Source of the DNA: Acidimicrobiia bacterium
GTDB taxonomy: Bacteria; Actinomycetota; Acidimicrobiia; IMCC26256; JAMXLJ01
Reading direction: 5' to 3'
DNA: 64,000 nucleotides
Assembly: GCA_035651955.1 (NCBI GenBank)
Contig: DASRES010000065.1
Coordinates: 1 to 64,000, forward strand
Of this stretch, positions 1 to 64,000 are shown one piece after another. The stretch's first letter is position 1. The number at the start of each line of letters is the position of its first letter. The notes under the pieces are model-generated. The model had not been told where the DNA came from, made no database searches, and worked only from the letters and a program-made list of their open reading frames with translations. Made by a program: the position numbers and the translations under genes.

Positions 1-180
1 GATCAAAAACCCCGACAACACGAAAAACGAATCAACACCCAAAAACCCGCCCCGCCCCCACCACACCGACCCATGAAACGCCATCACCCCCAACACAGCC
101 ACCCCACGCACCCCATCCAACCCCGGCACATACACCAAACCGGGCGGAGGCGCGACAGGGCGGCCAGGGGGAGCGGACAC
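1..180 (-). CDS. Acyltransferase-3 family protein, N-terminal fragment (runs off the left edge)
   Basis: Read on the minus strand from a GTG at 180, the frame is open to base 1. It encodes PGLDGVRGVAVLGVMAFHG, then WWGRGGFLGVDSFFVLSGFL. This is the hallmark start of OafA/YrhL-type integral membrane O-acyltransferases: LDGxRxxAVLxVxxFH in the first membrane helix with its catalytic-type His, then GGFLGVDxFFVLSGFLI. These proteins acylate surface polysaccharides or small secreted molecules. Only about 60 residues lie in the window. The GTG start is a guess, because the frame stays open upstream and no ribosome site is visible. Codons here end mostly in G or T (TTG, GTG, GGG, TTT), unlike the C/G-ending codons of the neighbours. 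Confidence 0.75.
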   Translation of the reverse strand, partial: MSAPPGRPVAPPPGLVYVPGLDGVRGVAVLGVMAFHGSVWWGRGGFLGVDSFFVLSGFLI

Positions 181-205
181 GTCGACGCGCGGGCCCCGAT
201 CGGAG

Positions 206-223
206 CGCGGAGCGTGCTCCGCG
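206..223. terminator. Short perfect hairpin downstream of the anti-sigma gene
   Basis: CGCGGAGC-GT-GCTCCGCG forms an 8-bp perfect stem with a 2-nt loop. It lies between the end of the anti-sigma gene (409) and the start of the acyltransferase gene (180), both on the minus strand, so it could end the sigma/anti-sigma transcript. There is no T-run. The rest of 181-408 shows nothing else I recognise. Confidence 0.35.
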
Positions 224-408
224 GGGAGCTTCTCGACGCCGGTCATGCCCTCCGGCCCTCGGCCTGGTGTGCGGACGGTCTCGTGGTGGCGGGCCGCCGT
301 GCGGCGCTGCCAAGCGCGGGCGCGCGGCCGCGCGCGGCGGCATTGTACGGACGATTTGCGCCAGTCGTTCCGGCGCGGCGGAATCGCGCGCCCGGCTCCG
401 GTGCCGCG

Positions 409-654
409 CTAGACGACGAGGTCGTCGGGCGGGAGCTCGTGGCCGAGCGCGGCGGCGATCCGGCGCCGCAGGTCGGGAGGCACCTCGTCCCGGCACTTGA
501 AGGCGATCACCTGGCGGAGCTCGATCTCGAAGTCGAAGCCCTGCGCGCATGGCGGGCACTCGTCGAGGTGGCGGGCGATCGCCGCCCGCTTGAACGGCGT
601 GAGCTCGCCGTCGAGGTACTCGTAGATGCGCTGGATGGCGTGCTCGCAGTCCAT
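409..654 (-). CDS. Zinc-binding anti-sigma factor, RsrA/ZAS type
   Basis: This 81-residue cytoplasmic protein has the ZAS pattern C3...H29-x3-C33-x2-C36 (HLDECPPC) and a further Cys in FKCRDEVPPDLRRRI. It aligns with the mycothiol-linked anti-sigma factors RsrA/RshA, which hold a SigR/SigH-type sigma factor inactive until disulfide stress oxidises the zinc site. The N-terminus is shorter than in Streptomyces RsrA: its first Cys corresponds to RsrA Cys11, so the three zinc-ligand partners plus this Cys are kept. The ATG at 654 lies 4 bp after the stop of the sigma gene, so the two are co-transcribed, as is standard for these pairs. Confidence 0.88.
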   Translation of the reverse strand: MDCEHAIQRIYEYLDGELTPFKRAAIARHLDECPPCAQGFDFEIELRQVIAFKCRDEVPPDLRRRIAAALGHELPPDDLVV

Positions 655-658
655 ACCG

Positions 659-1243
659 TCATCCCCCCGCGGCGGTCGACGCCCGCGGGACCAGTCCTCG
701 TTCCTCGGCCAGATCCCACAACCGCTTCTGGAGCTGCTTTCTTCCGCGGTGGAGCCGGCTCATGACGGTCCCGATCGGCACGTCCATGATCTCCGCGATC
801 TCCTTGTAGGAGAAGCCCTCGATGTCGGCGAGCAGGACGGCCATGCGGAACTGCTCGGGCAGGTCCTCGAGCGCCTGCTTCACGACCTGGTCGGGCATCG
901 CATCGAGCACCTCCGCCTCGGGGCTGCGCGCGGCCTCCGCCGCCTCGAGCCCGCCCAGGCGCCGGAACAGGTAGAAGTCCTCGACGTCGTCGAGATCGAC
1001 CTGCTCGGGCCGGCGCTTCTTCGAGCGGTAGCTGTTGATGAAGGTGTTCGTCAGGATCTTGTACAGCCAAGCCTTGAGGTTCGTGCCCTCCTTGAACCCG
1101 CCGAACCCGCGGTAGGCGCGGAGGTAGGTCTCCTGGACGAGGTCCTCGGCGTCCGCCGTGTTGCGCGTCATCCGGAGCGCGGCGGAGTAGAGCGCCGACA
1201 TGTACGGCATCGCGAGGTCCGCGAACTGCGCCTGGTCCGCCAT
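659..1243 (-). CDS. ECF RNA polymerase sigma factor, SigR/SigH type
   Basis: A 194-residue group IV sigma factor. Region 2 spans about residues 12-80 ([20 protein letters not shown], then [12 protein letters not shown]), and region 4 spans about 125-180 ([20 protein letters not shown] followed by the [14 protein letters not shown] helix-turn-helix). The actinobacterial SigR/SigH family directs the thiol-oxidative stress regulon. Pairing with the ZAS anti-sigma gene 4 bp downstream supports this subgroup. Start ATG at 1243. SigR genes are usually autoregulated from a GGAAT-N18-GTT promoter; I could not find a convincing copy in 1244-1347. Confidence 0.9.
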
Positions 1244-1347
1244 CGGGGCGAGCGTACCCGCCGGACGGTGTGCGGCGGCGGGCGATAAGATCTCTCATCG
1301 CAAGACGTCTCGTCTCGACATATGAGACAACGAGGAGGAACGACGAC

Positions 1348-2094
1348 GTGGCCGACCCGTGGGACCCCGACCGGTACGCGACGCACGCCGGGTTCGTCCC
1401 CGCGCTCGGCGGGCCTGTCGTCGAGCTCCTCGCACTGGCGCCCGGCGAGCGAGTGCTCGACCTCGGCTGCGGCGACGGTGCGCTGACCGAGCAGCTCGTC
1501 GCGCTCGGCGGCGACGTCGTCGGCGTCGACGCGTCGCCCGCGATGGTGGACGCCGCCCGCGCCCGCGGCCTGGACGCGCGCGTCGTCGAGGGAACGGCTC
1601 TCGGCTTCGACCGCGAGTTCGACGCCGTGTTCTCGAACGCCGCGCTGCACTGGATGCGCGACGCCGACGCGGTCCTCGCCGGTGTTGCGCGCGCGTTGCG
1701 ACCGGGTGGGCGGTTCGTGGCGGAGATGGGCGGTCACGGATGCGTCGCGGCCGTGTGCGTCGCGCTCGTGTCGGTCCTCGCTCGTCACGGGATCGACGGG
1801 GTGGAGCGGTTCCCGTGGTACTTCCCGACCGTCGACGACTACCACGGGCGCCTCGAGCACGCCGGGTTCGTCGTCGACTCCATCGCGCTCGTCCCCCGTC
1901 CGACGTTGCTGCCCGGCGACGTGCGTGACTGGCTCGACACGTTCGCGACCGCGTTCCTCGTCGGTTTGAGCGACGGCGAGCGTTCGCAGGTCCGCGACGA
2001 GGTCGCCGATCTGCTCGCGCCGTTCCTGCGCGACGAGACGGGACGGTGGACCGCGGACTACGTGCGGTTGCGCTTCGCCGCGCACGTCGCCTGA
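1348..2094 (+). CDS. Class I SAM-dependent methyltransferase (trans-aconitate methyltransferase-like)
   Basis: A 248-residue protein with SAM motif I VLDLGCGDG at residues 36-44, acidic ribose-binding loop VVGVDASPAMVDAAR, and motif FDAVFSNAALHWM. Overall it resembles Tam-like methyltransferases that act on small carboxylates. The GTG start at 1348 is chosen because a GAGGAGG ribosome site sits about 9 bp upstream; the frame is open to 1270 but without such a site. It is transcribed divergently from the sigma gene and converges on a membrane-protein gene 10 bp downstream. The true substrate is unknown. Confidence 0.82.
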   Translation: MADPWDPDRYATHAGFVPALGGPVVELLALAPGERVLDLGCGDGALTEQLVALGGDVVGVDASPAMVDAARARGLDARVVEGTALGFDREFDAVFSNAALHWMRDADAVLAGVARALRPGGRFVAEMGGHGCVAAVCVALVSVLARHGIDGVERFPWYFPTVDDYHGRLEHAGFVVDSIALVPRPTLLPGDVRDWLDTFATAFLVGLSDGERSQVRDEVADLLAPFLRDETGRWTADYVRLRFAAHVA

Positions 2095-2104
2095 GGCCGT
2101 TGGC

Positions 2105-2779
2105 TCAGCTCAGGATGTTCACGGCGCGCGCGCCGACGACGACGATCACGAGCACCGACGCCGCGGACTGGGCAACCATCAGCGCCTTCGCGGCCGGTGT
2201 GAGCGGCATGGCGTCGGTCGGGCTGAACGCCGTCGCGTTGGTGAACGCGACGTACAGGTAGTCGAGGAAGCTCGGCACCCAGCGACCGTCGGCCGCGGCC
2301 GGCGTCGTCATCTGCGGGAACAGGAAGTCCGGGCGACGGTGGTCGGGGCGCGTCCGGGCGAGCGGGCCGCCGCGGTCGAGCTCCCAGTACCAGAGGCCGA
2401 AGACGATGACGTTCGTCACCCAGATCGCGATGGCGGAGTAGATCAACTGACGGCCGCCGGCCTTGCCGCCGTGCAGCAGCCGGTGGACGAGCAGGCCGAG
2501 CGACGTGAAGTTCGCGACGCTCAACAGCCCGATCAGCGCGACCGACAGCGCGCGCAGGCCGGACGAGTCTCGCGAGGTGTGCGACGGGTTCGTGACGACG
2601 AGCGGGACGAGGATCGCGAGCTCGAGCACCGGGATGATCCAGCCGGGCCCGATCGTCAGCCGGTTCGGCAGGAGCAGGTACAGCGCGAGCGCGGCGACGA
2701 TCGCGAGCGCCGCGGGCACGCGCGACTCGCCGGTCGACACGAACCCCCACGCCGCCTCGTCCTCGCGATCGCGCTCCAC
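2105..2779 (-). CDS. Integral membrane protein of unknown function with a pore-loop-like C-terminus
   Basis: A 224-residue protein with about six hydrophobic segments (for example ALAIVAALALYLLL near residue 25, ALSVALIGLLSVANF, LIYSAIAIWVTNVIVFGLWY). The last part, YLYVAFTNATAFSPTDAMPL followed by a final helix, resembles the re-entrant loop plus helix of two-TM ion-channel domains. It lacks the TxGYG selectivity filter, so a K+ channel call would be wrong. Start is GTG at 2779. The gene lies 45 bp downstream of the ABC exporter operon on the same strand. Function not assigned. Confidence 0.7.
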   Translation of the reverse strand: MERDREDEAAWGFVSTGESRVPAALAIVAALALYLLLPNRLTIGPGWIIPVLELAILVPLVVTNPSHTSRDSSGLRALSVALIGLLSVANFTSLGLLVHRLLHGGKAGGRQLIYSAIAIWVTNVIVFGLWYWELDRGGPLARTRPDHRRPDFLFPQMTTPAAADGRWVPSFLDYLYVAFTNATAFSPTDAMPLTPAAKALMVAQSAASVLVIVVVGARAVNILS

Positions 2780-2824
2780 GCGCCCATTGTCGGACGCCGC
2801 GCGCCGCGCGCGGTGGACCCGCGG

Positions 2825-3727
2825 TCAGTCCGTCTTCGAGAACAGGCGCACCGCGACGGTGAGCAGCGCGAGCCCGAACGCGGCGCACATCGCGATCTCG
2901 AGCGCGACGGGGACGTGCCAGCCGCCCCACGTCACGGGCGGCAGCAGCTCGGCCCGGACCCGCGGCGAGGCGTGCACGTGCGCGAAGACGATGTGACGCA
3001 TCGGGTCGACGAGGTACGTGAGGGGATCGAGCCTCGTCGCGACGTTCAGCCACCTCGGCAGACGGCTGAGCGGGAACACCGCGCCCGATAGGAAGAACAT
3101 CGGCAGGACGAGGAGCTGCATCACGAACTGGAACGACTCGACCTGCTGCATCCGGCTCGCGATCACGATCCCGAGCGCGGTCAACACGAACGCGGTCAAC
3201 GCCATGACGAGCAGCAGCCAGACGACGAGCAGCGGTGACCACGGCACCCCGACGGCGGGCGCGAGGACGAGCATCAGCGCGCCCTGCACGGTCGCGACCG
3301 ACGCACCGCCGATGCACTTGCCGGTGACGAGCGCGCCCCGGCGGATCGGCGCGACGAGCATCTCGCGGAGGAACCCGAACTCCCGGTCCCAGACGATCGA
3401 CACGGCGGAGAAGATCGACGTGAACAGCACCGTCATCGCGATGACGCCCGGGAACATGAACGTCCGGAAGTCGAAGCCCTTCGTCGCGCCGGTCGCAGCG
3501 AGCGAGCCGATCCCGCTCCCGAGCACGAAGAGGTAGATGATCGGCTGCGCGAGTGACGTGACGATGCGGGCCCGGCTGCGCGAGAAGCGGATCAGCTCGC
3601 GCTTCCAGACCATCTTCACGGCGCGCAGGTCGTCGCGCCACGTCCCACCCGCGACGCGTACGGAGACGACGTCGTCGCGTGACGGCGGCGCGGACGGTGT
3701 CGCGGTCGGCGTCGTGGTCGTGCTCAC
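2825..3727 (-). CDS. ABC-2 type exporter permease (DrrB-like)
   Basis: A 300-residue membrane subunit with six predicted helices and the ABC-2 family stretch TVLFTSIFSAVSIVWDREFG followed by FLREMLVAPIRRG. That stretch is typical of permeases paired with DrrA-type ATPases in daunorubicin-like drug or lipid export. A GTG start at 3727 overlaps the stop of the ATPase gene by 4 bp (GTGA), so translation is coupled. The N-terminal ~20 residues are Thr/Pro/Ala-rich and cytoplasmic. The substrate cannot be inferred. Confidence 0.9.
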   Translation of the reverse strand: MSTTTTPTATPSAPPSRDDVVSVRVAGGTWRDDLRAVKMVWKRELIRFSRSRARIVTSLAQPIIYLFVLGSGIGSLAATGATKGFDFRTFMFPGVIAMTVLFTSIFSAVSIVWDREFGFLREMLVAPIRRGALVTGKCIGGASVATVQGALMLVLAPAVGVPWSPLLVVWLLLVMALTAFVLTALGIVIASRMQQVESFQFVMQLLVLPMFFLSGAVFPLSRLPRWLNVATRLDPLTYLVDPMRHIVFAHVHASPRVRAELLPPVTWGGWHVPVALEIAMCAAFGLALLTVAVRLFSKTD

Positions 3728-4767
3728 CGCGACCTGCTCGCGCGCATGAAGACGCTGTTGCGGAGGCGCTCGCCACTGGTCGCCTCGGCGTCGCGGATCG
3801 TTCGACCGGTGTACGTCATGAACACGTCGTCGAGAGTCGGGCGGGCGACGCTGACGGAGCGGATCGACACGTCGAGCTCGGCGAAGAGGCGCGGGACGAA
3901 CTGCTCACCCTGCGCGACGTGCACCGTCACCTCGCCCTCGCTCATCGTCGCCTCTTCGCCGAACCGCTCACGGATCTCGGTGATCGCGCGGGCGTCGTCG
4001 TCGGTCTGCAGTCGCACGCGGTCGCGCCCGACGCTCGCCTTCAGGTTCTCGGGCGAGTCGATCACCACGATCTCGCCGTTGTCGATGATGGCGATGCGGT
4101 CGCAGTGCTCGGCCTCGTCCATGTAGTGCGTCGTGAGGAACATCGTGATCGCCTCACGACGGCGGAGCTCGTCGATGTAGCTCCAGATGTGCGCGCGCGT
4201 CTGGGGGTCGAGGCCGACCGTCGGCTCGTCGAGGAACAGCACGCGCGGTGAGTGCAGCAGACCGCGCGCGATCTCCAGCCTGCGCTTCATCCCGCCCGAG
4301 AACGTGCGCACGAGGCTCTTGCGCCGCTCCCACAGCCCGACCATGTGCATGACCTGTTCGAGGCGCGGCGCGACGGCCGCGCGCGGCACGCCGTACAGCT
4401 CGGCATGGAAGCGGAGGTTCTCGTCGGCGGTCAGGTACTCGTCGAGCGTCATGTCCTGGAACACCAGACCGATGCGTCGCCGCACCTCGGTCTGCTGCTC
4501 GACGACGTCGAACCCGTCGACCTCGGCGACGCCCGACGACGGGTGCAGCAGCGTGCACAGCATCGAGATCGTCGTCGACTTCCCGGCGCCGTTCGGGCCG
4601 AGGAACCCGAACGTCTCGCCGGGCGCGACGTCGAAGCTCACGCCCCGCACCGCCTCGAAGTCGCCGAAGCGCTTGCGCAGGTCCCGGACATGGATCGCGG
4701 GACGCGCGTCACGAGCCTCGTACCCGGCGCTGGGCGCGCGAAGGGCCGGACCCGGGGTGGTCGCCAT
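3724..4767 (-). CDS. ABC exporter ATP-binding subunit (DrrA-like)
   Basis: A 347-residue ATPase with Walker A GPNGAGKST (residues 57-65), Q-loop Gln104, signature FSGGMKRR (156-163), Walker B LFLDEP (177-182) and a switch His in TTHYMDEAEHCDR. The C-terminal ~100 residues form the DrrA-type extension (SVSVARPTLDDVFMTYTGR). It powers the permease encoded just downstream. ATG start at 4767. A strong inverted repeat at 4792-4822 insulates it from the tandem-repeat region upstream. Confidence 0.93.
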   Translation of the reverse strand: MATTPGPALRAPSAGYEARDARPAIHVRDLRKRFGDFEAVRGVSFDVAPGETFGFLGPNGAGKSTTISMLCTLLHPSSGVAEVDGFDVVEQQTEVRRRIGLVFQDMTLDEYLTADENLRFHAELYGVPRAAVAPRLEQVMHMVGLWERRKSLVRTFSGGMKRRLEIARGLLHSPRVLFLDEPTVGLDPQTRAHIWSYIDELRRREAITMFLTTHYMDEAEHCDRIAIIDNGEIVVIDSPENLKASVGRDRVRLQTDDDARAITEIRERFGEEATMSEGEVTVHVAQGEQFVPRLFAELDVSIRSVSVARPTLDDVFMTYTGRTIRDAEATSGERLRNSVFMRASRSR

Positions 4768-4791
4768 GACGTGATCGTACGCGGACGCGAG

Positions 4792-4822
4792 ACGGCCGGG
4801 CCGTGCGGTACGACCCGGCCGT
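4792..4822. terminator. Inverted repeat between the csbD-like gene/repeat region and the ABC operon
   Basis: ACGGCCGGG at 4792-4800 pairs with CCCGGCCGT at 4814-4822 across a 13-nt loop. It lies downstream of the minus-strand csbD-like gene and just upstream of the ABC ATPase start, so it probably stops read-through into the exporter operon. It could also sit in the 5' leader of the ATPase mRNA. Confidence 0.5.
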
Positions 4823-4850
4823 GTCTCTTGGTCGCGCTCGCAGGCTCGCC

Positions 4851-5022
4851 GCTCCTGCGAGCTCGCTACGGACCCTTCGGGCTCCTCCGCTCGCCGCCGC
4901 GGACCCAGCCGCGGCTCCTACGAGCTCGCTACGGACCCTTCGGGCTCCTCCGCTCGCCGCCGCGGACCCGGCCGCGGCTCCTGCGAGCTCGCTACGGACC
5001 CTTCGGGCTCCTCCGCTCGCCC
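4851..5022. repeat. 63-bp tandem repeat, about 2.7 copies
   Basis: Copies begin at 4851, 4914 and 4977 with GCTCCT(G/A)CGAGCTCGCT and are nearly identical; the last is cut short at about 5022. Each copy contains CGAGCTCG and a GGACCCTTCGGGCTCC core able to fold. The period is divisible by three, so three frames stay open through the block, but no start, ribosome site or similar protein supports translation. The array is the 3' flank of the csbD-like gene. Confidence 0.9.
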
Positions 5023-5033
5023 CGCGGGAGCGG

Positions 5034-5204
5034 TTACTTGAACGCGTCCTTGACCTTCTCGCCGGCCTGCTTCAGCGAGCCCTTCATCTGGTCGGCCTGG
5101 CCCTTCGCCTCGAGGTCCTCGTCGTCGGTGGCCTTGCCGGCGGCCTCCTTCGCCTTGCCCTTCAGGTCCTGGACCTCGTTCTTGATCTTGTCGCTCGCGG
5201 ACAT
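5034..5204 (-). CDS. CsbD-family general stress protein
   Basis: A 56-residue highly charged, Lys/Glu/Ala-rich helical protein (MSASDKIKNEVQDLKGKAKE, then GQADQMKGSLKQAGEKVKDA). It matches the CsbD family of small stress proteins, known as sigma-B-dependent in Bacillus; its biochemical role is unknown. The ATG at 5204 is preferred over the ATG at 5210 because the GGGAGG ribosome site (5211-5216) directly abuts the latter but is 6-7 bp from the former. A GGGTAT -10-like hexamer lies at 5232-5237. The stop is 11 bp from the tandem-repeat block. Confidence 0.88.
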   Translation of the reverse strand: MSASDKIKNEVQDLKGKAKEAAGKATDDEDLEAKGQADQMKGSLKQAGEKVKDAFK

Positions 5205-5231
5205 GTGCATCCTCCCTGGTCGCCGGTCGGG

Positions 5232-5260
5232 ATACCCACCGCCCGTCGAGCGCGAATCAC
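5232..5260 (-). promoter_or_regulatory. Candidate stress-sigma (SigB/SigF-type) promoter of the csbD-like gene
   Basis: On the minus strand GTGATT (5260-5255) is followed 17 bp later by GGGTAT (5237-5232), 28 bp before the start codon. GGGTA(T/A) is the strong half of SigB/SigF promoters and csbD is a classical member of that regulon. The -35 is only a partial match to GTTT. It overlaps the 3' end of the esterase gene at 5257. Confidence 0.4.
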
Positions 5261-6681
5261 GATGCCGCGGCCAACGTCCCGGACCCGAAGCTGTCACCCG
5301 CGAACACGCTGCTCACGCTGGGCACCGGCCCGAGCGTGACGAGGATCGCCTCGCGCGTCGTGCCGGGCGGGACGACCGTCGAGCCGACGAGCGACGGCAC
5401 GAGCGCCTGCGCCTCGTTCTTGACGCTCGTGCGGTTCGACCGGTCCGCCCATTCGAGCGCGACGAACGCGGGCGCGTTGGCGTCGATGGTCACGCCGTTC
5501 GCGTCGACGAACGACACCTTCGCGAGCGAGTACGCGCGTGACCCGGACCTCGGGTTCGCGATGACGACGCGCACGTACGACACCGCGGGCCAGCGCGCGT
5601 GGCGGCGCAGCCGGTCGAGCGCGCGAACCGTCGCGTCGTCGGCGGGCGCGGGCAGCGTGACGTCGAGCTGCGCGCCGTCGACCGTCCCCGTCCAGTGCCC
5701 GGTGACCGACGGCGGCAACAGCGACACCGGGATCTCGGGCGGCGGCGGGTGCAGGCGGATCCACTCGCCGTCGAGGAACCGCTCCACGCTCGGGAACGCG
5801 GCCGCGACGAACTGCCAGCTGTGCGATCCCGGGATGCTCTGGAACCACACCGGCACGCCGTCCTCCATCAGCGTCGACGCGGCCGCGAGCGACTCGCCCT
5901 TCACGACGCGCTCGTCGTCCTCGTCGCCGTCGACGATGAAGATGCGGTGCCCGTGCGCGGCGTCGAGATGGAGCTCGGGCGAGTTCGCGGCGATCGTCAC
6001 GAGGTCGCCGCCGAACATGCCGGCCGGGTCGTCGACATGGAAGTACGCGGCCATGGGGATCGTGTCGTCGTACAGGTCGGGGTGGCGGAGCGCGAGGTTC
6101 GCGGCGCCGTAGCCGCCCATCGAGAAGCCCGCGATCGCTCGGCGTGTCCGGTCGCGACGGTTCGCACCCTCCACCGCGCTGATGACGTTGCTCGTCACGA
6201 AGGTCTCGATCTGGTCGGTACCGTCGCGGGCGTTCGCCCACTCCGTGTCGTCGTGGTGCGCGCCGTTGCCGTCCGGCGCGACGAGCACGAACGGCGGGTT
6301 GCCCTGCGCGAAGAACGTGTCCATGAGGCCCGGGAGCCCGGCGTCGAACACGTCGGACGCGTGGCCCGGGACGCCGTGCAGGAAGTACAGGACGGGCAGG
6401 CGGGGCGAGTCCGGGACCGGAGGCCGGTACACGTAGACGTCGTTCTTCCGGCCCGCGTCACCGGGCACCGGGACGTGGAGGATCTGGACCGTCCCGTGCT
6501 CCGACAGGTGGGGGACGCTGGTCGTCGTCGAGGCACCCGACGGCGCCGACGTGGTGGACGCGGACGCCGCGGAGCGCGTGCGGCCGGACCCGCGTGTCGC
6601 GACGACCGCCGACACCGCGCCGGCCGCGACGACCGCGAGCACGACCACGCCGACCACGACCGTCCTGCGACGCAAGGTCAC
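5257..6681 (-). CDS. Secreted or membrane-anchored esterase (esterase D/antigen 85-like alpha/beta hydrolase)
   Basis: About 474 residues. The start (GTG at 6681, after GAGGGAG) gives TLRRRTVVVGVVVLAVVAAG, a signal anchor. The hydrolase core has LPVLYFLHGVPGHASDVFD (oxyanion loop), nucleophile elbow GFSMGGYGAANLALRHPDLY, an acidic IVDGDEDDE turn and GSHSWQFV with the catalytic His, as in the PF00756 esterase family. After the core come about 120 residues with a TGTVDGAQLDVTLPAPADDA beta-rich segment that I do not recognise. Tail residues 25-50 are Ser/Thr-rich, likely a spacer outside the membrane. The frame continues 45 codons upstream but is low-complexity Arg-rich. Confidence 0.82.
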   Translation of the reverse strand: MTLRRRTVVVGVVVLAVVAAGAVSAVVATRGSGRTRSAASASTTSAPSGASTTTSVPHLSEHGTVQILHVPVPGDAGRKNDVYVYRPPVPDSPRLPVLYFLHGVPGHASDVFDAGLPGLMDTFFAQGNPPFVLVAPDGNGAHHDDTEWANARDGTDQIETFVTSNVISAVEGANRRDRTRRAIAGFSMGGYGAANLALRHPDLYDDTIPMAAYFHVDDPAGMFGGDLVTIAANSPELHLDAAHGHRIFIVDGDEDDERVVKGESLAAASTLMEDGVPVWFQSIPGSHSWQFVAAAFPSVERFLDGEWIRLHPPPPEIPVSLLPPSVTGHWTGTVDGAQLDVTLPAPADDATVRALDRLRRHARWPAVSYVRVVIANPRSGSRAYSLAKVSFVDANGVTIDANAPAFVALEWADRSNRTSVKNEAQALVPSLVGSTVVPPGTTREAILVTLGPVPSVSSVFAGDSFGSGTLAAAS

Positions 6682-6779
6682 GGCTCCCTCTGGCCGCCTG
6701 CTCCGCCGGCGCCGAACCGTAGCGGCGCCGGCGCCCGCTGCGGGACCGCTGCCTCGCGCGCCATGCGGCGTCCCGCCAC

Positions 6780-6806
6780 GTTTCGCGCGCGCACGGGTGC
6801 GGGTAA
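6780..6806 (+). promoter_or_regulatory. Candidate SigF/SigB-type promoter of the DUF6458 gene
   Basis: GTTT at 6780-6783 and GGGTAA at 6801-6806 are separated by 17 bp. This matches the actinobacterial SigF layout (GTTT-N15-17-GGGTA) and ends 34 bp before the start codon. It suggests general-stress control of the small membrane protein. Confidence 0.5.
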
Positions 6807-6840
6807 CCCCGGGCAACGGAGCACGAAAGGAGCCTTCGGC

Positions 6841-7086
6841 ATGGGTGTCGGTGTGGGGCTGTTCCTGTTCGCAGCGGGCGCGATCCTCACGTTCGCCGTC
6901 GAGAAGACGGTGAACGGGATCGACCTGCAGACCGTCGGCGTGATCCTCATGATCGTGGGTGGTCTCGGGGTGGTGCTGTCGCTGCTGTTCTGGTCGGGCG
7001 GCACGCCGCTGCGGCGGCGCACGACCGTGTACGAGGACCGCGCCGGCGGCCGGCGCGTCTACGAGGAGCGGGGCGACATCCTGTAG
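6841..7086 (+). CDS. Small two-helix membrane protein, DUF6458 family
   Basis: An 81-residue protein with two membrane helices (GVGLFLFAAGAILTFAV and VGVILMIVGGLGVVLSLLFW) around a short DLQTVG loop. A basic C-terminal tail carries RRRTTVYEDRAGGRRVYEER. This is the layout of DUF6458 proteins, common in actinomycetes and of unknown function. ATG at 6841 is supported by AAAGGAG about 8 bp upstream. A stress-sigma-like promoter precedes it. It converges on the iron-enzyme gene 19 bp away. Confidence 0.85.
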   Translation: MGVGVGLFLFAAGAILTFAVEKTVNGIDLQTVGVILMIVGGLGVVLSLLFWSGGTPLRRRTTVYEDRAGGRRVYEERGDIL

Positions 7087-7105
7087 GCGCCCGCGTTCGC
7101 GGCGG

Positions 7106-8176
7106 TCACTCGCTGCTGACGGCCCTCGCGTCCCACTCGGACGGGAGCGGCCGCAGCAGCGAGGACGACCCCGCGGTCCACGCGCCTAGCACCGCGTCGG
7201 TGAAGCGGTGCTCGACGGCGACGAGCGCGCGGGCGCCGAACACGACGTCGCCCGCGTGCTCCGGCTCGTCACGCGCGAACCCGTCCGCCATCGCGTGCAG
7301 CGCGATCTGCTCGTGCCGCGCGTCGACCTCGACGTGCGCGTCGTAGAAGCGGCGGGCCGCGTCGTCCACCCCGAGCCGCGCGAGGAACGCCGAGTAACGG
7401 CCCATCGGGACGACCGACGTCATCTCGAACAGCGTGAGGTGGCCGACGGCCGCGCCGCGCCAGCGCCGGTGCAGGCCCAGCATCGTCACCAGGTTGACGG
7501 TCGCGAGCGTCGGGCCCGGGATGACGTCCAGGTACGCGCCGTACGAGCTGTCGAGGGCGAGCGCGCGCATCGTCGTCGCGAACAGCTCGGCGTGCATCGC
7601 GTCGGCGTCGCCCGAGCCGTACTCGTCGCGCTGGATCTCGACCATCGCCGTCTTGGCGCGACCTCGCAGCCGCGGGATCGTCCACGTGTGCGGGTCCGCC
7701 TCCTTCAACTGGTACGCGCTGCGATGCACGCACAGCTCCCGCATGTGCTCGCGAGTCCCCGACGCGAGCAGCCATGCAGACAGCGACGGCCCGGTGTCCG
7801 TCGCGGCGAGTCCTTCGAGCACGGGGACGACATCGCGCGGATGCAGCCGCGGCGGCGGACCGACGAGGTCGACCAGGGCCTGCATCACGGCCTGCTCGAG
7901 GCGACGGCGAAGGTCGAGGAGCGCGGGCGCCCACTCCCACTCCGGATCCACGCCCGCGAACGACCGGTAGTGCAGCTCGTAGCTGCAGGTCAGCGCGAGT
8001 TGCACATCGTCGTCGGCGAGGACGTCGTCGACGTCGAGTGCCGGGACGAGGACCGGACCGAGCGGGCGCCGGAACGCGTCGAGCACGGCCTCGCTGACGG
8101 GACCACGGGGCGACGGGAGCGGGACATCGCGCGACCCTCGTCGGCCGCGGTCGCTGTCCGCTCGCTCGTCCGCCAC
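7106..8176 (-). CDS. Iron-containing redox enzyme family protein (haem-oxygenase-like fold)
   Basis: A 356-residue, helix-rich protein with candidate metal ligands spread over helices: LALTCSYELHYRSF, EIQRDEYGSGDADAMHAELF, FYDAHVEVDARHEQIALHAM. This arrangement is typical of the haem-oxygenase-like diiron group PF14518, which includes oxidases and desaturases of fatty or amino-acid substrates. No partner gene points to a substrate. It is divergent from the glycosyltransferase gene with a 72-bp gap. ATG at 8176 with no strong ribosome site. Confidence 0.75.
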   Translation of the reverse strand: MADERADSDRGRRGSRDVPLPSPRGPVSEAVLDAFRRPLGPVLVPALDVDDVLADDDVQLALTCSYELHYRSFAGVDPEWEWAPALLDLRRRLEQAVMQALVDLVGPPPRLHPRDVVPVLEGLAATDTGPSLSAWLLASGTREHMRELCVHRSAYQLKEADPHTWTIPRLRGRAKTAMVEIQRDEYGSGDADAMHAELFATTMRALALDSSYGAYLDVIPGPTLATVNLVTMLGLHRRWRGAAVGHLTLFEMTSVVPMGRYSAFLARLGVDDAARRFYDAHVEVDARHEQIALHAMADGFARDEPEHAGDVVFGARALVAVEHRFTDAVLGAWTAGSSSLLRPLPSEWDARAVSSE

Positions 8177-8248
8177 GGACCTGCGTTACCCAACCCGCCC
8201 GCACCCCGAACCGGCGTGACGCGCGTCGCGTGCGGGAAGCATCGCGGC

Positions 8249-9202
8249 GTGCCGGCGCTCAGCTACGTCATCCCCGTTCGCGCGACGCGACCCGTCGACG
8301 AGCTCACGCCGTACCTCGCGTGGCTGGCGCGCGAGGTGGACGACGTCGTCGTCGTCGACGGGTCCGACGCCGCCGTCTTCGCCGCGCACCACCACGCGTG
8401 GCACGCGTCGGTGCGGCACGTCGGTGTCGATGCCGACGTCGCGTCGCCGATGGGCAAGGTCGGCGGGGTGCTCACCGGACTGCGACTCGCTCGTCACCGC
8501 CACGTGATCGTCGCCGACGACGACGTCCGCTACGACCGCGAGACGTTGGCGCGCATGGAGGACCTCCTGCGCGATGCCGCCGTCGTGCGCCCGCAGAACG
8601 TCTTCGCATCCTGGCCGTGGCACGCCCTGTGGGACGCCGGCCGCTCCCTGATCGCGCGGGCCTTCGGCGGCGACTGGCCCGGGACGCTCGGCGTCGACCG
8701 TGATCTCGTCCTGCACGCGGGCGGGTACGCGGGCGACGTCATGTTCGAGAACCTGGAGCTCGTGCGCACGATCGAGGCCGCGGGAGGGCGGCACGTGCGT
8801 GCCGACGACGTCTACGTCGCGCGCCTGCCGCCGTCGACCGCGCAGTTCGTGAACCAGCGCGTCCGCCAGGCGTACGACGAGCTCGCGCGACCGGGACGCC
8901 TCGCCGTGCAACTCGCGCTCCTCCCCGCCGTCGTGCTCGGCGGACGGCGTGTCGCGCTCGTCGTCGGGGCGACGGCGATCGCCCTGGCCGAGATCGGCCG
9001 CCGGCGAGCGGGCGGCGCGCAGCACTTTCGCGCGCGCGCCACGGTCCTCGCGCCCGCATGGGTCGCCGAGCGCGCGGTCACGTCGTGGCTCGCGGTCGCC
9101 AGTCGCCTGCGCCACGGCGGGATCCGCTACGGAGGGACGACACTGAAGCGGGCCGCGACATCACGACGTGATCTCGCGCGCAGCATCGCAGCGCGCGCGT
9201 GA
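8249..9202 (+). CDS. Family 2-like glycosyltransferase
   Basis: A 317-residue protein starting PALSYVIPVRATRPVDELTP, with GT-A features: nucleotide-binding VDDVVVVDGSD, IVADDDVRYDRETLARMEDL with a DDD metal motif, and a GGYAGDVMFENLELVRTIEA acceptor segment. One hydrophobic stretch (LAVQLALLPAVVLGG plus VALVVGATAIALAEIG) near residues 220-255 suggests membrane association. The GTG at 8249 is the best start before the first strand; the ribosome site is weak. The acceptor is unknown. Confidence 0.75.
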   Translation: MPALSYVIPVRATRPVDELTPYLAWLAREVDDVVVVDGSDAAVFAAHHHAWHASVRHVGVDADVASPMGKVGGVLTGLRLARHRHVIVADDDVRYDRETLARMEDLLRDAAVVRPQNVFASWPWHALWDAGRSLIARAFGGDWPGTLGVDRDLVLHAGGYAGDVMFENLELVRTIEAAGGRHVRADDVYVARLPPSTAQFVNQRVRQAYDELARPGRLAVQLALLPAVVLGGRRVALVVGATAIALAEIGRRRAGGAQHFRARATVLAPAWVAERAVTSWLAVASRLRHGGIRYGGTTLKRAATSRRDLARSIAARA

Positions 9203-9263
9203 CACGCGGCGACTCCCGGGGTACACCTGGCGACGACGCGGGACGCGCGGGAAGGGGGACCCG

Positions 9264-10700
9264 ATGCGGCGCATGGGTGGACAGGACGCGGCGTTCCTCT
9301 ACGGCGAGACGCCGTCGTGGCACATGCACGTCTCGGCTCTGATGATCCTCGACCCGTCGACGACACCCGGCGGCTGGGACTTCGAGAAGCTCCGCCTGCA
9401 CACAGCTGAGCGCCTCTCGCTCGTTCCCCAGTTCCGGCTGCAGCTCGTGGACGTGCCGTTCGGCCTCGACCGTCCCGGCTGGGTCGAGGCCGCCGACTTC
9501 GACATCGACCACCACGTGCGCCGGATCGCGGTCCCCGCGCCGGGCGGTCCCCGCGAGCTCGGCGACCTCGCGGGCCGGCTCACGTCGTACAAGATCGACC
9601 GGCGGAAGCCCCTGTGGGAGCTGTGGGTCATCGAGGGCGTCGAGGGTGGGCGCGTCGCGCTGCTCTACAAGGTGCACCACGCGCTCGTCGACGGTGTGTC
9701 CGGCATGGGGCTCGCGGAGGTGAGCTTCGACCTCGAGCCCGAGCCGGCCACGCCACCGGCCGCGTTCGAGCAGTCGGAGAAGCTGACCGGCGACGTGCAC
9801 GCGCCCAACGTCGTCGAGCGGCTCGCGCTCGGGATGCTCAACGCGGTGACCCGCGTGCCGTACCGGATCGCGCGCTTCGGCGTGCAGAGCGTCGTCCAGG
9901 GCGTGACCGCCGCCGGCTTCCTGCGCCGGCGTCCCGTCGCGATGCCGTTCCAGGCCCCGCGCACGTCGTTGAACGGACAGTTCACCCCGCACCGGAAGCT
10001 CGCGTACACGACCGTGCCGCTCGAGCGCGTGAAGGCCGTCAAGCACGCGTACGACGTCAAGCTGAACGATGTCGTCCTCGCGCTGTGCGCGGGCGCGCTC
10101 CGTCGCTATCTCGCGAAGATCGGCGACCTGCCCGACCAGCCGTTGCTCGCGCAGTGCCCGGTGTCGCTGCGCGGCGGTGGTGACGACGAGATCGGCAGCA
10201 AGGTCGGGTCGATGTTCGTCAAGCTCGCGACCGACGTCGCCGATCCCGAGGCGCGCCTACTCGCGATCCACGAGAGCACACGCGACGCCAAGGAGATCGG
10301 CCAGGCGCTCTCCGCGGACAAGATCCTCGGGCTGACCGAGACGACGCCGCCGGGTCTCATCGGCCTCGCGGCGCGGATGTACACGTCGATGGGCCTCGAG
10401 AGCCGGGTCCCGCCGCCGATCAACGTCGTGATCTCGAACGTGCCCGGCCCGCCGTTCCCGCTGTACATGGCGGGCGCGCGCCTGGAGTCGATGTACCCGA
10501 TGGGCCCGTTGCTGCTCGGGACGGGGCTCAACATCACCGTCGTCAGCTACAACGGCTCGATCGACTTCGGGTTCCTGTGCTGCCCCGAGATGCTCCCGGA
10601 GCCCACGCTCGTCGCCGAGGGGATCGCGCTCGCGCTCGACGAGCTGGAGGAGGCGGCGCGGCGGCGCGCGCCGGCGGAGCCGGCGACGACCCCTGGCTAA
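9264..10700 (+). CDS. Wax ester synthase/diacylglycerol O-acyltransferase (WS/DGAT)
   Basis: A 478-residue protein with the catalytic motif VHHALVDG (H138, H139, D143, G144) and the N-terminal RMGGQDAAFLYGETPSWHM typical of bacterial WS/DGAT. The C-terminal half has NVVISNVPGPPFPLYMAGAR (the NVPGP signature). It transfers acyl-CoA to diacylglycerol or fatty alcohol to make storage triacylglycerol or wax at the membrane. ATG at 9264 follows GAAGGGGGA. The alpha/beta hydrolase gene starts 10 bp downstream; the pair may handle neutral lipid synthesis and turnover. Confidence 0.93.
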   Translation: MRRMGGQDAAFLYGETPSWHMHVSALMILDPSTTPGGWDFEKLRLHTAERLSLVPQFRLQLVDVPFGLDRPGWVEAADFDIDHHVRRIAVPAPGGPRELGDLAGRLTSYKIDRRKPLWELWVIEGVEGGRVALLYKVHHALVDGVSGMGLAEVSFDLEPEPATPPAAFEQSEKLTGDVHAPNVVERLALGMLNAVTRVPYRIARFGVQSVVQGVTAAGFLRRRPVAMPFQAPRTSLNGQFTPHRKLAYTTVPLERVKAVKHAYDVKLNDVVLALCAGALRRYLAKIGDLPDQPLLAQCPVSLRGGGDDEIGSKVGSMFVKLATDVADPEARLLAIHESTRDAKEIGQALSADKILGLTETTPPGLIGLAARMYTSMGLESRVPPPINVVISNVPGPPFPLYMAGARLESMYPMGPLLLGTGLNITVVSYNGSIDFGFLCCPEMLPEPTLVAEGIALALDELEEAARRRAPAEPATTPG

Positions 10701-10710
10701 CGTCGGGGAC

Positions 10711-11973
10711 GTGATCTCCTGGATCTACCTGGGCGTCAGCGCCTGGGGCCTGCTCTTCACGATCTCGAGCCTGGTGCGCCTGCGCCGGCCGGCGTTCCTG
10801 CTGTTCCCGTACTTCATGGGCGCGTGGGTCACCGGCGAGCTCGCGCTGTTCCACGTCGCGTGGCAGGCGATCGCGACGATCGTGTTCGTCGAGCTCGGCG
10901 CGCTCGGCCACTGGCCCGGATGGCTGGGGCTCGCGCTGGCGGTGTGCTCCTGGGTCGGGCTCGCGTACGACCAGCGGCAGGCGATGCGTGCCCCCGGAGC
11001 GCTCGAGCGCGCGCTGCGGGCCGGGCTGGGCGACGACTACCGGAACGGGATCGACCAGGATCTCGCGTCGAAGCTCGCGACCGGTCTCCGCTTCGGCGCG
11101 CTGGCGCGCCCGTTCCACATGCGCGACCGGACGGTCGAGCGCATCACGGACATCGCGTACGGCGACGCCGGCAAGCGCAACCTCCTCGACGTCTACCGGC
11201 TCGAGCAACGGCCGGAGCAGCCGATGCCCGTCCTCGTCCAGGTCCACGGCGGCGGTTGGGTCTACGGCAACAAGCAGCAGCAGGCGCTCCCGCTCCTGTA
11301 CCACCTCGCCGCGCGCGGCTGGCTCTGCGTGTCGATCAACTACCGGCTCGGCCCGCGCGCGACGTGGCCCGACCCCGTCGTCGACGTCAAGCGCGCGATC
11401 AAGTGGGTGCGCGAGCACGTCGCCGAGTACGGCGGCGACCCGAACTTCGTCGTGCTGACGGGCGGGTCCGCGGGCGGCCACCTCGCGAGCCTCGCCGCGC
11501 TGTCACCGAACGACCCCGCGTTCCAGCCCGGGTTCGAGGACGTCGACACCACGGTCGACGCGTGCGTGCCGCTGTACGGCGTGTACGACGTGCTCGACCG
11601 TCACGACAGCCGTGTCAAGCGCGGGATGGAGTGGTTCCTGACCAAGGTGCTGATGAAGCGGTCGCCCGACGAGGACCGCGAGATGTGGGACCGGGCGTCG
11701 CCCGTCTCGCGCATCACGCCCGACGCGCCGCCGATGTTCGTGATCCACGGGACGTACGACTCGCTCGTGTTCATCGACGACGCGCACGAGCTCGTCGCGG
11801 AGCTGCGCGCGGTGTCGCGCAACCCCGTCGTGTACGCGGAGATCCCGGGCGCGCAGCACGCGTTCGACACGTTCCACTCGGTGCGCGCCGACGCGACGGT
11901 CAACGCGATCGGTCGGTTCCTCGCGTACGTCTACTCCGCGCACATCGCCGCGGCGCGCGAGCGCGCGTCGTAG
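10711..11973 (+). CDS. Membrane-anchored alpha/beta hydrolase (HSL/esterase type)
   Basis: A 420-residue protein. An N-terminal domain of about 95 residues contains three hydrophobic helices (IYLGVSAWGLLFTISSLV; TGELALFHVAWQAIATIVF; WLGLALAVCSWVGLAY). The catalytic domain has oxyanion motif VHGGGWVYGNKQQQ, nucleophile VVLTGGSAGGHLASLAAL, acid near MFVIHGTYDSLVFIDDA and His in PGAQHAFDTF. These are family IV (hormone-sensitive-lipase-like) features. GTG start at 10711, 10 bp after the WS/DGAT stop, so probably the same operon; a lipase or esterase role in storage-lipid turnover is inferred. Confidence 0.87.
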   Translation: MISWIYLGVSAWGLLFTISSLVRLRRPAFLLFPYFMGAWVTGELALFHVAWQAIATIVFVELGALGHWPGWLGLALAVCSWVGLAYDQRQAMRAPGALERALRAGLGDDYRNGIDQDLASKLATGLRFGALARPFHMRDRTVERITDIAYGDAGKRNLLDVYRLEQRPEQPMPVLVQVHGGGWVYGNKQQQALPLLYHLAARGWLCVSINYRLGPRATWPDPVVDVKRAIKWVREHVAEYGGDPNFVVLTGGSAGGHLASLAALSPNDPAFQPGFEDVDTTVDACVPLYGVYDVLDRHDSRVKRGMEWFLTKVLMKRSPDEDREMWDRASPVSRITPDAPPMFVIHGTYDSLVFIDDAHELVAELRAVSRNPVVYAEIPGAQHAFDTFHSVRADATVNAIGRFLAYVYSAHIAAARERAS

Positions 11974-12116
11974 GCCCGGACCCTCTCATCGTGGGTTCAT
12001 GGGCACGGCGCGATGTTCGGGCCGACCCCAATGCACGGCGGTCCGTCTCCGGTACGTGAGCCCCCACGGTCTCCGGTGACGGACCGTCGTCGCGTCCGGC
12101 CTCGTCAGCGTGCTGG

Positions 12117-12142
12117 TATCGTCGATCCTGACGTGGACGTGA
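12117..12142 (+). promoter_or_regulatory. Candidate promoter and operator of the merR gene
   Basis: TATCGT (12117-12122) could be a -10 box. Just after it lies TGACGTGGACGTGA (12129-12142), a near-palindrome with two ACGT half-sites separated by GG. It is placed where a bound regulator would block initiation. ACGT-N2-ACGT sites are, from memory, like those of LiuR-type MerR regulators of acyl-CoA catabolism. Other sequence between 11974 and 12116 shows no feature I recognise. Confidence 0.4.
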
Positions 12143-12165
12143 AGATCCGGGCCAGAGGCGGGCCA

Positions 12166-12225
12166 CAACGGACCGGGCGGCGACGGACCGGGCCGCGACG
12201 GACCGGGCGACGACGGACCGGGCGA
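12166..12225 (+). repeat. 15-bp tandem repeat, four copies, abutting the merR start codon
   Basis: Four head-to-tail units of CGACGGACCGGGC(G/C)(A/G) occupy 12166-12225; the first copy has one change (CAACGG). The last base of copy four is the A of the merR ATG. The unit occupies the usual ribosome-binding region and no purine-rich Shine-Dalgarno sequence is present apart from GGA in each unit. Confidence 0.9.
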
Positions 12226-12695
12226 TGACCGACGAGGCGCGCTACGCCATCGGGGAAGCCGCGCAGCGAGCCGGCGTCTCGACGCGCACGCTGCGCTACT
12301 ACCAGGAGCTGGGTCTGCTCACCCCGTCCGGCGCCAGCCCGGGCGGCAACCGCCGCTACTCCGAGGCGGACGTCGCGCGCCTGCTGCGGATCCTCGAGCT
12401 CCGCAACGTCATGGGGTTCGATCTCGAGCGGATCGGCGACATCCTCCGGGCCGAGGACCGCCTGGCCGAGCTGCGCGACGAGGTGCAGCGCGGCATCTCG
12501 CGCAAGCGCCACCAGCAGATCATCCGCGAGGCGATCGCGATCAACGCGCGCATGCAGGAGCAGGTGCGCAGCAAGCTCGCCCAGCTCGACGGCTTCATGA
12601 CGGAGCTGCAGGCGAAGGCCGAGCGCTACCGCGAAATCGCGCGAGACCTGGGTGTGGGCGACACCGACGCCGACCTCGCCGCATCCGACCGCTGA
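12225..12695 (+). CDS. MerR-family transcriptional regulator
   Basis: A 156-residue protein. The DNA-binding domain has the MerR signature YAIGEAAQRAGVSTRTLRYY, then ELGLLTP and GGNRRYSEADVARLLRI (residues 6-55). A coiled-coil dimer helix follows (RLAELRDEVQRGISRKRHQQ through RSKLAQLDGFMTELQAKAER). The C-terminus is short and has no metal-binding cysteines, so it is not a metal or SoxR-type sensor. The ATG at 12225 is the natural start before the DNA-binding domain. Spacing to brkB is 48 bp on the same strand. Confidence 0.88.
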   Translation: MTDEARYAIGEAAQRAGVSTRTLRYYQELGLLTPSGASPGGNRRYSEADVARLLRILELRNVMGFDLERIGDILRAEDRLAELRDEVQRGISRKRHQQIIREAIAINARMQEQVRSKLAQLDGFMTELQAKAERYREIARDLGVGDTDADLAASDR

Positions 12696-12743
12696 CAGCC
12701 GATCGGCCGACGACACGGGGCGCAGTCTGGGTATCAGCCCCAC

Positions 12744-13757
12744 ATGAACGCGGCCGAGCGGGTCGTCCGGGCGATCGACGGGCTCCAGCAGCGCAGCGAA
12801 CCGGTCGCGTTCGTCGTCGGCGTCGTGAAGAAGTTCGGTGACGACCGCGGGACGATGCTGTCCGCGTTGCTGACGTACTACGGGTTCATGGCGCTGTTCC
12901 CCATGCTGCTCCTCGCGACGACGATCCTCGGCTACGTCGGCAACCGGACGATCGAGAACAGCATCATCGGCCAGACGCTGCGCCAGTTCCCCGTGTACGG
13001 CGAGCAGATCGGTCGCGACGCGGCGCATCCGCTGACCGGCAACGTGTTCGGGCTCGTCTTCGGGCTCCTCGGCCTGCTGTACGGATCACTCGGGATCGCG
13101 CAGTCCGGTCAGCACGCGATGTCGCAGATCTGGAACGTGCCCGGCGTCTTGCGACCCGGCTTCATCCCGCGGCTGGGACGTTCCATGCTGCTCTATCTCA
13201 CGATGGCTGCCGCCATGCTGCTGAGCGCGGCGGCGAGCGTCACCGTGACAATCGCGGGACGCGGGTTCGTCGTGCGGGTGCTGGCGCTGCTCGCCGCGCT
13301 CGTGATCAACGTGGTGCTGTACGTGGGCGTGTTCCGCGTGTTGACGCCGCGCGAGATCGCGCTCCGGGACCTCGTCGTCGGCGCGGTGCTCGGCGGGGTC
13401 GGCTACACGATCCTGCTGACCGTCGGAACCGCGCTCGTGCAGCACCAGCTCCGGCACGCGCAGGCCGTCTACGGCCAGTTCGGCTTCGTGCTCGGCCTGA
13501 TCGGCTGGATCTATCTCGTCGCGCAGATCACGCTGTACGCGGCGGAGGTGAACGTCGTGCGCGAGCGACGGCTGTGGCCGCGCGGGATCGTGCAACCGCC
13601 GCTCACCGACGCGGACAAGCGCGTGCTGCACGACATCGCGCGCCAGGAGGAGCGACGGCCGGAGCAGCGCGTCGGCGTCGGCTTCGGGCCCGACGCACCC
13701 GCGGAGGCGGGCCGTGACGCGGACCACCCGGAGCCCCGGAAGGATCCCGACCACTAG
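12744..13757 (+). CDS. YihY/BrkB-family inner-membrane protein
   Basis: A 337-residue protein with six transmembrane helices and the family features LLTYYGFMALFPMLLLATTI, YGSLGIAQSGQHAMSQIWNV and YGQFGFVLGLIGWIYLVAQI followed by the TLYAAEVNVVRERR end. YihY/BrkB proteins (formerly called RNase BN) are membrane proteins of unsettled function, some implicated in transport or serum resistance. The C-terminal 45 residues are charged and cytoplasmic. The ATG at 12744 has only a weak upstream site; GGGTAT at 12729 may be part of a promoter. Confidence 0.9.
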   Translation: MNAAERVVRAIDGLQQRSEPVAFVVGVVKKFGDDRGTMLSALLTYYGFMALFPMLLLATTILGYVGNRTIENSIIGQTLRQFPVYGEQIGRDAAHPLTGNVFGLVFGLLGLLYGSLGIAQSGQHAMSQIWNVPGVLRPGFIPRLGRSMLLYLTMAAAMLLSAAASVTVTIAGRGFVVRVLALLAALVINVVLYVGVFRVLTPREIALRDLVVGAVLGGVGYTILLTVGTALVQHQLRHAQAVYGQFGFVLGLIGWIYLVAQITLYAAEVNVVRERRLWPRGIVQPPLTDADKRVLHDIARQEERRPEQRVGVGFGPDAPAEAGRDADHPEPRKDPDH

Positions 13758-13769
13758 ATTCGGGCCCTC

Positions 13770-14585
13770 ATGGCCGCCACGCCCGTCTCACACGAGTTCG
13801 AGGACGATCGCACTCCCGATCCGCGCGCGCGTGTCAGCTTCATCGCGGAGATGGGGTTCCACTGCTCGTTCCACGACGACGTCATCGTCGGGCACTCCGA
13901 CGCACCCGCGAGCGCGCTGCTCGTGCCGGGGTCGGACGTCGTCCGCCCATCGGTCATGCTGACGCTCGCCGACATCCTCATCGGCTCGCTCGCGAACGAG
14001 GCGGTGTTGCCGCGCATCACGATGACGGCCGACCTCAACGTCCGCACGCTCCATCCGCTCGCCGCGGACAAGCCCTTCACCGGCGAGGCGCGCGTCCTCA
14101 AGTCCGGACGCACCACGACGCTCGGCGAGGCGACGTTCCGCTCCGACGGCGACGCCCAGCCGGCCGTGCTGTCGCACGGGACGTTCATCGCGTCGCCGCG
14201 CCCCCAGGACACCGGGTTCTCGCTCCGTTCACGGGGGCCGTTGCACGCGCCTCCGGGGACGATGACCGTGCCGTTCGCCCGGCGCGTCGGCTGCCGTCGT
14301 GTCGGCTCCGGCGCCGCGGAGATCGCGCGGCGCGACGACCTGCTGAACCCGGCCGACACGCTGCAAGGTGGGCTCGTCGCGCTCGTCGCCGAGGAGGCGG
14401 CGTGCGCGCTCCACGACGACGCGGTGCCAACCGCGCTCGACGTGCGCTACCTGTCCGCGATCCGCGTGGGTCCCGCGCGCGCGACGGCCGTCGATCTCGG
14501 CCCGGTGACGCGCGTCGAGGTGCGCGACGCGGGCGCCGACGCGCGGCTGGCCGCGGTCGCGGTCGTGCGGTTCCGGGAGGTCTGA
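13770..14585 (+). CDS. Double hot-dog acyl-CoA thioesterase-like protein
   Basis: A 271-residue protein with two hot-dog repeats: residues ~15-135 (RPSVMLTLADILIGSLANEA, TADLNVRTLHPL, FTGEARVLKSGRTTTLGEAT) and ~150-270 (NPADTLQGGLVALVAEEAAC, ALDVRYLSAIRVGPARATAV). The layout resembles PaaI/TesB-type thioesterases that cleave acyl-CoA. The second repeat keeps a cleaner NPxDTLQGG active-site helix. It lies 12 bp after the brkB stop and 1 bp before the cupin ATG, in one transcription unit. Confidence 0.78.
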   Translation: MAATPVSHEFEDDRTPDPRARVSFIAEMGFHCSFHDDVIVGHSDAPASALLVPGSDVVRPSVMLTLADILIGSLANEAVLPRITMTADLNVRTLHPLAADKPFTGEARVLKSGRTTTLGEATFRSDGDAQPAVLSHGTFIASPRPQDTGFSLRSRGPLHAPPGTMTVPFARRVGCRRVGSGAAEIARRDDLLNPADTLQGGLVALVAEEAACALHDDAVPTALDVRYLSAIRVGPARATAVDLGPVTRVEVRDAGADARLAAVAVVRFREV

Positions 14586-14586
14586 C

Positions 14587-14904
14587 ATGGCGGAGCGCGT
14601 GCTCGGTGACGTCGCGACGAAGCTGCTGTTCGAGAACGACCGCGTGCGCGTGTGGGAGATGCGCCTCGCACCGGGCGAGTCGAGCGCGGTGCACCGTCAC
14701 GACCTCGACTACCTGCTCGTCCAGATCGACGGCGACCGCATCGCGGGGATCCCCGAGCCCGACACCGGTGGCCGCTTCGACCAGCCGATCGAGGGCGAGG
14801 TGCACCCCGGGCTGACCGTGTTCATCGAGCGGGGCGGCATCGAGACCGCCAAGAACACGGGCACGACGCCGTACCACGAGATCCTGATCGAGTTGAAGGA
14901 TTGA
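14587..14904 (+). CDS. Small single-domain cupin protein
   Basis: A 105-residue protein with a cupin fold: VRVWEMRLAPGESSAVHRHD (first motif with two His) and HPGLTVFIERGGIETAKNTG (second motif, with fewer metal ligands). One HxH pair is visible at about residues 37-39. It could bind a metal or a small acidic ligand. The gene starts 1 bp after the thioesterase stop. 14905-15043 is AG/CG-rich with GAGCGAGC repeats and a GGCGCC-GAA-GGCGCC hairpin at 15008-15022. Confidence 0.75.
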   Translation: MAERVLGDVATKLLFENDRVRVWEMRLAPGESSAVHRHDLDYLLVQIDGDRIAGIPEPDTGGRFDQPIEGEVHPGLTVFIERGGIETAKNTGTTPYHEILIELKD

Positions 14905-15043
14905 GCGAGCGAGCCTTCAGGCGAGCGGAAGCGTGGCCCCGGGAGCGGCGAGCGTGGGCGAGCCGGGTATCCCGGGCGAGCAGCGAGCGTGACCACGGGG
15001 ATCACCCGGCGCCGAAGGCGCCAAGAGCGGAGGTGTCGTCGAG

Positions 15044-16042
15044 TTGAGCTTTCGTGCGTTCGTCGCCGAGCAGCGTGACGACGGATCCGTCGCGCGGGGC
15101 GTCCGCACTCTGGACGAGTCGCAGCTCCCCGCGGGCGACGTCACCGTGCGGGTCGAGTGGTCGAGCGTCAACTACAAGGACGCGCTCGCGACCATCCCGA
15201 AGGGCGGCGTCGCGCGAGTCTCGCCGCTGGTCCCGGGGGTCGACCTCGCCGGTGTCGTCACCGCGAGCGACGACGCCGGCATCACGCCCGGTACGCGCGT
15301 CGTCGTGCACGCGTACGACCTCGGCGTGTCGCACCACGGCGGGTTCGCCGAGCTGGCGCGCGCGCCGTCGGGCTGGGTCGTCCCCCTCCCCGACGGGCTG
15401 ACGACCCACGACGCGATGGCCATCGGGACCGCGGGGTTCACGGCCGCGTTGAGCGTCGAGGCGCTCGAGCGCCACGGCCTCGCGCCCGGCGACGGGCCCG
15501 TGCTCGTGACGGGCGCGACGGGTGGTGTCGGGTCGACGGCCGTCGACATGCTCGCCGCACGCGGCTACGAGGTCGCGGGGAGCACGGGCAAGGCCGAGGA
15601 GCACGCGTACCTCCGCGGGCTCGGCGCGACGGAGATCCTCGACCGGTCCGAGACGAGCGCCGACACCGGCAAGGCGCTCGAGCGCGAGCGGTGGGCAGGC
15701 GCGGTCGACTGCGTCGGCGGCTCGACGCTCGCGTACGTGCTGCGCACGCTGCGCTACGGGACCGCGGTCGCCGCGAGCGGGAACACGGGCGGGCGCGAGC
15801 TGCACACGACGGTGTTCCCGTTCATCCTGCGCAACGTCGCGCTGCTCGGCATCGACTCCGTCAACACGCCGATCGACGTCCGGCGGCGCGTGTGGCAGCG
15901 CCTCGCGACCGACCTGCGCCCTCGACACCTCGACGACGCGATCGCGCACGAGGTCGACCTCGACGGCGTGGAGTCCGTGCTCGACGACATCCTCCACGGC
16001 CGCGTGCGCGGCCGCGCCGTCGTCCGCGTCGCGCCGCAGTAG
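15044..16042 (+). CDS. Acryloyl-CoA reductase/quinone oxidoreductase-like MDR enzyme (AcuI/YhdH type)
   Basis: A 332-residue zinc-free medium-chain reductase. It has the YhdH/AcuI start VEWSSVNYKDALA followed by PLVPGVDLAGVV, NADPH-binding GPVLVTGATGGVGSTAVDML and the family stretch FILRNVALLGIDSV. AcuI reduces acryloyl-CoA to propionyl-CoA, protecting cells from the toxic acrylate ester. The TTG start at 15044 is supported by GGAGG about 10 bp upstream. The gene converges on the sulfatase gene, with a strong palindrome between them. Confidence 0.88.
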   Translation: MSFRAFVAEQRDDGSVARGVRTLDESQLPAGDVTVRVEWSSVNYKDALATIPKGGVARVSPLVPGVDLAGVVTASDDAGITPGTRVVVHAYDLGVSHHGGFAELARAPSGWVVPLPDGLTTHDAMAIGTAGFTAALSVEALERHGLAPGDGPVLVTGATGGVGSTAVDMLAARGYEVAGSTGKAEEHAYLRGLGATEILDRSETSADTGKALERERWAGAVDCVGGSTLAYVLRTLRYGTAVAASGNTGGRELHTTVFPFILRNVALLGIDSVNTPIDVRRRVWQRLATDLRPRHLDDAIAHEVDLDGVESVLDDILHGRVRGRAVVRVAPQ

Positions 16043-16053
16043 CCCGACGTTTT

Positions 16054-16097
16054 CGGAAGCGTCAAGCACACGATGTGTGTCTGACGCTTCACAGAAC
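16054..16097. terminator. Palindromic element, copy A (bidirectional terminator candidate)
   Basis: GAAGCGTCA (16056-16064) pairs with TGACGCTTC (16082-16090); an inner CACAC-GAT-GTGTG stem sits in the loop. It lies 12 bp after the AcuI-like stop, and its right arm contains the sulfatase stop codon (16089-16091). It is preceded by TTTT and followed by ACAGAAC. The same 44-bp element recurs at 56648-56691. Confidence 0.75.
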
Positions 16098-17603
16098 GGC
16101 GCGGGAGCGGGCGCGGGCGTCGACGAGACCGTCCGGGCCGAGGAACAACCCGGTCAGCGTCCGGTCGTCGGTGCGCATCCGCCACGACAGCATCCGTTGC
16201 GCGTACGCGAGCACGCGTGACGTGTACGCGGGATCCGTGACGCGGTCGTGCAGCTCGTCCGGATCGCGTTCCAGGTCGTAGAACAGCGGCGGCAGCGCGG
16301 CGAAGTGGACGTACTTGGCGCGCCGGTCGCGGATCACCGTCAGACACGACTCGTCGAGATCGAGCCCGATCGACTCGCCGCGCGCGGCACCGACCGGATC
16401 GCGGAAGTCGAACGACCAGAACACCGCGTCGCGCCATCGTGACGGCGTGCCGCCGTGCAGCCACGGCAGCAGCGACCGCCCGTCGCACTGCACCGGTGTC
16501 TCGCCGCCGAGCCATTCCAGGATCGTCGGCATGACGTCGACGTTCTCGGTGAACGCGTCGACGACGCGCCCTCGTGTCCCGTCGGCCGCGGGCCGCGGGT
16601 CGCGCACGATCAGCGGGATCCGGTACGACTGGTCGAACCAGCCGAGCTTCTCGATCAGCCAGTGGTCCCCGAGCTGCTCGCCGTGGTCCGACGTGACGAC
16701 GACGAGCGTGTCGTCCCACAGCGCCCGCGCGCGCAGCCCGTCGAAGAGGCGACCGAGCTGCGCGTCGACCTCGCTCTGCATCCCGAAGTAGGTCGCGCGC
16801 AGCTGGCGGAGCTCCCGCTCGTCGGACGGCGAGCGCACCTCTCGCATCGACAGCGCGCCGGCGAGGAACGGATGCTGCGCGGCTTCCTCCTCGACGGTCG
16901 GGTGCCGTACCGGGGCGGGGACGTCGTCGGGGTCGTACATCGCGTTGTAGGGCGCGGGGGCGACGAACGGCGGATGGGGCCGGATGTACGCGACGTGCAC
17001 GAACCACGGCTCGGCGCCCGCGTCGTGGTCGAGCCAGCGCAGCAGCTCGCCGGTGAGGAACGCCGCCTCGGTGTGCTCCGCGGCGTAGACGGTCGGCGCG
17101 CCGGGCCCGTCGCCGGCGGGCCGGCACAGCTCCCGCCGATCCGAGGGCACGTCGTAGCCGAGACCGATCAGCCACTGGGCCCACGCCTCGAGGTGCTCGG
17201 GCAGCTCGACCACCGCCCGGAAGCCGGGGAGCACGCCCTCGTAGGTCGACAGGCGCGGGTCGCCGGGCGGCACGGTGCGCGGGTCGACGCTCGTGTCCGT
17301 GTAGCCGAACAACGCGGGGTCGTAACCGAGCGCCCGCGCCTCGAGCGCGAGGTTCGTGAAGCGCGCGTCGAGCGGGGTCCCGTTGAGCACCGACCGGTGG
17401 TTGTGCGCGTACATCCCGGTGAACAACGACGCGCGGCTCGGCCCGCACGGCGCCGCCTGCGCGAAGTGCTCGCGGAACAGCACCCCTTCGGACGCGAGCC
17501 GGTCGAGGTTCGGGGTGCGCACGACCGGATGCCCCAGGGCGGACAGGCAGTCCCCACGCCACTGGTCGACGGTGACGAGCAGGACGTTGCGAGCGGGCGG
17601 CAT
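16089..17603 (-). CDS. Type I sulfatase (alkaline phosphatase superfamily)
   Basis: A 504-residue protein with the formylglycine motif C53-G-P-S-R (APCGPSRASLFTGMYAHNHR), N-terminal metal residues in LLVTVDQWRGDCL, and C-terminal metal motif VVTSDHGEQLGDHWL. Type I sulfatases hydrolyse sulfate esters using a formylglycine made from this Cys. The close relatives with CxPSR also include phosphonate monoester hydrolases. No signal peptide, so probably cytoplasmic. The activating formylglycine enzyme is not in the window. The stop codon lies inside the palindromic element. Confidence 0.9.
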   Translation of the reverse strand: MPPARNVLLVTVDQWRGDCLSALGHPVVRTPNLDRLASEGVLFREHFAQAAPCGPSRASLFTGMYAHNHRSVLNGTPLDARFTNLALEARALGYDPALFGYTDTSVDPRTVPPGDPRLSTYEGVLPGFRAVVELPEHLEAWAQWLIGLGYDVPSDRRELCRPAGDGPGAPTVYAAEHTEAAFLTGELLRWLDHDAGAEPWFVHVAYIRPHPPFVAPAPYNAMYDPDDVPAPVRHPTVEEEAAQHPFLAGALSMREVRSPSDERELRQLRATYFGMQSEVDAQLGRLFDGLRARALWDDTLVVVTSDHGEQLGDHWLIEKLGWFDQSYRIPLIVRDPRPAADGTRGRVVDAFTENVDVMPTILEWLGGETPVQCDGRSLLPWLHGGTPSRWRDAVFWSFDFRDPVGAARGESIGLDLDESCLTVIRDRRAKYVHFAALPPLFYDLERDPDELHDRVTDPAYTSRVLAYAQRMLSWRMRTDDRTLTGLFLGPDGLVDARARSRAVL

Positions 17604-17639
17604 CGGCCCACGCTACGTGGGACGGGTATCGTGCGCGAC

Positions 17640-18165
17640 CGGTAGCCCGGGCAGGGCTCCGTTCATCTGGAACACCATCGCGCAGGACGACATGTACCTG
17701 CGCGTCGACGGTCGCCCGGTGATCTTCGTCTACGACGACTCGACGACCACCCCGCAGGGGTGCGACATGGCCCAGCGTTGGGTCGACGCGCGCAACGCCG
17801 CGCCCGGCAACTTCTATCTCGACCTCAAGGTGTTCCCGTCCTACACGACGTGCACCGCGCAACCCGACGACTGGCACCAGTACGCGCCGGCCAACGCGAC
17901 CGACGAACAGGGCACGCACGCCTACACGATCTCGCCCGGGTTCTGGAAGTACGGCGAGACGCCGCCGCGGCTCACGCGCGACCCGACCCGCTGGGCGCAC
18001 GACGTCGCGCAGATGCGCGCGTGGAACGCGGACTTCGAGCTCGTGACCACGTTCGACGAGTGGGGCGAGGGCACCGCGGTCGAGTCGGCGTCCGAGTGGG
18101 CGTCGGCGAGCGGTCGGGAGACGTACCTCGACGCGCTGCACGCCTCGCTGTTCGAGAACCAGTAG
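17640..18165 (+). pseudogene. 5'-truncated GH99/GH71-like glycoside hydrolase remnant
   Basis: The frame ending at 18165 encodes PFIWNTIAQDDMYLRVDGRP, VIFVYDDSTTT, FYLDLKVFPSYTTC, HAYTISPGFWKYGE and FELVTTFDEWGEGTAVESA. This is the C-terminal half of bacterial proteins resembling GH99/GH71 glycoside hydrolases, where (N/D)EWGEG carries a catalytic-type Glu. The N-terminal half is missing: similarity begins at about 17650, only ~50 bp from the divergent sulfatase start. The first in-frame ATG, at 17692, would give 157 residues. A GGGTAT box at 17624 might still drive it. I call it a decayed fragment; an unrecognised short protein is the alternative. Confidence 0.6.
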
Positions 18166-18174
18166 CCGGCGCGG

Positions 18175-19365
18175 TCAGCGGGCGGGCTCGCGCCACAGGA
18201 CCTGTGTCGCGCAGTGCGGTCCGCCGTACCCGCTGGTGAGCTCGTCGACGTCGACGGTCTCGACGCGGACGTCCCGGGCACGGAGGCGATCGACGAACGC
18301 CGGCCCCGCCTGGGCGGGCACGAGGTAGTCGCGGGGCCCGGCGAGGAGCCCGTTGGCGGCGAACTGCTCCTGCTCGTCCTTCGTGAACGTGACGACGTCC
18401 ATCCCGTGCTCGGCCAGGTACGCGAGCAGCGTGGTCGTCCGCGTACGTCGGTACCGCCGTCCCGCGCGGGTCTCGTCGGGCACCCACACGTCGACCTCGG
18501 GCTCCGCGTCTCCCGTCCGGTCCTCGCAGATGCCCGCGAGATCGGTGTCGTAGAGCGCGAGGTAGGTATCGAGGTGCATCTCGTCCATGCCGCCACGCGG
18601 GTCGCGCACCACGCCGACCTCGACGTCGCCGTAGGCCCCGGCGTCGAGGAGCTGCCCGACGCCGTCCTCGTTCGTGAGGAACCCCTGACCCTGCAGGCAG
18701 AACCGCCCGGCGGGCAGGAAGTCGCCGCCCTCCACCCGTCCCGGCGCGGCGACGCGCAGCAACGGTGTGATCCCGAGTTGGGCGAGCACGAGCTCCGCGA
18801 CGTCGTTCTCGGGGCGTCGCACCGCGAGATCGAAGCGACCGACGACGACGCCGGCTGCCGTCGTGATCATCGGGTCACGCATGAAGTACGAGTTCCCGGC
18901 CGGCCTCACCTCGAAGTCGGCGGAGAACCGCGAGGTCGCGTCACGCGCGTCGGCGTTCGTGCGCACGTGCACGGCGGGCCTGAGCATGACGAGGTCGGCG
19001 AGCGCGCCGGGTCCGAGCGCGTCGATCGTCCGCTCGTGCAGGCGGTCGAGTGCCTCGCGATCGGCCGGTGACACGCTCTCGTCGGCCACGTAGACGAGCG
19101 CACGTCCCGCCGCGTCACGGAGACGCGCCCGGTCTCCGGCCGCAAGCACCTCGCGCACGTCGACCACCGTGATGGCGCGGGACTCCAGCGTCGACCGCAG
19201 CGCGGCGTGCTGGGCGCGGGCACGCGCCGGGTCGAACGGGCGCAGGAAGTTGAACGCGTCGGTGTTGAGCGTCGCGAACAGCGTCTCGACGGCAGGCGCG
19301 CAGACGAGAACGAGCCGCGCGCGGTCCCACTCGGCGCGCTGGGACGCGCGCACGCTCTCGGGCAT
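18175..19365 (-). CDS. Arginine deiminase
   Basis: A 396-residue guanidino-group-modifying enzyme. It has FMRDP (substrate Asp/Arg), PGRVEGGDFLPAG, the catalytic His in MDEMHLDTYLALYD and nucleophile Cys385 in SGYGGPHCATQVL. Together these match arginine deiminase, which converts arginine to citrulline and ammonia. No arcB/arcC or transporter is adjacent, so a role in ATP generation is not supported here; arginine turnover or acid tolerance are options. ATG at 19365. It converges on the pseudogene. Confidence 0.87.
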   Translation of the reverse strand: MPESVRASQRAEWDRARLVLVCAPAVETLFATLNTDAFNFLRPFDPARARAQHAALRSTLESRAITVVDVREVLAAGDRARLRDAAGRALVYVADESVSPADREALDRLHERTIDALGPGALADLVMLRPAVHVRTNADARDATSRFSADFEVRPAGNSYFMRDPMITTAAGVVVGRFDLAVRRPENDVAELVLAQLGITPLLRVAAPGRVEGGDFLPAGRFCLQGQGFLTNEDGVGQLLDAGAYGDVEVGVVRDPRGGMDEMHLDTYLALYDTDLAGICEDRTGDAEPEVDVWVPDETRAGRRYRRTRTTTLLAYLAEHGMDVVTFTKDEQEQFAANGLLAGPRDYLVPAQAGPAFVDRLRARDVRVETVDVDELTSGYGGPHCATQVLWREPAR

Positions 19366-19405
19366 CGCCGCGACGCTACGCGACGCGGAAGGTACGCCAG
19401 CGCGC

Positions 19406-20398
19406 TCAGGCGTCCTCGGCGCGATGGCCGGCGCTGAGCTCCGTCAACGCGGCCGCGTCGAGGTCGTCAGGCGACGCGACCGCGACCTTGCACGGCGTGC
19501 GCGCCCGCGCCGTCGCGGTACGCACACCGTGCTCGAGCGCGGCGCGCTCGCCAATGACCGCGCCGGGGCCGACCTCGCCCAACGGCTCGCCGTCGATCTC
19601 GATCGTCACGACGCCGTCGAGCACGAGGAACAGGTCGCGCCCCCGCTGACCCTGTCGCACGAGCTCCCTGCCCTCCGTGTACCGCTTGATGCGCGGCTTC
19701 GCGCCCGCCCGCATGATCCGCAGCGACAGGTCGCGTTCGAGAGCCGTCTCGACCGCGGTCACGAGCGCCGGGGAGTCCTCCTTGCCCCACGGCGAGTGCC
19801 GGCCGAACGCCTGCCGGTACCACGACTTGAAGTCGATGAGCCCCGTCTTCTCGACGAGCTTGCCGGCGTCGTCGTAGATCCAGTGACGCGGGAACGGACT
19901 CGCGCCCTCCAGCGCGTGCTCGACCCGGCCGTCCGTGTGCAGTATGAGCGACAACGTGGTCCAGGCCGTCGGCGCCTGGATCTTCACGAGTGGCGCACCG
20001 CGTACGCGTCGCGGCGCGGGCGCGCCCGTCCGGCCACCCGCGGTCTGGACGAACCGCGCCGAGCCGGGACGGATCTCCGGCTCCGCGCGAAGGTCGGGGA
20101 ACGGCGTCGCGCGCAGCGTCAGCTCCCCGGGCCCCACGCGAAGGGTCGTGCTCCCGATGCGACCACCGCCCGAGTAGCCCGCGTCGACGATCTCGCCGTC
20201 GACGACGTCGATCCAGGCCCGCAGCTCGTTCGCGAACCGGAAGCGATCCGCGGCCTGCAACGCGCCGAGATCGTCGATCACGTCGGGAGGCGGGTCGTCG
20301 TAATGCGCTACTCCCATCGCGAACGGCGCCTTGGTCATGCCCGCGACCGCTTCGGACGGGATCCACGAAACCGACGTGACGACAGACTCGATCCGCAT
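19406..20398 (-). CDS. Cyclic-nucleotide-binding domain protein
   Basis: A 330-residue protein. Residues ~1-215 form an unfamiliar domain (FRFANELRAWIDVVDGEIVD, IYDDAGKLVEKTGLIDFKSW). Residues ~230-325 are a CAP-like cyclic-nucleotide domain: YTEGRELVRQGQRGRDLFLV, VIGERAALEHGVRTATARA. The GE...R-T-A phosphate-binding cassette keeps the Glu and the Arg that contact cAMP. There is no DNA-binding domain, so it is a non-transcriptional effector. ATG at 20398 with GGGAG upstream. It is divergent from a cyclase-domain gene 60 bp away, suggesting a signal/effector pair. Confidence 0.82.
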   Translation of the reverse strand: MRIESVVTSVSWIPSEAVAGMTKAPFAMGVAHYDDPPPDVIDDLGALQAADRFRFANELRAWIDVVDGEIVDAGYSGGGRIGSTTLRVGPGELTLRATPFPDLRAEPEIRPGSARFVQTAGGRTGAPAPRRVRGAPLVKIQAPTAWTTLSLILHTDGRVEHALEGASPFPRHWIYDDAGKLVEKTGLIDFKSWYRQAFGRHSPWGKEDSPALVTAVETALERDLSLRIMRAGAKPRIKRYTEGRELVRQGQRGRDLFLVLDGVVTIEIDGEPLGEVGPGAVIGERAALEHGVRTATARARTPCKVAVASPDDLDAAALTELSAGHRAEDA

Positions 20399-20437
20399 GA
20401 CCGTCTCCCACCCGACGCGCCCACGCGCCCAGCGACG

Positions 20438-20461
20438 CACGAACAATAGGCTTCGTTCGTG
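20438..20461 (+). promoter_or_regulatory. Inverted repeat and leaderless promoter at the cyclase-AAA gene
   Basis: CACGAAC (20438-20444) and GTTCGTG (20455-20461) form a 7-bp inverted repeat with a 10-nt spacer that covers a TAGGCT -10-like box (20447-20452) and the GTG start. With no ribosome site, the mRNA is probably leaderless, and a protein bound to the repeat would block initiation. Confidence 0.4.
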
Positions 20462-23400
20462 GCGAGCACGACCGGCTCGGGGCGGGGGACGCGCACGGTC
20501 CTCATCACCGACATGGTGGGCTCCACCGCGCTGCGGACACACCTGGGCGACAACGACGCCGACCGGCTGCGCGACGAGCACGAGCGGCTCCTGCGCGACA
20601 CCGTGTCGCGCCACGGCGGAGCGGTGGTGAAGAGCACGGGTGACGGCGTCATGGCCGTCTTCGACGGTGCGACCGACGGCATCGAGTGCGCGGTTGGGAT
20701 CCAGCATGCCGTCGCGGCGCAGGCGCGCCGGACGGGGCTGCCGGTGGAGATCCGCATCGGCGTCGCGGCCGGCGACGTGACGTGGGACGACGACGACTAC
20801 CACGGGACACCCGTCGTCGAGGCCGCGCGGCTGGAACCGAAGGCGCGGCCGGGAACGGTCCTCGTGTCGGAGCTCGTCCGTCTCCTCGCGGGAACGCGCA
20901 CCGACGTCGAGCTCACCGCGGTCGGACCGTTCGAGCTGAAGGGACTGCCCGGCCCGGTGACCGCGTACGAGATCGTCGTCGACACCGACGCGGACGGTGA
21001 GCGCGTCCCGCTCCCCGACGCCTTGCCGGCGAGCGACGGGACCGCGTTCGTCGGACGCGACGACGAGCTCGCCGCGCTCGTCGCGAGCTGGGAGCGCGTG
21101 CGTGCACGCGACCACGAGATCGTGCTCGTCACGGGCGACGCGGGGATCGGCAAGACGCGGCTCGCGGCCGAGCTCGCACGGCGCGCGCTCGCCGAGGACG
21201 CGGTCGTCCTCTACGGGCACTGCGACGAGGACCTCGACGTCCCCTACCAGCCGTTCTTCGAGGCGTTGCGACACTTCGTGGAGCACACACCGAGCGCGTT
21301 CCTGGCCGACGAGCTCGGCCCGGGCGCGGGCGAGCTCGTCCCGCTCGTGCCCGACATCGCGTCGCACCTCCCGGGTGCAGCGCCGGCGCCGAGCACCGAC
21401 GCCGGCACCGCCCGGTTCCGGCTGTTCGAAGCGGTGAGCGGATGGCTCCGCGCGACATCCTCACGCCGGCCCGTCGTGCTCGTCGTCGACGACCTGCAGT
21501 GGGCGTCGAAGGGCACGATCCTGCTCCTCCGTCATCTCGCGCGCGCGAGCGAGCCGATGCGCCTGCTCGTCCTCGCGACCTGGCGCGACACCGACGTCCC
21601 GACGGGCGAGCCGCTCCCGGAAGCGCCCGTCGAGTTCCTCGCCGAGACGTCGCGGACGGGGCGGGTCACGCGGGTCCGGTTGGCGGGCCTCGGCGTCGAC
21701 GACGTGTCGTCCCTCGTCGACGACCTCGTCGGCGCGCCCGCGTCGGCTCGAGCGGCTCCAGGCCGCGCCGCCCTGGCAGAGGCACTGCACGGCACGACCG
21801 AGGGCAACCCGCTGTTCGTCCACGAGCTCGTACGCGACCTGCTGGACGTGGGCGCGGGTTCGGTCGACACCGCCGACGCGCGCGCCGTCGAGCGCTTCGG
21901 GGTACCGGAGACCGTACGTGACGTCGTCCTGCGGCGCGTCGCGCGACTGGACGAACGGGTCATACGCGTGCTCGCCGCGGCAGCGGTCGCGGGGCGCGCG
22001 TTCGAGATCGGCGTGCTCGAGGACGCGCTCGACGCGCGCGGCGACGACGTCATCGACGCGCTCGAGATCTCCGTCGCCGCCGGCCTCGTGCGTGAGCACC
22101 GCGACACGGTCGGGCAGTTCGAGTTCTCGAGCGGCCTGGTGCGCGACGTCCTATACGAGCAGTCGGGTCCGACGCGACGCGCGCGTCTCCACGAGCGGAT
22201 CGCGGACGCGCTCGAACGTCGTCACGGTGATGACGACGCGTGGGCCGCCGAGATCGCCTCGCACCTCGTCGCGACCGCGCGTCCCGGCGACGCGGCCCGA
22301 GCGGTCGGCCGTCTGCTCGTCGCGGGCCGGTTCGCGCTCCGCTCCCTCGCGTACGAGCAGGCGGTGACGCACCTCGAGCTCGCGCTCTCGGTCCTCGACC
22401 GCACGGACTCCCTGCCGCGCGCTGACCGTCTCGACGTCCTCCTCGCGGTCGGGGACGCGCGCTTCCGCGTCCTCGACTTCGCGGGCTCGAAGAAGGCGCT
22501 GCAAGAGGTGGCCGACGAAGCTCGCGTCGACGGCGACGCGGACCGCCTCGCCCGAGCCGCGCTCGCGCTCGTCCGTCAGGCCCAACCGTCGGCCCGCGAG
22601 CACGCACTCGGCACGCTCGTCGACGAGGCACTCGCGGCGCTTCCAGACGACGACAGCGCGCTGCGCGCGCAGCTCCTCGCGACACGCGCCGCGCATTCGT
22701 TTCTCGACACGTCCGAGGGTGCGCGTCCCGAGATGGCCGCCGAAGCGGTCGCGATGGCCGAGCGCGTCGGCGATCCCGGCGAGCTCGCGTTCGTGCTCGC
22801 GGCGTGCGTCCTGGCGACGTTCGGTCCCGCGTTGCTGCCGCAGCGGACGCGCTACATCGAGATGCAGCTCGAGGCGAGCGCACGCTCCGGTCACGTCGAG
22901 GCGTCGTGCGAGGCGCACGGATGGCGGGCGACCGCGCGCATCGAGGCGGCGGAGCGCGCCGGCGTCGACGACGACGTCGCCGCCATGACCCGCGAGGCGG
23001 AGGCGCTCGGGCAGCCGTGGTACGTCGCGATGGCGCAGCTGCGTGCCGCGATGGTGGCGCAGCTCTCGGGCGACTACGAGCGCGCCGAGGAGCTCGCGAA
23101 CGCGTCGCTGAGCGCGTCGACACCGGACCAGCTCGCCGTGATGGCGGCGTACGCGGGTGTGCTGTGGACCGTGCGACGCGACCAGGGCCGGCTCGCCGAG
23201 GTCGAGCCCGCGCTGGCGGCGTTCGCGGCCCAGACGCCCGACGTCGCCGCGTGGCAGGCCGCGCTCGCCGTGACGGCGGCCGAGGTCGGGCGACGCGACG
23301 ACGCGGCCATGACCCTCCGTGCGCTCGCGGAGCGCGACCTGTCCACCGTGCCGATGGACTGGTTCTGGCTCGCGACCATGACGTTCGCGGGCGAGGTCGC

Positions 23401-23782
23401 GTGGACGGTCGGCGACGCGGACGTGGCTCGCACGGTCTCGTCGCTGCTCGCGCCCTTCGCGCGGCGCGGTGCGCCGATCGCGATCGGTGTCGGGTACGTG
23501 GGAACGACGTCGCGCGCGCTCGGCCTGTGTCACCAGCTGCTCGGCGACCTGGACGCCGCCGCGGGACATCTCCAGGACGCGATCGCGGTCGAGCGGTCGC
23601 TGCGTGCGCCCGCATACGAGGCCCGTGCGCAGCTCGCGCTCGCGCGCGTGCTCGTCGAGCGAGGAGCGGACGGCGACCGGGCGCGCGCCGGTGATCTCCT
23701 CGCGGCGGCCGGCGCGACCGCCGAGCGCCTCGCTCTCGTGACCGTCGCCGCGGACGTGGAATCCGCGCGGGCGAGCGCCTGA
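20459..23782 (+). CDS. Class III adenylate/guanylate cyclase-AAA ATPase-TPR signalling protein
   Basis: A 1107-residue cytoplasmic multidomain protein. The cyclase domain (~10-175) has VLITDMVGST and VVKSTGDGVMAVFDG with both metal Asp residues and the base-contacting Lys; the transition-state Asn is replaced by Val in YHGTPVVEAARL, so activity is uncertain. The AAA/STAND domain (~195-480) has Walker A VTGDAGIGKTRLA and Walker B VVLVVDDLQWAS. About 600 residues of TPR-like helical repeats follow. There is no LuxR helix-turn-helix at the C-terminus. It probably senses partners through the repeats and is coupled to the divergent cyclic-nucleotide-binding protein. GTG start at 20459. Confidence 0.88.
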   Translation: MASTTGSGRGTRTVLITDMVGSTALRTHLGDNDADRLRDEHERLLRDTVSRHGGAVVKSTGDGVMAVFDGATDGIECAVGIQHAVAAQARRTGLPVEIRIGVAAGDVTWDDDDYHGTPVVEAARLEPKARPGTVLVSELVRLLAGTRTDVELTAVGPFELKGLPGPVTAYEIVVDTDADGERVPLPDALPASDGTAFVGRDDELAALVASWERVRARDHEIVLVTGDAGIGKTRLAAELARRALAEDAVVLYGHCDEDLDVPYQPFFEALRHFVEHTPSAFLADELGPGAGELVPLVPDIASHLPGAAPAPSTDAGTARFRLFEAVSGWLRATSSRRPVVLVVDDLQWASKGTILLLRHLARASEPMRLLVLATWRDTDVPTGEPLPEAPVEFLAETSRTGRVTRVRLAGLGVDDVSSLVDDLVGAPASARAAPGRAALAEALHGTTEGNPLFVHELVRDLLDVGAGSVDTADARAVERFGVPETVRDVVLRRVARLDERVIRVLAAAAVAGRAFEIGVLEDALDARGDDVIDALEISVAAGLVREHRDTVGQFEFSSGLVRDVLYEQSGPTRRARLHERIADALERRHGDDDAWAAEIASHLVATARPGDAARAVGRLLVAGRFALRSLAYEQAVTHLELALSVLDRTDSLPRADRLDVLLAVGDARFRVLDFAGSKKALQEVADEARVDGDADRLARAALALVRQAQPSAREHALGTLVDEALAALPDDDSALRAQLLATRAAHSFLDTSEGARPEMAAEAVAMAERVGDPGELAFVLAACVLATFGPALLPQRTRYIEMQLEASARSGHVEASCEAHGWRATARIEAAERAGVDDDVAAMTREAEALGQPWYVAMAQLRAAMVAQLSGDYERAEELANASLSASTPDQLAVMAAYAGVLWTVRRDQGRLAEVEPALAAFAAQTPDVAAWQAALAVTAAEVGRRDDAAMTLRALAERDLSTVPMDWFWLATMTFAGEVAWTVGDADVARTVSSLLAPFARRGAPIAIGVGYVGTTSRALGLCHQLLGDLDAAAGHLQDAIAVERSLRAPAYEARAQLALARVLVERGADGDRARAGDLLAAAGATAERLALVTVAADVESARASA

Positions 23783-23788
23783 CGTCGC

Positions 23789-24601
23789 CTACGCGGGCAG
23801 GAAGTCCAGCAGGAGCTCGTTGACACGCTCCGGCCGCTCGAGCTGCATCCAGTGCCCGGCACCGTCGACGCGCTCGTACCGCCACGGACCCGTGACGTAC
23901 TTGGCGGAGTCGGTCATCTGCGACTCGAGCAGCGCGATGTCACCGTCGCTCCAGACCCCCATCGTCGGCGCCGCGACGGGAGGGAGCTCGAGAGGCGGGC
24001 CGACGTACGACTCGGGCGGGATGTTCGCGCGGTACCAGTTGAGCCCGGGCGTGAGCGAGCCGTCGCGCTCGAGGTCCCCGATGACGGCATCGGCCTCGGG
24101 GTAGCGCGACCACTCGCGGAAGTTCGCCCAGCCGTCGGCCGTCAGCCACTGCTCGGCGATGTCGCGGAACTGGAACAGCAGCATGTACCACGACTTCTCG
24201 CGCTGGCGGAGACCGGCCTCGCGGAACGCGATCGGGTTGCCGACCGACATCGCGACGAGGTGATCGACACGGTCGGGCGCGAACGCACTGACCGCCCACG
24301 CCAGCGCGGCACCCCAGTCGTGACCGACGACGTGGGCGCGCTCGACGCCGGCGTCGTTGAGCACCGCGAGCGCATCGGCCGCGAGGTACGGCAACGCGTA
24401 CATCTCGACGTCGGCCGGCTTGTCGGAGCGGCCGTACCCGCGCAGGTCGGGGACGATGACGCGGAACCCTGCGCCCACGAGCGCGGGGACCTGGTGGCGC
24501 CACAGCTTGGCCGTGTCGGGGAAGCCGTGCAGGAGGAGCACCGGCCGCCCGTCCCCCGCCACGTCGTACTCGATCCCCACACCGTTGACGTCGACGCGCA
24601 T
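23789..24601 (-). CDS. Epoxide-hydrolase-like alpha/beta hydrolase
   Basis: A 270-residue hydrolase with HGFPDTAKLWRHQVPAL, nucleophile motif VVGHDWGAALAW (Asp nucleophile, as in epoxide hydrolases and haloalkane dehalogenases) and VDGAGHWMQLERPE with the catalytic His. Cap-region tyrosines near WYMLLFQF and NWYRANIPPESYVG fit an epoxide hydrolase better than an esterase. ATG at 24601 with GGCGGAG just upstream. It lies 26 bp downstream of a FAD monooxygenase gene; a monooxygenase followed by epoxide opening is a sensible two-step route. Confidence 0.85.
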   Translation of the reverse strand: MRVDVNGVGIEYDVAGDGRPVLLLHGFPDTAKLWRHQVPALVGAGFRVIVPDLRGYGRSDKPADVEMYALPYLAADALAVLNDAGVERAHVVGHDWGAALAWAVSAFAPDRVDHLVAMSVGNPIAFREAGLRQREKSWYMLLFQFRDIAEQWLTADGWANFREWSRYPEADAVIGDLERDGSLTPGLNWYRANIPPESYVGPPLELPPVAAPTMGVWSDGDIALLESQMTDSAKYVTGPWRYERVDGAGHWMQLERPERVNELLLDFLPA

Positions 24602-24627
24602 CTCCGCCCTCTCCTCGGTCGCTTCGT

Positions 24628-26046
24628 TCAGGCCGCGATCGCCGCGAGCAACCGGGCACGGTCGGGACCTGCGGGCGGCAGGTCGCGCCAACCCGCGCCG
24701 AGCTCGATCGCCTTGTCCAGCACACCGGGCTGCGCGACCACGTCGTCCGGCAGCATCGTGACACCCGCGATCGACAGGAACGCGCGCAGGACGTCGGGGT
24801 CCTGTCCCGCCGCCGCTTCGAGCGCGTGCGTGATCTCCCATTCGGGGTCGCCGGGCTCGTAGGGCACGCCCTGCGCTTCCGCCTCCATCTCGGCGAGCCG
24901 GTTGCGATCGAACCGCAGCGTGGCGCGATACCAGGGCTCGACCGTCTCCTGCGTCTTCGCGTGCCAAGCGCGCGCGAGCTGGAGCGGGTCGTCGACCGGT
25001 TGGTCGCGCAGGACGTCGCGCAGCGCGAGCCCGTGCATGATCCCGATGCTGATCCCGCGACCGAGCGACGGGTTGGTGCACGCCCATGAGTCCGCCACCG
25101 CGACGACACCGGTCGCGACGGGCCTGCCGTCGACGAACAGCTCGCGGTGGCGGTCCTCGAGCTTCGCCATCACCGCGACCGTGTCGTCGAGCGGCTCGCC
25201 GTCGGCCCAGTGCGCGACGCGAGGGAACTCCTTCAACGCCGCGGACCACGTGTCCACGTCGCGCAGTGCCCGCATCGGCGCGTCGCGCGCGCTCGTGATG
25301 AAGCCGACGCCCCATGTGCCGTTGTCGGCGGGGAGCGTGAGGATGGACACCGATTCGTAGTGCTGGAGCAGCCCGCCGAGCGCGGGCGGGATCGAGCGGT
25401 CGGCCGAACGGAAGTGACGGCCGTAGTAGACGAACCCGGAGTCCTCGACCTCCTCCTCGACCGGGCGCGCGCCGACCGCGGCGAGCCACGACGGCAGCGG
25501 CGAGCGCCGACCCGTCATGTCCACGACGAGATCGGCACCGATCACCTCGCCGGTGCTCGTGCGCACGCCGGTGACGTGCGGGACGCCGTCGGCGGTCGGC
25601 GCGCCGGTCTCGAGACCGGCGACCGCGACGCCGCGTCGGATCGTCAGCCCCGCGGTCTCGGCCGCGACCGACGCGACGGCCGCCTCCATGACCGGGCGCC
25701 GACCGGTGACCGAGGTGAAGCGGTCGTCTCCGTCGCGCTCGCCGCCGTTGAGCTCCCGCGGCGCGAGCAGCACCGGGTTGTACCGGAGCGCGCCGAGACG
25801 CTCGGCCGCGTCGACGACCTCGGGGAGCTCGTCGTCCACGATCATCCGGAACCGGGGCAGGAAGTAGTGCAGCAGACGGAACTGGTTCACGCCCCGCCGC
25901 GCCCACGACGTCCAGGCGTCCTCGGCGGCGTCGGGTGGCGGTCCGTCGTCCCGCTCGAAAACGGTCACGTCGTTCCCGTCACGCGCGAGCAGCGTCGCGG
26001 TCGACATCCCGACGATCCCTGCGCCCACCACCACGATCCGTGCCAT
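24628..26046 (-). CDS. FAD-dependent monooxygenase-like flavoprotein
   Basis: A 472-residue protein beginning MARIVVVGAGIVGMSTATLL (GxGxxG dinucleotide-binding motif). FAD-contact regions follow: GADLVVDMTGRRSPLPSWLA and ADSWACTNPSLGRGISIGIM. The fold resembles group A aromatic/alkene monooxygenases, including styrene-monooxygenase-like enzymes, and halogenases. The halogenase-specific WxWxIP motif is not seen. ATG at 26046 is chosen because the dinucleotide fold starts there and GCGGGGG lies upstream. It is probably in an operon with the epoxide-hydrolase-like gene. Region 26047-26277 shows no gene. Confidence 0.8.
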   Translation of the reverse strand: MARIVVVGAGIVGMSTATLLARDGNDVTVFERDDGPPPDAAEDAWTSWARRGVNQFRLLHYFLPRFRMIVDDELPEVVDAAERLGALRYNPVLLAPRELNGGERDGDDRFTSVTGRRPVMEAAVASVAAETAGLTIRRGVAVAGLETGAPTADGVPHVTGVRTSTGEVIGADLVVDMTGRRSPLPSWLAAVGARPVEEEVEDSGFVYYGRHFRSADRSIPPALGGLLQHYESVSILTLPADNGTWGVGFITSARDAPMRALRDVDTWSAALKEFPRVAHWADGEPLDDTVAVMAKLEDRHRELFVDGRPVATGVVAVADSWACTNPSLGRGISIGIMHGLALRDVLRDQPVDDPLQLARAWHAKTQETVEPWYRATLRFDRNRLAEMEAEAQGVPYEPGDPEWEITHALEAAAGQDPDVLRAFLSIAGVTMLPDDVVAQPGVLDKAIELGAGWRDLPPAGPDRARLLAAIAA

Positions 26047-26277
26047 CGAGTACCCCCGCCTACGAGGGACGCGGACGACAGTCGCGCCCGCGTCACCGGA
26101 TGGAGTTCGCTCCCGCCGCACCGGTCGGATCACCGCGCCGCCCGAACGCTACGCCCGGACCTTCGTGACGTCGACGGTGACTGCGTTCACAACGGCCGGA
26201 CCGCCAGGCCGACGACCTGCTCGCCGGGATGGCCACCGATCCTGCGTGCCGCGTGGCGGAGCGAGCGGTACGGCCGG

Positions 26278-28458
26278 TCAGCCGAGCGCGAGCGAGGGGA
26301 CGCCGTAGACGACGCGCTCGTAGTCGCCGAGCATCCGCGTCGCGCAGAATCGCGGGCCGATCGTGCGCAGCGATGCCTTGACGCGTCGCAGCCAGTCGTG
26401 CGGGATGTCGTCGCCGTCCCGTCGCGCGAACAACGGGACGATTTCGTCTTCGAGGATGTCGAGCAGCGACGTGGCGTCGCGCAGGTCCCGTGTCGCGTCG
26501 TCGTCCGTGGCACGGTCGGCGCGGTCGGCGGACCGGCCACCGTCGACCGCCCATCCGTTCCCGCCGTCGTAGGCCTCGGCCCACCACCCGTCGAGGATGC
26601 TGACGTTGAGGCCGCCGTTCAACGCGGCCTTCATGCCGCTCGTGCCGCTGGCCTCGAAGGGCGGTCGGGGGACGTTCAGCCAGACGTCGCACCCGGCGAC
26701 GAGCGGCGCCGCGATCGCCATGCCGTAGTCCTCGAGGAACGCGACACGGCCCGAGATCCCGGCTTCGCCCTTCAGCGCGAACAGCGACTCCGCGACGCGT
26801 TTCGCGTCCTCGTCGAGCGGGTGCGCCTTCCCGGCGAGCACGAATTGCAGACGCTCGCGCACGAGCGTGACCGCCCGTGCGGGGTCGAGCGAGAGGAGGT
26901 GCAGCCGCTTGTACGTCGCGAGCCGTCGCGCGAAGCCGACAGTGAGCCGTGACGGCTCGAACGTCGACGCCGCCGCCGCGACGTAGTCGAGTGGTTCGCC
27001 GCGCGCGAGGCGGTCACGCGTGCTGCGCTCGCGGACGCAGTCGACGAGCCGCGCGCGCAGCTCGTCGCGCACGGCCCACAGCTCGGCGTCGGGGATGCCG
27101 TCGACGCCGGCCCACGTGGCCGGCTCGTCCGGGTGGTCGAGCCAGTCGCGGCCGAGGTGGCGCGCCAGCAAGGACTGCATCGCGGGCGCCATCCAGGTCG
27201 GGAGGTGCACGCCGTTCGTCACGTGACCGATCGGGACGTCGTCGAGCGCTCGACCGGGGAACATCGGTTGCCACATCGCGCGCGCGACACCGCCGTGCAC
27301 CGCGCTGACACCGTTCGTCGAACGGCTCGTACGGATCGCGAGGGGCGTCATGCCGGGCGGCTCGTCGGCATCGTCGGGATCGATGCGCGCGAGACGGAGC
27401 AGCCCGTCGTGACCGACACCGAGGTCGTCGACGAGGTCGCCGAGCACGGCCATGAGCTCGGTCTCGGCGTAGGTCTCGTTGCCGGCCGGGACCGGAGTGT
27501 GCGTCGTGAAGACGACGCGCGAGCGCGCGACTGCGAGCGCGTCGTCGAACGAGCGGCCGTCGCCGGTCAGCTCGTGCGCGAGCTCGAGCGTCGCGAGCGC
27601 CGGGTGACCCTCGTTCAGGTGGACGACCTCCGGTTCGATCCGGAGCGCGCGCAGCGCCCGCATGCCACCCACTCCGAGCAGCGCGTACTGCGCGAGCCGG
27701 ATCTCACGGTTCCCTTCGTACAGGCGCCCGGTGATGAAGCGGGCCAACGGCGAGTTGCGCGCGTCGTCGGCGTCCAGCAGGTACAGCGGGACGCGGCCGA
27801 CGTCGGTGCGCCAGACGCGCGCGACGACGTTCTCGCCCCGGATCGGCACGGTCACGGTGACCGGCTCACCGTCGTCGCCGGTGACGAGCACGGTGGGCAG
27901 CTGCTCCGGGTCGACGTCCGTCCAGTACTCGTGCTGCTTGCCCCGGGGGTCGAGCCGCTGGTGGAAGTAGCCGTGCCGGTAGAGCAGCCCGACGCCGACC
28001 ATCGGGAGGCCGCGGTCCGACGCCTCCTTCAAGATGTCGCCGGCGAGGACGCCGAGCCCGCCCGAGTAGATCGGTAGCGACGCGTGCACGCCGAACTCCG
28101 CGCAGAAGAACGCGATCGGTCGCGCGACGTCGCCGGTGGCGTACGGGCCTTCACGGCTCACCGCGTTCGCGAGCGCGCGCACCCGCGCCTGCATCCCGGG
28201 CGTCGCGGCCACCGCAGCCAGCGTCGTACCGGGCGTCTCGCGCAGCAGCCGGACCGGGTTCTGGTTCACGCGCGCGAAGCGCTCGGCGTCGACGGCCGCG
28301 AACGTCTCTGCACCGTCGCGTGTCCACGACCACCGGTAGTCGAACGCGACGCCGGCAAGGTCGCGCAGCTCGTCGGGAAGCCGTGACGCCAATGCCGCGA
28401 CCGCGGCGGCGACGTCGCGGTCGCCGGCATACGGCGCGCGCGGGGAGCCGTCGGCCAT
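26278..28458 (-). CDS. glgP: Alpha-glucan phosphorylase, short GlgP type
   Basis: About 726 residues. It has an N-terminal DUF3417-type region (LAGVAFDYRWSWTRDGAETF), then FFCAEFGVHASLPIYSGGLG, EVVHLNEGHPALATLELAHE and the pyridoxal-phosphate segment PPFEASGTSGMKAALNGGLN with the cofactor Lys. It releases glucose-1-phosphate from glycogen or maltodextrin in the cytoplasm. ATG at 28458 or GTG at 28467 are both possible, neither with a clear ribosome site. No other glycogen gene is adjacent. Confidence 0.92.
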   Translation of the reverse strand: MADGSPRAPYAGDRDVAAAVAALASRLPDELRDLAGVAFDYRWSWTRDGAETFAAVDAERFARVNQNPVRLLRETPGTTLAAVAATPGMQARVRALANAVSREGPYATGDVARPIAFFCAEFGVHASLPIYSGGLGVLAGDILKEASDRGLPMVGVGLLYRHGYFHQRLDPRGKQHEYWTDVDPEQLPTVLVTGDDGEPVTVTVPIRGENVVARVWRTDVGRVPLYLLDADDARNSPLARFITGRLYEGNREIRLAQYALLGVGGMRALRALRIEPEVVHLNEGHPALATLELAHELTGDGRSFDDALAVARSRVVFTTHTPVPAGNETYAETELMAVLGDLVDDLGVGHDGLLRLARIDPDDADEPPGMTPLAIRTSRSTNGVSAVHGGVARAMWQPMFPGRALDDVPIGHVTNGVHLPTWMAPAMQSLLARHLGRDWLDHPDEPATWAGVDGIPDAELWAVRDELRARLVDCVRERSTRDRLARGEPLDYVAAAASTFEPSRLTVGFARRLATYKRLHLLSLDPARAVTLVRERLQFVLAGKAHPLDEDAKRVAESLFALKGEAGISGRVAFLEDYGMAIAAPLVAGCDVWLNVPRPPFEASGTSGMKAALNGGLNVSILDGWWAEAYDGGNGWAVDGGRSADRADRATDDDATRDLRDATSLLDILEDEIVPLFARRDGDDIPHDWLRRVKASLRTIGPRFCATRMLGDYERVVYGVPSLALG

Positions 28459-28523
28459 GCGGCTCACAGTACCGGCCGCCGCGCGCCGGTCCGTTCACGC
28501 GCGCGCTACGCGAGCGTGAACGC

Positions 28524-29546
28524 TCAGGTCCCTCGGCGACGCAGCCCCGCCGCGTCGTACACGGCGTCGACGACACGCATGTTCGCGACCGAGTCGACCG
28601 GCGGGGTCAGGTTGCGCGCACGGTCACCGCGCACGGCGTCACGGAACGCTTCCAGCTGGTACGAGTAGGTTGGTGTCCGGCTGCCTGCGACGCGCTCCCG
28701 GCGACGGCCGCCGCCCGCGCCGCGCGTCCACACGGTCAGCCGGTGGTAGAGGTGCGGTCCAGTGGGGTTGAACAGCCGCAGCTCGCCGTCGTCACCGCCG
28801 ACCGTGACGCCGATCCGCAGCAACGTGCTCGACCACAGCGCGCACGTCATCTTGCCCTCCGCACCGCTCGGCAACGTGAACGTCGCCTGCATCCACCGGT
28901 CGACGTCCGGCGACGCGAGCCGGGCGCGCGCGAGCTTCACCGACGGCTCCTCGCCCGACGCCGTGCGCAGCATGTGGATCGCGTAGCAGCCGACGTCCAT
29001 GACGGAGCCGCCGGCGAGGTCGTAGCGGTAGCGGATGTCGCGCGGGAGGGGCAGCGGGATGCACATGGCGGTCTCGACGCGGCGAACCGTCCCGAGCACG
29101 CCGCTGTTCACGATGTCGACCATCCGCTGCGCGACCGGGTGGTACCGGTAGTGGAACGCCTCCATCACGACCAGATCGGGGTGCGCGTCGGCGAGCGCTC
29201 GTACATCCTCGGCCTCGTCGGCGTTCGCGGTGAAGGGCTTCTCGCACAGCACGTGCTTGCCGGCCTCGAGCGCGCGCTTCGTCCACTTGGCGTGGAGGCC
29301 GTTGGGCAGCGGTACGTAGACGGCGTCGACGTCGGGAGCGGCGACCAGCGCGTCGTACGTGTCGAGCACGCGGTCGACGCCGTGCTTCTTCGCGAACGCG
29401 TGGGCGCGCTCGCGGTCTCGCGCCGCGACCGCCGTCACGTGCACGCCGTCGACGGCGCGCGCAGGCTTCACGACCGCCGCGGGCGCGATGCGCGCGGCTC
29501 CGAGGATCCCGATCCGCAGGTCGTCCGTCGATGACTCGGGTGACAT
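28524..29546 (-). CDS. Gfo/Idh/MocA-family NAD(P)-dependent oxidoreductase
   Basis: A 340-residue protein with an N-terminal Rossmann fold (LRIGILGAARIAPAAVVKPA), EKPF (GKHVLCEKPFTANADEAE, carrying the conserved Lys) and the C-terminal substrate domain with DVGCYAIHMLRTASG, where D/G/H residues line the active site. The family oxidises or reduces sugars, inositols or pseudo-sugars; trans-1,2-dihydrobenzenediol dehydrogenase-like members are also close. ATG at 29546 is preferred over GTG at 29558. Transcribed in the same direction as glgP, 66 bp upstream of it. Confidence 0.87.
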   Translation of the reverse strand: MSPESSTDDLRIGILGAARIAPAAVVKPARAVDGVHVTAVAARDRERAHAFAKKHGVDRVLDTYDALVAAPDVDAVYVPLPNGLHAKWTKRALEAGKHVLCEKPFTANADEAEDVRALADAHPDLVVMEAFHYRYHPVAQRMVDIVNSGVLGTVRRVETAMCIPLPLPRDIRYRYDLAGGSVMDVGCYAIHMLRTASGEEPSVKLARARLASPDVDRWMQATFTLPSGAEGKMTCALWSSTLLRIGVTVGGDDGELRLFNPTGPHLYHRLTVWTRGAGGGRRRERVAGSRTPTYSYQLEAFRDAVRGDRARNLTPPVDSVANMRVVDAVYDAAGLRRRGT

Positions 29547-29572
29547 GCACGCGGACACTACGACGCGCGCGA

Positions 29573-29604
29573 CACGCCGCCCCGGTGCGAACCGGGGCGG
29601 CGTG
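29573..29604. terminator. Strong hairpin after the first WGGLH-repeat gene
   Basis: CACGCCGCCCCGGT (29573-29586) pairs perfectly with ACCGGGGCGGCGTG (29591-29604) around a GCGA loop. The 14-bp GC stem lies 27 bp downstream of the minus-strand gene ending at 29631 and should stop its transcript before the oxidoreductase gene. Confidence 0.75.
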
Positions 29605-29630
29605 CGTCGCGCGTGGCGGAACGGACGACG

Positions 29631-31073
29631 TCAGTTGGCGACCGTCACGCCCCGGGCGATGTCCCAACCGGTCCAGTACGGCGCGTTGCCCGGCGGGGCC
29701 GGAACCGCGGTGCCCGAGCCGACGTCGAAGCCGTGCAGACCACCCCATCCGTCGAGCACGAAGCCGCCCGAGCCGTCGGTGATCACGGCCGCGCCCCGGG
29801 TGATCGCCCAGTTGGGCCAGTACGGGCCGAGCACGGACGGTGCCGGTGCCGCGTGGCCATTGATCCCGAACGGGTGCAGGCCACCCCAGGCGTCGAGCAC
29901 GTATCCGCCGGTGCCGTCGGGCAGGATCGCCACGCCCCGGGCGACGTCCCAGCCGGTCCACGACGGGCCGCCCGTCGCGAAGGGCAGGGCGTTCCCGCCG
30001 GTCGCGAACGGGTGCAGGCCGCCCCAGCCGTCGACGACGAACCCACCGGTGCCGTCGGGCAGCATGGCGACGCCGCGCGCGATGTCCCACCCGGTCCAGT
30101 ACCCGGTCGTGTGGAACGTCGGCACCGTGCCACCGTTCACCCGGAAGCCGTGCAGGCCGCCCCACCCGTCGAGGACCGCGCCCCAGCCGTTCGCGGTGCT
30201 CGCGGTGACACCGCGTGCGATGTCCCAGCCGACCCAGTACGGGCCACCCGTCGCCGTCGGCGCGGTCGTGCCCTCGGAGAAGGCGTGGAGACCGCCCCAT
30301 CCGTCGACGACCCAGCCGGCCGCGCTCACGGCGCGCGACGGCGGCGGGGGCGGCGGGGGAGGTGTCGTGGGCGTGATCCACGGCGACCAGTCGACGCCGA
30401 GGTCGGGTGCGTAGTCACTCGCGTACGCGCCGCTGGTGCCGTACGGGTCGAGGTCCACCATCATGAACGCGTCGACCTTGATCGGGCCCGTCCCGCCGAG
30501 GCACGCGGCGGGGAAGCTGATCGTGTAGCCGCCCGACGCCGAGAAGCTCCCGTGCACCTGGCCCGGACACAGCTGGGTGTTGAGGTCGGACGTCATGAGG
30601 TCGGCGCCGTAGGCCGTGAGGAACGCGTCGAAGTCGTCGACGCCGTCACCAGTCACGTCGATGCCCCACTCCGTCCCGGTGACCCCCGCCCACGTCGACG
30701 GGTCGGTCATCGCGAGCGTCTTCAACGACAGCGTGATCGTGTTCGTGTTGTAGTAGACGGCCCACGGACCGATGTCCGCCCGCGGGTCGCTGTCGGGCCA
30801 TGTGTCACCGTACGGGTCGGCGGCCTGGTACGACCCGACCGCGTCCGCATGTAGCCGTGTGGACGTCGCGCCGACCGACCCACCTTCACCGCCGCGCGCG
30901 TCCGCCATGTGCTGCGCGAGCTCGTGCACCCGCGCCGTCTGCGATGCCACGTCCGGCGGGGGCGGCGCGTCCGCGGCATGCGCGGACGCGGCCCCCGGGA
31001 GCGCGGCGACCATCACGGCCGTGAGCGACGCCGCCGCCACGGCCGACGAGATCCGCCGGACCTTCCGCGCCAC
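29631..31073 (-). CDS. Secreted protein with five WGGLH/YW-GWDIARG repeats (form 1)
   Basis: 480 residues from the GTG at 31073 (AAGGG upstream). A signal peptide (SAVAAASLTAVMVAALPGAA-SA) is followed by a ~210-residue domain I do not recognise, with aspartate-rich GIDVTGDGVDDFDAF and two Cys. A polyproline linker (PTTPPPPPPPP) leads to five C-terminal repeats of 45-47 residues: (V/L)(V/L)D(G/A)WGGLH(P/G/A)F...YW.GWDIARGV. Regular five-fold repeats of this length are compatible with a five-bladed beta-propeller as in tachylectin-2; that is inference. A paralogue with the same five repeats lies at 43894-44862. Likely exported and possibly carbohydrate-binding. Confidence 0.8.
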   Translation of the reverse strand: MARKVRRISSAVAAASLTAVMVAALPGAASAHAADAPPPPDVASQTARVHELAQHMADARGGEGGSVGATSTRLHADAVGSYQAADPYGDTWPDSDPRADIGPWAVYYNTNTITLSLKTLAMTDPSTWAGVTGTEWGIDVTGDGVDDFDAFLTAYGADLMTSDLNTQLCPGQVHGSFSASGGYTISFPAACLGGTGPIKVDAFMMVDLDPYGTSGAYASDYAPDLGVDWSPWITPTTPPPPPPPPSRAVSAAGWVVDGWGGLHAFSEGTTAPTATGGPYWVGWDIARGVTASTANGWGAVLDGWGGLHGFRVNGGTVPTFHTTGYWTGWDIARGVAMLPDGTGGFVVDGWGGLHPFATGGNALPFATGGPSWTGWDVARGVAILPDGTGGYVLDAWGGLHPFGINGHAAPAPSVLGPYWPNWAITRGAAVITDGSGGFVLDGWGGLHGFDVGSGTAVPAPPGNAPYWTGWDIARGVTVAN

Positions 31074-31230
31074 TGATGTGCCCTTTCCGTGCGCGCTCGC
31101 GGCCGTCACGGCCGGTCCCCAGGGGCGGGAACGGCGCACCCGTCAGGATGCGCTCAGCGACGCGCCAGAACCAGGGCCTTTCGAACCATTTTCATGTTCC
31201 GTACGAAGCGGTCATATCGTCCAGCCGGGA

Positions 31231-32586
31231 TCACGTCCTCGGGAAGCCCTGGAGCCGGACCTCGTTCGCGGGGTCGCAGTTGAAGATGCCGTTGTTCGGC
31301 TTGGTGATCTTCGTGTCGACCGCGAACCCCTTCGACGTCGCGTGCAGCAGCACGAAGCAGTCGCCGCCCGCGTTGGGCCCGTTGCCGGGGTTGAACGGCG
31401 CGTGCAGACCCCCGCCGTCCCAGTTCGTCACTCCGTTCGCGTGGTCGAGGACGCACTGGCGTGTCACGTGCGAGCCGCAGGCCTTCACGCTCTGTGCCCA
31501 CAGCAACCACGACGAGGTCGCGTTGACGCCGAGCTCCTTCGGCTTCGCGCCGTTGACGTACTTGTTCAGGTTGTCGATGTACAGCTTCGTCGCCGGGTGC
31601 TGCGCCGCCGTCTCGAACGGGTTGATGTACGCGGTCACGTACACCTGGCCCTGGTCGAGTGCCGTCCCCGCGTCCGAGATCAACGACGGGTCGTACACGT
31701 TCGGCTGCAGGATCGAGTACTTCGGGACGTACCCGAGCTCCTGCATCGCCTTGTACGCAGGCGCCACCTGACCGGGCGCCGACTCCATCAGGAAGGCCTG
31801 GACGTTCTTCGTCTGCACGTTCTGCGCGTACGGCCGCCAGTTGTCGACCACCAGCGGGAGCTCGTCGTAGTAGACGACCTTCCAGCCCTCGAGCTCGGCT
31901 GCCGCACGGTCCTTCTTGCCCTGGTCGTTGATCGACTGGAACTGGCTGCTCAGCAGGCCGAAGTGCTCCGTCGCCGCCGGGTCGTACTTGTTGAGCATCC
32001 GGAACGCGCCCGTCGCGAGGCTCACGTCGCGCGGGTTCGGGATCGCCGGCACCGTCATCGGCGCGCTCACCGCGGCGGCCGACACGTCGTACGCCGGGAA
32101 CTCGGGCAGCTTGCACTTCACGCGCTGGTCGACGCCCGTGCCGTCGAGACCCTCACCGTTGCCGATGAGCGCGAAGTCGACCGCGCACGCCTGGATCATG
32201 CGCGCCGCGACCTCCGTCAGCTTGGAGTCCCACTTGTCGAGCTGCAGCTTGCGACCGAGGATCCCGCCCGCCGCGTTGCACCAGCCGACGAACGCGTCGG
32301 CCGCGTCGAAGAGCTCCTGGTCCAGTCCCGGCTGCGCGGTCGCGCCCGGATCGGCCATCGTCCCGACCCGGATCGACGTGTCGGTGACCCCTTGGTCGGT
32401 GGCGCCCTTCGCGCTGCCGGGGCCGCACACGGCCTTCAACGTCCCGAAGTCACCCGAGGCGGCCGACGATCCCGACGACGTCGACGTCGAGCTGCTCTTG
32501 CTGCTCGAGCGACTGCAGCCGGCCGCGGCCATGGCGACCACGACCGGGACCACCCACCACCGCGCCCGGTGTGCGAGCTTCGTCAT
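31231..32586 (-). CDS. Branched-chain-amino-acid-type (Liv family) substrate-binding lipoprotein
   Basis: A 451-residue protein with lipobox AAGC24 after WWVVPVVVAMA, a Ser-rich linker, then a type I periplasmic-binding fold (VTDTSIRVGTMADPGATAQP; FVGWCNAAGGILGRKLQLDK; LPEFPAYDVSAAA). In actinomycetes such lipoproteins often serve uptake of aromatic or alicyclic acids rather than amino acids. No Liv permease or ATPase gene is present in the window. ATG at 32586 has GAGAGGGG upstream. It follows the second crotonase gene by only 28 bp, so it is the last gene of the catabolic operon. Confidence 0.88.
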   Translation of the reverse strand: MTKLAHRARWWVVPVVVAMAAAGCSRSSSKSSSTSTSSGSSAASGDFGTLKAVCGPGSAKGATDQGVTDTSIRVGTMADPGATAQPGLDQELFDAADAFVGWCNAAGGILGRKLQLDKWDSKLTEVAARMIQACAVDFALIGNGEGLDGTGVDQRVKCKLPEFPAYDVSAAAVSAPMTVPAIPNPRDVSLATGAFRMLNKYDPAATEHFGLLSSQFQSINDQGKKDRAAAELEGWKVVYYDELPLVVDNWRPYAQNVQTKNVQAFLMESAPGQVAPAYKAMQELGYVPKYSILQPNVYDPSLISDAGTALDQGQVYVTAYINPFETAAQHPATKLYIDNLNKYVNGAKPKELGVNATSSWLLWAQSVKACGSHVTRQCVLDHANGVTNWDGGGLHAPFNPGNGPNAGGDCFVLLHATSKGFAVDTKITKPNNGIFNCDPANEVRLQGFPRT

Positions 32587-32614
32587 GTTCCCCTCTCCCC
32601 CCTCGCGATCCGTC

Positions 32615-33430
32615 TCACGTACCCGCTTGCAGCTCCCGCCAACGCGGTTCGCGCTTCTCGGCGACCGCGCGCGGCCCCTCCTCCTGGTCGGGGTGCCCCC
32701 ACATGGAGACGAGCTCGCGCGCGCCCGCCCGGCACGCCTCGGTGAGCCCGGTCTCGAGCGCGCCCCACAGCGCACGCTTCGTCGCTGCCATCGCGGCCGG
32801 CGAGTTGCGCGCGATCTTCTCGGCGAGCGCCTGCGCCTCGTCACGCAGACGGTCGGGCGGGTCGACGATCTGGCTGATCATCCCGAGCTCGTACGCGCGC
32901 TGTGCGGAGATCCGCTCGTAGCGGCCGACGAACGCCATGCGCATGACCGCTTCCGCGGGAACCTTGCGCAACAGCCCGATCGCCTCGATGGCGACGACCT
33001 GTCCCACGGAGACGTGCGGGTCGAAGAACTGCGCGTCGGACGCCGCGATGACGATGTCCGCGTCCGCGATCCAATGGAACCCGCCGCCTGCGCAGATGCC
33101 GTTCACCGCGGTGATGACCGGCTTCCAGACGTGCTGGTGCCACGCGGTGAAGTGCAGGTCCCAGTCCTCGACGGACTGCCGGTACCGCTCCATCCCGACC
33201 CCGTCCGTCGCGATCTCGGTGACGTCGACGCCGGTCTGGAACGCGCGTCCCTCGCCCGTGTGCACGATGACGCGCACCTCGGGGTCGTGGTTCAGCGTGT
33301 CCCATGCGACCGCGAACTCGTCGCGCATCTTCGCCGACATCGCGTTCAGCTGCTCGGGCCGGTTGTTGAGCAGCCACCCAACCGGGCCGCGCCGCTCCAG
33401 GCGCAGGCACTCGAGCTCCGGATAGCTCAC
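32615..33430 (-). CDS. Crotonase-fold enoyl-CoA hydratase-like enzyme with His/His active-site substitutions (copy 2)
   Basis: A 271-residue crotonase. The oxyanion loops are intact (GRAFQTGVDV and NGICAGGGFH). The positions of rat crotonase Glu144 and Glu164 hold His119 (CAGGGFHW) and His139 (FFDPHVSVG), exactly 20 residues apart. Hydration of a plain enoyl-CoA is therefore doubtful; hydrolase, isomerase or ring-cleaving chemistry is possible. A GTG start at 33430 overlaps the upstream crotonase stop by 4 bp. The last ~90 residues are nearly identical to the neighbouring copy (AQALAEKIARNSPAAMAATK). Confidence 0.85.
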   Translation of the reverse strand: MSYPELECLRLERRGPVGWLLNNRPEQLNAMSAKMRDEFAVAWDTLNHDPEVRVIVHTGEGRAFQTGVDVTEIATDGVGMERYRQSVEDWDLHFTAWHQHVWKPVITAVNGICAGGGFHWIADADIVIAASDAQFFDPHVSVGQVVAIEAIGLLRKVPAEAVMRMAFVGRYERISAQRAYELGMISQIVDPPDRLRDEAQALAEKIARNSPAAMAATKRALWGALETGLTEACRAGARELVSMWGHPDQEEGPRAVAEKREPRWRELQAGT

Positions 33431-34227
33431 GCGTCCACCTGCCAGCGTGCGTCCCGCCGCTCCGCGAACGCGCGGGGACCTTCCTCCTGGTCGGGGTGAC
33501 CCCACATGCCGACGAGCTCGCGCGACCCTGCGCGACAGGCGTCCGTCAGACCCGCCTCGAGCGCGCCCCACAGCGCGCGCTTCGTCGCCGCCATCGCGGC
33601 GGGCGAGTTGCGGGCGATCTTCTCCGCGAGCGCCTGCGCCTCGTCACGCAGGCGATCGGGCGGGTCGACGACCTGCGACAGGATCCCGAGCTCGTATGCA
33701 CGCTGCGCCGTCATCCGCTCGTGCCGGCCGACGAGCGCCATGCGCGTGATCGCCTCCATCGGCGACTTCCGTGCGAGCCCGATGGTCTCGTACGCGCTGA
33801 CCTGACCGATCGACACGTGGGGATCGAGGAACGTCGCGTCGGACGAGGCGATCACGATGTCGGCGTCGGCGACGAAGTGCAGCCCACCGCCCGCGCACAC
33901 GCCGTTCACGGCCGCGATCACGGGCTTCCACACGCGGTTGTGCCACGCGGTGAGCCGGAGGTCGGCATCACGTGTGCGGCGCGACTGCTCCCGGAGCGCG
34001 TCCTTGTCGCGCGCGAGCTGCGCGACGTCGAGACCGGTCTGGAACGCGCGCCCGTTCCCGGTGTTGACGATCACCCGGACCGCGGGGTCGTCGTCGAGCT
34101 CGCGCCATGCGCGCTCGAGCTCGCGGAACATCGTGGCGTCCATCGCGTTGCCCGCGTCGGGCCGGTCGAACACCAGCCAGCCGACGGCGCCGCGCCGCTC
34201 GACGACGAGCGTCTCGTACGCGCTCAC
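33427..34227 (-). CDS. Crotonase-fold enoyl-CoA hydratase-like enzyme with His/His active-site substitutions (copy 1)
   Basis: A 266-residue paralogue of the next gene, about half identical in the first two thirds and nearly identical at the C-terminus. His117 (CAGGGLHFVAD) and His137 (FLDPHVSIG) replace the two catalytic glutamates of classical crotonase. A GTG start at 34227 overlaps the acyl-CoA dehydrogenase stop by 4 bp. Two diverged copies kept side by side suggest either a heteromer or sequential reactions in one pathway. Confidence 0.85.
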   Translation of the reverse strand: MSAYETLVVERRGAVGWLVFDRPDAGNAMDATMFRELERAWRELDDDPAVRVIVNTGNGRAFQTGLDVAQLARDKDALREQSRRTRDADLRLTAWHNRVWKPVIAAVNGVCAGGGLHFVADADIVIASSDATFLDPHVSIGQVSAYETIGLARKSPMEAITRMALVGRHERMTAQRAYELGILSQVVDPPDRLRDEAQALAEKIARNSPAAMAATKRALWGALEAGLTDACRAGSRELVGMWGHPDQEEGPRAFAERRDARWQVDA

Positions 34228-35501
34228 GAGCGGGGCACCTCGCGCCAGGCCGCGCCCTGCCACGGGTCGGGCTCGCGCGGGAGCCCGAGCACGCGCTCCC
34301 CTACGACGTTCTTGTTGATCTCGGTCGTGCCGCCCTCGATCGTGTTCGCACGGCTGCGGAGCATGCCGGCGACCTCGTACGGCAGCGTCGTTGCGTAGTC
34401 GGACGCGTCGACGCCGGTCGCGACCTCGAACGCGGTGGCCGCCATGCCCAGCGCGGCGACGGCCTGCTCCTGCATCCGCTGGTTGAGCGAGCCCTGGTGG
34501 ACCTTTCCGATCGAGCTCTCGGGGCCCGGGGCGCGACCGGCCTTCACCTGCGCGCGCACACGCTGGTTCGTCCACGCGCGGATCCGCTCCTCGCTGAACA
34601 GGCGCATCAGGTGCTGGCGGGCGACCGGGTCGCTCGCGTGGCCGGTGCGCCGCGCGAGATCGAGCAGGCGGGTCACGCTCGAGCCGCCGATGCGGTCGAC
34701 GCCCCCGGAGCCGGCGCCCGACACCATCTGGCGCTCGCCCGAGAGCGTCGCGTTGGCGACGCGCCACCCGTCGCCGACGTCACCGACGCGCTGGGAGTCC
34801 GGGACGCGCGCACCGTCGAGGAACACCTCGTTGAACTCGCGCTCGCCACCGATGTGGCGCAACGGCCGGACCTCGACGCCGGGCTGGTGCAGGTCGAGCA
34901 GGAAGTAGGTGATGCCCCTCCGCTTCGGGACGTCGGGATCGGTGCGCGCGAGCAGCACGCCGAAGTCGGCGAGGTGCGCCCACGTCGTCCACACCTTCTG
35001 CCCGTGGACGACCCACTCGTCGCCGTCACGCGTCGCGACGGTCGCGAGCGACGCGAGGTCGCTGCCCGCGCCCGGCTCGCTGAACAGCTGGCACCACACC
35101 TCGTCGTTGCGCACGATCGGAGGCAGGAACCGCAGGCGTTGCTCCTCGGTGCCGTGCGCGAACAGAGCGGGCGCGGCGAGGTTGAGCCCGAGCGGGTTGA
35201 GCCGGCCGAGGTTGTACGGCGCGAGCTCGGCCTCGATCGCACGCGCGACAGCCGGTGTCAGGTCGAGCCCGCCGTACGCGACGGGCCAGGTCGGCACGAC
35301 GAGCCCCGAATCGGCGAACCGCGGGTACCAGGCCTCGTAGTCGGCGCGCGAGCGCACGTCCCGGATCGCGGCGGGCCCGCCGCGGCGGGCTGCTTCGCGC
35401 CACTCGACCGGCACGTGCTCCTCGACCCAGTCACGAGCGACGCGCGCGGCGTCGTCCGGCGGCGTCGTGCGGTCGATCGCGAGTCGCGTGCCGGCCGTCA
35501 T
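34224..35501 (-). CDS. Acyl-CoA dehydrogenase
   Basis: A 425-residue flavoenzyme with the FAD/substrate signature WCQLFSEPGAGSDLASLATV, WTTWAHLADFGVLLARTD, and the C-terminal helix NTIEGGTTEINKNVVGERVL. It introduces a 2,3-double bond into an acyl-CoA, passing electrons to ETF. The length (over 400 residues) and GGTTEI tail are typical of actinomycete FadE proteins acting on cyclic or branched acyl-CoAs. ATG at 35501 overlaps the ligase stop by 4 bp, making a translationally coupled chain ligase, dehydrogenase, crotonases. Confidence 0.92.
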   Translation of the reverse strand: MTAGTRLAIDRTTPPDDAARVARDWVEEHVPVEWREAARRGGPAAIRDVRSRADYEAWYPRFADSGLVVPTWPVAYGGLDLTPAVARAIEAELAPYNLGRLNPLGLNLAAPALFAHGTEEQRLRFLPPIVRNDEVWCQLFSEPGAGSDLASLATVATRDGDEWVVHGQKVWTTWAHLADFGVLLARTDPDVPKRRGITYFLLDLHQPGVEVRPLRHIGGEREFNEVFLDGARVPDSQRVGDVGDGWRVANATLSGERQMVSGAGSGGVDRIGGSSVTRLLDLARRTGHASDPVARQHLMRLFSEERIRAWTNQRVRAQVKAGRAPGPESSIGKVHQGSLNQRMQEQAVAALGMAATAFEVATGVDASDYATTLPYEVAGMLRSRANTIEGGTTEINKNVVGERVLGLPREPDPWQGAAWREVPRS

Positions 35502-36907
35502 GCGCGGCTTCCCGCGAGGCGCGCGGCCAGGTCACGGCGGAGCACCTTGCCGACGTCGCTGCGCGGGAGCGCGGCGACGTGGTGGTACGCGACCGGGACC
35601 TTGTACGCGACGAGATGCTCACGGCAGACGCGCTCGAGCGTCGCGTCGTCGGCGTCGCCGACGACGAACGCGACGGGCACCTCGCCGAGACGCGCATCGG
35701 GCGCGCCGACGACCGCGACGTCGTCGACCCCGGGCGCGAGGCGCAACACCTCCTCGACATGGTCGGGGAACACCTTGTTGCCGCCGCGGTTGATGACGTC
35801 GCCGACGCGTCCCTCGATCCACACGAACCCGTCGTCGTCGACGCGCGCGAGGTCGCCGGTGCGGAGGAACCCGTCGCCGTCCACGCGTTCCGACAGTGAC
35901 GACCCGTCGGCGTACCCCGCGGCCATCCGGGGCGGGCGCACGAGGAGCTCGCCCACTTCGTCGGTGCCCAGCGCCGTGCCGGCGTCGTCGACGATGCGCA
36001 CGTCGACACCCGGGTGGGCGCGCCCGACCGCCCCGAGCTTCTCGGGATGCTCCTTGGCGTCGGCCGCCGTCCAGCCGATGACCTCGCCGATCTCCGCCTG
36101 CCCGTACCCGTTCAGCACGGTGACGCCGAACTTGTCGACGAACCGGCGCGCCTGCAGCGGCGACAGCGGCGCGGTGATGCTGCGGACGTAGCGAAGGGGC
36201 GCGAGGTCGGTCACCGCGGCGTCGTCGCTCAGCATCGCCATCGCGGCGGGTGGCAGCACCGTGGAGCGGATCCCGAAGCGCCGCACGAGCTCCGCGAACG
36301 TGCGCGTGTCGAAGCGGCCCATGACCACGATCGCGGCGCCGGCGCGCAGACCGAACAGCACGTTGTAGATGCCGGCGTTGAGTGTCAGCGCGACCGGGAT
36401 GAGGTTCGGCGTCGGCGGTGTGCCGGACCGTGAGGATCCACGCAGGTTGCCCAGCACGCGGTCGAGGAGCTCGAAGTACGCGGTGTGCGTGTGCAGGATC
36501 GCCTTCGGGCGCCCGGTGGTCCCCGACGTCCACAGAACGAACGCGGCGTCGGACTCGTGGGTCACCGCACCCTCGCGTCGCGCGATCGTGCCGGCGTCCG
36601 TCACGACCGCCGCCGGTCGCACCGCGCGCACGATCTCGTCCCGCTCGCGCTCCGGCACGCGCGGGTTCACCGGGACGAAGACTGCGCCCGCGAGCCAGAC
36701 ACCGAACATCGTGAGGACGGTCTCGATCCCGTCCTCGAGGCAGACCGCGACCGGCTTGTGCGGCGCGACGCCCGCGTCGCGCAGCGCCAGCGCGATCTGC
36801 TGCGCCCGGGCGCGCGCGTCACCCGCCGTGACGGACCGGTGCAGGTCGTGCAGCAGGTCGTCGCCGGCGGCGAAGGGGTGCTGCAGGAGCAGATCTGCCA
36901 GATTCAT
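35498..36907 (-). CDS. AMP-forming acyl-CoA synthetase, first gene of the minus-strand catabolic operon
   Basis: A 469-residue ANL-family ligase: P-loop LWTSGTTGRPKAILHTH, LNGYGQAEIGEVIGW, FLRTGDLARVDDDG and the C-terminal catalytic Lys in DVGKVLRRDL. It activates a carboxylic acid with ATP and CoA. It is shorter than typical FadD proteins (about 540), closer to benzoate/cyclohexanoate-type ligases. ATG at 36907. Its promoter region is shared divergently with the MaoC-like gene and contains the TTGTATACAA palindrome. Confidence 0.9.
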   Translation of the reverse strand: MNLADLLLQHPFAAGDDLLHDLHRSVTAGDARARAQQIALALRDAGVAPHKPVAVCLEDGIETVLTMFGVWLAGAVFVPVNPRVPERERDEIVRAVRPAAVVTDAGTIARREGAVTHESDAAFVLWTSGTTGRPKAILHTHTAYFELLDRVLGNLRGSSRSGTPPTPNLIPVALTLNAGIYNVLFGLRAGAAIVVMGRFDTRTFAELVRRFGIRSTVLPPAAMAMLSDDAAVTDLAPLRYVRSITAPLSPLQARRFVDKFGVTVLNGYGQAEIGEVIGWTAADAKEHPEKLGAVGRAHPGVDVRIVDDAGTALGTDEVGELLVRPPRMAAGYADGSSLSERVDGDGFLRTGDLARVDDDGFVWIEGRVGDVINRGGNKVFPDHVEEVLRLAPGVDDVAVVGAPDARLGEVPVAFVVGDADDATLERVCREHLVAYKVPVAYHHVAALPRSDVGKVLRRDLAARLAGSRA

Positions 36908-36948
36908 GACCGCGGCGACACCCGGTCGCTCGAACGCATAGCCGTATT

Positions 36949-36958
36949 TTGTATACAA
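36949..36958. promoter_or_regulatory. Palindromic operator TTGTATACAA in the divergent catabolic promoter
   Basis: A perfect 10-bp palindrome in the 94-bp gap between the divergent acyl-CoA ligase and MaoC-like genes. It is an AT-rich island in very GC-rich DNA and may contain -10 elements. The half-site GTAT(A)C fits the TNGT-N-ACNA core of FadR-subgroup GntR regulators; a gntR gene lies 3.8 kb downstream. Confidence 0.55.
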
Positions 36959-37001
36959 CATCGCCGGGCTCGACGCCTCGCGACCCGACCGGAGGACCCC
37001 C

Positions 37002-38270
37002 GTGACCGACGCTGCCTCGATCACCGACGCCGGCGTCGCCCGTCTCCGCGCACGCATCGGCGTCGGGCAACCGCACCCGCAGCCGCCGCACTACCGGCAG
37101 CCCAACGAGGACGCGTTCCGTCACGTCGCCGAGGCGTACGGGGACGACAACCCACTGTGGTGCGACCCCGAGTACGCGACGACCACCCGTTGGGGCGGGC
37201 CGCTCGCCCCGCCCCACCTCGTCGGCGGGGACACGCTGATCGGCGAGGACGAGGTCGGCCGGCTCGACGACGAGACGCGCGCGCTGCTGAAGGGCGATCC
37301 CATCCGCGGCGCGCACGCGTACTACGCGGGGAGCTTCCGCGAGTGGTGGGCACCGCTGCGACCGGGCATGCGCGTGACGCGGCGCAACGCGCTCGTCGGC
37401 GTGCACGACAAGCGCAGCGAGTTCGCGCAACGCGCCGTGCACGAGTGGACGGCGGAGGTGTTCGCGGCGGCCGGCGGGCCCGTCCTCGCCGCGCAGTACC
37501 GCTTGATGATCCGCACGGAACGCGACAAGGCCGAGGAGCGCGGGAAGTACGACGACGTCGAGATCCGGCCCTACACGGACGACGAGCTCGCCGCCATCGA
37601 CGACGTCTACGCGACCGAGCGCGACCGCCGGCGCGGGCCGCTCCCCCGCTACTGGGAGGACGTGGGCGAGGGCGAGGAGGTCGGGCCGCTGGTGAAGGGA
37701 CCGCTGCGCGTCACCGACATGGTGTGCTGGCACGTGGGCGTCGGCATGGGCCTCTACGGCGTGAAGGCGCTCCGGCTCGGCTACGAGCAGCGCCGGCGCG
37801 TCCCGCGCTTCTTCCAGCCCGACGACCTCAACGTCCCCGACGTGCAGCAGCGCGTCCACTGGGACGCGGAGTGGGCCCGGCGCGCGGGCAACCCCGCGAT
37901 CTACGACTACGGCCGGATGCGCGAGACGTGGCTCATCCACCTGTGCACCGACTGGATGGGCGACGACGCGTGGCTCTGGAAGCTCGACTGCCAGTTCCGC
38001 CGGTTCAACTACGTCGGCGACACCCACTGGATGCGCGGGCGGGTCACCCGGCGCTACGAGAGCGAGGCCGGGCCGGCCGTGGACCTCGACGTGTGGGGCG
38101 AGAATCAGCGGGGCGAGACGACGACGCCCGGCCACGCGACGATCCTGCTGCCGAGCCGCGAGCACGGTGCGGTCCGGCTCCCCGACCCGCCGGGCGGCGC
38201 GACCACGTGCCAGGAGGCGCTCGACGCGCTCGTGCAACGCTTCGCCCTGATGGAGAGGCAAGGCGCGTGA
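37002..38270 (+). CDS. MaoC-like double hot-dog protein (acyl dehydratase/thioesterase homologue)
   Basis: A 422-residue protein made of two MaoC-like hot-dog domains (~25-175 and ~205-410). The N-terminal domain has AYGDDNPLWCDPEYATTTRW, the place of the hydratase-2 motif GDxNPxH, but Trp replaces the catalytic His. The second domain has VTDMVCWHVGVGMG and LDVWGENQRGETTTPGHATI. It may hydrate an enoyl-CoA through the other domain or serve a different reaction. GTG at 37002 with GGAGG upstream. The downstream crotonase overlaps by 4 bp. Confidence 0.78.
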   Translation: MTDAASITDAGVARLRARIGVGQPHPQPPHYRQPNEDAFRHVAEAYGDDNPLWCDPEYATTTRWGGPLAPPHLVGGDTLIGEDEVGRLDDETRALLKGDPIRGAHAYYAGSFREWWAPLRPGMRVTRRNALVGVHDKRSEFAQRAVHEWTAEVFAAAGGPVLAAQYRLMIRTERDKAEERGKYDDVEIRPYTDDELAAIDDVYATERDRRRGPLPRYWEDVGEGEEVGPLVKGPLRVTDMVCWHVGVGMGLYGVKALRLGYEQRRRVPRFFQPDDLNVPDVQQRVHWDAEWARRAGNPAIYDYGRMRETWLIHLCTDWMGDDAWLWKLDCQFRRFNYVGDTHWMRGRVTRRYESEAGPAVDLDVWGENQRGETTTPGHATILLPSREHGAVRLPDPPGGATTCQEALDALVQRFALMERQGA

Positions 38271-39076
38271 AGGACTATCCCGCACCGGTCGACGGGCTGA
38301 TCGTCGAGCACGACGGGCTCGTGCTGAGGTTGCGGCTCGACCGGCCCGCGCGCCGCAACGCGCTCACCGACGACATCGTGCTGGCACTGGTCGACACGAT
38401 CGAGGCCGCCGGGAGTGACGAGTCGGTGCGCGTGATCTCGCTCGACGCCAACGGCGACCACTTCTGCTCGGGCTTCGACCTCTCGCTCCGCGGTGGCGGT
38501 GACGCGAAGCCGCGGACGGGCGCGACGCAGCGTCAGATGCGCTGGCACGTCAACCGCCTGATCCCGACGATGCTCGAGACGCAGACGCCCATCGTCTGCG
38601 CAGCACGCGGATGGGTCGTGGGGCTCGGCCTGCACATCGCGCTCGCGTCGGACTTCACGGTCGTCGCGGACGACGCGCGGCTGTGGGCGCCGTTCACGAC
38701 GCTCGGCTTCACACCCGACTCGGGCGGCTCGTGGCTCGTCCCCCGGCTCGTCGGTGTCGCGCGCGCCAAGGAGCTGCTGATGCTCGGCCGCAGGATCGAG
38801 GGCACGCGCGCCGCCGAGTGGGGCATGGTGCACCGCGCGGTGCCGGCCGCCGAGGTCGACGGGGTCGCGAACGAGCTCGTCGCGGAGCTCGCGTCGGCGG
38901 CGACCGTCGCGGTCGGGCTCACCAAGCTGCTCGTGCAGCGGTCGCTCACGGTCGACCTCGAGCGGCACCTCGCCGACGAGGCGCTCGCGATGGAGCTGTC
39001 GAGCCGGTCCGAGGACTTCCACGAGAATGCACGCGCGAAGCGCGAGAAGCGCGCGCCCGAGTTCCGGGGACGGTGA
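38267..39076 (+). CDS. Crotonase-fold enoyl-CoA hydratase/isomerase, PaaG-like active site
   Basis: A 269-residue crotonase with oxyanion motifs DHFCSGFDLS and RGWVVGLGLHIALASD. The two crotonase Glu positions are His123 and Phe143, but Asp151 in FTPDSGGSWLVPRLVG matches the catalytic Asp of PaaG-type ring isomerases. An isomerase on a cyclic or unsaturated acyl-CoA is therefore more likely than a hydratase. GTG at 38267 overlaps the MaoC-like stop (GTGA), so translation is coupled. Confidence 0.85.
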   Translation: MKDYPAPVDGLIVEHDGLVLRLRLDRPARRNALTDDIVLALVDTIEAAGSDESVRVISLDANGDHFCSGFDLSLRGGGDAKPRTGATQRQMRWHVNRLIPTMLETQTPIVCAARGWVVGLGLHIALASDFTVVADDARLWAPFTTLGFTPDSGGSWLVPRLVGVARAKELLMLGRRIEGTRAAEWGMVHRAVPAAEVDGVANELVAELASAATVAVGLTKLLVQRSLTVDLERHLADEALAMELSSRSEDFHENARAKREKRAPEFRGR

Positions 39077-39077
39077 C

Positions 39078-40694
39078 GTGACCAACGAGCAATTCGTCGA
39101 GACGCCGCTGAGCGACACGCCGACGACGATCCCGGCCGCGCTGCAGCGCGCGGTCGAGCGGTTCGGCGCGCAGGAAGGCCTCGTCGACGGCGAGACGCGC
39201 CTGACGTTCGCGCAGCTCGCCGAGGACGTCGACCGCGCGGCCTGCGCGCTCGTCGCGTCGGGCGTGCAGCCGGGCGACCGCGTCGCGATCTGGGCCCCGA
39301 ACATCGGCGAATGGCCCGTTGTCGCGCTCGCGATCCATCGCGTCGGCGGGGTCGTCGTCCCGATCAACACGCGCTTCAAGGGCTCCGAAGCCGCGTACAT
39401 CCTGCGCACCGCGGGCGCGCGCAGGCTCTTCACGGTCACGGACTTCCTCGACACCGACTACGTCGCGTTGCTGCGCGCGGCGAGCGACGTCCCGGCGCTC
39501 GACGACGTCGTCGTCCTGCGCGGCACCGTTCCCGACGGCGCGGAGGGGTGGAAGGCGTTCCTCGACCGCGGCGCCGGCGTCGACGCGTCGGAGGTGCAGG
39601 CGCGCGCCGACGCGATCGGGCCCGACGACCTGTGCGACATCCTGTTCACGTCGGGGACGACGGGCGCGCCGAAGGGCGCGATGCTCGCCCACGGCGCGAC
39701 CTGCCGGGCGTACACGGCGTGGAGCGACGTCGTCGGCCTGCGCGAGGGCGACCGCTACCTGATCATCAACCCGTTCTTCCACTCGTTCGGGCTGAAGGCC
39801 GGGATCCTCGCCTGCGTCCTGAAGGGCGCGACGATCATCCCGCACGCGGTGTTCGACGTGCCGTCGGTGATGAAGCGCGTCGCCGAGGAGCGCGTGTCGA
39901 TGCTGCCCGGACCGCCCGCGATCTACCAGACGATGCTCGATCACCCCAACGTGCGTGACCACGACATGTCGTCGCTCCGTCTCTCGGTGACCGGCGCCGC
40001 GACGGTCCCCGTCGAGATGATCCGCCGCATGCGCAGCGAGCTCGCGTTCGAGACGATCGTGACGGGCTACGGGCTCACCGAGACGACGGGCATCGCCACG
40101 ATGTGCCGCCACGACGACGACCCCGAGACGATCGCAACGACCGCCGGCCGTCCCATTCCGGGCATGGAGCTGCGCATCGTCGACGAGCAGCGCAACGACG
40201 TGCCGCAGGGCGAGCAGGGCGAGATCGTGCTGCGGGGCTACAACGTCATGAAGGGCTACTTCGGCGACCCGGCCGCGACCGCGGTCACGATCGACGACGA
40301 CGGCTGGCTGCACACCGGCGATGTCGGGCTGCTGACGCCCGAGGGCAACGTTCGCATCACCGACCGCACGAAGGACATGTTCATCGTGGGCGGGTTCAAC
40401 GCCTACCCGGCCGAGATCGAGAACATCATCCTGACCAACCCCGACGTCGGCCAGGTCGCGGTCGTCGGCGTACCCGACCACCGGCTGGGCGAGGTCGGCA
40501 TGGCATTCGTCGTGCCGCGCGCGGGCGCGACCGTCGACCCGGACGCCCTGATCGCGTGGTGCCGCGAGAACATGGCGAATTACAAGGTCCCGCGGCACGT
40601 CGAGATCGTCGACGCGTTCCCGCTCAACGCGAGCGGCAAGGTCCTCAAGTACGAGCTGCGCGACCGCGGCCGCGAGATCGTCGGCGAGTCGTAG
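39078..40694 (+). CDS. FadD-type acyl-CoA ligase
   Basis: A 538-residue ANL ligase with ILFTSGTTGAPKGAMLAHGA, TGYGLTETTGIAT, WLHTGDVGLLTPEGNVRITD and final LNASGKVLKYELR with the catalytic Lys. The closest family feel is FadD3/FadD17-like ligases of steroid side-chain and ring-remnant catabolism, which activate short cyclic acids; this is inference. GTG at 39078 starts 1 bp after the crotonase stop. The transcript ends at the perfect hairpin 1 bp after the stop. Confidence 0.9.
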   Translation: MTNEQFVETPLSDTPTTIPAALQRAVERFGAQEGLVDGETRLTFAQLAEDVDRAACALVASGVQPGDRVAIWAPNIGEWPVVALAIHRVGGVVVPINTRFKGSEAAYILRTAGARRLFTVTDFLDTDYVALLRAASDVPALDDVVVLRGTVPDGAEGWKAFLDRGAGVDASEVQARADAIGPDDLCDILFTSGTTGAPKGAMLAHGATCRAYTAWSDVVGLREGDRYLIINPFFHSFGLKAGILACVLKGATIIPHAVFDVPSVMKRVAEERVSMLPGPPAIYQTMLDHPNVRDHDMSSLRLSVTGAATVPVEMIRRMRSELAFETIVTGYGLTETTGIATMCRHDDDPETIATTAGRPIPGMELRIVDEQRNDVPQGEQGEIVLRGYNVMKGYFGDPAATAVTIDDDGWLHTGDVGLLTPEGNVRITDRTKDMFIVGGFNAYPAEIENIILTNPDVGQVAVVGVPDHRLGEVGMAFVVPRAGATVDPDALIAWCRENMANYKVPRHVEIVDAFPLNASGKVLKYELRDRGREIVGES

Positions 40695-40739
40695 AGATGC
40701 GGCACTGACTCCCGGATTCCGGGAGTCAGTGCCGCATCT
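40695..40739. terminator. Perfect 22-bp-arm hairpin terminator
   Basis: The arm at 40695-40716 (AGATGCGGCACTG...CCCGGA) is exactly repeated in inverse at 40718-40739, with a single T at the centre. It starts immediately after the ligase stop codon and is followed by one T and CACGC, so there is no T-run. It separates the catabolic unit from gntR. Confidence 0.85.
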
Positions 40740-40755
40740 TCACGCTCGGCGGTTC

Positions 40756-40768
40756 GCATAACGTATGC
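40756..40768. promoter_or_regulatory. Palindrome GCATA-ACG-TATGC in front of gntR
   Basis: Five-bp arms with a 3-nt centre end 3 bp before the gntR GTG. With TATGCA at about -8 and no ribosome site, the gntR mRNA may be leaderless, and the palindrome would cover the promoter, as expected for autoregulation. It is similar in character to TTGTATACAA at 36949. Confidence 0.5.
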
Positions 40769-40771
40769 AAT

Positions 40772-41455
40772 GTGAGTACCGCGCGGCCTGAGCTCGTCCG
40801 GCGCAGCAGTGGCGAGCACGCGGCCGTCCACATCCGCCGGCTCATCTTCGACGGCGAGCTGCGCCCGGGAACGCGTGTCCCCCAGGAGCAGATCGCGCAG
40901 GCGCTCGGGATCAGCCGCATCCCGATCCGCGAGGCGCTCATCGCGCTGGAGCGTGAGGGGTGGGTGACGATCGAGCTGCACCGCGGCGCCTTCGTCAACG
41001 CGCTCGACGAGCGCGCGGTCCGCGACACCTACGACCTCTTCGGGCTCGTGTACGGCTTCGCGGTGCGCCGTGCGGTGGAACGCACGGACGGTGACCTCGC
41101 CGCGCGGCTGCGCGAGCTCGCCGACGCGGTCGCCGCGTCGGACGATCCCGACGAGGTCGGCAAGAACGTGCTCGCGTTCCACGCCGCGGTCGTGGACGCC
41201 GCCGCGTCGCCGCGCGTGCGGGTCGTGCTGCGGTCGATGTCCGGCCTGATCCCGGGCAGCTTCTTCGCGCTTGTGCCGGGCGCGATCGAGAGCGAGCGCA
41301 AGGGCCTGACGACGATCGCGCGCGCCGTCGCTCGTCACGACGCCGAGAAGGCCGCCGCCGGGTACGAGCGGATGATGCGCAAGCAGGGCGAGCTCGTCGT
41401 GAAGCTGTTCGAGCAGCGCGGCCTGTTCGACGAGCCGGGAGGTGCGGGAGCGTGA
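40772..41455 (+). CDS. GntR-family transcriptional regulator (FCD/FadR subgroup)
   Basis: A 227-residue protein. The N-terminal winged helix (HAAVHIRRLIFDGELRPGTR, EQIAQALGISRIPIREALIA, GWVTIELHRGAFVNALD) is classical GntR. The helical C-terminal domain (residues ~85-215, with LAFHAAVVDAAASPRVRVVL) is FCD-like, a class that binds carboxylates or acyl-CoAs through metal-coordinating His/Asp. It probably represses the flanking acyl-CoA catabolic units through the palindromes noted nearby. The stop overlaps the amidohydrolase start (GTGA). Confidence 0.9.
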   Translation: MSTARPELVRRSSGEHAAVHIRRLIFDGELRPGTRVPQEQIAQALGISRIPIREALIALEREGWVTIELHRGAFVNALDERAVRDTYDLFGLVYGFAVRRAVERTDGDLAARLRELADAVAASDDPDEVGKNVLAFHAAVVDAAASPRVRVVLRSMSGLIPGSFFALVPGAIESERKGLTTIARAVARHDAEKAAAGYERMMRKQGELVVKLFEQRGLFDEPGGAGA

Positions 41456-42744
41456 CGGTCAGCGCCGACGACCTGATCCTGATCTCCGTCGACGACCACA
41501 TCTGCGAGCCGGCCGACATGTTCGACGGCCACGTCCCCGCGCGATACCGCGACCGCGCGCCGCGCGTCGTCGACGAGCCGGACGGCTCGCAGCAGTGGTA
41601 CTACGGCGACGTCCGCGGGCGGAACCTGGGACTGAACGCGGTCGCGGGCAAGCCACCCGAGATGTACAACGTGAACCCGTCGCGCTACGAGGACATGCGC
41701 CCGGGCTGCTACGACGTCGACGCGCGCGTGCGCGACATGTCGGCCGGCGGCCAGCTCGCGGGGCTGAACTTCCCGAACTGGACCGGGTTCGCGGGCCAGG
41801 TGCTGCAACTCGGCCCGGACCGCGATGTCAACCTCGTCATGATCAAGGCGTACAACGACTGGCACGTCGACGAGTGGTGCGGCGCGCACCCCGAGCGGTT
41901 CATCCCGTGCGGCATCCTGCCGCTCTTCGACGTCGAGGAGGCCGCGAAGGAGATCCACCGCCTCGCGGCGAAGGGCTGCCACGCGGTCACGTTCTCCGAG
42001 AACCCGGTCGGGCTCGGCATGCCGAGCATCCACACCGACGCGTGGGACCCGTTGTTCGCCGCGTGCTGCGACACCGGCACCGTGCTGTGCTGCCACGTCG
42101 GCTCGTCGTCGAAGTCCGCGTCGACGACGCCGGACGCGCCGCCCCCGGTGCCGATGAACCTGTCGTCGACCATGTCGATCTACACGCTCGGCGACCTCCT
42201 GTGGGCGGGGTTCTGGCACCGCTTCCCGGCGTTGCGCTTCGCGCTGAGCGAAGGCGACATCGGGTGGATCCCGTACTTCCTGCAGCGCGCCGAGCACACG
42301 CTCGCCCGTCACAACGGGTGGATGCGCCACGAGCAGCCGCAGGGCCTGAGCCCGACCGAGCTCTTCCACGAGCGGATCCTCGTGTGCTTCATCGAGGACC
42401 GCGTCGGGATGGAGCTGCTGGACCGGTTCAACGTCGACAACGTGTGCTGGGAGTCCGACTACCCGCACTCCGACAGCTCGTGGCCGAACGCACCCGAGCA
42501 CCTCGCGTCGATGTTCGACGGCGTCGACGGCGCGCGCGTCGCGAAGATCACGCACGAGAACGCGATGCGCCACTTCCGGTTCGATCCGTTCGCGTCGCGT
42601 GCGCGCGAGCGCTGCACCGCGGCCGCGCTGCGCGCCGAGGCCGGCGACGTCGACACCGTCACCCACGTCGGTCGCCTCGCGGACGAGTCCGACCGTGACG
42701 CGTGGCGCAGGATGACGGGCGCGGCCGCGCGCACCGCCCGTTAG
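41452..42744 (+). CDS. Amidohydrolase-2 (ACMSD-like) metal-dependent hydrolase, copy 1
   Basis: A 430-residue TIM-barrel hydrolase beginning ILISVDDHICEPADMFDGHV, with barrel residues CCHVGSSSK (metal His), HRFPALRFALSEGDIGWIPY and VCWESDYPHSDSSWP (catalytic Asp). This amidohydrolase-2 family includes decarboxylases and hydrolases of ring-cleavage products and is common in actinomycete catabolic clusters. Coupled to gntR by a 4-bp overlap, so the regulator may sense its substrate or product. A related gene is at 48491. Confidence 0.87.
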   Translation: MTVSADDLILISVDDHICEPADMFDGHVPARYRDRAPRVVDEPDGSQQWYYGDVRGRNLGLNAVAGKPPEMYNVNPSRYEDMRPGCYDVDARVRDMSAGGQLAGLNFPNWTGFAGQVLQLGPDRDVNLVMIKAYNDWHVDEWCGAHPERFIPCGILPLFDVEEAAKEIHRLAAKGCHAVTFSENPVGLGMPSIHTDAWDPLFAACCDTGTVLCCHVGSSSKSASTTPDAPPPVPMNLSSTMSIYTLGDLLWAGFWHRFPALRFALSEGDIGWIPYFLQRAEHTLARHNGWMRHEQPQGLSPTELFHERILVCFIEDRVGMELLDRFNVDNVCWESDYPHSDSSWPNAPEHLASMFDGVDGARVAKITHENAMRHFRFDPFASRARERCTAAALRAEAGDVDTVTHVGRLADESDRDAWRRMTGAAARTAR

Positions 42745-42752
42745 CCGGGTCG

Positions 42753-43637
42753 CTACGCGCCCGGGTCGAACTCGCCCCGGCCCATCTGCTCGCGCACGGT
42801 GACGACGGGCGGGTTCGTGAGGCTGCGCCGCTGCCAGTTCGCGCCGTCGACGACGAGCGTGTGCCCCGAGATGAAGCGCGCGTACGGCGACGCGAGGAAC
42901 GTCGCCGCCCAGCCGAGCTCGCGCAGCCGCCCGACCCGCAGCGCGGGCTGGCACGCGTCCTTCTCGGACGTGCGGTCGAGGTTGCCGCGGATGTCGGCGG
43001 TCATGTCCTCGTGCGGGAACAGCCCGGGCACGAGCCCGTTCACCTGGATGCCGTACGGACCCCACTCGACGGCGAGCGTCTCCACCATGTTCTTGACCCC
43101 GGCCTTCGCGGCCGCGGAGTGGGCGAAGCCCGGGCCACCGGTCCACGCGTACGACGCGCCCACGTTCACGATCGAGCCGGGTGTGCCGGCCGCGAGGTGA
43201 CGGCGCGCGAACTCGCGCGCGCAGAAGAACGTTCCGTTGAGCGTGATGTCGATCACGGTCCGCCACGCGTTGGGCGACATGTCCTCGGCCGGCACCGGGA
43301 AGTTCGCGGCCGCGTTGTTCACGAGCACCGCGGGGAGCCCGAACGCCTCCTCGGCGGCGTCGAACGCGCGCTCGATCTGCTCGGGATCGCGGATGTCGCA
43401 CGGCGCGGTCATGACCGGCGCCGCGAGCTCGCGGATCGCGGCCGTGGCCGCCTCGAGGTGCTCGGGCCGCCGGCTGAACACGGCGAGCGACGCCCCGAGG
43501 CGGGCGAACTCCTGCGCGATCGCCCGTCCGAGCCCGGTCCCGCCGCCGGTCACGACGACGGCCACGCCGTCGAACGTGCCCGGTGGGAGCGCGCTGGTGC
43601 CGGCGGGCGGCGGTTCCGGCAGACCGGACACGGGCAT
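42753..43637 (-). CDS. SDR-family 2,4-dienoyl-CoA reductase-like enzyme
   Basis: A 294-residue short-chain reductase with TGGGTGLG (residues 30-37) and NNAAANF (107-113). Instead of YxxxK it has S174-x3-K178 in PGFAHSAAAKAGV, with Tyr163 in GASYAWTG. That is the arrangement of mammalian DECR1, where Ser and an upstream Tyr replace the usual Tyr. It should reduce 2,4-dienoyl-CoA with NADPH during breakdown of polyunsaturated acyl chains. ATG at 43637 has GAGGAG 7 bp upstream. It converges on the amidohydrolase gene. Confidence 0.85.
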   Translation of the reverse strand: MPVSGLPEPPPAGTSALPPGTFDGVAVVVTGGGTGLGRAIAQEFARLGASLAVFSRRPEHLEAATAAIRELAAPVMTAPCDIRDPEQIERAFDAAEEAFGLPAVLVNNAAANFPVPAEDMSPNAWRTVIDITLNGTFFCAREFARRHLAAGTPGSIVNVGASYAWTGGPGFAHSAAAKAGVKNMVETLAVEWGPYGIQVNGLVPGLFPHEDMTADIRGNLDRTSEKDACQPALRVGRLRELGWAATFLASPYARFISGHTLVVDGANWQRRSLTNPPVVTVREQMGRGEFDPGA

Positions 43638-43739
43638 CGGGCGCTCCTCGGGACGCGGGCGAGCCGGCGGCACACCGGGCGGCGGACCTTCCTAACCTCC
43701 ATCCCGCCCGGCGTCCAGACGGCACCGGCAGCGCTCGCC

Positions 43740-43787
43740 GGGTCGAGTCCCCGGTCGAATGCCGCGTCGAGTGCCGGGTCGAGTGCC
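43740..43787. repeat. 12-bp tandem repeat, four copies
   Basis: Four units of GG(G)TCGA(G/A)TGCC-type sequence run from 43740 to 43787 in the gap between the divergent SDR and WGGLH-repeat genes. Copies differ at one or two bases. No role is evident. Confidence 0.8.
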
Positions 43788-43864
43788 GGGGCGTGGGCAG
43801 TGTCACCCCTTCTCCGGCCCCGCGTTGCGGCGGGCCGCGGCGCGCCGCTAGCGTGGTTCGATTC

Positions 43865-43883
43865 ATAGGTTAGGCGAACCTTA
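43865..43883. promoter_or_regulatory. DtxR/IdeR-like iron box in front of the second WGGLH-repeat gene
   Basis: ATAGGTTAGGCGAACCTTA matches the IdeR/DtxR consensus TTAGGTTAGGCTAACCTAA at 16 of 19 positions, including the central AGGTTAGGC and AACCT halves. It ends 10 bp before the start codon and just before the AGGGGG ribosome site, where a bound iron-loaded repressor would block transcription. It predicts induction when iron is scarce. Confidence 0.7.
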
Positions 43884-43893
43884 GGGGGCAAGG

Positions 43894-44862
43894 GTGACAA
43901 GGGGGCAGCGGCGGGTCCGATCCGTCCCACGCCGGCGCGCCGGCCGGCTCTCGGCGGCGGTGGTCGTCGGCGCCGCGCTCGCGCTCGTGGCGACGACGGT
44001 GCCGGCGGCGGCCGCGGGTGGCGGGGGGTCCGTCCACGCGACCGCGTCGACGTATCCCGACTCCGAGGGGATCGTCCTCGACGCGTGGGGCGGGCTGCAC
44101 GTCTTCACGTACGGGAGCACGCCCGCGAAGATCACGAGCTTCGGCGGCGCGCCGTACTGGCCGGGTTGGGACATCGCCCGCGGCGTCGCGCTCCGCAACA
44201 CGAACCTGACGACGTGCACCGCGTTCGGCGGCTACACGCTCGACGCGTGGGGCGGCCTGCACCCGTTCGGGATCGACGGCGCGGGCGCGCCCGCGAAGCC
44301 GACCGACGGACCCTACTGGAAGGGCTGGGACATCGCGCGTGACGTCGTGCTCGTCCCGCAGTTCCCGGCCCAGGCGGACAGCGCGCCCGCGGGTGGGCTG
44401 GTGCTGGACGGGTTCGGCGGGCTGCACTACTTCACGATCGTCCCGGGCGTGCCTGCTCCGGTGATCACGGGCGGGCCGTACTGGAACGGGTGGGACATCG
44501 CCCGCGGCGTGATGCTCGTGACCGACAGCACCGGCTGGCGCGGCGGCTACGTCGTGGACGCGTGGGGCGGCCTCCACCCGTTCGGCGTCAACGGGACCAC
44601 GCCGCCGGCCGTGGACCCGAGCACGGTGTCGTACTGGCCCGGCTGGCAGATCGTCCGCAGCGGAACGGTGTTCCGCAACGCGGCCGGCGTCACGAACAAC
44701 CTCCCGAACGGCGGCTTCACGCTCGACGCGTGGGGCGGGCTGCACGGCTTCGCGTTCACCGGCCAGACGCCGCCGGTGACGAGTGGGTTGCACAACGCGC
44801 CGTACTGGTCGGGTTGGAACATCGCCCGCGGCCTCGTGATGCGCAACATCCGCACCTGCTAG
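43894..44862 (+). CDS. Secreted protein with five WGGLH/YW-GWDIARG repeats (form 2, iron box)
   Basis: A 322-residue protein: signal peptide (RLSAAVVVGAALALVATTVP-AAAA, about residues 18-42), then directly five repeats of 48-60 residues with the pattern (V/T)LDAWGGLH(P/V/G)F ... PYWPGWDIARGV. It has no N-terminal extra domain or proline linker, so it is essentially a bare repeat domain. Two Cys pairs may form disulfides (NLTTCTAF and the final RTC). Five repeats suggest a closed propeller. GTG at 43894 has AGGGGG about 6 bp upstream. A secreted, iron-starvation-induced binding protein is the working idea; the function is unknown. Confidence 0.82.
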   Translation: MTRGQRRVRSVPRRRAGRLSAAVVVGAALALVATTVPAAAAGGGGSVHATASTYPDSEGIVLDAWGGLHVFTYGSTPAKITSFGGAPYWPGWDIARGVALRNTNLTTCTAFGGYTLDAWGGLHPFGIDGAGAPAKPTDGPYWKGWDIARDVVLVPQFPAQADSAPAGGLVLDGFGGLHYFTIVPGVPAPVITGGPYWNGWDIARGVMLVTDSTGWRGGYVVDAWGGLHPFGVNGTTPPAVDPSTVSYWPGWQIVRSGTVFRNAAGVTNNLPNGGFTLDAWGGLHGFAFTGQTPPVTSGLHNAPYWSGWNIARGLVMRNIRTC

Positions 44863-44886
44863 CCGGCGTCTCCGGCCGTACGGCGG

Positions 44887-44917
44887 AAGGGCGGCTCCTC
44901 GCGGAGGGGCCGCCCTT
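44887..44917. terminator. Terminator hairpin after the second WGGLH-repeat gene
   Basis: AAGGGCGGC (44887-44895) pairs with GCCGCCCTT (44909-44917), with an inner CCTC-GCG-GAGG stem. It is followed by a T and lies 25 bp after the stop at 44862, before the crotonase gene at 44971. Confidence 0.75.
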
Positions 44918-44970
44918 TCGCGGCGCGGCTACGTTCCGGACGGCCGCACCACCGACGACCGAGGGACTGC

Positions 44971-45753
44971 ATGGCGAGCGAACGGGTGCACCTGAGCATC
45001 GACGGCGCGATCGCGACGATCACGAACGACAACCCGGAGAAGCACAACGCGTTCGACGACGACATGGACGTCGAGCTGTTCGCGATCCTCGACGAGCTCG
45101 CGTCGCGTCGCGACATCCGAGCCGTCGTGTGGCGGGGTGAAGGCGCGTCGTTCTCGTCGGGCCGCGACGTCGGGTCGATCGGCAACCTCAAGGTCGAGCT
45201 GTCGCACCACGAGCTCATGCGGCGCGGCCATCGCGGCATCCAGCGGCTCTGGGACCTGGATGCGCCGGTGATCGTCGCGTGCAAGGGATGGGTGATGGGC
45301 GGGTCGTTCCAGCGCGCGCTGCTCTGCGACATCCGCATCGCGTCGGAGGACGCTCGCTTCCGCCTCCCCGAGGTCGGCTTCGGCGTCATCCCCGACACCG
45401 GCGGGGTGGCAGTCCTGTACGAGATGTGCGGCCACGGCGTCGTGAGCGACATGGTCCTGAGTGGGCGCGTGCTCTCGGCACACGAAGCGCTGTCGCACGG
45501 GATCGTCAGCCGCGTCGTCGCGCCCGACGAGCTCGACGCGACGGCACGCGAGATCGCCGAGAAGATCGCCGCCGCACCGGCCGTCACGGTGAAGATGGCG
45601 CGGGAGGTGATCCGGCACCTCAGCGTGCCCGCGATCCGCACGTCGATGGCCGACGAGATGATCTACCAGACGTTCATCAACCGCAGCGACGACTTCGCGG
45701 AGCTCCGGGCCGCGCGCGCCGAGGGCCGCGAGCCGCGCTACACGGGGAGCTGA
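44971..45753 (+). CDS. Crotonase-fold enoyl-CoA hydratase/isomerase
   Basis: A 260-residue crotonase with oxyanion motifs SFSSGRDVGSI and KGWVMGGSFQ. The second catalytic Glu is kept (Glu134 in FRLPEVGFG), while the first is Gln114 (GGSFQRALLCD). With one acidic residue it is more likely an isomerase or other crotonase-fold activity than a classical hydratase. ATG at 44971. An OYE-family reductase gene starts 5 bp downstream, so both act in one pathway, perhaps on unsaturated acyl-CoAs. Confidence 0.87.
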   Translation: MASERVHLSIDGAIATITNDNPEKHNAFDDDMDVELFAILDELASRRDIRAVVWRGEGASFSSGRDVGSIGNLKVELSHHELMRRGHRGIQRLWDLDAPVIVACKGWVMGGSFQRALLCDIRIASEDARFRLPEVGFGVIPDTGGVAVLYEMCGHGVVSDMVLSGRVLSAHEALSHGIVSRVVAPDELDATAREIAEKIAAAPAVTVKMAREVIRHLSVPAIRTSMADEMIYQTFINRSDDFAELRAARAEGREPRYTGS

Positions 45754-45758
45754 TCGAC

Positions 45759-46967
45759 ATGGCCGACACCACCTCCGTTCCCGACGTGTTCGCACCGGCG
45801 AAGCTCGGGCCGGTCACGTTGCGCAACCGGGTCATCAAGGCGGCGACGTTCGAGGGGGTCATGCCCGACGGGCTCGTGACCGACGCGCTCGTCGAGTACC
45901 ACCGTCGCGTCGCGCGCGGCGGCGTCGGGATGACGACGGTCGCGTACCTCGCCGTCGCGCCCGAGGGCCGCACCGACCGGCACTGCATCCATCTGCGCGA
46001 CGAGGCGCTCGCGGGCCTCCGGGTGCTCACCGACGCGATCCACGACGAGGGCGCCGCGATCGCGGCGCAGATCGGTCACGCAGGGCCGGTCGCGAACGCG
46101 AGGTCGAACCGTGCGCCGTCGCTCTCGCCGTCGGGCGGCTTCAGCCCGCTGGGCTCGCGGATGCGCGCCGTCACCGACGCCGACATCGCCCGGATCACGG
46201 ACGACTACGCACGCGGCGCGCGCATGATCGCCGACGCCGGGTTCGACAGCATCGAGATCCACCTCGGCCACAACTACCTGCTCTCGGCGTTCCTGAGCCC
46301 GAAGCTGAACAAGCGCACAGACGGCTACGGCGGGAGCCTCGAGAACCGGGCCCGGTTCCCGCGAGCAGTGGTGAAGGCGGTGCGCGACGCCGTCGGCGAC
46401 CGTCTCGCGGTGACCGCGAAGGTCAACATGGCGGACGGCACGCCGGGCGGCTTCTGGCTGAACGAGAGCGTCGAGTTCGCCCGCATGCTCCAGGCCGACG
46501 GCGCGCTCGACGCCCTCGAGCTCACGGGTGGGAGCTCGCTCGCCAACCCGATGTACCTGTTCCGCGGTGAGGCGCCGATCGCCGAGTTCGCGGCGACGCA
46601 GCCGCAGCCGATCCGGCTCGGCATGCGTCTGTTCGGGAAGCGCTTCCTGATCGAGTACCCGTGGGAGGAGGCGTTCTTCCTCCCCTACGCGCGGCAGTTC
46701 CGCGCCGCGCTCGACATGCCCCTGATCCTCCTCGGCGGCATCAACCGGCGGGAGACGATGCAGCAGGCCATGGCGGAGGGGTTCGCGTTCGTCGCGATGG
46801 CGCGCGCGCTCCTCCGCGAGCCCGACCTCGTCAACCGGATGCAGAAGGGCGCGACGGACGAGTCGCTGTGCATCCACTGCAACAAGTGCATGCCGACGAT
46901 CTACAGCGGGACGCGCTGCGTCCTCGTCGAGGCCGAGCCGCCGGCCGGCCCGAGCACCGTGGCGTAG
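45759..46967 (+). CDS. Old yellow enzyme-family NADH:flavin oxidoreductase, short form with Fe-S cysteines
   Basis: A 402-residue FMN TIM barrel (FAPAKLGPVTLRNRVIKAAT; IAAQIGHAGPVANARSN; GFDSIEIHLGHNYLLSAFLS; KLNKRTDGYGGSLENRARFP). The C-terminal CIHCNKCMPTIYSGTRCV supplies Cys spacing like the 4Fe-4S site of 2,4-dienoyl-CoA reductase FadH/BaiCD. The FAD/NAD(P) domain that follows in FadH is absent, so electrons must come from a partner. ATG at 45759 with GGGGAGC upstream. Confidence 0.87.
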   Translation: MADTTSVPDVFAPAKLGPVTLRNRVIKAATFEGVMPDGLVTDALVEYHRRVARGGVGMTTVAYLAVAPEGRTDRHCIHLRDEALAGLRVLTDAIHDEGAAIAAQIGHAGPVANARSNRAPSLSPSGGFSPLGSRMRAVTDADIARITDDYARGARMIADAGFDSIEIHLGHNYLLSAFLSPKLNKRTDGYGGSLENRARFPRAVVKAVRDAVGDRLAVTAKVNMADGTPGGFWLNESVEFARMLQADGALDALELTGGSSLANPMYLFRGEAPIAEFAATQPQPIRLGMRLFGKRFLIEYPWEEAFFLPYARQFRAALDMPLILLGGINRRETMQQAMAEGFAFVAMARALLREPDLVNRMQKGATDESLCIHCNKCMPTIYSGTRCVLVEAEPPAGPSTVA

Positions 46968-46983
46968 AACCCCGCGCGCCGGT

Positions 46984-48432
46984 TCAGACGGCGCGGCGCA
47001 GGACGTGCGCGCTCGCCGCCCACCGTCCCCGACCGGCCCGCTTCGCGTCGTACATCGCCTGGTCGGCCCGGCGCAGGAGCTCGCTGACCGACAGGTCGCC
47101 GGCCGGGTTGAGCGCGATGCCGATGCTCGCGGTCACGGCCTCGGCACCGCCGAGGCGCGCGGCGGCGAGCGTCTCGATGACCCGGTCGGCGACGTCGATC
47201 GTCTCGTCCAACGTCGCGACACGTTCGAGGAGGACGCAGAACTCGTCACCACCCAGACGGGCGACGACGTCGCCGTCGCGCACGCATCCCGCGAGCTGCT
47301 GCGCGGTCGCGACGAGGACGCGGTCACCGGCTTCGTGGCCGAACGAGTCGTTGACCCGCTTGAAGCCGTCGAGGTCGACGTAGAGCACCGCCAGCGTGGA
47401 GCGCTCGCGCGTCGCGCGAGCACACGCACGACGCACGGCCTCGAGGAAGGCCGTCCGGTTCGCGAGCCCCGTCACCGGGTCGTGGAGGGCGTCGTGGCGG
47501 AGTCGCTCCTCGAGCGCACGCTGCGTCGTGATGTCGTGCACGTTGACGATGACGTCGTCGTCGCGCGCGTCGGACCGGCGGGTCAGCGTGACGGCGGCGA
47601 GACGGGTCGACCCGTCACGGTGCCGGAGCGCGAGCTCACGGGTGCGCGCGGTGTCGGGCGCGGCGACCGCCTCGTGCAGGAACCCGCGAGCAGAGGCGGC
47701 GTCGTCCGGCTGCACGAGCGAGAGGAACGACTCACCTTCGACCGCGTGCGGCTCGTAGCCGAGCATCGGGCCGATCGCCGGGCTGACGTACCGGATCGTG
47801 CCGCACTCGCCGAGCACGCCGATGATGTCCATCGCGTGCTGCACGAGGGCCTGGAACTGCTCGCCGTGGTCGCGCAGCTCGCCCTGCGCCTCCTCGGCGA
47901 TCGCCTCGGTGTGGCCGAGCACGCGGATCACGAGCGTGAAGCAGACGACACCGACCGCGGCGACCGCGTGCGCGTAGCGACCGGGGACGATCGTGGCCAC
48001 GGTCCCCGACGCGACCGCGAGCTGGCCGAGCGCGACGCAGCCGACCATCCACGCGATCGCGGGACGCCAGCTCCGCGAACCCATCGTGCGGAGGACGTCG
48101 GTCGCGCCGAGCGCGTACCCGATCGCGAGGACGGGCCCCCAGCCCGCGGCGTACACCACGGCCGTCGTCGTGACCATCACGACCGCGATGCGGACGTGCA
48201 TCGCGAACACCCCGCCGCGCCGGCGGTGCCAGTACACCTGCGACGCGGCGTTCAGCACCGCGGTCGCCGCGACGAGCGGGACGAACCAGACGAGGCTGAT
48301 GTCGCCGAGGAGGTGGGCGCGCTGGAGGAACCACGCGCCGACGACGGCGAGCGGCGTGCTCGCGTAGACCGCGGGCAGCACGGCCCACGCCAGGCGCGTG
48401 TCGGGGCGCGCGGCTGCGCGCGACGTCCTCAC
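46984..48432 (-). CDS. Membrane-bound PAS-GGDEF diguanylate cyclase
   Basis: A 482-residue protein. About six N-terminal membrane helices (LAWAVLPAVYASTPLAVVGA through AVAAVGVVCFTLVIRVLG) precede a PAS domain (HAMDIIGVLGECGTIRYVSP) and an intact GGDEF domain (RLGGDEFCVLLERV) with an inhibitory RxxD site (RDGD) five residues before it. It should make cyclic di-GMP and be feedback-inhibited. GTG at 48432 is preferred to TTG at 48477. It is divergent from the amidohydrolase at 48491. Confidence 0.9.
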   Translation of the reverse strand: MRTSRAAARPDTRLAWAVLPAVYASTPLAVVGAWFLQRAHLLGDISLVWFVPLVAATAVLNAASQVYWHRRRGGVFAMHVRIAVVMVTTTAVVYAAGWGPVLAIGYALGATDVLRTMGSRSWRPAIAWMVGCVALGQLAVASGTVATIVPGRYAHAVAAVGVVCFTLVIRVLGHTEAIAEEAQGELRDHGEQFQALVQHAMDIIGVLGECGTIRYVSPAIGPMLGYEPHAVEGESFLSLVQPDDAASARGFLHEAVAAPDTARTRELALRHRDGSTRLAAVTLTRRSDARDDDVIVNVHDITTQRALEERLRHDALHDPVTGLANRTAFLEAVRRACARATRERSTLAVLYVDLDGFKRVNDSFGHEAGDRVLVATAQQLAGCVRDGDVVARLGGDEFCVLLERVATLDETIDVADRVIETLAAARLGGAEAVTASIGIALNPAGDLSVSELLRRADQAMYDAKRAGRGRWAASAHVLRRAV

Positions 48433-48490
48433 GACGTTCCCATCGGCCGGTGTGGGACAGTGTGAAGCAGGTCTCAAAAGGTTGGTTCAC

Positions 48491-49600
48491 ATGCTCGCGA
48501 TCTCGGCCGATTCGCACGTCACGGAGCCCGGCGACTGCTACCTGCCCCGGATCGACCCCCGCTTCCGCGACCGGGCGCCGGCGGCGCGCACCGACGACCG
48601 CATGGGCGCGGTCGTCGACGTCGACAACGGGCGCAGCGTCGTGCCGTACGGGATGGTCGCGGCGGCCGGTCGTCCGGTCGAGCGGATCGGGCCGTTCGAG
48701 CACGTCGGCTGGGACGAGCTCCACCCGGGCGGGTGGGACCCCGGCGCCCGCCTCGCCGAGCAGGACCGTGACGGCGTCGCCGTCGAGGTCCTGTACCCGT
48801 CGGTCGGGATGCTGCTGTGCAACCACCCCGACGCCGACTACAAGAAGGCCTGCTTCGACGCGTACAACCGGTGGATCGCCGAGTTCCAGGCGTACGCACC
48901 CGACCGTCTCGTCGGCCTCGGCCAGACCGCGCTCCGCAGCGTCGAGGAGGGGATCACCGACCTCGAGGCGATGAAGGACCTCGGCCTGCGTGGCGTCATG
49001 GCGCCGGGCTTCGCGGCCTGCCAGGAGGACGGTGACTACGACGACCCACGCTGGGACCCGTTCTGGCGCGCGTCCGTCGACCTCGACCTCCCGGTGTCGT
49101 TCCACATCCTCACGGGCGCGGACCAGATCGGCGGCGGCCAGTTCCGGGGACCCAAGATGAACAGCTTTCTCGGCATCATCCGCGGCTGCCAGGACATCAT
49201 CGGCACGCTGATCTTCGGTGGCGTGTTCGACCGCGTCCCCGACCTGCGCGTCGTGTGCGTCGAGGCCGACGCGGGCTGGGCGCCGCACTGGAAGTACCGG
49301 GCCGACCATGCCGTGAAGCGTCATCGCAACTGGCTGCCCGCGGCCGCGCTGCAGCGCATGCCGAGCGAGTACTTCGACGAGAACGTCTACGTCACGTTCC
49401 AGGACGACTGGGTCGCGTTCCGGACGACGCACCTGATGAACCACGAACGCCTGCTCTGGGCGAGCGACCACCCCCACTCCGACTCGACGTTCCCCGAGTC
49501 GCAGCAGGTCCTCGCGCAGCAGACCGCGCACCTCGACCCGGACGTGCGCGACGACATCGTGTACCGCAACACCGCGCGCCTCTACGGGCTGCGCGTCTGA
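48491..49600 (+). CDS. Amidohydrolase-2 (ACMSD-like) metal-dependent hydrolase, copy 2
   Basis: A 369-residue TIM-barrel hydrolase: MLAISADSHVTEPGDCYLPR (metal motif), VEVLYPSVGMLL, PVSFHILTGADQIGG (metal His), DLRVVCVEADAGWAPHWKYR and LLWASDHPHSDSTFPES with catalytic Asp. It is the same family as the gene at 41452 but shorter and only moderately similar. The ATG at 48491 has AAGGTTGG upstream, not a strong site. It converges with tetR, 4 bp between stops. Confidence 0.87.
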   Translation: MLAISADSHVTEPGDCYLPRIDPRFRDRAPAARTDDRMGAVVDVDNGRSVVPYGMVAAAGRPVERIGPFEHVGWDELHPGGWDPGARLAEQDRDGVAVEVLYPSVGMLLCNHPDADYKKACFDAYNRWIAEFQAYAPDRLVGLGQTALRSVEEGITDLEAMKDLGLRGVMAPGFAACQEDGDYDDPRWDPFWRASVDLDLPVSFHILTGADQIGGGQFRGPKMNSFLGIIRGCQDIIGTLIFGGVFDRVPDLRVVCVEADAGWAPHWKYRADHAVKRHRNWLPAAALQRMPSEYFDENVYVTFQDDWVAFRTTHLMNHERLLWASDHPHSDSTFPESQQVLAQQTAHLDPDVRDDIVYRNTARLYGLRV

Positions 49601-49604
49601 GGCG

Positions 49605-50213
49605 TCAGCTCGACGACGGCTCGCGCGCGCCGAGGCCGCGCAGCGCGAACGCGAGCGCGTGACGGAAGAAGGCCGGCGTGATCCGCTGGTGCAGCATGAA
49701 CGCCTGGTGGTACAGGCCGCCGGTGACGAGGCTGTACGCCTGCTCGACGGTGGGTGCGTCGTCGAGCTCGCCACGCTGCTTCGCGCGCGCCAGGATCCCG
49801 CGCAGCTCCGCGAGCCGCGGCGCGGTGAACTTCTCGCGCAGCGCCGCCGCGAGGTCCGTGTTCCCCGACACCTCGGTGCCGAGCGCGTCGGCGACGTCCT
49901 CCCGTCGCGCCGCGATCGAGCGCGCGATGTTGGCGAGGAACGCTTTCAGGTCACCGTCGAGGCTGCCGGTGTCGACCGCAGCCGGCTCGGGTGCGAGTGT
50001 CGCGACCGCGGCCGCGACGAGATCCTGCTTCGTCGCCCACCGGCGGTACAGCGTGGCCGACGACACGCCGGCGCGCTCGATCACCGCGGCAACGGTCAAC
50101 CCCGCGTAGCCCTTCTCGACGAGCACCTCGAGCGTCGCGTCGAGGATCGTCGCGTCGCACGCCGGGCTCCGCTGGCGCCCGGGATGCGTGGCGGGAGCAG
50201 GCGAGGTCGTCAT
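49605..50213 (-). CDS. TetR-family repressor of the adjacent MFS exporter
   Basis: A 202-residue protein with an N-terminal TetR helix-turn-helix (ATILDATLEVLVEKGYAGLT, VAAVIERAGVSSATLYRRWA) and a helical ligand domain (ALREKFTAPRLAELRGILAR; TGGLYHQAFMLHQRITPAFF). ATG at 50213 overlaps the MFS stop (ATGA), so exporter and repressor are co-transcribed and co-regulated, presumably from the TTTCGAAA array at 51865-51904. Confidence 0.9.
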   Translation of the reverse strand: MTTSPAPATHPGRQRSPACDATILDATLEVLVEKGYAGLTVAAVIERAGVSSATLYRRWATKQDLVAAAVATLAPEPAAVDTGSLDGDLKAFLANIARSIAARREDVADALGTEVSGNTDLAAALREKFTAPRLAELRGILARAKQRGELDDAPTVEQAYSLVTGGLYHQAFMLHQRITPAFFRHALAFALRGLGAREPSSS

Positions 50214-51865
50214 GCTGAGGACACCTGCTCCGCTTCGAGCGCGCCCTCGGCTTCCGCGAACGTGAGAGACGCGACACCGTCGAGCGCGCCGGACTCGTCC
50301 GCGCGCGCGTCCTGTGCGCGCGCCGGCAGGAACGCGAACACGACGATCGCGGCCAGCAGCACGACCACCGCACCGACGATCTCCGCGCGCGCGAACGCGT
50401 GGATGAACTCGGCGTGGCCGGCGCTCGCGAGCGCACGTCCGACGGAGCCGGGCAGGTGCGCGGCCGCGTCCACCGCGCCACCGACCGAGTCGGTCGCCGC
50501 CGACGCGACACCGGCAGGCAGGTGCATGCCGGCGACCCGGGTCGCCATCCCGGGCCGGTACGACGCGGCCAGCACCGAGCCGATGACCGCGACGCCGAGC
50601 GCACCGCCCATCTGGCGCGTCGTGTCGTTCATCGCGGAGCCGACCCCGGCCTTCTCGACGGGCAACGACCCCATGATGGACTCCGTGGCGGGCGCCATGA
50701 CGAACCCCATGCCCGTCGACAGGATCGACATCGACACGAGCAGCAGCGTGTAGCCGCTCGACGTCGTCACCTGCGCCATCAGCACGAGTCCCACGACCGA
50801 CAGCACGAGACCGCCGCCGACGACGAGCTTCGTGCCGATGTGCTCGACGACCCGCGGCGACAGCGGCGCGACGACGAGCATGATCGCGGCCATCGGGAGC
50901 AGCCGGATGCCCGCCTCCAGCGCGCCGTACCCGAGCACGTTCTGGAGGTACTGGGTCATCACGAACATCGACCCGTACATCGCGAAGAACGTCATCGTGA
51001 TCGCGCCGTTCGCAGCCGAGAAGCGCGGGTTGCGGAAGAAGCGGACGTCCAGCATCGGGTGGTCGCACGTCAGCTCCCACACGACGAAGGCGGCGAGCAC
51101 CACGACGCCCAGGAGCAACGAGCCGACGACCGTCGCGCTCGTCCATCCCTTCGTGGGCGCCTCGATGATGGCCCACAGCACGGCGACGAGACCCGCGACC
51201 GACAACGACGCGCCGGCGAGGTCGAGACGCGGCGCGTTCGGGTCGCGCGACTCGGGGAGGAGGAACCGGCCGGCGACGAGCGCGACCGCGGCGATCGGCA
51301 CGTTGATCAGGAACACCGATCCCCACCAGAAGTGGCGGAGCAGGAACCCGCCGATGACCGGCCCGAGCGCGCCACCACCACCGGCGACCGCCGCCCACGC
51401 GCCGATCGCGCGCGCACGCTCCTTCGGGTCGCGGAAGACGTTGGTCAGCAACGACAGCGTCGCCGGCATGATGAGCGCGGCACCGATGCCCATGAACGCG
51501 CGCGTGAACACGAGCGCGGTCGCCGACCCCGCGAACGCGGAAGACGCCGAGCCGAGGCAGAAGATCGCGAGCCCGGTGCTGAGCGCGCGCTTGCGCCCGA
51601 TGCGGTCGCCGAGGCTCCCGGTCGTGAGGAGCAGGCCGGCGAACACGAGCGTGTAGCCGTCGACGATCCACTGCAGCTGGCTCGTCGACGCGTGGACGTC
51701 GCGGATGAGCGCGGGCAGGGCGACGTTCAGGACGGTGTTGTCGAGCGTGATGACCGCGAGGCTCAGGCACATGACCGCGAGCGCCCACCACCGGCGCCGG
51801 TCGAGCCGGGCGTCGGCGAGGGGGATCGCGGCGTCCACGGACGTCGCATCGGCGGTCACGGCCAT
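50210..51865 (-). CDS. MFS multidrug exporter, DHA2 (EmrB/QacA) family, 14 TM
   Basis: A 551-residue protein with 14 hydrophobic helices. The motif-A-like loop GSLGDRIGRKRALSTG, the helix-1 motif LDNTVLNVALPALIRDV and motif C GGGGALGPVIGGFLL match proton-driven drug exporters of the DHA2 family. It extrudes hydrophobic compounds across the cytoplasmic membrane. ATG at 51865 lies within the first TATCGAAA repeat of the operator, so repressor binding and translation start are adjacent. Confidence 0.92.
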   Translation of the reverse strand: MAVTADATSVDAAIPLADARLDRRRWWALAVMCLSLAVITLDNTVLNVALPALIRDVHASTSQLQWIVDGYTLVFAGLLLTTGSLGDRIGRKRALSTGLAIFCLGSASSAFAGSATALVFTRAFMGIGAALIMPATLSLLTNVFRDPKERARAIGAWAAVAGGGGALGPVIGGFLLRHFWWGSVFLINVPIAAVALVAGRFLLPESRDPNAPRLDLAGASLSVAGLVAVLWAIIEAPTKGWTSATVVGSLLLGVVVLAAFVVWELTCDHPMLDVRFFRNPRFSAANGAITMTFFAMYGSMFVMTQYLQNVLGYGALEAGIRLLPMAAIMLVVAPLSPRVVEHIGTKLVVGGGLVLSVVGLVLMAQVTTSSGYTLLLVSMSILSTGMGFVMAPATESIMGSLPVEKAGVGSAMNDTTRQMGGALGVAVIGSVLAASYRPGMATRVAGMHLPAGVASAATDSVGGAVDAAAHLPGSVGRALASAGHAEFIHAFARAEIVGAVVVLLAAIVVFAFLPARAQDARADESGALDGVASLTFAEAEGALEAEQVSSA

Positions 51866-51904
51866 ATCGAAAGAGTAGCGTTTCGAAATACCGCTGTTTC
51901 GAAA
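51865..51904. promoter_or_regulatory. Three-site TTTCGAAA operator array of the MFS-tetR operon
   Basis: TATCGAAA (51865-51872), TTTCGAAA (51881-51888) and TTTCGAAA (51897-51904) recur every 16 bp. Each full copy is itself palindromic. The array covers the -10/-35 region (TACTCT and TTTCGAAAC on the minus strand) right up to the start codon. This is the expected place for TetR autoregulation. Confidence 0.65.
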
Positions 51905-51949
51905 CCACGGCGTGACGGTCGTCACGGGAGGGTGGGTACGGTCGGGGCC

Positions 51950-52258
51950 GTGAGCGACCGCGACCCGGAGCCGCCCGACCCCGAGCTCGACGCCCTCGAG
52001 GCGGCCAGCGCGCTGTGGCCCGTCGCTCTCGAGGTGCGCTTCCGGCGCGACGTCTCGCCCCAGGCCATCGCCGACTTCCTCGACACGCTGCGGCTCGAGG
52101 ACCTCCCGGGCGAGGCCCGGCTGACGACCGACGTCGACGCCCGCCGCAGCACCGTCGCGTTCGCGCCCTGGACGCGCGGCGCCGAGCGGACGCGCTGGGA
52201 GCGCCGGCTCCGCGACGACCACCTCGTCGCGGAGGTGCGGACCCCCGACGAGGGGTGA
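51950..52258 (+). CDS. Hypothetical 102-residue protein
   Basis: A short acidic/basic protein (SDRDPEPPDPELDALEAASA; LEVRFRRDVSPQAIADFLDT; ERTRWERRLRDDHLVAEVRT). A GTG at 51950 follows a GGGAGGGTGGG stretch. It has no family I recognise, no membrane segment and no Cys. Alternating beta/alpha with charged surfaces suggests a small folded cytoplasmic protein. It converges on the CoA-transferase gene. Coding-type GC pattern and a good ribosome site make it likely real. Confidence 0.6.
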   Translation: MSDRDPEPPDPELDALEAASALWPVALEVRFRRDVSPQAIADFLDTLRLEDLPGEARLTTDVDARRSTVAFAPWTRGAERTRWERRLRDDHLVAEVRTPDEG

Positions 52259-52276
52259 GCGCCGAGGCGCTCGGGA

Positions 52277-53524
52277 TCAGCCGAGCGCCTTGGCGTCCCT
52301 CAGCGCGGCGAGGCGGGCGTCGTCGTACCCGAGGACCTCGTGCAGCACCTCGTCGGTGTGCTGGCCGAGCGTCGGCGCCTTCGTCGGGACGGGCAGCTCG
52401 CCGTCCACGAGCTTGACCGGGAACGGCAGCTGCTCGGCACCGAGCCGCTCGCGCGGCAGCCAGGGCAGCCGGTCCTGGAACTGCGGGTCGTCCGCGATCG
52501 TCTTCGGCGAGTTCACCGGCGCGATCGGCGTGTTGACCCGACCGCCGAACTCGAGCCACTCCGCGGACGTCTTCGTGCGGAAGATGTCGCGCAGCTCACG
52601 GTGCATCTCGACGTTGCCGCGCGCGTGGTCGGCGTACTTCGAGCCCGGCCACCGCTCGAACATGTCCATGCGGTCGACGCCCTCGCAGAAGTTCTTCCAG
52701 AACGCCTGCTCCGACGCCATGAAGAGCACGTAGCCGTCCTTCGTCTCGTAGACGTTGTACCGGACGCCCTCCTTCATGCCCGCGGTGCCGGGCGCGCGCC
52801 GGACGTAGTCGTCCGACTTGTTGCCGGTGACCTCGCTCTCGGGCCGCTCGTAGGACTTGTAGGTCTCGGAGCGCAGCCAGTCGATCGCGGCCGCGGCGTC
52901 GGACTGCGCGACCTCCATGCGCGACCCCTCGCCCGTCGCGCGCGCCTGCAGGATCCCCGACAGGATGCCGAGCGCGCCGTAGAGCGGGCCTGCGTTGATC
53001 CCGATCGACACGTGCTCTGGGAGGTACGCGAAGCCGTCCTCGTCGACCTCCGGCGCCACGATGCCCGCCCACGTGTCGTACGCGATCCCGTGGCTCGGGT
53101 AGTCCTTGTACGGGCCGGTCATGCCGTAGCCCGAGATCGTGATGAACACGATGCGCGGGTTCACCTCGCGCAGCTTCTCGAACCCGAGGCCGCGCCGCTC
53201 GAGCCCGCCCGGGCGCATGGCCTCGACCACCGCGTCCGCGTGGCGCACGAGGTCGAGGAACACCTCGACGCCCTCCGCCGTCCGCAGGTCGAGGACGACG
53301 CTGCGCTTGCCCCGGTTCGTGTGCAGGTGCATGAGCGACGTGCCCTCGACGATCGGCCACGTCATCTCGCGCACGTAGTCGCCCGAGGGTGGCTCGACCT
53401 TGATCACGTCGGCGCCGAGGTCGGCGAGGCAGGTCGTGATGGCCGCCGGCCCGAGCATCGAGCACTCGACGATGCGCACGCTCTCGAGCGGCCGGACCGT
53501 GTGTGACGGGGCGTCAGAGGTCAT
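52277..53524 (-). CDS. Class III acyl-CoA transferase (CaiB/BaiF family)
   Basis: A 415-residue enzyme with LESVRIVECSMLGPAAITTC, LADLGADVIKVEPPSGDYVR, NRGKRSVVLDLRTAEGVEVF and ITISGYGMTGPYKDYPSHGI, the conserved CaiB/BaiF blocks. It moves CoA between carboxylic acids (or racemises 2-methylacyl-CoA) and so activates a substrate without ATP. ATG at 53524. An SDR gene lies 24 bp upstream on the same strand. Confidence 0.9.
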   Translation of the reverse strand: MTSDAPSHTVRPLESVRIVECSMLGPAAITTCLADLGADVIKVEPPSGDYVREMTWPIVEGTSLMHLHTNRGKRSVVLDLRTAEGVEVFLDLVRHADAVVEAMRPGGLERRGLGFEKLREVNPRIVFITISGYGMTGPYKDYPSHGIAYDTWAGIVAPEVDEDGFAYLPEHVSIGINAGPLYGALGILSGILQARATGEGSRMEVAQSDAAAAIDWLRSETYKSYERPESEVTGNKSDDYVRRAPGTAGMKEGVRYNVYETKDGYVLFMASEQAFWKNFCEGVDRMDMFERWPGSKYADHARGNVEMHRELRDIFRTKTSAEWLEFGGRVNTPIAPVNSPKTIADDPQFQDRLPWLPRERLGAEQLPFPVKLVDGELPVPTKAPTLGQHTDEVLHEVLGYDDARLAALRDAKALG

Positions 53525-53548
53525 GGCCCGGCAGGTTATTCAGATCGC

Positions 53549-54301
53549 TCAGGTCGTGACCGACCCGCCGTTGAGCTGGAGCGTCTGGCCCGTCATCCAC
53601 GACGCCTCGTCGGACGCGAGGTAGACGCACAACGCCCCGATGTCCTCCGGCCGGCCGAGCCGCCCGACGGGCACCTGGCGCGCGAGCCGCGCCGTGACGT
53701 CGGAGCCACCGGTGTTGTCCATCAGCCCGATGGCGAGCGTGTTCGCGGTGACACCGAAGCGTGCGTTCTCGATCGCGAGGTGACGCATGAACCCGATCGC
53801 GCCGCCCTTGCCCGCGCCGTACGCCGCGACGCCGATGTTCAGGCCGACGGTGCCCGCACCCGACGCGATCGTGATCACGCGCCCGAACCCGCGCTCGCAC
53901 ATGCCGTTGATCACGGCGCGGCTGCAGTGCAGGACGCCGTACAGGTTCACCCGCAGCGGCCCCTCCCACGCGGACGGGTCGGTGTCGCGGAACGCCTGCG
54001 GGACCATCGCGTGCTCGCCACCGTTGCCCGCGTTGTTGACGAGCACGTCGACGGGCCCGAGCTCGCGCTCGACGTCGGCGACCCCGCGCGTCACGGCGTC
54101 GAAGTCCGTCACGTCGAACGGGACGGCGCGCGCGGCACCGCCCGCGTTGCTGATCGCCTCGACCGTGTCGACCGCGCGCTCGATGCGCAGGTCGTTGACC
54201 GCCACACGCGCACCTTGCGCAGCGAGCGTGCGCGCGATCCCCGCGCCCACGCCCTGCCCCGCGCCGGTGACGAGCGCTCGCTTCCCCGTCAGGTCGAACA
54301 C
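53549..54301 (-). CDS. SDR-family oxidoreductase (3-hydroxyacyl-CoA dehydrogenase-like)
   Basis: A 250-residue classical SDR: TGAGQGVGAGI (NAD(P) binding), VLVNNAGNGGE, and catalytic S-Y-K in IASGAGTVGLNIGVAAYGAG (YGAGK). The C-terminal GRLGRPEDIGALCVYLASDE is typical of FabG/3-hydroxyacyl dehydrogenases. ATG at 54301. The 56-bp gap to the divergent kinase gene should contain both promoters; I see no clear element there. Confidence 0.88.
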   Translation of the reverse strand: MFDLTGKRALVTGAGQGVGAGIARTLAAQGARVAVNDLRIERAVDTVEAISNAGGAARAVPFDVTDFDAVTRGVADVERELGPVDVLVNNAGNGGEHAMVPQAFRDTDPSAWEGPLRVNLYGVLHCSRAVINGMCERGFGRVITIASGAGTVGLNIGVAAYGAGKGGAIGFMRHLAIENARFGVTANTLAIGLMDNTGGSDVTARLARQVPVGRLGRPEDIGALCVYLASDEASWMTGQTLQLNGGSVTT

Positions 54302-54357
54302 CGTGCGGGACCGTACCCCACGTCGCGACGTCCGACGGCGTGGCAGGCTGGGTCACC

Positions 54358-55431
54358 GTGTCGACCGACGACGCCGTCCCGATCGGGCCGCTGACCGAAT
54401 GGCTGCACGCGAACGTTGCCGGCTCGCACGGCGCGGTGCACGTCGAGCAGCTGTCGGGTGGGTCGTCGAACCTCACGTTCCGCGTGCGCGACGACGTCCA
54501 CGACCTCGTGCTGCGGCGGCCGCCGCTCGGTCGCGTGCTCGCCACCGCGAACGACGTCCTGCGCGAGCACCGCGTGCAGCACGCGCTCGCGGCGACCGAC
54601 GTGCCCGTCGCGGCGATGCTCGGCGCGTGCGCCGACGTGAGCGTGATCGGCGCGCCGTTCTACGTCATGTCCATGCTCGACGGCGTCGTCTACACGGACG
54701 CCGAGGCGGTCGCACACCTCACCGAGGCAGACGCGCGTGCGGCGTCGTACGAGCTCGTCGACGTGCTCGTTCGACTGCACGCCGTCGACCCGTCCGCGGT
54801 CGGGCTCGCGGACCTCGGCCGTCCGGACGGGTTCCTCGAGCGCCAGGTGCGGCGCTGGCGGACGCAGTGGGAGACATCGAAGCAGCACGACTGCCCGGAG
54901 ATCGAGGAAGTCGCCGACCGTCTCTCGCGTGCCGTGCCCGCGGGAGCGCACACCGGGATCGTGCACGGCGACTACAGCTTCAACAACACGATCTGGGAGC
55001 GCCACCGGCCGGCGGTGATGCAGGCCGTCCTCGACTGGGAGATGGCGACGCTCGGCGACCCTCTGACCGACCTCGGGATGCTCGTCACGTACTGGGGACC
55101 CGTCGGCGAGCGACTGTGGCGTGCACGCGCACCGCAACCGCACCGCGCGAACGCCGGGTTCCCGTCCGCGGACGCGCTCGTCGAGCGGTACGCGCGTGCG
55201 AGCAGCCGGCCGCTCGACGACATCGACTTCTATCGCGTGCTCGCCACGTTCAAGCTCGCGGTGATCTCGGAGGGCGCGCTGGCGCGCATCGTGGAGCGTG
55301 CGCCGGAGCGCGCCGCGTCGACGCGCGCGGTCGTCGAGGAGCTGGCGGCCGCCGCACTCGACCAGGCCGAGCGGTCGTCCGACCCCGCCCTCAACGGACG
55401 CGCCCGCGCGAAGGAGGCGTACCAGAGATGA
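54358..55431 (+). CDS. APH-family phosphotransferase (ACAD10/11-type hydroxyacyl kinase-like)
   Basis: A 357-residue protein with a protein-kinase-like fold: glycine-rich LSGGSSNLTFRV, catalytic HGDYSFNNTIWE and metal-binding VLDWEMATLGDPLTDLG. This family in actinomycete lipid clusters resembles the kinase half of ACAD10/11, which phosphorylates 4-hydroxyacids. A choline/aminoglycoside kinase role is less likely in this setting. GTG at 54358 (or 54340). The stop overlaps the P450 start by 4 bp (ATGA), so the two products are coupled. Confidence 0.85.
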   Translation: MSTDDAVPIGPLTEWLHANVAGSHGAVHVEQLSGGSSNLTFRVRDDVHDLVLRRPPLGRVLATANDVLREHRVQHALAATDVPVAAMLGACADVSVIGAPFYVMSMLDGVVYTDAEAVAHLTEADARAASYELVDVLVRLHAVDPSAVGLADLGRPDGFLERQVRRWRTQWETSKQHDCPEIEEVADRLSRAVPAGAHTGIVHGDYSFNNTIWERHRPAVMQAVLDWEMATLGDPLTDLGMLVTYWGPVGERLWRARAPQPHRANAGFPSADALVERYARASSRPLDDIDFYRVLATFKLAVISEGALARIVERAPERAASTRAVVEELAAAALDQAERSSDPALNGRARAKEAYQR

Positions 55432-56633
55432 CCGACGTCGTGCTGCACGACCCCGCGACGTACGCGCACGGGTTCCCGTACGAGCACTTCCGTGCGCTGC
55501 GCGACCACGATCCCGTCTCACACCACGACCACCCGAGCTGGGCGCGCGGGTACTGGGTCGTGGCGCGTCACGAGGACGTGCAGCGCGTCTCGCGCGACTC
55601 GGGCACGTTCCGCAACGCGCCGCACCCGTTCCTCGAAGGGCGCGCCGACGACGACCAGAGCGAGGCGTCTGGGCTGCTCATCAGCCTCGACGCGCCCGAG
55701 CACGTCAAGCTGCGCAAGCTGATCAACCGCGGGTTCACGCCCCGGCGCGTCGCCGACCTCACCGACCGGATCCGGGCGCGCGTCGACACCATCTTCGACG
55801 ACCTGCGGGACCGGCGGTCGTGCGATCTCGTCGGCGACGTCGCGCTGTGGCTGCCGCTGCACGTCATCGCGGACCTCGTCGGCGTGCCGGAGGCCGACCG
55901 GCGGAAGGTGTTCGAGTGGACCGAGACGACGTTCGGGTTCGATGCGTCGGTGACTCCGGACGAGCAGCGCGACGCGATGACGCAGATGTTCGGCTACGCG
56001 GACGCGTTGTGCGAGGAGCGCCGTCGCGAGCCGCGCGACGACCTGCTGAGCGTCCTCCTCGACGCCGACGTCGACGGCGAGCAGCTGTCGCAGCTCCAGA
56101 TCGACCTGTTCTTCATGCTGCTGCAGAACGCGGGCAGCGAGACGACCCGCAACCTCATCACGACCGGGACGCTCGCGTTGCTGCAGCATCCCGACCAGCT
56201 CGCGCGGGTGCGAGCCGACCTCGAACTGCTGCCGGTCGCGATCGAGGAGCTCCTCCGCTACGTCACGCCCGTGATGCAGTTCGTGCGCCATCCCGTCGTC
56301 GACACCGAGATCGCGGGCACAACGATCGAGGCCGGTGACCGCGTCGTGATGTTCTACGCGTCGGCGAACCGCGACGAGCGCGCGTTCGACGAGCCCGACG
56401 CGCTCGACGTGACCCGTACGCCGAACGACCACGTCGCGTTCGGTGCGGGTGGACCCCACTTCTGCCTCGGTGCGAGCCTGGCCCGGCTCGAGGCCCGCAT
56501 CATGTTCGAGGCGATCCTGACGCGCTTCACGGATCTCGAGGTGGACGCGGACGTCGACACGCTGCCGCGGGTCAGCTCGAACCTGATCGACGGGTTCGTG
56601 CACCTCCCGGTGCGCTGGTCGGCGATCAACTGA
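55428..56633 (+). CDS. Cytochrome P450 (CYP124/125/142-like)
   Basis: A 401-residue P450 with I-helix oxygen motif QNAGSETTRNLITT, ExxR in AIEELLRYV, and heme-binding FGAGGPHFCLGASLAR with Cys346 as the thiolate ligand. Its overall look and setting fit the actinomycete P450 group that hydroxylates branched lipid or sterol side chains. Redox partners are not adjacent. ATG at 55428 with AAGGAGG upstream. Confidence 0.92.
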   Translation: MTDVVLHDPATYAHGFPYEHFRALRDHDPVSHHDHPSWARGYWVVARHEDVQRVSRDSGTFRNAPHPFLEGRADDDQSEASGLLISLDAPEHVKLRKLINRGFTPRRVADLTDRIRARVDTIFDDLRDRRSCDLVGDVALWLPLHVIADLVGVPEADRRKVFEWTETTFGFDASVTPDEQRDAMTQMFGYADALCEERRREPRDDLLSVLLDADVDGEQLSQLQIDLFFMLLQNAGSETTRNLITTGTLALLQHPDQLARVRADLELLPVAIEELLRYVTPVMQFVRHPVVDTEIAGTTIEAGDRVVMFYASANRDERAFDEPDALDVTRTPNDHVAFGAGGPHFCLGASLARLEARIMFEAILTRFTDLEVDADVDTLPRVSSNLIDGFVHLPVRWSAIN

Positions 56634-56647
56634 TCGAGGGCGCTTTT

Positions 56648-56691
56648 GTGAAGCGTCATGCACACACTGTGTGCATGACGCTTCACAGAAC
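56648..56691. terminator. Palindromic element, copy B
   Basis: GTGAAGCGTCATGCACACA (56648-56666) is a perfect inverted repeat of 56668-56686 around a single C. It is preceded by TTTT and followed by AGAAC, as in copy A at 16054, and the 44-bp units are about 85% identical. It is placed 15 bp after the P450 stop. No T-run follows, but TTTT precedes, giving a bidirectional design. Confidence 0.75.
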
Positions 56692-56712
56692 ACGGACGAG
56701 GAGGACGGACGG

Positions 56713-57489
56713 GTGGGACGGCTCGACGGCAAGGTCGCGGTGGTGACCGGAGCGGGCGGCGGGCTCGGGCGCGCGATGAGTGTCGCGTTCGCGCGAGAGG
56801 GCGCGGCGGTCGCGTGCCAAGACCTCGTGGAGACGGCCGCGAAGGCGACCGCGGACGAGATCGCCGCGCGGCCGGGAGGTCGCGCCTTGGCATGGGCCTG
56901 CGACGTGACCGACTCGGGTGCGATCGACGCGATGTTCGATGCCGCGAGCGAGCAGCTCGGAGTCGTCGACGTGCTCGTGAACTGCGCGGGCGTGGACCGC
57001 ACACCGGGTGACGGGTTCGAGAACGGCGGCTTCCAGCTCAACCACATGTCGGACGACGCGTGGAAGCGGATGCTCGACATCCACCTGAACGGAGCCTTCT
57101 ACTGCTCGCGCGCGATGACGCGCCGGCTCGTCGACGCGAAGCAGGGCGGGTCGATCATCTGCGTCTCGAGCATCGCCGGGCTCGCGGGCTGGGGTCCGCC
57201 GCACTATGCGACGGCGAAGGCGGGCCTGCTCGGTCTGGTGCGCAGCCTCGCCCGCTTCGGCGGCGGCCTCGGGATCCGCGCCAACGCGATCTGCCCGGGC
57301 GTGATCGACACCGCGATGACGCAGGGGGTCCCGGCCCCGATGATCGACGGGCTGAAGATGCTCACCCCGCTCGGCCGGGTCGGCGAACCTGCCGACGTCG
57401 CGGCCGCGGCCGTCTACCTCGCGGGCGACGAGAGCAGCTTCGTCACCGGCCAGGCCCTCTCCCCCAACGGCGGCCTCGTCATCTCGTGA
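56713..57489 (+). CDS. SDR-family oxidoreductase
   Basis: A 258-residue classical SDR: TGAGGGLGRAM, VLVNCAGVDR, SSIAGLAGWGPPHYATAKAG (S-Y-K triad), and GRVGEPADVAAAAVYLAGDE. It resembles 3-hydroxyacyl-CoA or hydroxysteroid dehydrogenases. GTG at 56713 is supported by GAGGAGG 6-10 bp upstream. It may act on the P450 product. Confidence 0.88.
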   Translation: MGRLDGKVAVVTGAGGGLGRAMSVAFAREGAAVACQDLVETAAKATADEIAARPGGRALAWACDVTDSGAIDAMFDAASEQLGVVDVLVNCAGVDRTPGDGFENGGFQLNHMSDDAWKRMLDIHLNGAFYCSRAMTRRLVDAKQGGSIICVSSIAGLAGWGPPHYATAKAGLLGLVRSLARFGGGLGIRANAICPGVIDTAMTQGVPAPMIDGLKMLTPLGRVGEPADVAAAAVYLAGDESSFVTGQALSPNGGLVIS

Positions 57490-57510
57490 CGGTCGACGGC
57501 CGCCTCGACG

Positions 57511-59682
57511 TCACTCCGGCGTCGCCGACGCGCGTGTCGCCTCGCTGCGCGCGAGCAACCATCCCGGTGGTGTGACGACGACCGCCACCGTCGCGTCGAG
57601 CACGCCGATCATCCGCTCGACGAGGTGACCGAGGAACGCGGTGCCCTCCGCGGCCCGGAGCTCGGCCGAGAGCACGACGAGATCCGCGTCGACGTCGGCC
57701 GCGATCGCGGGGATCTCGCGCGAGCGTGAGCCCGCGCGCGTGACGGCGCGCGGCCGCAGGCCGAGCCGGCGCGCGAGCTGGCTCGCCTCGGTCACGAGCC
57801 CGCGTGACGCGATCCGTCCCGAGCGCTGCGCGTCGGCGCCGACCGCGACGAGGTCCGCGTCGTCCGGCGCGACGTGCGCGACGACGAGATCCGCGTCGTT
57901 CGCGGCCGCGAGCGCGAACGCGATCTCTTGTGCCGCGCGGTTGGGCAGCGTGCCGACGACGGGCACGAGGACGCGCCTGAACCCGTCGCCGAGCTGCTGC
58001 CGCGCGTGCGGGCCCGCCCACACGACGACGACCGGCAGCGCGCTCCTCTGCAGCAGCGACTGCGTGAGCGCGGAGAGCAGGTCGGCGGAGATTCCCGTCT
58101 CGCGGGCGCCGACCGCCACGACCTCGTAGCCGAGCCCGACGTGCTCGGTGAGCGCGTCGAGCGCGTCGAGCGCGTCCGCTCCACCGAGCTCCTCCTGCTC
58201 GACGGGTCGTCGCTCGAACACCGCGGTCGCGCCGTCAGCCGCGGACGCGCCCGCCGGATCCGCCGCTATCACGGTCGCGGGCGAGTCGCTCGGCCACGCG
58301 AGGTCGACGATCTTCGCGGCGAGTAGCGTGCCCTCGCCGCGCTGCGCCGGCACGAGCACGCGACCCGGTCGCACGAGCAGGTTCTCCGAGTAGATCTGCT
58401 CGCGGTCCAGCCGTTCCCGCTCCTCGGTCGTGCCGCGCCACGCGGACGCGATCGCGCGCAACAGCGGCGGGGCGACCATCGACGTCGCCAGCGCCATGAT
58501 CACGACCACCGTGTACATGCGCGTGTTGAGGACCCCGAGCCCGAGGCCGACGGTCGCGACGACGATCTCCAGCGCGCCGCGGGCGTTCAGGCCGACTCCG
58601 AGTGCGAAACCCTCCTGCCGCGGGAGGCCCGCGAGGCGGGCGCCGAGGTAGCCGCCCGCGAGCTTGCCGACGCTCGCGACCGCGATGACGACGGCGGTGA
58701 ACAGCAGCACGTCCCCGCGACCCAGCAGCGCGAGGTCGACGCGCAGTCCCGCGGTCGCGAAGAACACAGGTGCGAACACCGCGTTCGTCATCGTCTCGAC
58801 GCGCTCGACGAGCCGCGTGTCCTGGTAGCGCGACCGCGCGAGCACCATGCCGGCGACGAATGCACCGAGCACCGCCTCGACGCCGAGCGCCTGCGTGATC
58901 GCCCCCGCCGTGAACACGACGAGCAACGTGATCGACAGCCCGCTCGTCATGCCCGGCCGGCGCTTGCGGAAGCTGCGCAGCAGCTCGTCGACGATCCGCT
59001 GACCGAGCGTGAACGCGCCGAGCACGAACAGGGCGACCGCGAGGATCGTCAAGCCGAGACGGCCGAACCCGATCGCGCCCGAGCGTGCCGCGCTCGCGAG
59101 CACGCCGAGGAGCAGCCAGCCGACGACGTCGTTGACCATCCCGGCCGCGAGCGTCAGCTGCCCGAAGTTACGACGCGTGAGGCGCAGGTCCTGCAGCACC
59201 TTCGCGATCACGGGCAGCGACGAGATGCTGAGCGCGGTCGCGACGAACCCGGCGAACACGCCGCGGGAGCCGTTCCCGACGAACGCGTGCGGGAGCTGGA
59301 AGCCGAGCGCGAGCCCGAGCGCGAACGGAAGTGCGATCGACAACACCGCGACCGATGCGAGCGCGGCGCCGAGCTGACGCACGAGACCGAGGTCGGTCTC
59401 GAAGCCGGTCACCGCGAGCAGCATCACGATGCCGACCCAGCCGACCGCGCTGATCATCCCCGACTGCACGACGTGGGGCGGGAACAGCCAGCGTGCCGCG
59501 CCGGGCGCGAGCTTCCCGAACACGGACGGGCCGAGCAGCAACCCCGCCGCGAGCTCCCCGACGACCGCCGGCTGCCCGATCCGGCGCATCAGCGCGCCGA
59601 GCGCGCGGGCGACACCGACGAGCACGACGAGCTCGACCCAGAACACGAGGAACACGTGCTCCGGGATCGGTTCGATCCTCAC
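57511..59682 (-). CDS. CPA2-family Na+/H+ antiporter with C-terminal UspA-like region
   Basis: A 723-residue protein. About 12-13 membrane helices run to residue ~430 (WVELVVLVGVARALGALMRR; AVVGELAAGLLLGPSVFGKL; GMVNDVVGWLLLGVLASAAR with the ND transport motif; GLNARGALEIVVATVGLGLG). The C-terminal ~280 residues have two UspA-like segments (RVLVPAQRGEGTLLAAKIVD; RVLVPVVGTLPNRAAQEIAF, DADLVVLSAELRAAEGTAF). It exchanges Na+ or K+ for H+, with nucleotide sensing by the soluble part inferred. GTG at 59682 has GGGGGAG upstream. Confidence 0.88.
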   Translation of the reverse strand: MRIEPIPEHVFLVFWVELVVLVGVARALGALMRRIGQPAVVGELAAGLLLGPSVFGKLAPGAARWLFPPHVVQSGMISAVGWVGIVMLLAVTGFETDLGLVRQLGAALASVAVLSIALPFALGLALGFQLPHAFVGNGSRGVFAGFVATALSISSLPVIAKVLQDLRLTRRNFGQLTLAAGMVNDVVGWLLLGVLASAARSGAIGFGRLGLTILAVALFVLGAFTLGQRIVDELLRSFRKRRPGMTSGLSITLLVVFTAGAITQALGVEAVLGAFVAGMVLARSRYQDTRLVERVETMTNAVFAPVFFATAGLRVDLALLGRGDVLLFTAVVIAVASVGKLAGGYLGARLAGLPRQEGFALGVGLNARGALEIVVATVGLGLGVLNTRMYTVVVIMALATSMVAPPLLRAIASAWRGTTEERERLDREQIYSENLLVRPGRVLVPAQRGEGTLLAAKIVDLAWPSDSPATVIAADPAGASAADGATAVFERRPVEQEELGGADALDALDALTEHVGLGYEVVAVGARETGISADLLSALTQSLLQRSALPVVVVWAGPHARQQLGDGFRRVLVPVVGTLPNRAAQEIAFALAAANDADLVVAHVAPDDADLVAVGADAQRSGRIASRGLVTEASQLARRLGLRPRAVTRAGSRSREIPAIAADVDADLVVLSAELRAAEGTAFLGHLVERMIGVLDATVAVVVTPPGWLLARSEATRASATPE

Positions 59683-59794
59683 CGGCTCCCCCCTGCGAGA
59701 TGCACGAGCCGGGGGTGTACCCAACGAGCGCGTGCAGGGAACCGTGACAGGTACCGGCAGTAGTGTCCCGCGCCCGCGAGCGAGGAGGCCCCGC

Positions 59795-60904
59795 ATGGCC
59801 ATGAGGACACCGATCTGCGACCGGCTCGGCATCGAGTTCCCGCTGTTCGCGTTCTCGCACTGCCGCGACGTCGTCGCCGCGGTGAGCAGGGCCGGCGGCT
59901 ACGGGGTGCTCGGCGCGCTCGCGTACAGCCCCGACCAGCTCGAGATCGAGCTGTCGTGGATCGACGAGCACGTCGACGGCAAGCCCTACGGCGTGGACTT
60001 CGCGATGCCGGAGAAGTTCGTCGGCAAGGGTGAGGAGTTCGACCTCGGCTCGCTGCAGGCGATGATCCCCGAGGAGCACCGGCAGTTCGTCGAGAAGATC
60101 CTCGCCGAGCACGACGTCCCCCCGATGCCCGAAGGTGTCGAGGGCGTGATGAAGGCCGCGGGTCTCGGGGTCGAGGCCGAGGGACCGGGGCAGGTCGACG
60201 TCGCGCTCGGCCACCCCGTCTCGATGCTCGTGAACGCGCTCGGGCCGCCGCCGGAATACGTCATCGAGGCCGCGCACTCGAGCGGTGTGCTCGTCGGCGC
60301 GCTCTGCGGCAGCCCGCGCCATGCCGAGCGCAACGTCGAGCGGGGTGTCGACGTGATGATCGCCCAGGGCACGGAGGCGGGCGGGCACTGCGGCGAGATC
60401 TCGACGATGGTGCTCGTGCCCGAGGTCGTCGACACCGTCGGACCCGACGTTCCGGTGCTCGCCGCGGGCGGCATCGGGCGCGGGCGTCAGATGGCCGCCG
60501 CGATGGCGCTCGGCGCGCAGGGCGCGTGGACGGGCTCGATCTGGCTGACGGTCGCGGAGTCCGAGACGCAACCGTGGGTCGTGGAGAACCTTCTGGCCGC
60601 GGGGTTCACCGACACCGTGCGATCGCGCGCGATGACGGGCAAGCCGGCCCGCCAGTTGCGGACCGACTGGACCGAGGCATGGGACGCGCCCGACACGCCC
60701 AACCCGTTGCCGATGCCGCTGCAGGGCCTGCTGTACGCACCGGCCGCGCACCGGTTCATGCGCGTGCGTTCGCGCGCGCTCTCGGGCTCGCCCGTCGGTC
60801 AGATCATCGGGCGCGTCGACCGTGTGCGTCCCGCGCGCGACGTCGTGTACGAGATCGTCGAGGAGTGGATCGAGACGACCCAGCGGATGTGCGCCGAGAC
60901 GTGA
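59795..60904 (+). CDS. Nitronate monooxygenase-like FMN enzyme
   Basis: A 369-residue TIM-barrel flavoprotein: MRTPICDRLGIEFPLFAFSH, GYGVLGALAYSP, VDVMIAQGTEAGGHCGEIST (the FMN/His motif AQGxEAGGH) and VPVLAAGGIGRGRQMAAAMA. It oxidises nitronates or related substrates. The ~70-residue insertion after residue 60 (PEKFVGKGEEFDLGSLQAMI) and the DTPNPLPMPLQGLLY tail place it in the actinomycete subgroup next to lipid genes. ATG at 59795 with GAGGAGG upstream. It overlaps the next gene by 4 bp. Confidence 0.88.
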   Translation: MAMRTPICDRLGIEFPLFAFSHCRDVVAAVSRAGGYGVLGALAYSPDQLEIELSWIDEHVDGKPYGVDFAMPEKFVGKGEEFDLGSLQAMIPEEHRQFVEKILAEHDVPPMPEGVEGVMKAAGLGVEAEGPGQVDVALGHPVSMLVNALGPPPEYVIEAAHSSGVLVGALCGSPRHAERNVERGVDVMIAQGTEAGGHCGEISTMVLVPEVVDTVGPDVPVLAAGGIGRGRQMAAAMALGAQGAWTGSIWLTVAESETQPWVVENLLAAGFTDTVRSRAMTGKPARQLRTDWTEAWDAPDTPNPLPMPLQGLLYAPAAHRFMRVRSRALSGSPVGQIIGRVDRVRPARDVVYEIVEEWIETTQRMCAET

Positions 60905-62277
60905 GAAGGGCCGCGCGCGCGTCGTTCGCGACGCTCGCGGCCGCTCTCGCCGTCGCGACGCTCGCGGCGTGCTCCGGCAGCTCGTCACGCTCGACGGCGA
61001 CCCGGCCGACAGCCGCGACACCGCGCGCGGTCGCGCGCCAAGCCGTCGGCGTCGTGACCGCGACGTACGTCGACACGAGCCGGCCGACGCCGAAGAGCGG
61101 TCCGGACCCGGCCCAGCCGCGACGCACGCTCGTGACGACGATCCTCTACCCGGCCACCGGCCCCGCCGGCTCGACGACGCCCGTCCGCGACGCACCGCCG
61201 GCGCGGCGCGACGGCCCGTTCCCGTTGATCGTGTTCGCGCACGGGCTCGGCGCGAGTCCCCAGGTGTACGAGCCGGGCCTGCTCGACCAGTGGGTCGCGG
61301 CGGGCTACGTGGTCGCGGCACCGCAGTTCCCGCTGACGAGCAGCGCGACCCCCAACGGCGTCGACGCGGCCGACGTCGTGAACCAGCCCGGCGACGTGTC
61401 GTTCGTGATCACCTCGATCCTGCGCGCATCGGCCACCCGACGAGGTCCGCTCGCCGGGCTCGTGGACCCGGACCGCATCGGGGCTGCGGGTCACTCGAAC
61501 GGCGCGATCACGACCCTCGGTCTCGTCGCGAACACCTGTTGCCGCGACCCGCGCGTGAAGGCGGCGGCGGTGCTGGCGGGTGACACCGTCGCGTTCCCGA
61601 ACGGCAGGTACGACTTCGTCCATGCGCCGCCGCTGCTCTTCGTGCACGGGACCGACGACGCGCTGCTGCCGTACGCGGGGATCGTGAGCGCGTTCGACGA
61701 GGCACGCGGCCCGAAGGGCCTGCTGACGATCGAGCACGGCGACCACTCGTCAGCCGCCGCCGGACAGCGGGCTTCGTCCGCCGACGTCGTCCGGACGACC
61801 GAAGACTTCTTCGACGCGTACCTGCGCGACGACGGGCCAGCGCGCACACGTCTCGCGCGCGATGGAGAGCCCGGCGTGACGACGCTCGACTTCGTCACGA
61901 CGCGCGGCGCGACCGCGACGATCCCCACGATCCCGGAACCGCCGACACAGCGACGCGCGACCGTCGAGCCGTCGAGGAACCTGCGCGACGGTCAGACGGT
62001 CACGGTGCGGTGGAGCGGCTTCACGCCCGGGAAGGTCGTCAACGTCGTGCAGTGCTCGCGCGGCGCGCCGACGCCGACGTCGTGCGACCTCCGCCGCGGG
62101 CGCATCCTGATCCTCGACCCGACCGGCTCGGGATCGCTCCGCCTCCAGGTCGTGACGGGCACGGTCGGCCAGCGCGTGTGCGACCACGCGCACCCGGACT
62201 GCTTCGTCGCGGTCAACGACGCGAGCCTGCAGGAGCCGTCCGCGACCGTCATCGTCCCGATCACGTTCGCGCCCTGA
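60901..62277 (+). CDS. Lipoprotein alpha/beta hydrolase fused to a neocarzinostatin-like domain
   Basis: A 458-residue protein with lipobox LAAC24. The hydrolase (~60-320) has FPLIVFAHGLGASPQVY, nucleophile GAAGHSNGAITTLGL, acid-containing LFVHGTDDALLPYAG and His in IEHGDHSSAAAG, like dienelactone hydrolase or PET-hydrolase relatives. After a spacer, residues ~345-458 match the neocarzinostatin fold: LRDGQTVTVRWSGFTPGKVV, VVQCSRGAP...C, GTVGQRVCDHAHPDCFVAVN, IVPITFAP, with two Cys pairs. The domain binds small hydrophobic molecules in apoproteins. GTG at 60901 overlaps the upstream stop. Confidence 0.85.
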   Translation: MRRAARASFATLAAALAVATLAACSGSSSRSTATRPTAATPRAVARQAVGVVTATYVDTSRPTPKSGPDPAQPRRTLVTTILYPATGPAGSTTPVRDAPPARRDGPFPLIVFAHGLGASPQVYEPGLLDQWVAAGYVVAAPQFPLTSSATPNGVDAADVVNQPGDVSFVITSILRASATRRGPLAGLVDPDRIGAAGHSNGAITTLGLVANTCCRDPRVKAAAVLAGDTVAFPNGRYDFVHAPPLLFVHGTDDALLPYAGIVSAFDEARGPKGLLTIEHGDHSSAAAGQRASSADVVRTTEDFFDAYLRDDGPARTRLARDGEPGVTTLDFVTTRGATATIPTIPEPPTQRRATVEPSRNLRDGQTVTVRWSGFTPGKVVNVVQCSRGAPTPTSCDLRRGRILILDPTGSGSLRLQVVTGTVGQRVCDHAHPDCFVAVNDASLQEPSATVIVPITFAP

Positions 62278-62292
62278 CGGGCGACCTGCCCC

Positions 62293-63660
62293 CTACTGCG
62301 AGGCAGGTGCCGCGGCGAGCGTGACGGTGACCGTCGTCGTCGAGCCGTTGCGCTGGTACGTGAGCGGGACCTTGTCGCCGACGTGGTGCGACTGCACGGC
62401 CGCGACGAGCGTCTCAACGCCGGTCACCTGACGGGACCCGACCTGCGTGATCACGTCACCCGCCTGCACGCCCGCCGCGGCGGCGGGGCTGCCGGACTCG
62501 ACGCTCCGCACGAGCGCGCCGTTCCCGCTGTCGGCCGTCTCGCCGGATGCACCGGAGCGGTCGTCGGCGCTCGTCGTCGCCTGCACGCCGAGGTACGCAT
62601 GCGTCGCGTGCCCCGACTGGATGAGCTGCGTCGCGACGTCACGCGCGGCGTCGATCGGAATCGCGAACCCGACGCCGATGTTCCCCGACTGCTGCGACTG
62701 CTGCCCCGGGAACGCGCCGCTGCCGGAGCCGACGGACGCGATCGCCGAGTTGATGCCGACGACCTGACCTTGCAGGTTCACGAGCGGGCCGCCCGAGTTC
62801 CCGGGGTTGATCGCGGCGTCGGTCTGGATCGCGTCGATCACGGCGTTCGTGTCGGACACGGACGGGTCGCCGGTCGCGACCGCGCGGTGCAGCGCGCTCA
62901 CGATCCCCGACGTCACCGTCCCGGACAGGCCGAGCGGCGATCCCACCGCGACGACCTCGTCGCCCACGTGCAGCGACTCGGAGTCTCCGAGCACCGCGGG
63001 CGTCAACGTCCCCGCGCCCTGGATCTTGATGACGGCGAGGTCGGAGAGCGGATCGCGCCCGACGATCGACGCGCCGTACTTCTTGCCGTTCGACAGCACC
63101 ACCTCGAGCGTGCCGCCGTTCGCCGCGTCCGACACGACGTGGTTGTTCGTGAGGACGTCGCCGTCGGCGGTGATGATCACGCCCGAGCCGGTGCCGCCGC
63201 CGGACTGGCCCGTCTCGTTGATGGTGACGACGCTCGGGATGACCCGCGCCGCGGCCGCGCCGACGGTTCCCGAGGTCGCCGCGGCCGGCTGGTTGGAGAC
63301 CTGCGGGCTCGACGCCGCGCCGATGGTCACCGTCGACGGATGATGCGACTCGCCGACGTGGACACCGACGGCCGCACCGACGCCGCCGCTCGCGGCGACC
63401 AGCGCGAGCACGGCGACCCCGACCGCCGCGCGCCGGCCGCGGCCGCGGGGGGACGGCGGGCCGGCGGCGGGCGGCGGGTCCGTGGCGAGCGGCGACTCGG
63501 TCGTGGGCGGCGGCGGGGGCCAGGCCGCGCCGGGGTCGGCCGCCCCGGCGGCGCCGGCGCCGGACTCTCCCGCGCCGGGGTCGGGGTGTGACCCCGGCAC
63601 CGGGAGGGGCGGCTGCCACGGATCGGGGGGAGGGGGGAGCTCGGGACCGTCGGTCGACAT
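62293..63660 (-). CDS. HtrA/DegP-type serine protease (membrane-anchored)
   Basis: A 455-residue protein with a cytoplasmic Pro-rich tail (1-75), one membrane helix (~78-100), a trypsin-like protease domain with catalytic H174 (TNNHVV), D207 (SDLAVI) and S289 (GNSGGPL), and a PDZ domain (~350-445; ALVRSVESGSPAAAAGVQAG). It degrades misfolded extracytoplasmic proteins. ATG at 63660. Three TCCTCAG repeats phased on 11 bp lie just upstream, suggesting control by an envelope-stress response regulator. Confidence 0.93.
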   Translation of the reverse strand: MSTDGPELPPPPDPWQPPLPVPGSHPDPGAGESGAGAAGAADPGAAWPPPPPTTESPLATDPPPAAGPPSPRGRGRRAAVGVAVLALVAASGGVGAAVGVHVGESHHPSTVTIGAASSPQVSNQPAAATSGTVGAAAARVIPSVVTINETGQSGGGTGSGVIITADGDVLTNNHVVSDAANGGTLEVVLSNGKKYGASIVGRDPLSDLAVIKIQGAGTLTPAVLGDSESLHVGDEVVAVGSPLGLSGTVTSGIVSALHRAVATGDPSVSDTNAVIDAIQTDAAINPGNSGGPLVNLQGQVVGINSAIASVGSGSGAFPGQQSQQSGNIGVGFAIPIDAARDVATQLIQSGHATHAYLGVQATTSADDRSGASGETADSGNGALVRSVESGSPAAAAGVQAGDVITQVGSRQVTGVETLVAAVQSHHVGDKVPLTYQRNGSTTTVTVTLAAAPASQ

Positions 63661-63682
63661 GGACAGATCATCGGACGACTTG

Positions 63683-63722
63683 CTGAGGAACGTCTGAGGA
63701 CGGCCGAAGATCGGCCTGAGGA
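63683..63722. promoter_or_regulatory. Phased direct repeats TCCTCAG upstream of the protease gene
   Basis: On the minus strand TCCTCAG occurs at 63722-63716, 63700-63694 and 63689-63683, spaced 22 and 11 bp. Between the first two is the palindrome GGCCGA-AGA-TCGGCC (plus strand). One-turn spacing of direct repeats is typical of OmpR/PhoB-type response regulators; MprA-like regulators control htrA/pepD in mycobacteria. Confidence 0.5.
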
Positions 63723-63744
63723 ATCGGGCCCGGACGCGGGACGA

Positions 63745-63762
63745 CCCCCGCCGGAGCGGGGG
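63745..63762. terminator. Hairpin after the beta-helix gene
   Basis: CCCCCGC (63745-63751) pairs with GCGGGGG (63756-63762) around CGGA. It follows the stop of the minus-strand beta-helix gene at 63789 and precedes the protease promoter. Confidence 0.65.
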
Positions 63763-63788
63763 CCGTGCCCAGGTGCGCTCGCTTCGTG

Positions 63789-64000
63789 CTACTGGAAGAT
63801 CGGCATCACGACGTCGTCGAAGTCGTTGTCGGTGACGTGCTGCGTCGCGACGTTCTTCGACAGCCAGATCCCGAAGTGATCGTGCGAGATGTCGTTGTCG
63901 CGGACGACGAGGTTGTTCACCGGCACGACCGCCGAGAAGACGATGATCCCGGTCGTCTGCAGGTCGCCCGAGTCCATGTCACCCATGGTGTTGTTCGTGC
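63789..64000 (-). CDS. Right-handed parallel beta-helix protein, C-terminal fragment (runs off the right edge)
   Basis: The last ~69 residues are visible: TGIIVFSAVVPVNNLVVRDN, DISHDHFGIWLSKNVATQHV, TDNDFDDVVMPIF. The alternating N-V-V-x-D-N and D-I-x-x-x-x-x-G-I-x-L pattern is that of NosD/pectate-lyase-like beta-helix coils. The gene continues beyond base 64000, so neither the start nor signal peptide is visible. It is likely a secreted or surface protein. Confidence 0.7.
   Translation of the reverse strand, partial: TNNTMGDMDSGDLQTTGIIVFSAVVPVNNLVVRDNDISHDHFGIWLSKNVATQHVTDNDFDDVVMPIFQ

Follow-up and report, generated by a model that had tools for sequence, protein, structure and literature searches.

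Two genes in a stretch of 64,000 nucleotides from an Acidimicrobiia bacterium (GCA_035651955.1, contig DASRES010000065.1, positions 1 to 64,000; here termed the window) encode proteins, P1 and P2, that carry repeats of a WGGLH motif. The domain formed by these repeats is a well-supported beta-propeller by structure modelling, and none of the libraries or papers searched has a name for its family. Taken together, the data incline us to regard P1 and P2 as carriers of an uncatalogued, secreted beta-propeller module, exchangeable and lectin-like, that would retain the attached cargo at some surface or matrix. Each WGGLH repeat would form one blade. The chain would close by pairing of strands from both ends, P1 and P2 beginning with strand B and ending with strand A.

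The features of both proteins are listed in Table 1. A first-pass annotation of the window had described exactly five WGGLH/YWxGWDIAR repeats in each protein, and both open reading frames were found with this number. The tachylectin-like spacing of 47 residues that it had pointed out for one form applies to P1 (45, 46, 46 and 47 residues) and not to P2 (54, 55, 50 and 56 residues). Both N-termini are signal-like in sequence and hydrophobicity, as had been described. They have a basic n-region, a hydrophobic core (Kyte-Doolittle 2.2 and 2.5 over 15 residues) and AxA-type ends, and on these features both proteins look secreted. The extra N-terminal domain and proline linker of P1 and the bare domain of P2 were likewise present; the N-terminal domain of P1 comprises about 200 residues, and P2 has only a short stub ahead of its repeats. 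A profile built from the P1 repeats detected P2 with 242.6 bits (best of 1000 shuffles, 12.7), and the P2 profile detected P1 with 219.7 bits (best of 1000 shuffles, 6.2). Relatives of the P1 N-terminal domain occur in 2 of 20 related genomes (also counted as 3 of 21 genomes). A relative of P2 with about 62% identity is carried by locus L035 and is likewise a bare secreted domain. P2 contains two cysteines, one after repeat 1 (at about 44218 of the window) and one at the C-terminal end (44857-44859). These possibly form a disulfide that locks the ring; the L035 relative keeps only the first of them. Inspected by eye, the open reading frames flanking P1 and P2 are apparently unrelated metabolic genes and give no instructive operon context.

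Table 1. Features of P1 and P2 in window coordinates
Feature	Position	Strand	Remark
P1, putatively secreted; N-terminal domain, proline linker and predicted five-blade WGGLH domain	29631-31073	-	GTG start
P1 putative signal peptide	30975-31073	-	Sequence, hydrophobicity
P1 N-terminal domain	30369-30974	-	No Pfam match
P1 proline-rich linker	30339-30368	-	Sequence
P1 repeat 1	30195-30314	-	
P1 repeat 2	30045-30176	-	
P1 repeat 3	29907-30041	-	
P1 repeat 4	29766-29903	-	
P1 repeat 5	29637-29762	-	
P2, putatively secreted; stand-alone predicted five-blade WGGLH domain	43894-44862	+	GTG start; AlphaFold2 model
P2 putative signal peptide	43894-44016	+	Sequence, hydrophobicity
P2 repeat 1	44074-44199	+	
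P2 repeat 2	44233-44358	+	
P2 repeat 3	44401-44535	+	
P2 repeat 4	44548-44688	+	
P2 repeat 5	44716-44841	+	

The consensus of 573 repeats from 110 proteins reads [YW][VT][LV]-D-[GA]-[WFY]-G-G-[LVI]-H-[PA]-F-G ... P ... P-Y-W-P-G-W-D-I-A-R-G-[VI]-[AV]-[LV], with D conserved in 98%, G in 100%, H in 93%, W in 88% and R in 86% of the repeats. In most repeats a GW pair (79%, 77%) lies directly ahead of strand A. Counted from search matches, the same genome (4.1 Mb, 92 contigs) holds about 18 proteins with the WGGLH repeat, i.e. about 16 besides P1 and P2. When 84,980 species genomes were scanned, 143 stretches encoding relatives emerged, from which 77 distinct loci were kept; their labels are mainly Acidimicrobiia or other Actinomycetota and Dormibacterota/Chloroflexi. 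One carrier is Acidimicrobiia bacterium EGI L10123 (L086), whose record does not bear a MAG label. The distribution of the family is patchy. Matches were found in 12 genomes among 41 relatives, in 12 of the 148 genomes of the class, in 1 of 347 genomes phylum-wide (the window's own) and in 7 of 101 genomes from the phylum of a Dormibacterota genome. An origin from phages or plasmids was rejected, since no member turned up in phages, plasmids or IMG/VR and PHROGs gave no significant match. On one Acidimicrobiia contig, many WGGLH genes are clustered within about 30 kb (L083, L111 and G048:C52 44000-73000). A record labelled Bifidobacterium breve (MAG TH-08apr19-172; L040, L098) is identical in match place and score to G022, a relative from the window's own order, and its label is probably wrong.

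The fixed count of five claimed at first pass holds for P1 and P2 and does not extend to the family, in which the profile search gave five or six blades per array and doubled arrays in some proteins. Blades were counted with a profile using a lenient cut-off for end blades. Among single arrays, those from Actinomycetota-labelled genomes had five blades in 41 cases and six in 11; those from Dormibacterota/Chloroflexi-labelled genomes had six in 28 and five in 3. Two arrays counted as four seem, on reading, to contain five blades, with one divergent or split. The five- and six-repeat classes aligned with an hhalign E of 6e-85 and by this comparison are one family. Engineered tachylectin and NHL repeats retained the parental blade number (PMC6805158). 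Several WGGLH proteins hold two arrays. Two chains of the Dormibacterota type (L048 4455-7322 and L102 4272-6539) have two propeller arrays followed by a region that, by eye, resembles a C39-like peptidase; Pfam found C39_2 in four family members of a second set.

The order of the strands at the two ends of an array bears on ring closure. In P1, P2 and most arrays strand B comes first and strand A last. Other arrays, such as L022 and L034 from the same genome, begin with the YWxGWDIARG half and end with the DGWGGLHPF half. Start and end phase were coupled in 95 arrays, with 87 (72 + 15) concordant and 8 not (Fisher p 1e-10, a nominal value because the sequences are related by descent). All eight exceptions turned concordant once the ends were read. 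In open arrays the two phases would be expected to be independent; the coupling thus appears as a sequence-level mark of velcro closure as defined for propellers (PMC6805158, PMC3797127).

Structure prediction is in line with the phase test. AlphaFold2 modelled the P2 domain (16 aligned sequences) with a pLDDT of 89.9 and a pTM of 0.89, and the predicted strands recur from repeat to repeat. The six-repeat domain of locus L049 reached a pLDDT of 91.2 and a pTM of 0.90. In a Foldseek comparison of the P2 model with the PDB, the top matches included propellers (megalin, WD40, 6-phosphogluconolactonase), with a best E of 0.024 and none at or below 0.001. With the L049 model 16 matches passed E 0.001. 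Its best 50 PDB matches listed were almost all propellers, most with a probability of 1.00, and the best TM of 0.56 was to the six-bladed YWTD propellers of LRP4/LRP6. Beta-propellers have 4-12 sequential blades of antiparallel strands; the WGGLH domains have five or six repeats, predicted strands in each repeat and, for L049, propeller matches. The closed ring proposed earlier for P1 and P2 is therefore backed by a confident P2 model, the L049 matches and the phase test, and the model scores together with the coupled phases point to closure of the models.

Tandem repeats of secreted proteins often build stalks, and on this general ground the WGGLH repeats might form an open solenoid or stalk. 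We regard this as highly improbable. Closure was integral in all inspected arrays, whichever strand they started with, arrays had 5 or 6 repeats only, and the confident models are globular with matches to propellers.

We compared the propeller with known families. P1 and P2 had no Pfam match up to E 1 and no meaningful one in NCBIfam, and PDB sequence searches gave matches at noise level only, the designed Pizza propellers appearing at E 0.4 and above. Domain-only Pfam scans of 32 relatives gave scattered, mostly weak matches, the strongest to DUF2507 (4 of 32, best E 8e-7). None of ten members rescanned individually gave a Pfam match, a set that may not contain the four with DUF2507. A literature search on motif strings returned no paper with the WGGLH-family motif, and Foldseek gave no significant match to viral models. 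The suggestion of a possible new propeller family thus stands, with no convincing match in Pfam, NCBIfam, the PDB or the literature.

A kinship to tachylectin-2 was not borne out by sequence. Up to E 1, PF14517 matched neither P1 nor P2, and it matched nothing elsewhere in the genome, and hhalign against tachylectin-2 (sequence checked against 1TL2) gave a probability of 0.1% for the whole domain and a p of 0.011 per blade. Membership in the tachylectins was rejected, as Pfam and both the whole-domain and the blade-level comparison were non-significant. Tachylectin-2 and its bacterial relatives (PF14517; 1TL2) resemble the WGGLH propellers in having five blades of about 47 residues, in a GW in the DA' loop before strand A and in being secreted, but they lack the WGGLH motif, and the WGGLH family also has six-blade members. 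The GW in loop DA' helps to form the sugar pocket of tachylectin-2 and PVL (PMC8023676), and by analogy glycan binding by the WGGLH module is plausible. Nothing observed pointed to siderophore binding. The VCBS actinolectins (Pereira and Lupas 2021, PMC8023676), whose function is not known, are likewise propellers secreted by actinobacteria and stand alone or after a TIM barrel. In contrast to these, as they are described, WGGLH propellers also occur in Dormibacterota and have many more partner types. The six-bladed YWTD propellers (LRP6, LDL receptor) gave the best TM to the six-repeat model (0.53-0.56), but they are eukaryotic receptors with about 10% identity, and there is no sign of a specific kinship.

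Most members carry the module C-terminally, behind secreted enzymes of various kinds. More than 150 residues precede the repeats in 82 of 97 complete open reading frames, and 72 of the 97 end no more than 15 residues past the last repeat. A signal-like hydrophobic stretch lies within the first 130 residues in 76 of 97, compared with 8 shuffled sequences, and none of the 97 has an LPxTG near its C-terminal end. Pfam partners, counted in 104, were GH18 (10), subtilases (8), CAP (6), amidase_2 (5), metallophosphatase (4), C39 (4) and YkuD (3), as well as FG-GAP. Oxidases and GH99 were also found, with singletons including M23, CHAP, GH5, GH43 and trypsin. The module would thus be an accessory domain used throughout the secretome, in most members forming the C-terminal end of an exported enzyme or adhesin-like protein, with P2 as its bare form.

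The frequency of GH18, together with GH43, GH5 and GH99, would fit a conventional carbohydrate-binding module that binds an external polymer such as chitin and takes the enzyme to its food, and the GW in the DA' loop recalls sugar-binding propellers. The same module is also found on subtilases, phosphatases, CAP proteins and peptidoglycan amidases, and alone. With cargos so mixed and a bare module, no single external substrate fits all, and we consider such substrate targeting rather unlikely. We favour a function in location over one in substrate choice, because the cargos share secretion and not a substrate. From this we infer a multivalent, lectin-like binding face of the propeller that would keep the cargo on a surface or matrix; with cargos that have no common substrate, this surface would probably belong to the producing cell itself, as its envelope or its exopolysaccharide.

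A second uncatalogued repeat, GYWLVASDGG, was found in sister Acidimicrobiia. It has 42 residues, gives as many as about 125 matches in a single genome and commonly forms six detected blades; it had no convincing Pfam match and no paper with its motif was found. Like the WGGLH family it is secreted, and its partners include subtilase, amidase, CAP, glucosaminidase and the N-terminal domain of P1; unlike it, the signature contains neither WGGLH nor YWxGWDIAR. Fusions to SpoIID, CAP, amidase, subtilase and glucosaminidase are seen at L169-L176, L178 and L181-L220. Blade profiles of the two families aligned in phase (hhalign 4e-5 as p/E, probability about 70%), which is modest support. Among 41 related genomes, 2 contained both repeats, 10 only WGGLH and 16 only GYWLV (p 0.04 with genomes as the unit and 0.22 with genera). 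A strict mutual exclusion was therefore rejected; there is a tendency only, non-significant by genus. For 29 of 119 WGGLH proteins the partner was homologous, with up to 51% identity, to a partner in about 60 sampled GYWLV proteins. In L178 (1138-2331), a homologue of the P1 N-terminal domain (about 30% identity) is followed by a proline linker and then by GYWLV repeats. It seems from this that one propeller type stands in for the other, by replacement or by divergence from a shared ancestor. Part of this signal is expected by chance, because most of the partners in common belong to widespread families of secreted proteins.

These observations also bear on the idea that the propeller is a structural or stabilizing cap without specific ligand, its repeats kept purely for folding. 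The most conserved positions, D, G, H and R, recur in every blade like the structural networks of other propellers, and by analogy to YWTD or WD40 repeats these residues may be structural. On the other side, a bare secreted domain exists in P2 and its L035 relative, and on related partners a different propeller type seemingly takes the place of the module. Both suggest a selected function beyond folding, and a mere cap appears improbable to us. We hold to a retaining module as the preferred reading.

Because Pfam, NCBIfam and the PDB gave no convincing match, the annotation of proteins with WGGLH repeats, among them many secreted enzymes from bacterial lineages that are poorly cultured, omits their most repeated domain. 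With five- and six-blade members and several closure registers, the family is a natural test case for change of blade number. More speculatively, WGGLH and GYWLVASDGG might be interchangeable versions of one C-terminal retention tag in the secretome of Acidimicrobiia and Dormibacterota, by which tens of unrelated exoenzymes per genome would be held on one self-made surface ligand; the ring would have switched between five and six blades from one lineage to another. If true, this retention tag would be functionally comparable to the sorting and anchoring tags of other phyla.

Follow-up and report, generated by a model that had tools for sequence, protein, structure and literature searches.

A cytochrome P450 gene that overlaps the gene of a kinase resembling ACAD10/11 raises the question of whether the two proteins act on the same molecule. 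The host is a soil actinobacterium, the P450 is of a kind that oxygenates lipid-like molecules, and kinases of this kind phosphate-tag hydroxyls for removal. The chemistry of ACAD10/11 was explained only in 2024–2025, for hydroxy acids already present. A preliminary description of the locus had proposed that the P450 adds a hydroxyl which the kinase phosphorylates, turning it into a leaving group so that beta-oxidation can proceed. The window, i.e. the whole stretch of DNA analysed here (64,000 nucleotides), belongs to a 4.1-Mb assembly of 92 contigs (G000), in which P450 is matched 28 times (two genes being split in two) and APH 22 times.

Organization of the locus

The kinase and P450 genes share 4 bp, ATGA, as had been described, and the CoA-transferase and SDR genes placed alongside the pair are indeed present (Table 1). 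An alternative start of the kinase is the GTG at 54340. The overlap in itself was discarded as evidence, since 7 of the 31 same-strand neighbour pairs among the gene calls of the window share exact 4-bp overlaps. Because the P450 has a Shine-Dalgarno-like GAAGGAGG of its own, we infer translational coupling of the two genes only as a possibility. Downstream, the hairpin between the P450 and SDR272 means that the latter may not be co-transcribed.

Table 1. Features of the locus and their positions in the window
Feature	Position	Strand	Remarks
GntR/FCD regulator	40772..41455	+	58% to the kinase-adjoining GntR in G043
Amidohydrolase_2	41452..42744	+	83% orthologue adjoins the CoA-transferase orthologue in G046
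Enoyl-CoA hydratase	44971..45753	+	PF00378, E 5e-45
OYE/FadH-type flavoenzyme	45759..46967	+	PF00724; 65% to L085 OYE
MFS pump and TetR	49605..52222		
CoA-transferase family III	52277..53524	-	PF02515, E 2e-77
SDR (SDR250)	53549..54301	-	divergent from kinase
Kinase, ACAD10/11-LvaA type, APH fold	54358..55431	+	GTG to TGA, 357 aa; PF01636, E 2e-49
Shine-Dalgarno-like GAAGGAGG	55410..55417	+	read from sequence; within kinase gene, precedes P450 start
Cytochrome P450, CYP125/124/142 neighbourhood	55428..56633	+	ATG to TGA, 401 aa; PF00067, E 1e-26
Hairpin	56644..56690		near-perfect, 23-nt arms, 1-nt loop; between P450 and SDR272
SDR (SDR272)	56714 (probable start)..57489	+	3' of hairpin; ORF opens at 56671
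Nitronate monooxygenase (NMO)-like flavoprotein	59795..60904	+	PF03060 (on ORF 59429-60904)
Acyl-CoA dehydrogenase (ACAD)	34224..35501		without ACAD10/11 motif

Several other elements were observed in the window. The hairpin at 56644–56690 is one copy of a palindromic repeat that is dispersed in the genome and whose arms resemble GAAGCGTCATGCACAC; it is found again at 16056–16090 and on other contigs. Such arms gave 53 matches in the genome (up to two mismatches) versus 0 for a reversed control, and they may be terminator hairpins or represent a family of operators. An inverted repeat at 40690–40744 (27-nt arms, 93% complementary, 1-nt loop) lies between AMP-ligase and GntR genes. The OYE carries a C-terminal four-cysteine motif, CIHCNKCMPTIYSGTRC, that may correspond to an Fe-S cluster, and has 402 aa versus about 640 positions in FadH/BaiCD-type models. 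Positions 60865–62277 encode an esterase-like protein with a C-terminal match to a neocarzinostatin-family domain.

Relationships of the kinase and the P450

The solved structures nearest to the kinase by sequence are 3dxp (E 9e-54), 9o56 and the kinase domain of ACAD11 (8v3v, E 3e-39). Its translation contains the motifs HGDYSFNN, DWEM, RE and RQVRRW; the catalytic HGDxxxxN and DWE are kept in all 15 of the closest kinase orthologues and RQxxRW in 14 of them. In PMC12440821, D220, N225 and R176 of ACAD11 are given as catalytic or CoA-contacting residues, and D, N and R of the window kinase align with them, so that the CoA-contacting Arg (R176) is conserved by alignment. The position of R86 is ambiguous in the alignment; both proteins have an Arg ahead of the alpha-C Glu. 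The assignment to the ACAD10/11 type made in the preliminary description thus stands. Since no ACAD with the phosphate-site motif is present at the locus, the kinase is filed as resembling the ACAD10/11-LvaA acyl-CoA hydroxyl kinases, like which it would work judging from its sequence, and its membership of a kinase-ACAD pair is not taken as proven. The 15 kinases form one clade with a support of 100 (FastTree, 127 kinases); in an IQ-TREE analysis of 22 rows the base of this clade was poorly resolved, with one long-branched outgroup row placed inside.

Known systems resemble the locus in part. With the mammalian ACAD10/ACAD11 it shares the kinase fold, the catalytic Asp/Asn and the conserved CoA-contact Arg, as well as the phosphate-site motif seen in ACADs linked to relatives of the kinase. 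However, ACAD10/ACAD11 have kinase and ACAD domains in one protein, whereas in the window the proteins are separate, a P450 is added and there is no ACAD at the locus. In the levulinate operon of Pseudomonas putida a separate kinase and ACAD, LvaA and LvaC, act on 4-hydroxyacyl-CoA according to two papers (PMC11342911, PMC12440821), and the chemistry proposed for the window kinase is alike; the gene set differs, P450 and TauD being absent from the descriptions of the operon consulted.

With respect to the P450, the nearest solved chains are CYP125MRCA (404 bits) and the natural CYP125 and CYP124, tied at about 270 bits. The signatures of P450s are a heme Cys loop, ExxR and the I-helix AGxETT, and the translation shows FGAGGPHFCLGA, EELLR and AGSETT, respectively, together with the PF00067 match. 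Naming within a CYP family requires at least about 40% identity to its members. The nearest characterised P450s attack the terminal methyl groups of sterols and of branched lipids; the primary alcohols that result are commonly oxidised. The window P450 differs from mycobacterial CYP125, CYP124 and CYP142, to which the closest solved chains belong, by its pairing with a kinase. Twenty-one P450 orthologues constitute one clade (99/95), six of whose genomes had no kinase match at the thresholds used.

Neighbourhoods in other genomes

Conservation of the adjacent pair, by which the preliminary description was to be judged, did not hold. The two genes adjoin in 2 of the 15 closest kinase orthologues, those of the window and of locus L040, and are on different contigs even within the genus: in G001 the gene overlapped by the kinase (68%) is a VOC gene and the P450 orthologue (73%) lies elsewhere, the kinase neighbours including orthologues of SDR250 (76%) and of the CoA-transferase (84%). 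L040 (genome G569; same class, outside the order of the window) contains an ACAD-kinase-P450 run with 4-bp overlaps, in which the kinase is 62% and the P450 65% identical to those of the window and the ACAD has the R/H/R phosphate-site residues plus the catalytic Asp. Ten genomes of family f28 have the kinase at the end of a directon composed of TauD, an unnamed 273-aa gene, OYE (7/10) and ACAD (1/10), with the P450 apart from it. G043 combines the kinase with a GntR gene and a P450 other than that of the window, and in G490 the contig stops next to the kinase. Thus, the kinase directon includes an oxygenase in 13 of the 15 orthologues, namely TauD in ten, the P450 of the window pair in two and the other P450 in G043; these 13 correspond to few independent lineages. 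The G043 kinase also adjoins a streptomycin-adenylyltransferase-family gene (L056:2970-3779).

The P450 has neighbours of its own. Its orthologue adjoins an NMO-like gene in 11 of 11 f28 genomes, the f28 NMO being 67–70% identical to that of the window (four genomes annotated directly), and an SDR250 match (69–73%) lies near P450-NMO in 4 of them. Close by there is a gene that presumably encodes a zinc alcohol dehydrogenase, which it resembles. A gene of the neighbourhoods examined that we take to be EthD-like had no Pfam match. In G002, G043 and G050 the neighbours of the P450 orthologue are ACAD, MaoC or KshA-like genes, the KshA-like calls resting on Pfam in G043 and on gene layout only in G050. 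In other genomes the orthologue of the window OYE overlaps the kinase or abuts it. OYE, SDR250, CoA-transferase, NMO and GntR are neighbours of either partner elsewhere and all lie near the pair in the window, which unites genes found in two places in other genomes, kinase-OYE and P450-NMO-SDR.

Co-occurrence of the two genes is broader than their adjacency. All 15 kinase genomes, 10 of which are one family, so that few lineages are involved, also have the P450 orthologue. Among 397 genomes of the order of G121, 12 carry the kinase and 14 the P450 orthologue (at least 63%), including all 12; among 58 genomes of the order of the window, 3 carry the kinase and 7 the P450, including all 3. The hypergeometric p values are nominal and ignore relatedness: 3e-21 when genomes are counted and 2e-9 when genera are, while the set of 58 genomes gave 1e-3. 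The large searches scored no more than 4–5 candidates in each genome, and two of these searches used queries from L040. That relatives carry both genes, usually apart, suggests one breakdown pathway.

A P450 occurs within about 2.5 kb of an ACAD10/11-type kinase at 9 of 60 loci (chosen in rank order after rows already having loci, with a few listed rows skipped), against 1.9 expected from P450 density; control loci around CoA-transferases gave a P450 in 2 of 30 at 1.5 kb. A general enrichment of P450s around such kinases is not claimed: five of the nine are one orthologous P450-kinase pair and two are another, leaving, in our judgement, about four independent cases. A separate P450-then-kinase pair, of other P450 and kinase subfamilies, is present in ten genomes of the order of the window (L062–L071), and no ACAD adjacent to these pairs was found.

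ACADs are the usual partners of such kinases on plasmids. Fifteen named plasmid loci were read, out of 273 records with a kinase match, from Rhodococcus, Streptomyces, Tsukamurella, Arthrobacter, Novosphingobium and Sphingobium. An ACAD directly adjoins the kinase in 13 of them and is within one gene in 14; they share the kinase family and acyl-CoA catabolism genes with the window, but a P450 adjoins the kinase in only one. The phosphate-site motif of ACAD11, R626/H634/R637, binds the phosphorylated substrate, as stated in PMC12440821. This motif is complete, together with the catalytic Asp, in 31 of 33 ACADs situated up to 400 bp from a kinase (of the two misses, one is truncated and the other is a second, ordinary ACAD), in 7 of 8 at 400–1200 bp, and in 8 of 20 that are farther away or without a kinase on the locus. 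The association is partly by construction, because similarity to the L040 ACAD was the criterion by which 30 of the loci had been retrieved; however, on plasmids retrieved through their kinases, 5 of 5 kinase-linked ACADs have the full motif. A linked ACAD with the R-H-R motif is present in L040 and G121. No ACAD of the ACAD10/11 type was found in the window, or adjoining the pair, and the ACAD at 34224–35501 was ruled out as the elimination enzyme for want of the motif. The genome carries an unlinked ACAD with the full motif on contig C8.

A probable catabolic pathway and its alternatives

The kinase and the P450 probably take part in a single catabolic pathway that phosphorylates a hydroxyacyl-CoA and afterwards removes the phosphate by elimination. 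How the P450 would contribute can be read in two ways. The preliminary description would have it hydroxylate the acyl chain at the very position that the kinase phosphorylates before elimination. The gene order of the window and, with an ACAD, of L040 is in line with this, as are the oxygenases in the kinase directons and a Novosphingobium humi plasmid with ACAD-kinase-P450, although the P450 of the latter is very distant. However, the f28 P450 is separate from the kinase and near a zinc-dehydrogenase-like gene, so its alcohol may be oxidised instead of phosphorylated, as are usually the primary alcohols known from the nearest characterised P450s. Taken in this strict form the proposal is rather unlikely. 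The preliminary description as a whole is supported in part, by the kinase type, the L040 run and the co-occurrence, and what failed is the conservation of the adjacent pair. It comes closer to being probable, while falling short of it, that both enzymes work in the same pathway at different steps, the P450 alcohol being dehydrogenated and the kinase removing another hydroxyl (that of the substrate, or in relatives that made by TauD). The constant P450-NMO adjoining in f28, with a dehydrogenase-like gene nearby, and the TauD that accompanies the kinase in all ten f28 genomes with the kinase point in this direction, but by itself it leaves unexplained why the genes are ordered as they are in the window and in L040.

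Readings without a shared catabolic pathway fare worse. Chance neighbourhood of unrelated genes in a dense genome would agree with the frequency of 4-bp overlaps in the window and with the separation of the two genes within the genus; the same order in L040, from another order of the class, and the co-occurrence in all kinase genomes make it improbable. Detoxification by a phosphotransferase of the antibiotic type that neighbours a P450 and an efflux pump could appeal to the MFS pump and TetR and to the streptomycin-adenylyltransferase-family gene of G043. Yet the kinase scores 28.8 bits with the APH(3') model of aminoglycoside phosphotransferases, whose cut-off is 205, and stays far below the curated thresholds of the aminoglycoside, capreomycin and viomycin kinase families; the kinase domain of ACAD11 matches it far better than antibiotic kinases do. 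The antibiotic-kinase reading was rejected on these scores and, given also the catabolic neighbours and the ACAD linkage across phyla, detoxification is highly improbable.

In the shared catabolic pathway that we prefer, the pair would belong to a lipid- or terpenoid-like catabolic cluster at roughly 40.7–61 kb. The family III CoA-transferase would activate an acid, the kinase would phosphorylate a hydroxyl on the acyl-CoA, and a flavoenzyme would eliminate the phosphate, either the ACAD10/11-type ACAD from contig C8 or possibly the OYE of the cluster; the enoyl-CoA would then enter hydratase and SDR steps, with the P450 as an oxygenase of the same pathway. Genes, motifs, neighbourhoods and genome-level co-occurrence are direct observations, whereas we infer which substrates are used, how the steps follow one another and what each flavoenzyme does. 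An elimination by OYE is a speculation drawn from linkage alone. It is plausible, as far as sequences tell, that the P450 makes the hydroxyl that the kinase phosphorylates, the gene runs of the window and L040 favouring this role and the P450-dehydrogenase neighbourhood of f28 disfavouring it. A doubtful extension would be a modular oxygen-dependent dehydroxylation, in which P450 or TauD installs the hydroxyl, the kinase turns it into a leaving group, and expulsion of the phosphate falls to an ACAD10/11-type ACAD or to an OYE/FadH-type enzyme.

Among the open-licence papers searched, no description of such a P450-kinase pair was recognised. The chemistry of the kinase was already known, and what appears new is its combination with an oxygenase gene. 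The proteins of the locus can be studied as separate single-domain enzymes, and the locus offers a possible route of elimination based on OYE. If the modular system were true, acyl chains closed to beta-oxidation would be opened, and OYE would be a second, unrelated solution to phosphate elimination. If the union of kinase and oxygenase is true, some bacteria would make a hydroxyl in order to phosphorylate it, which would be an addition to lipid and terpenoid degradation.
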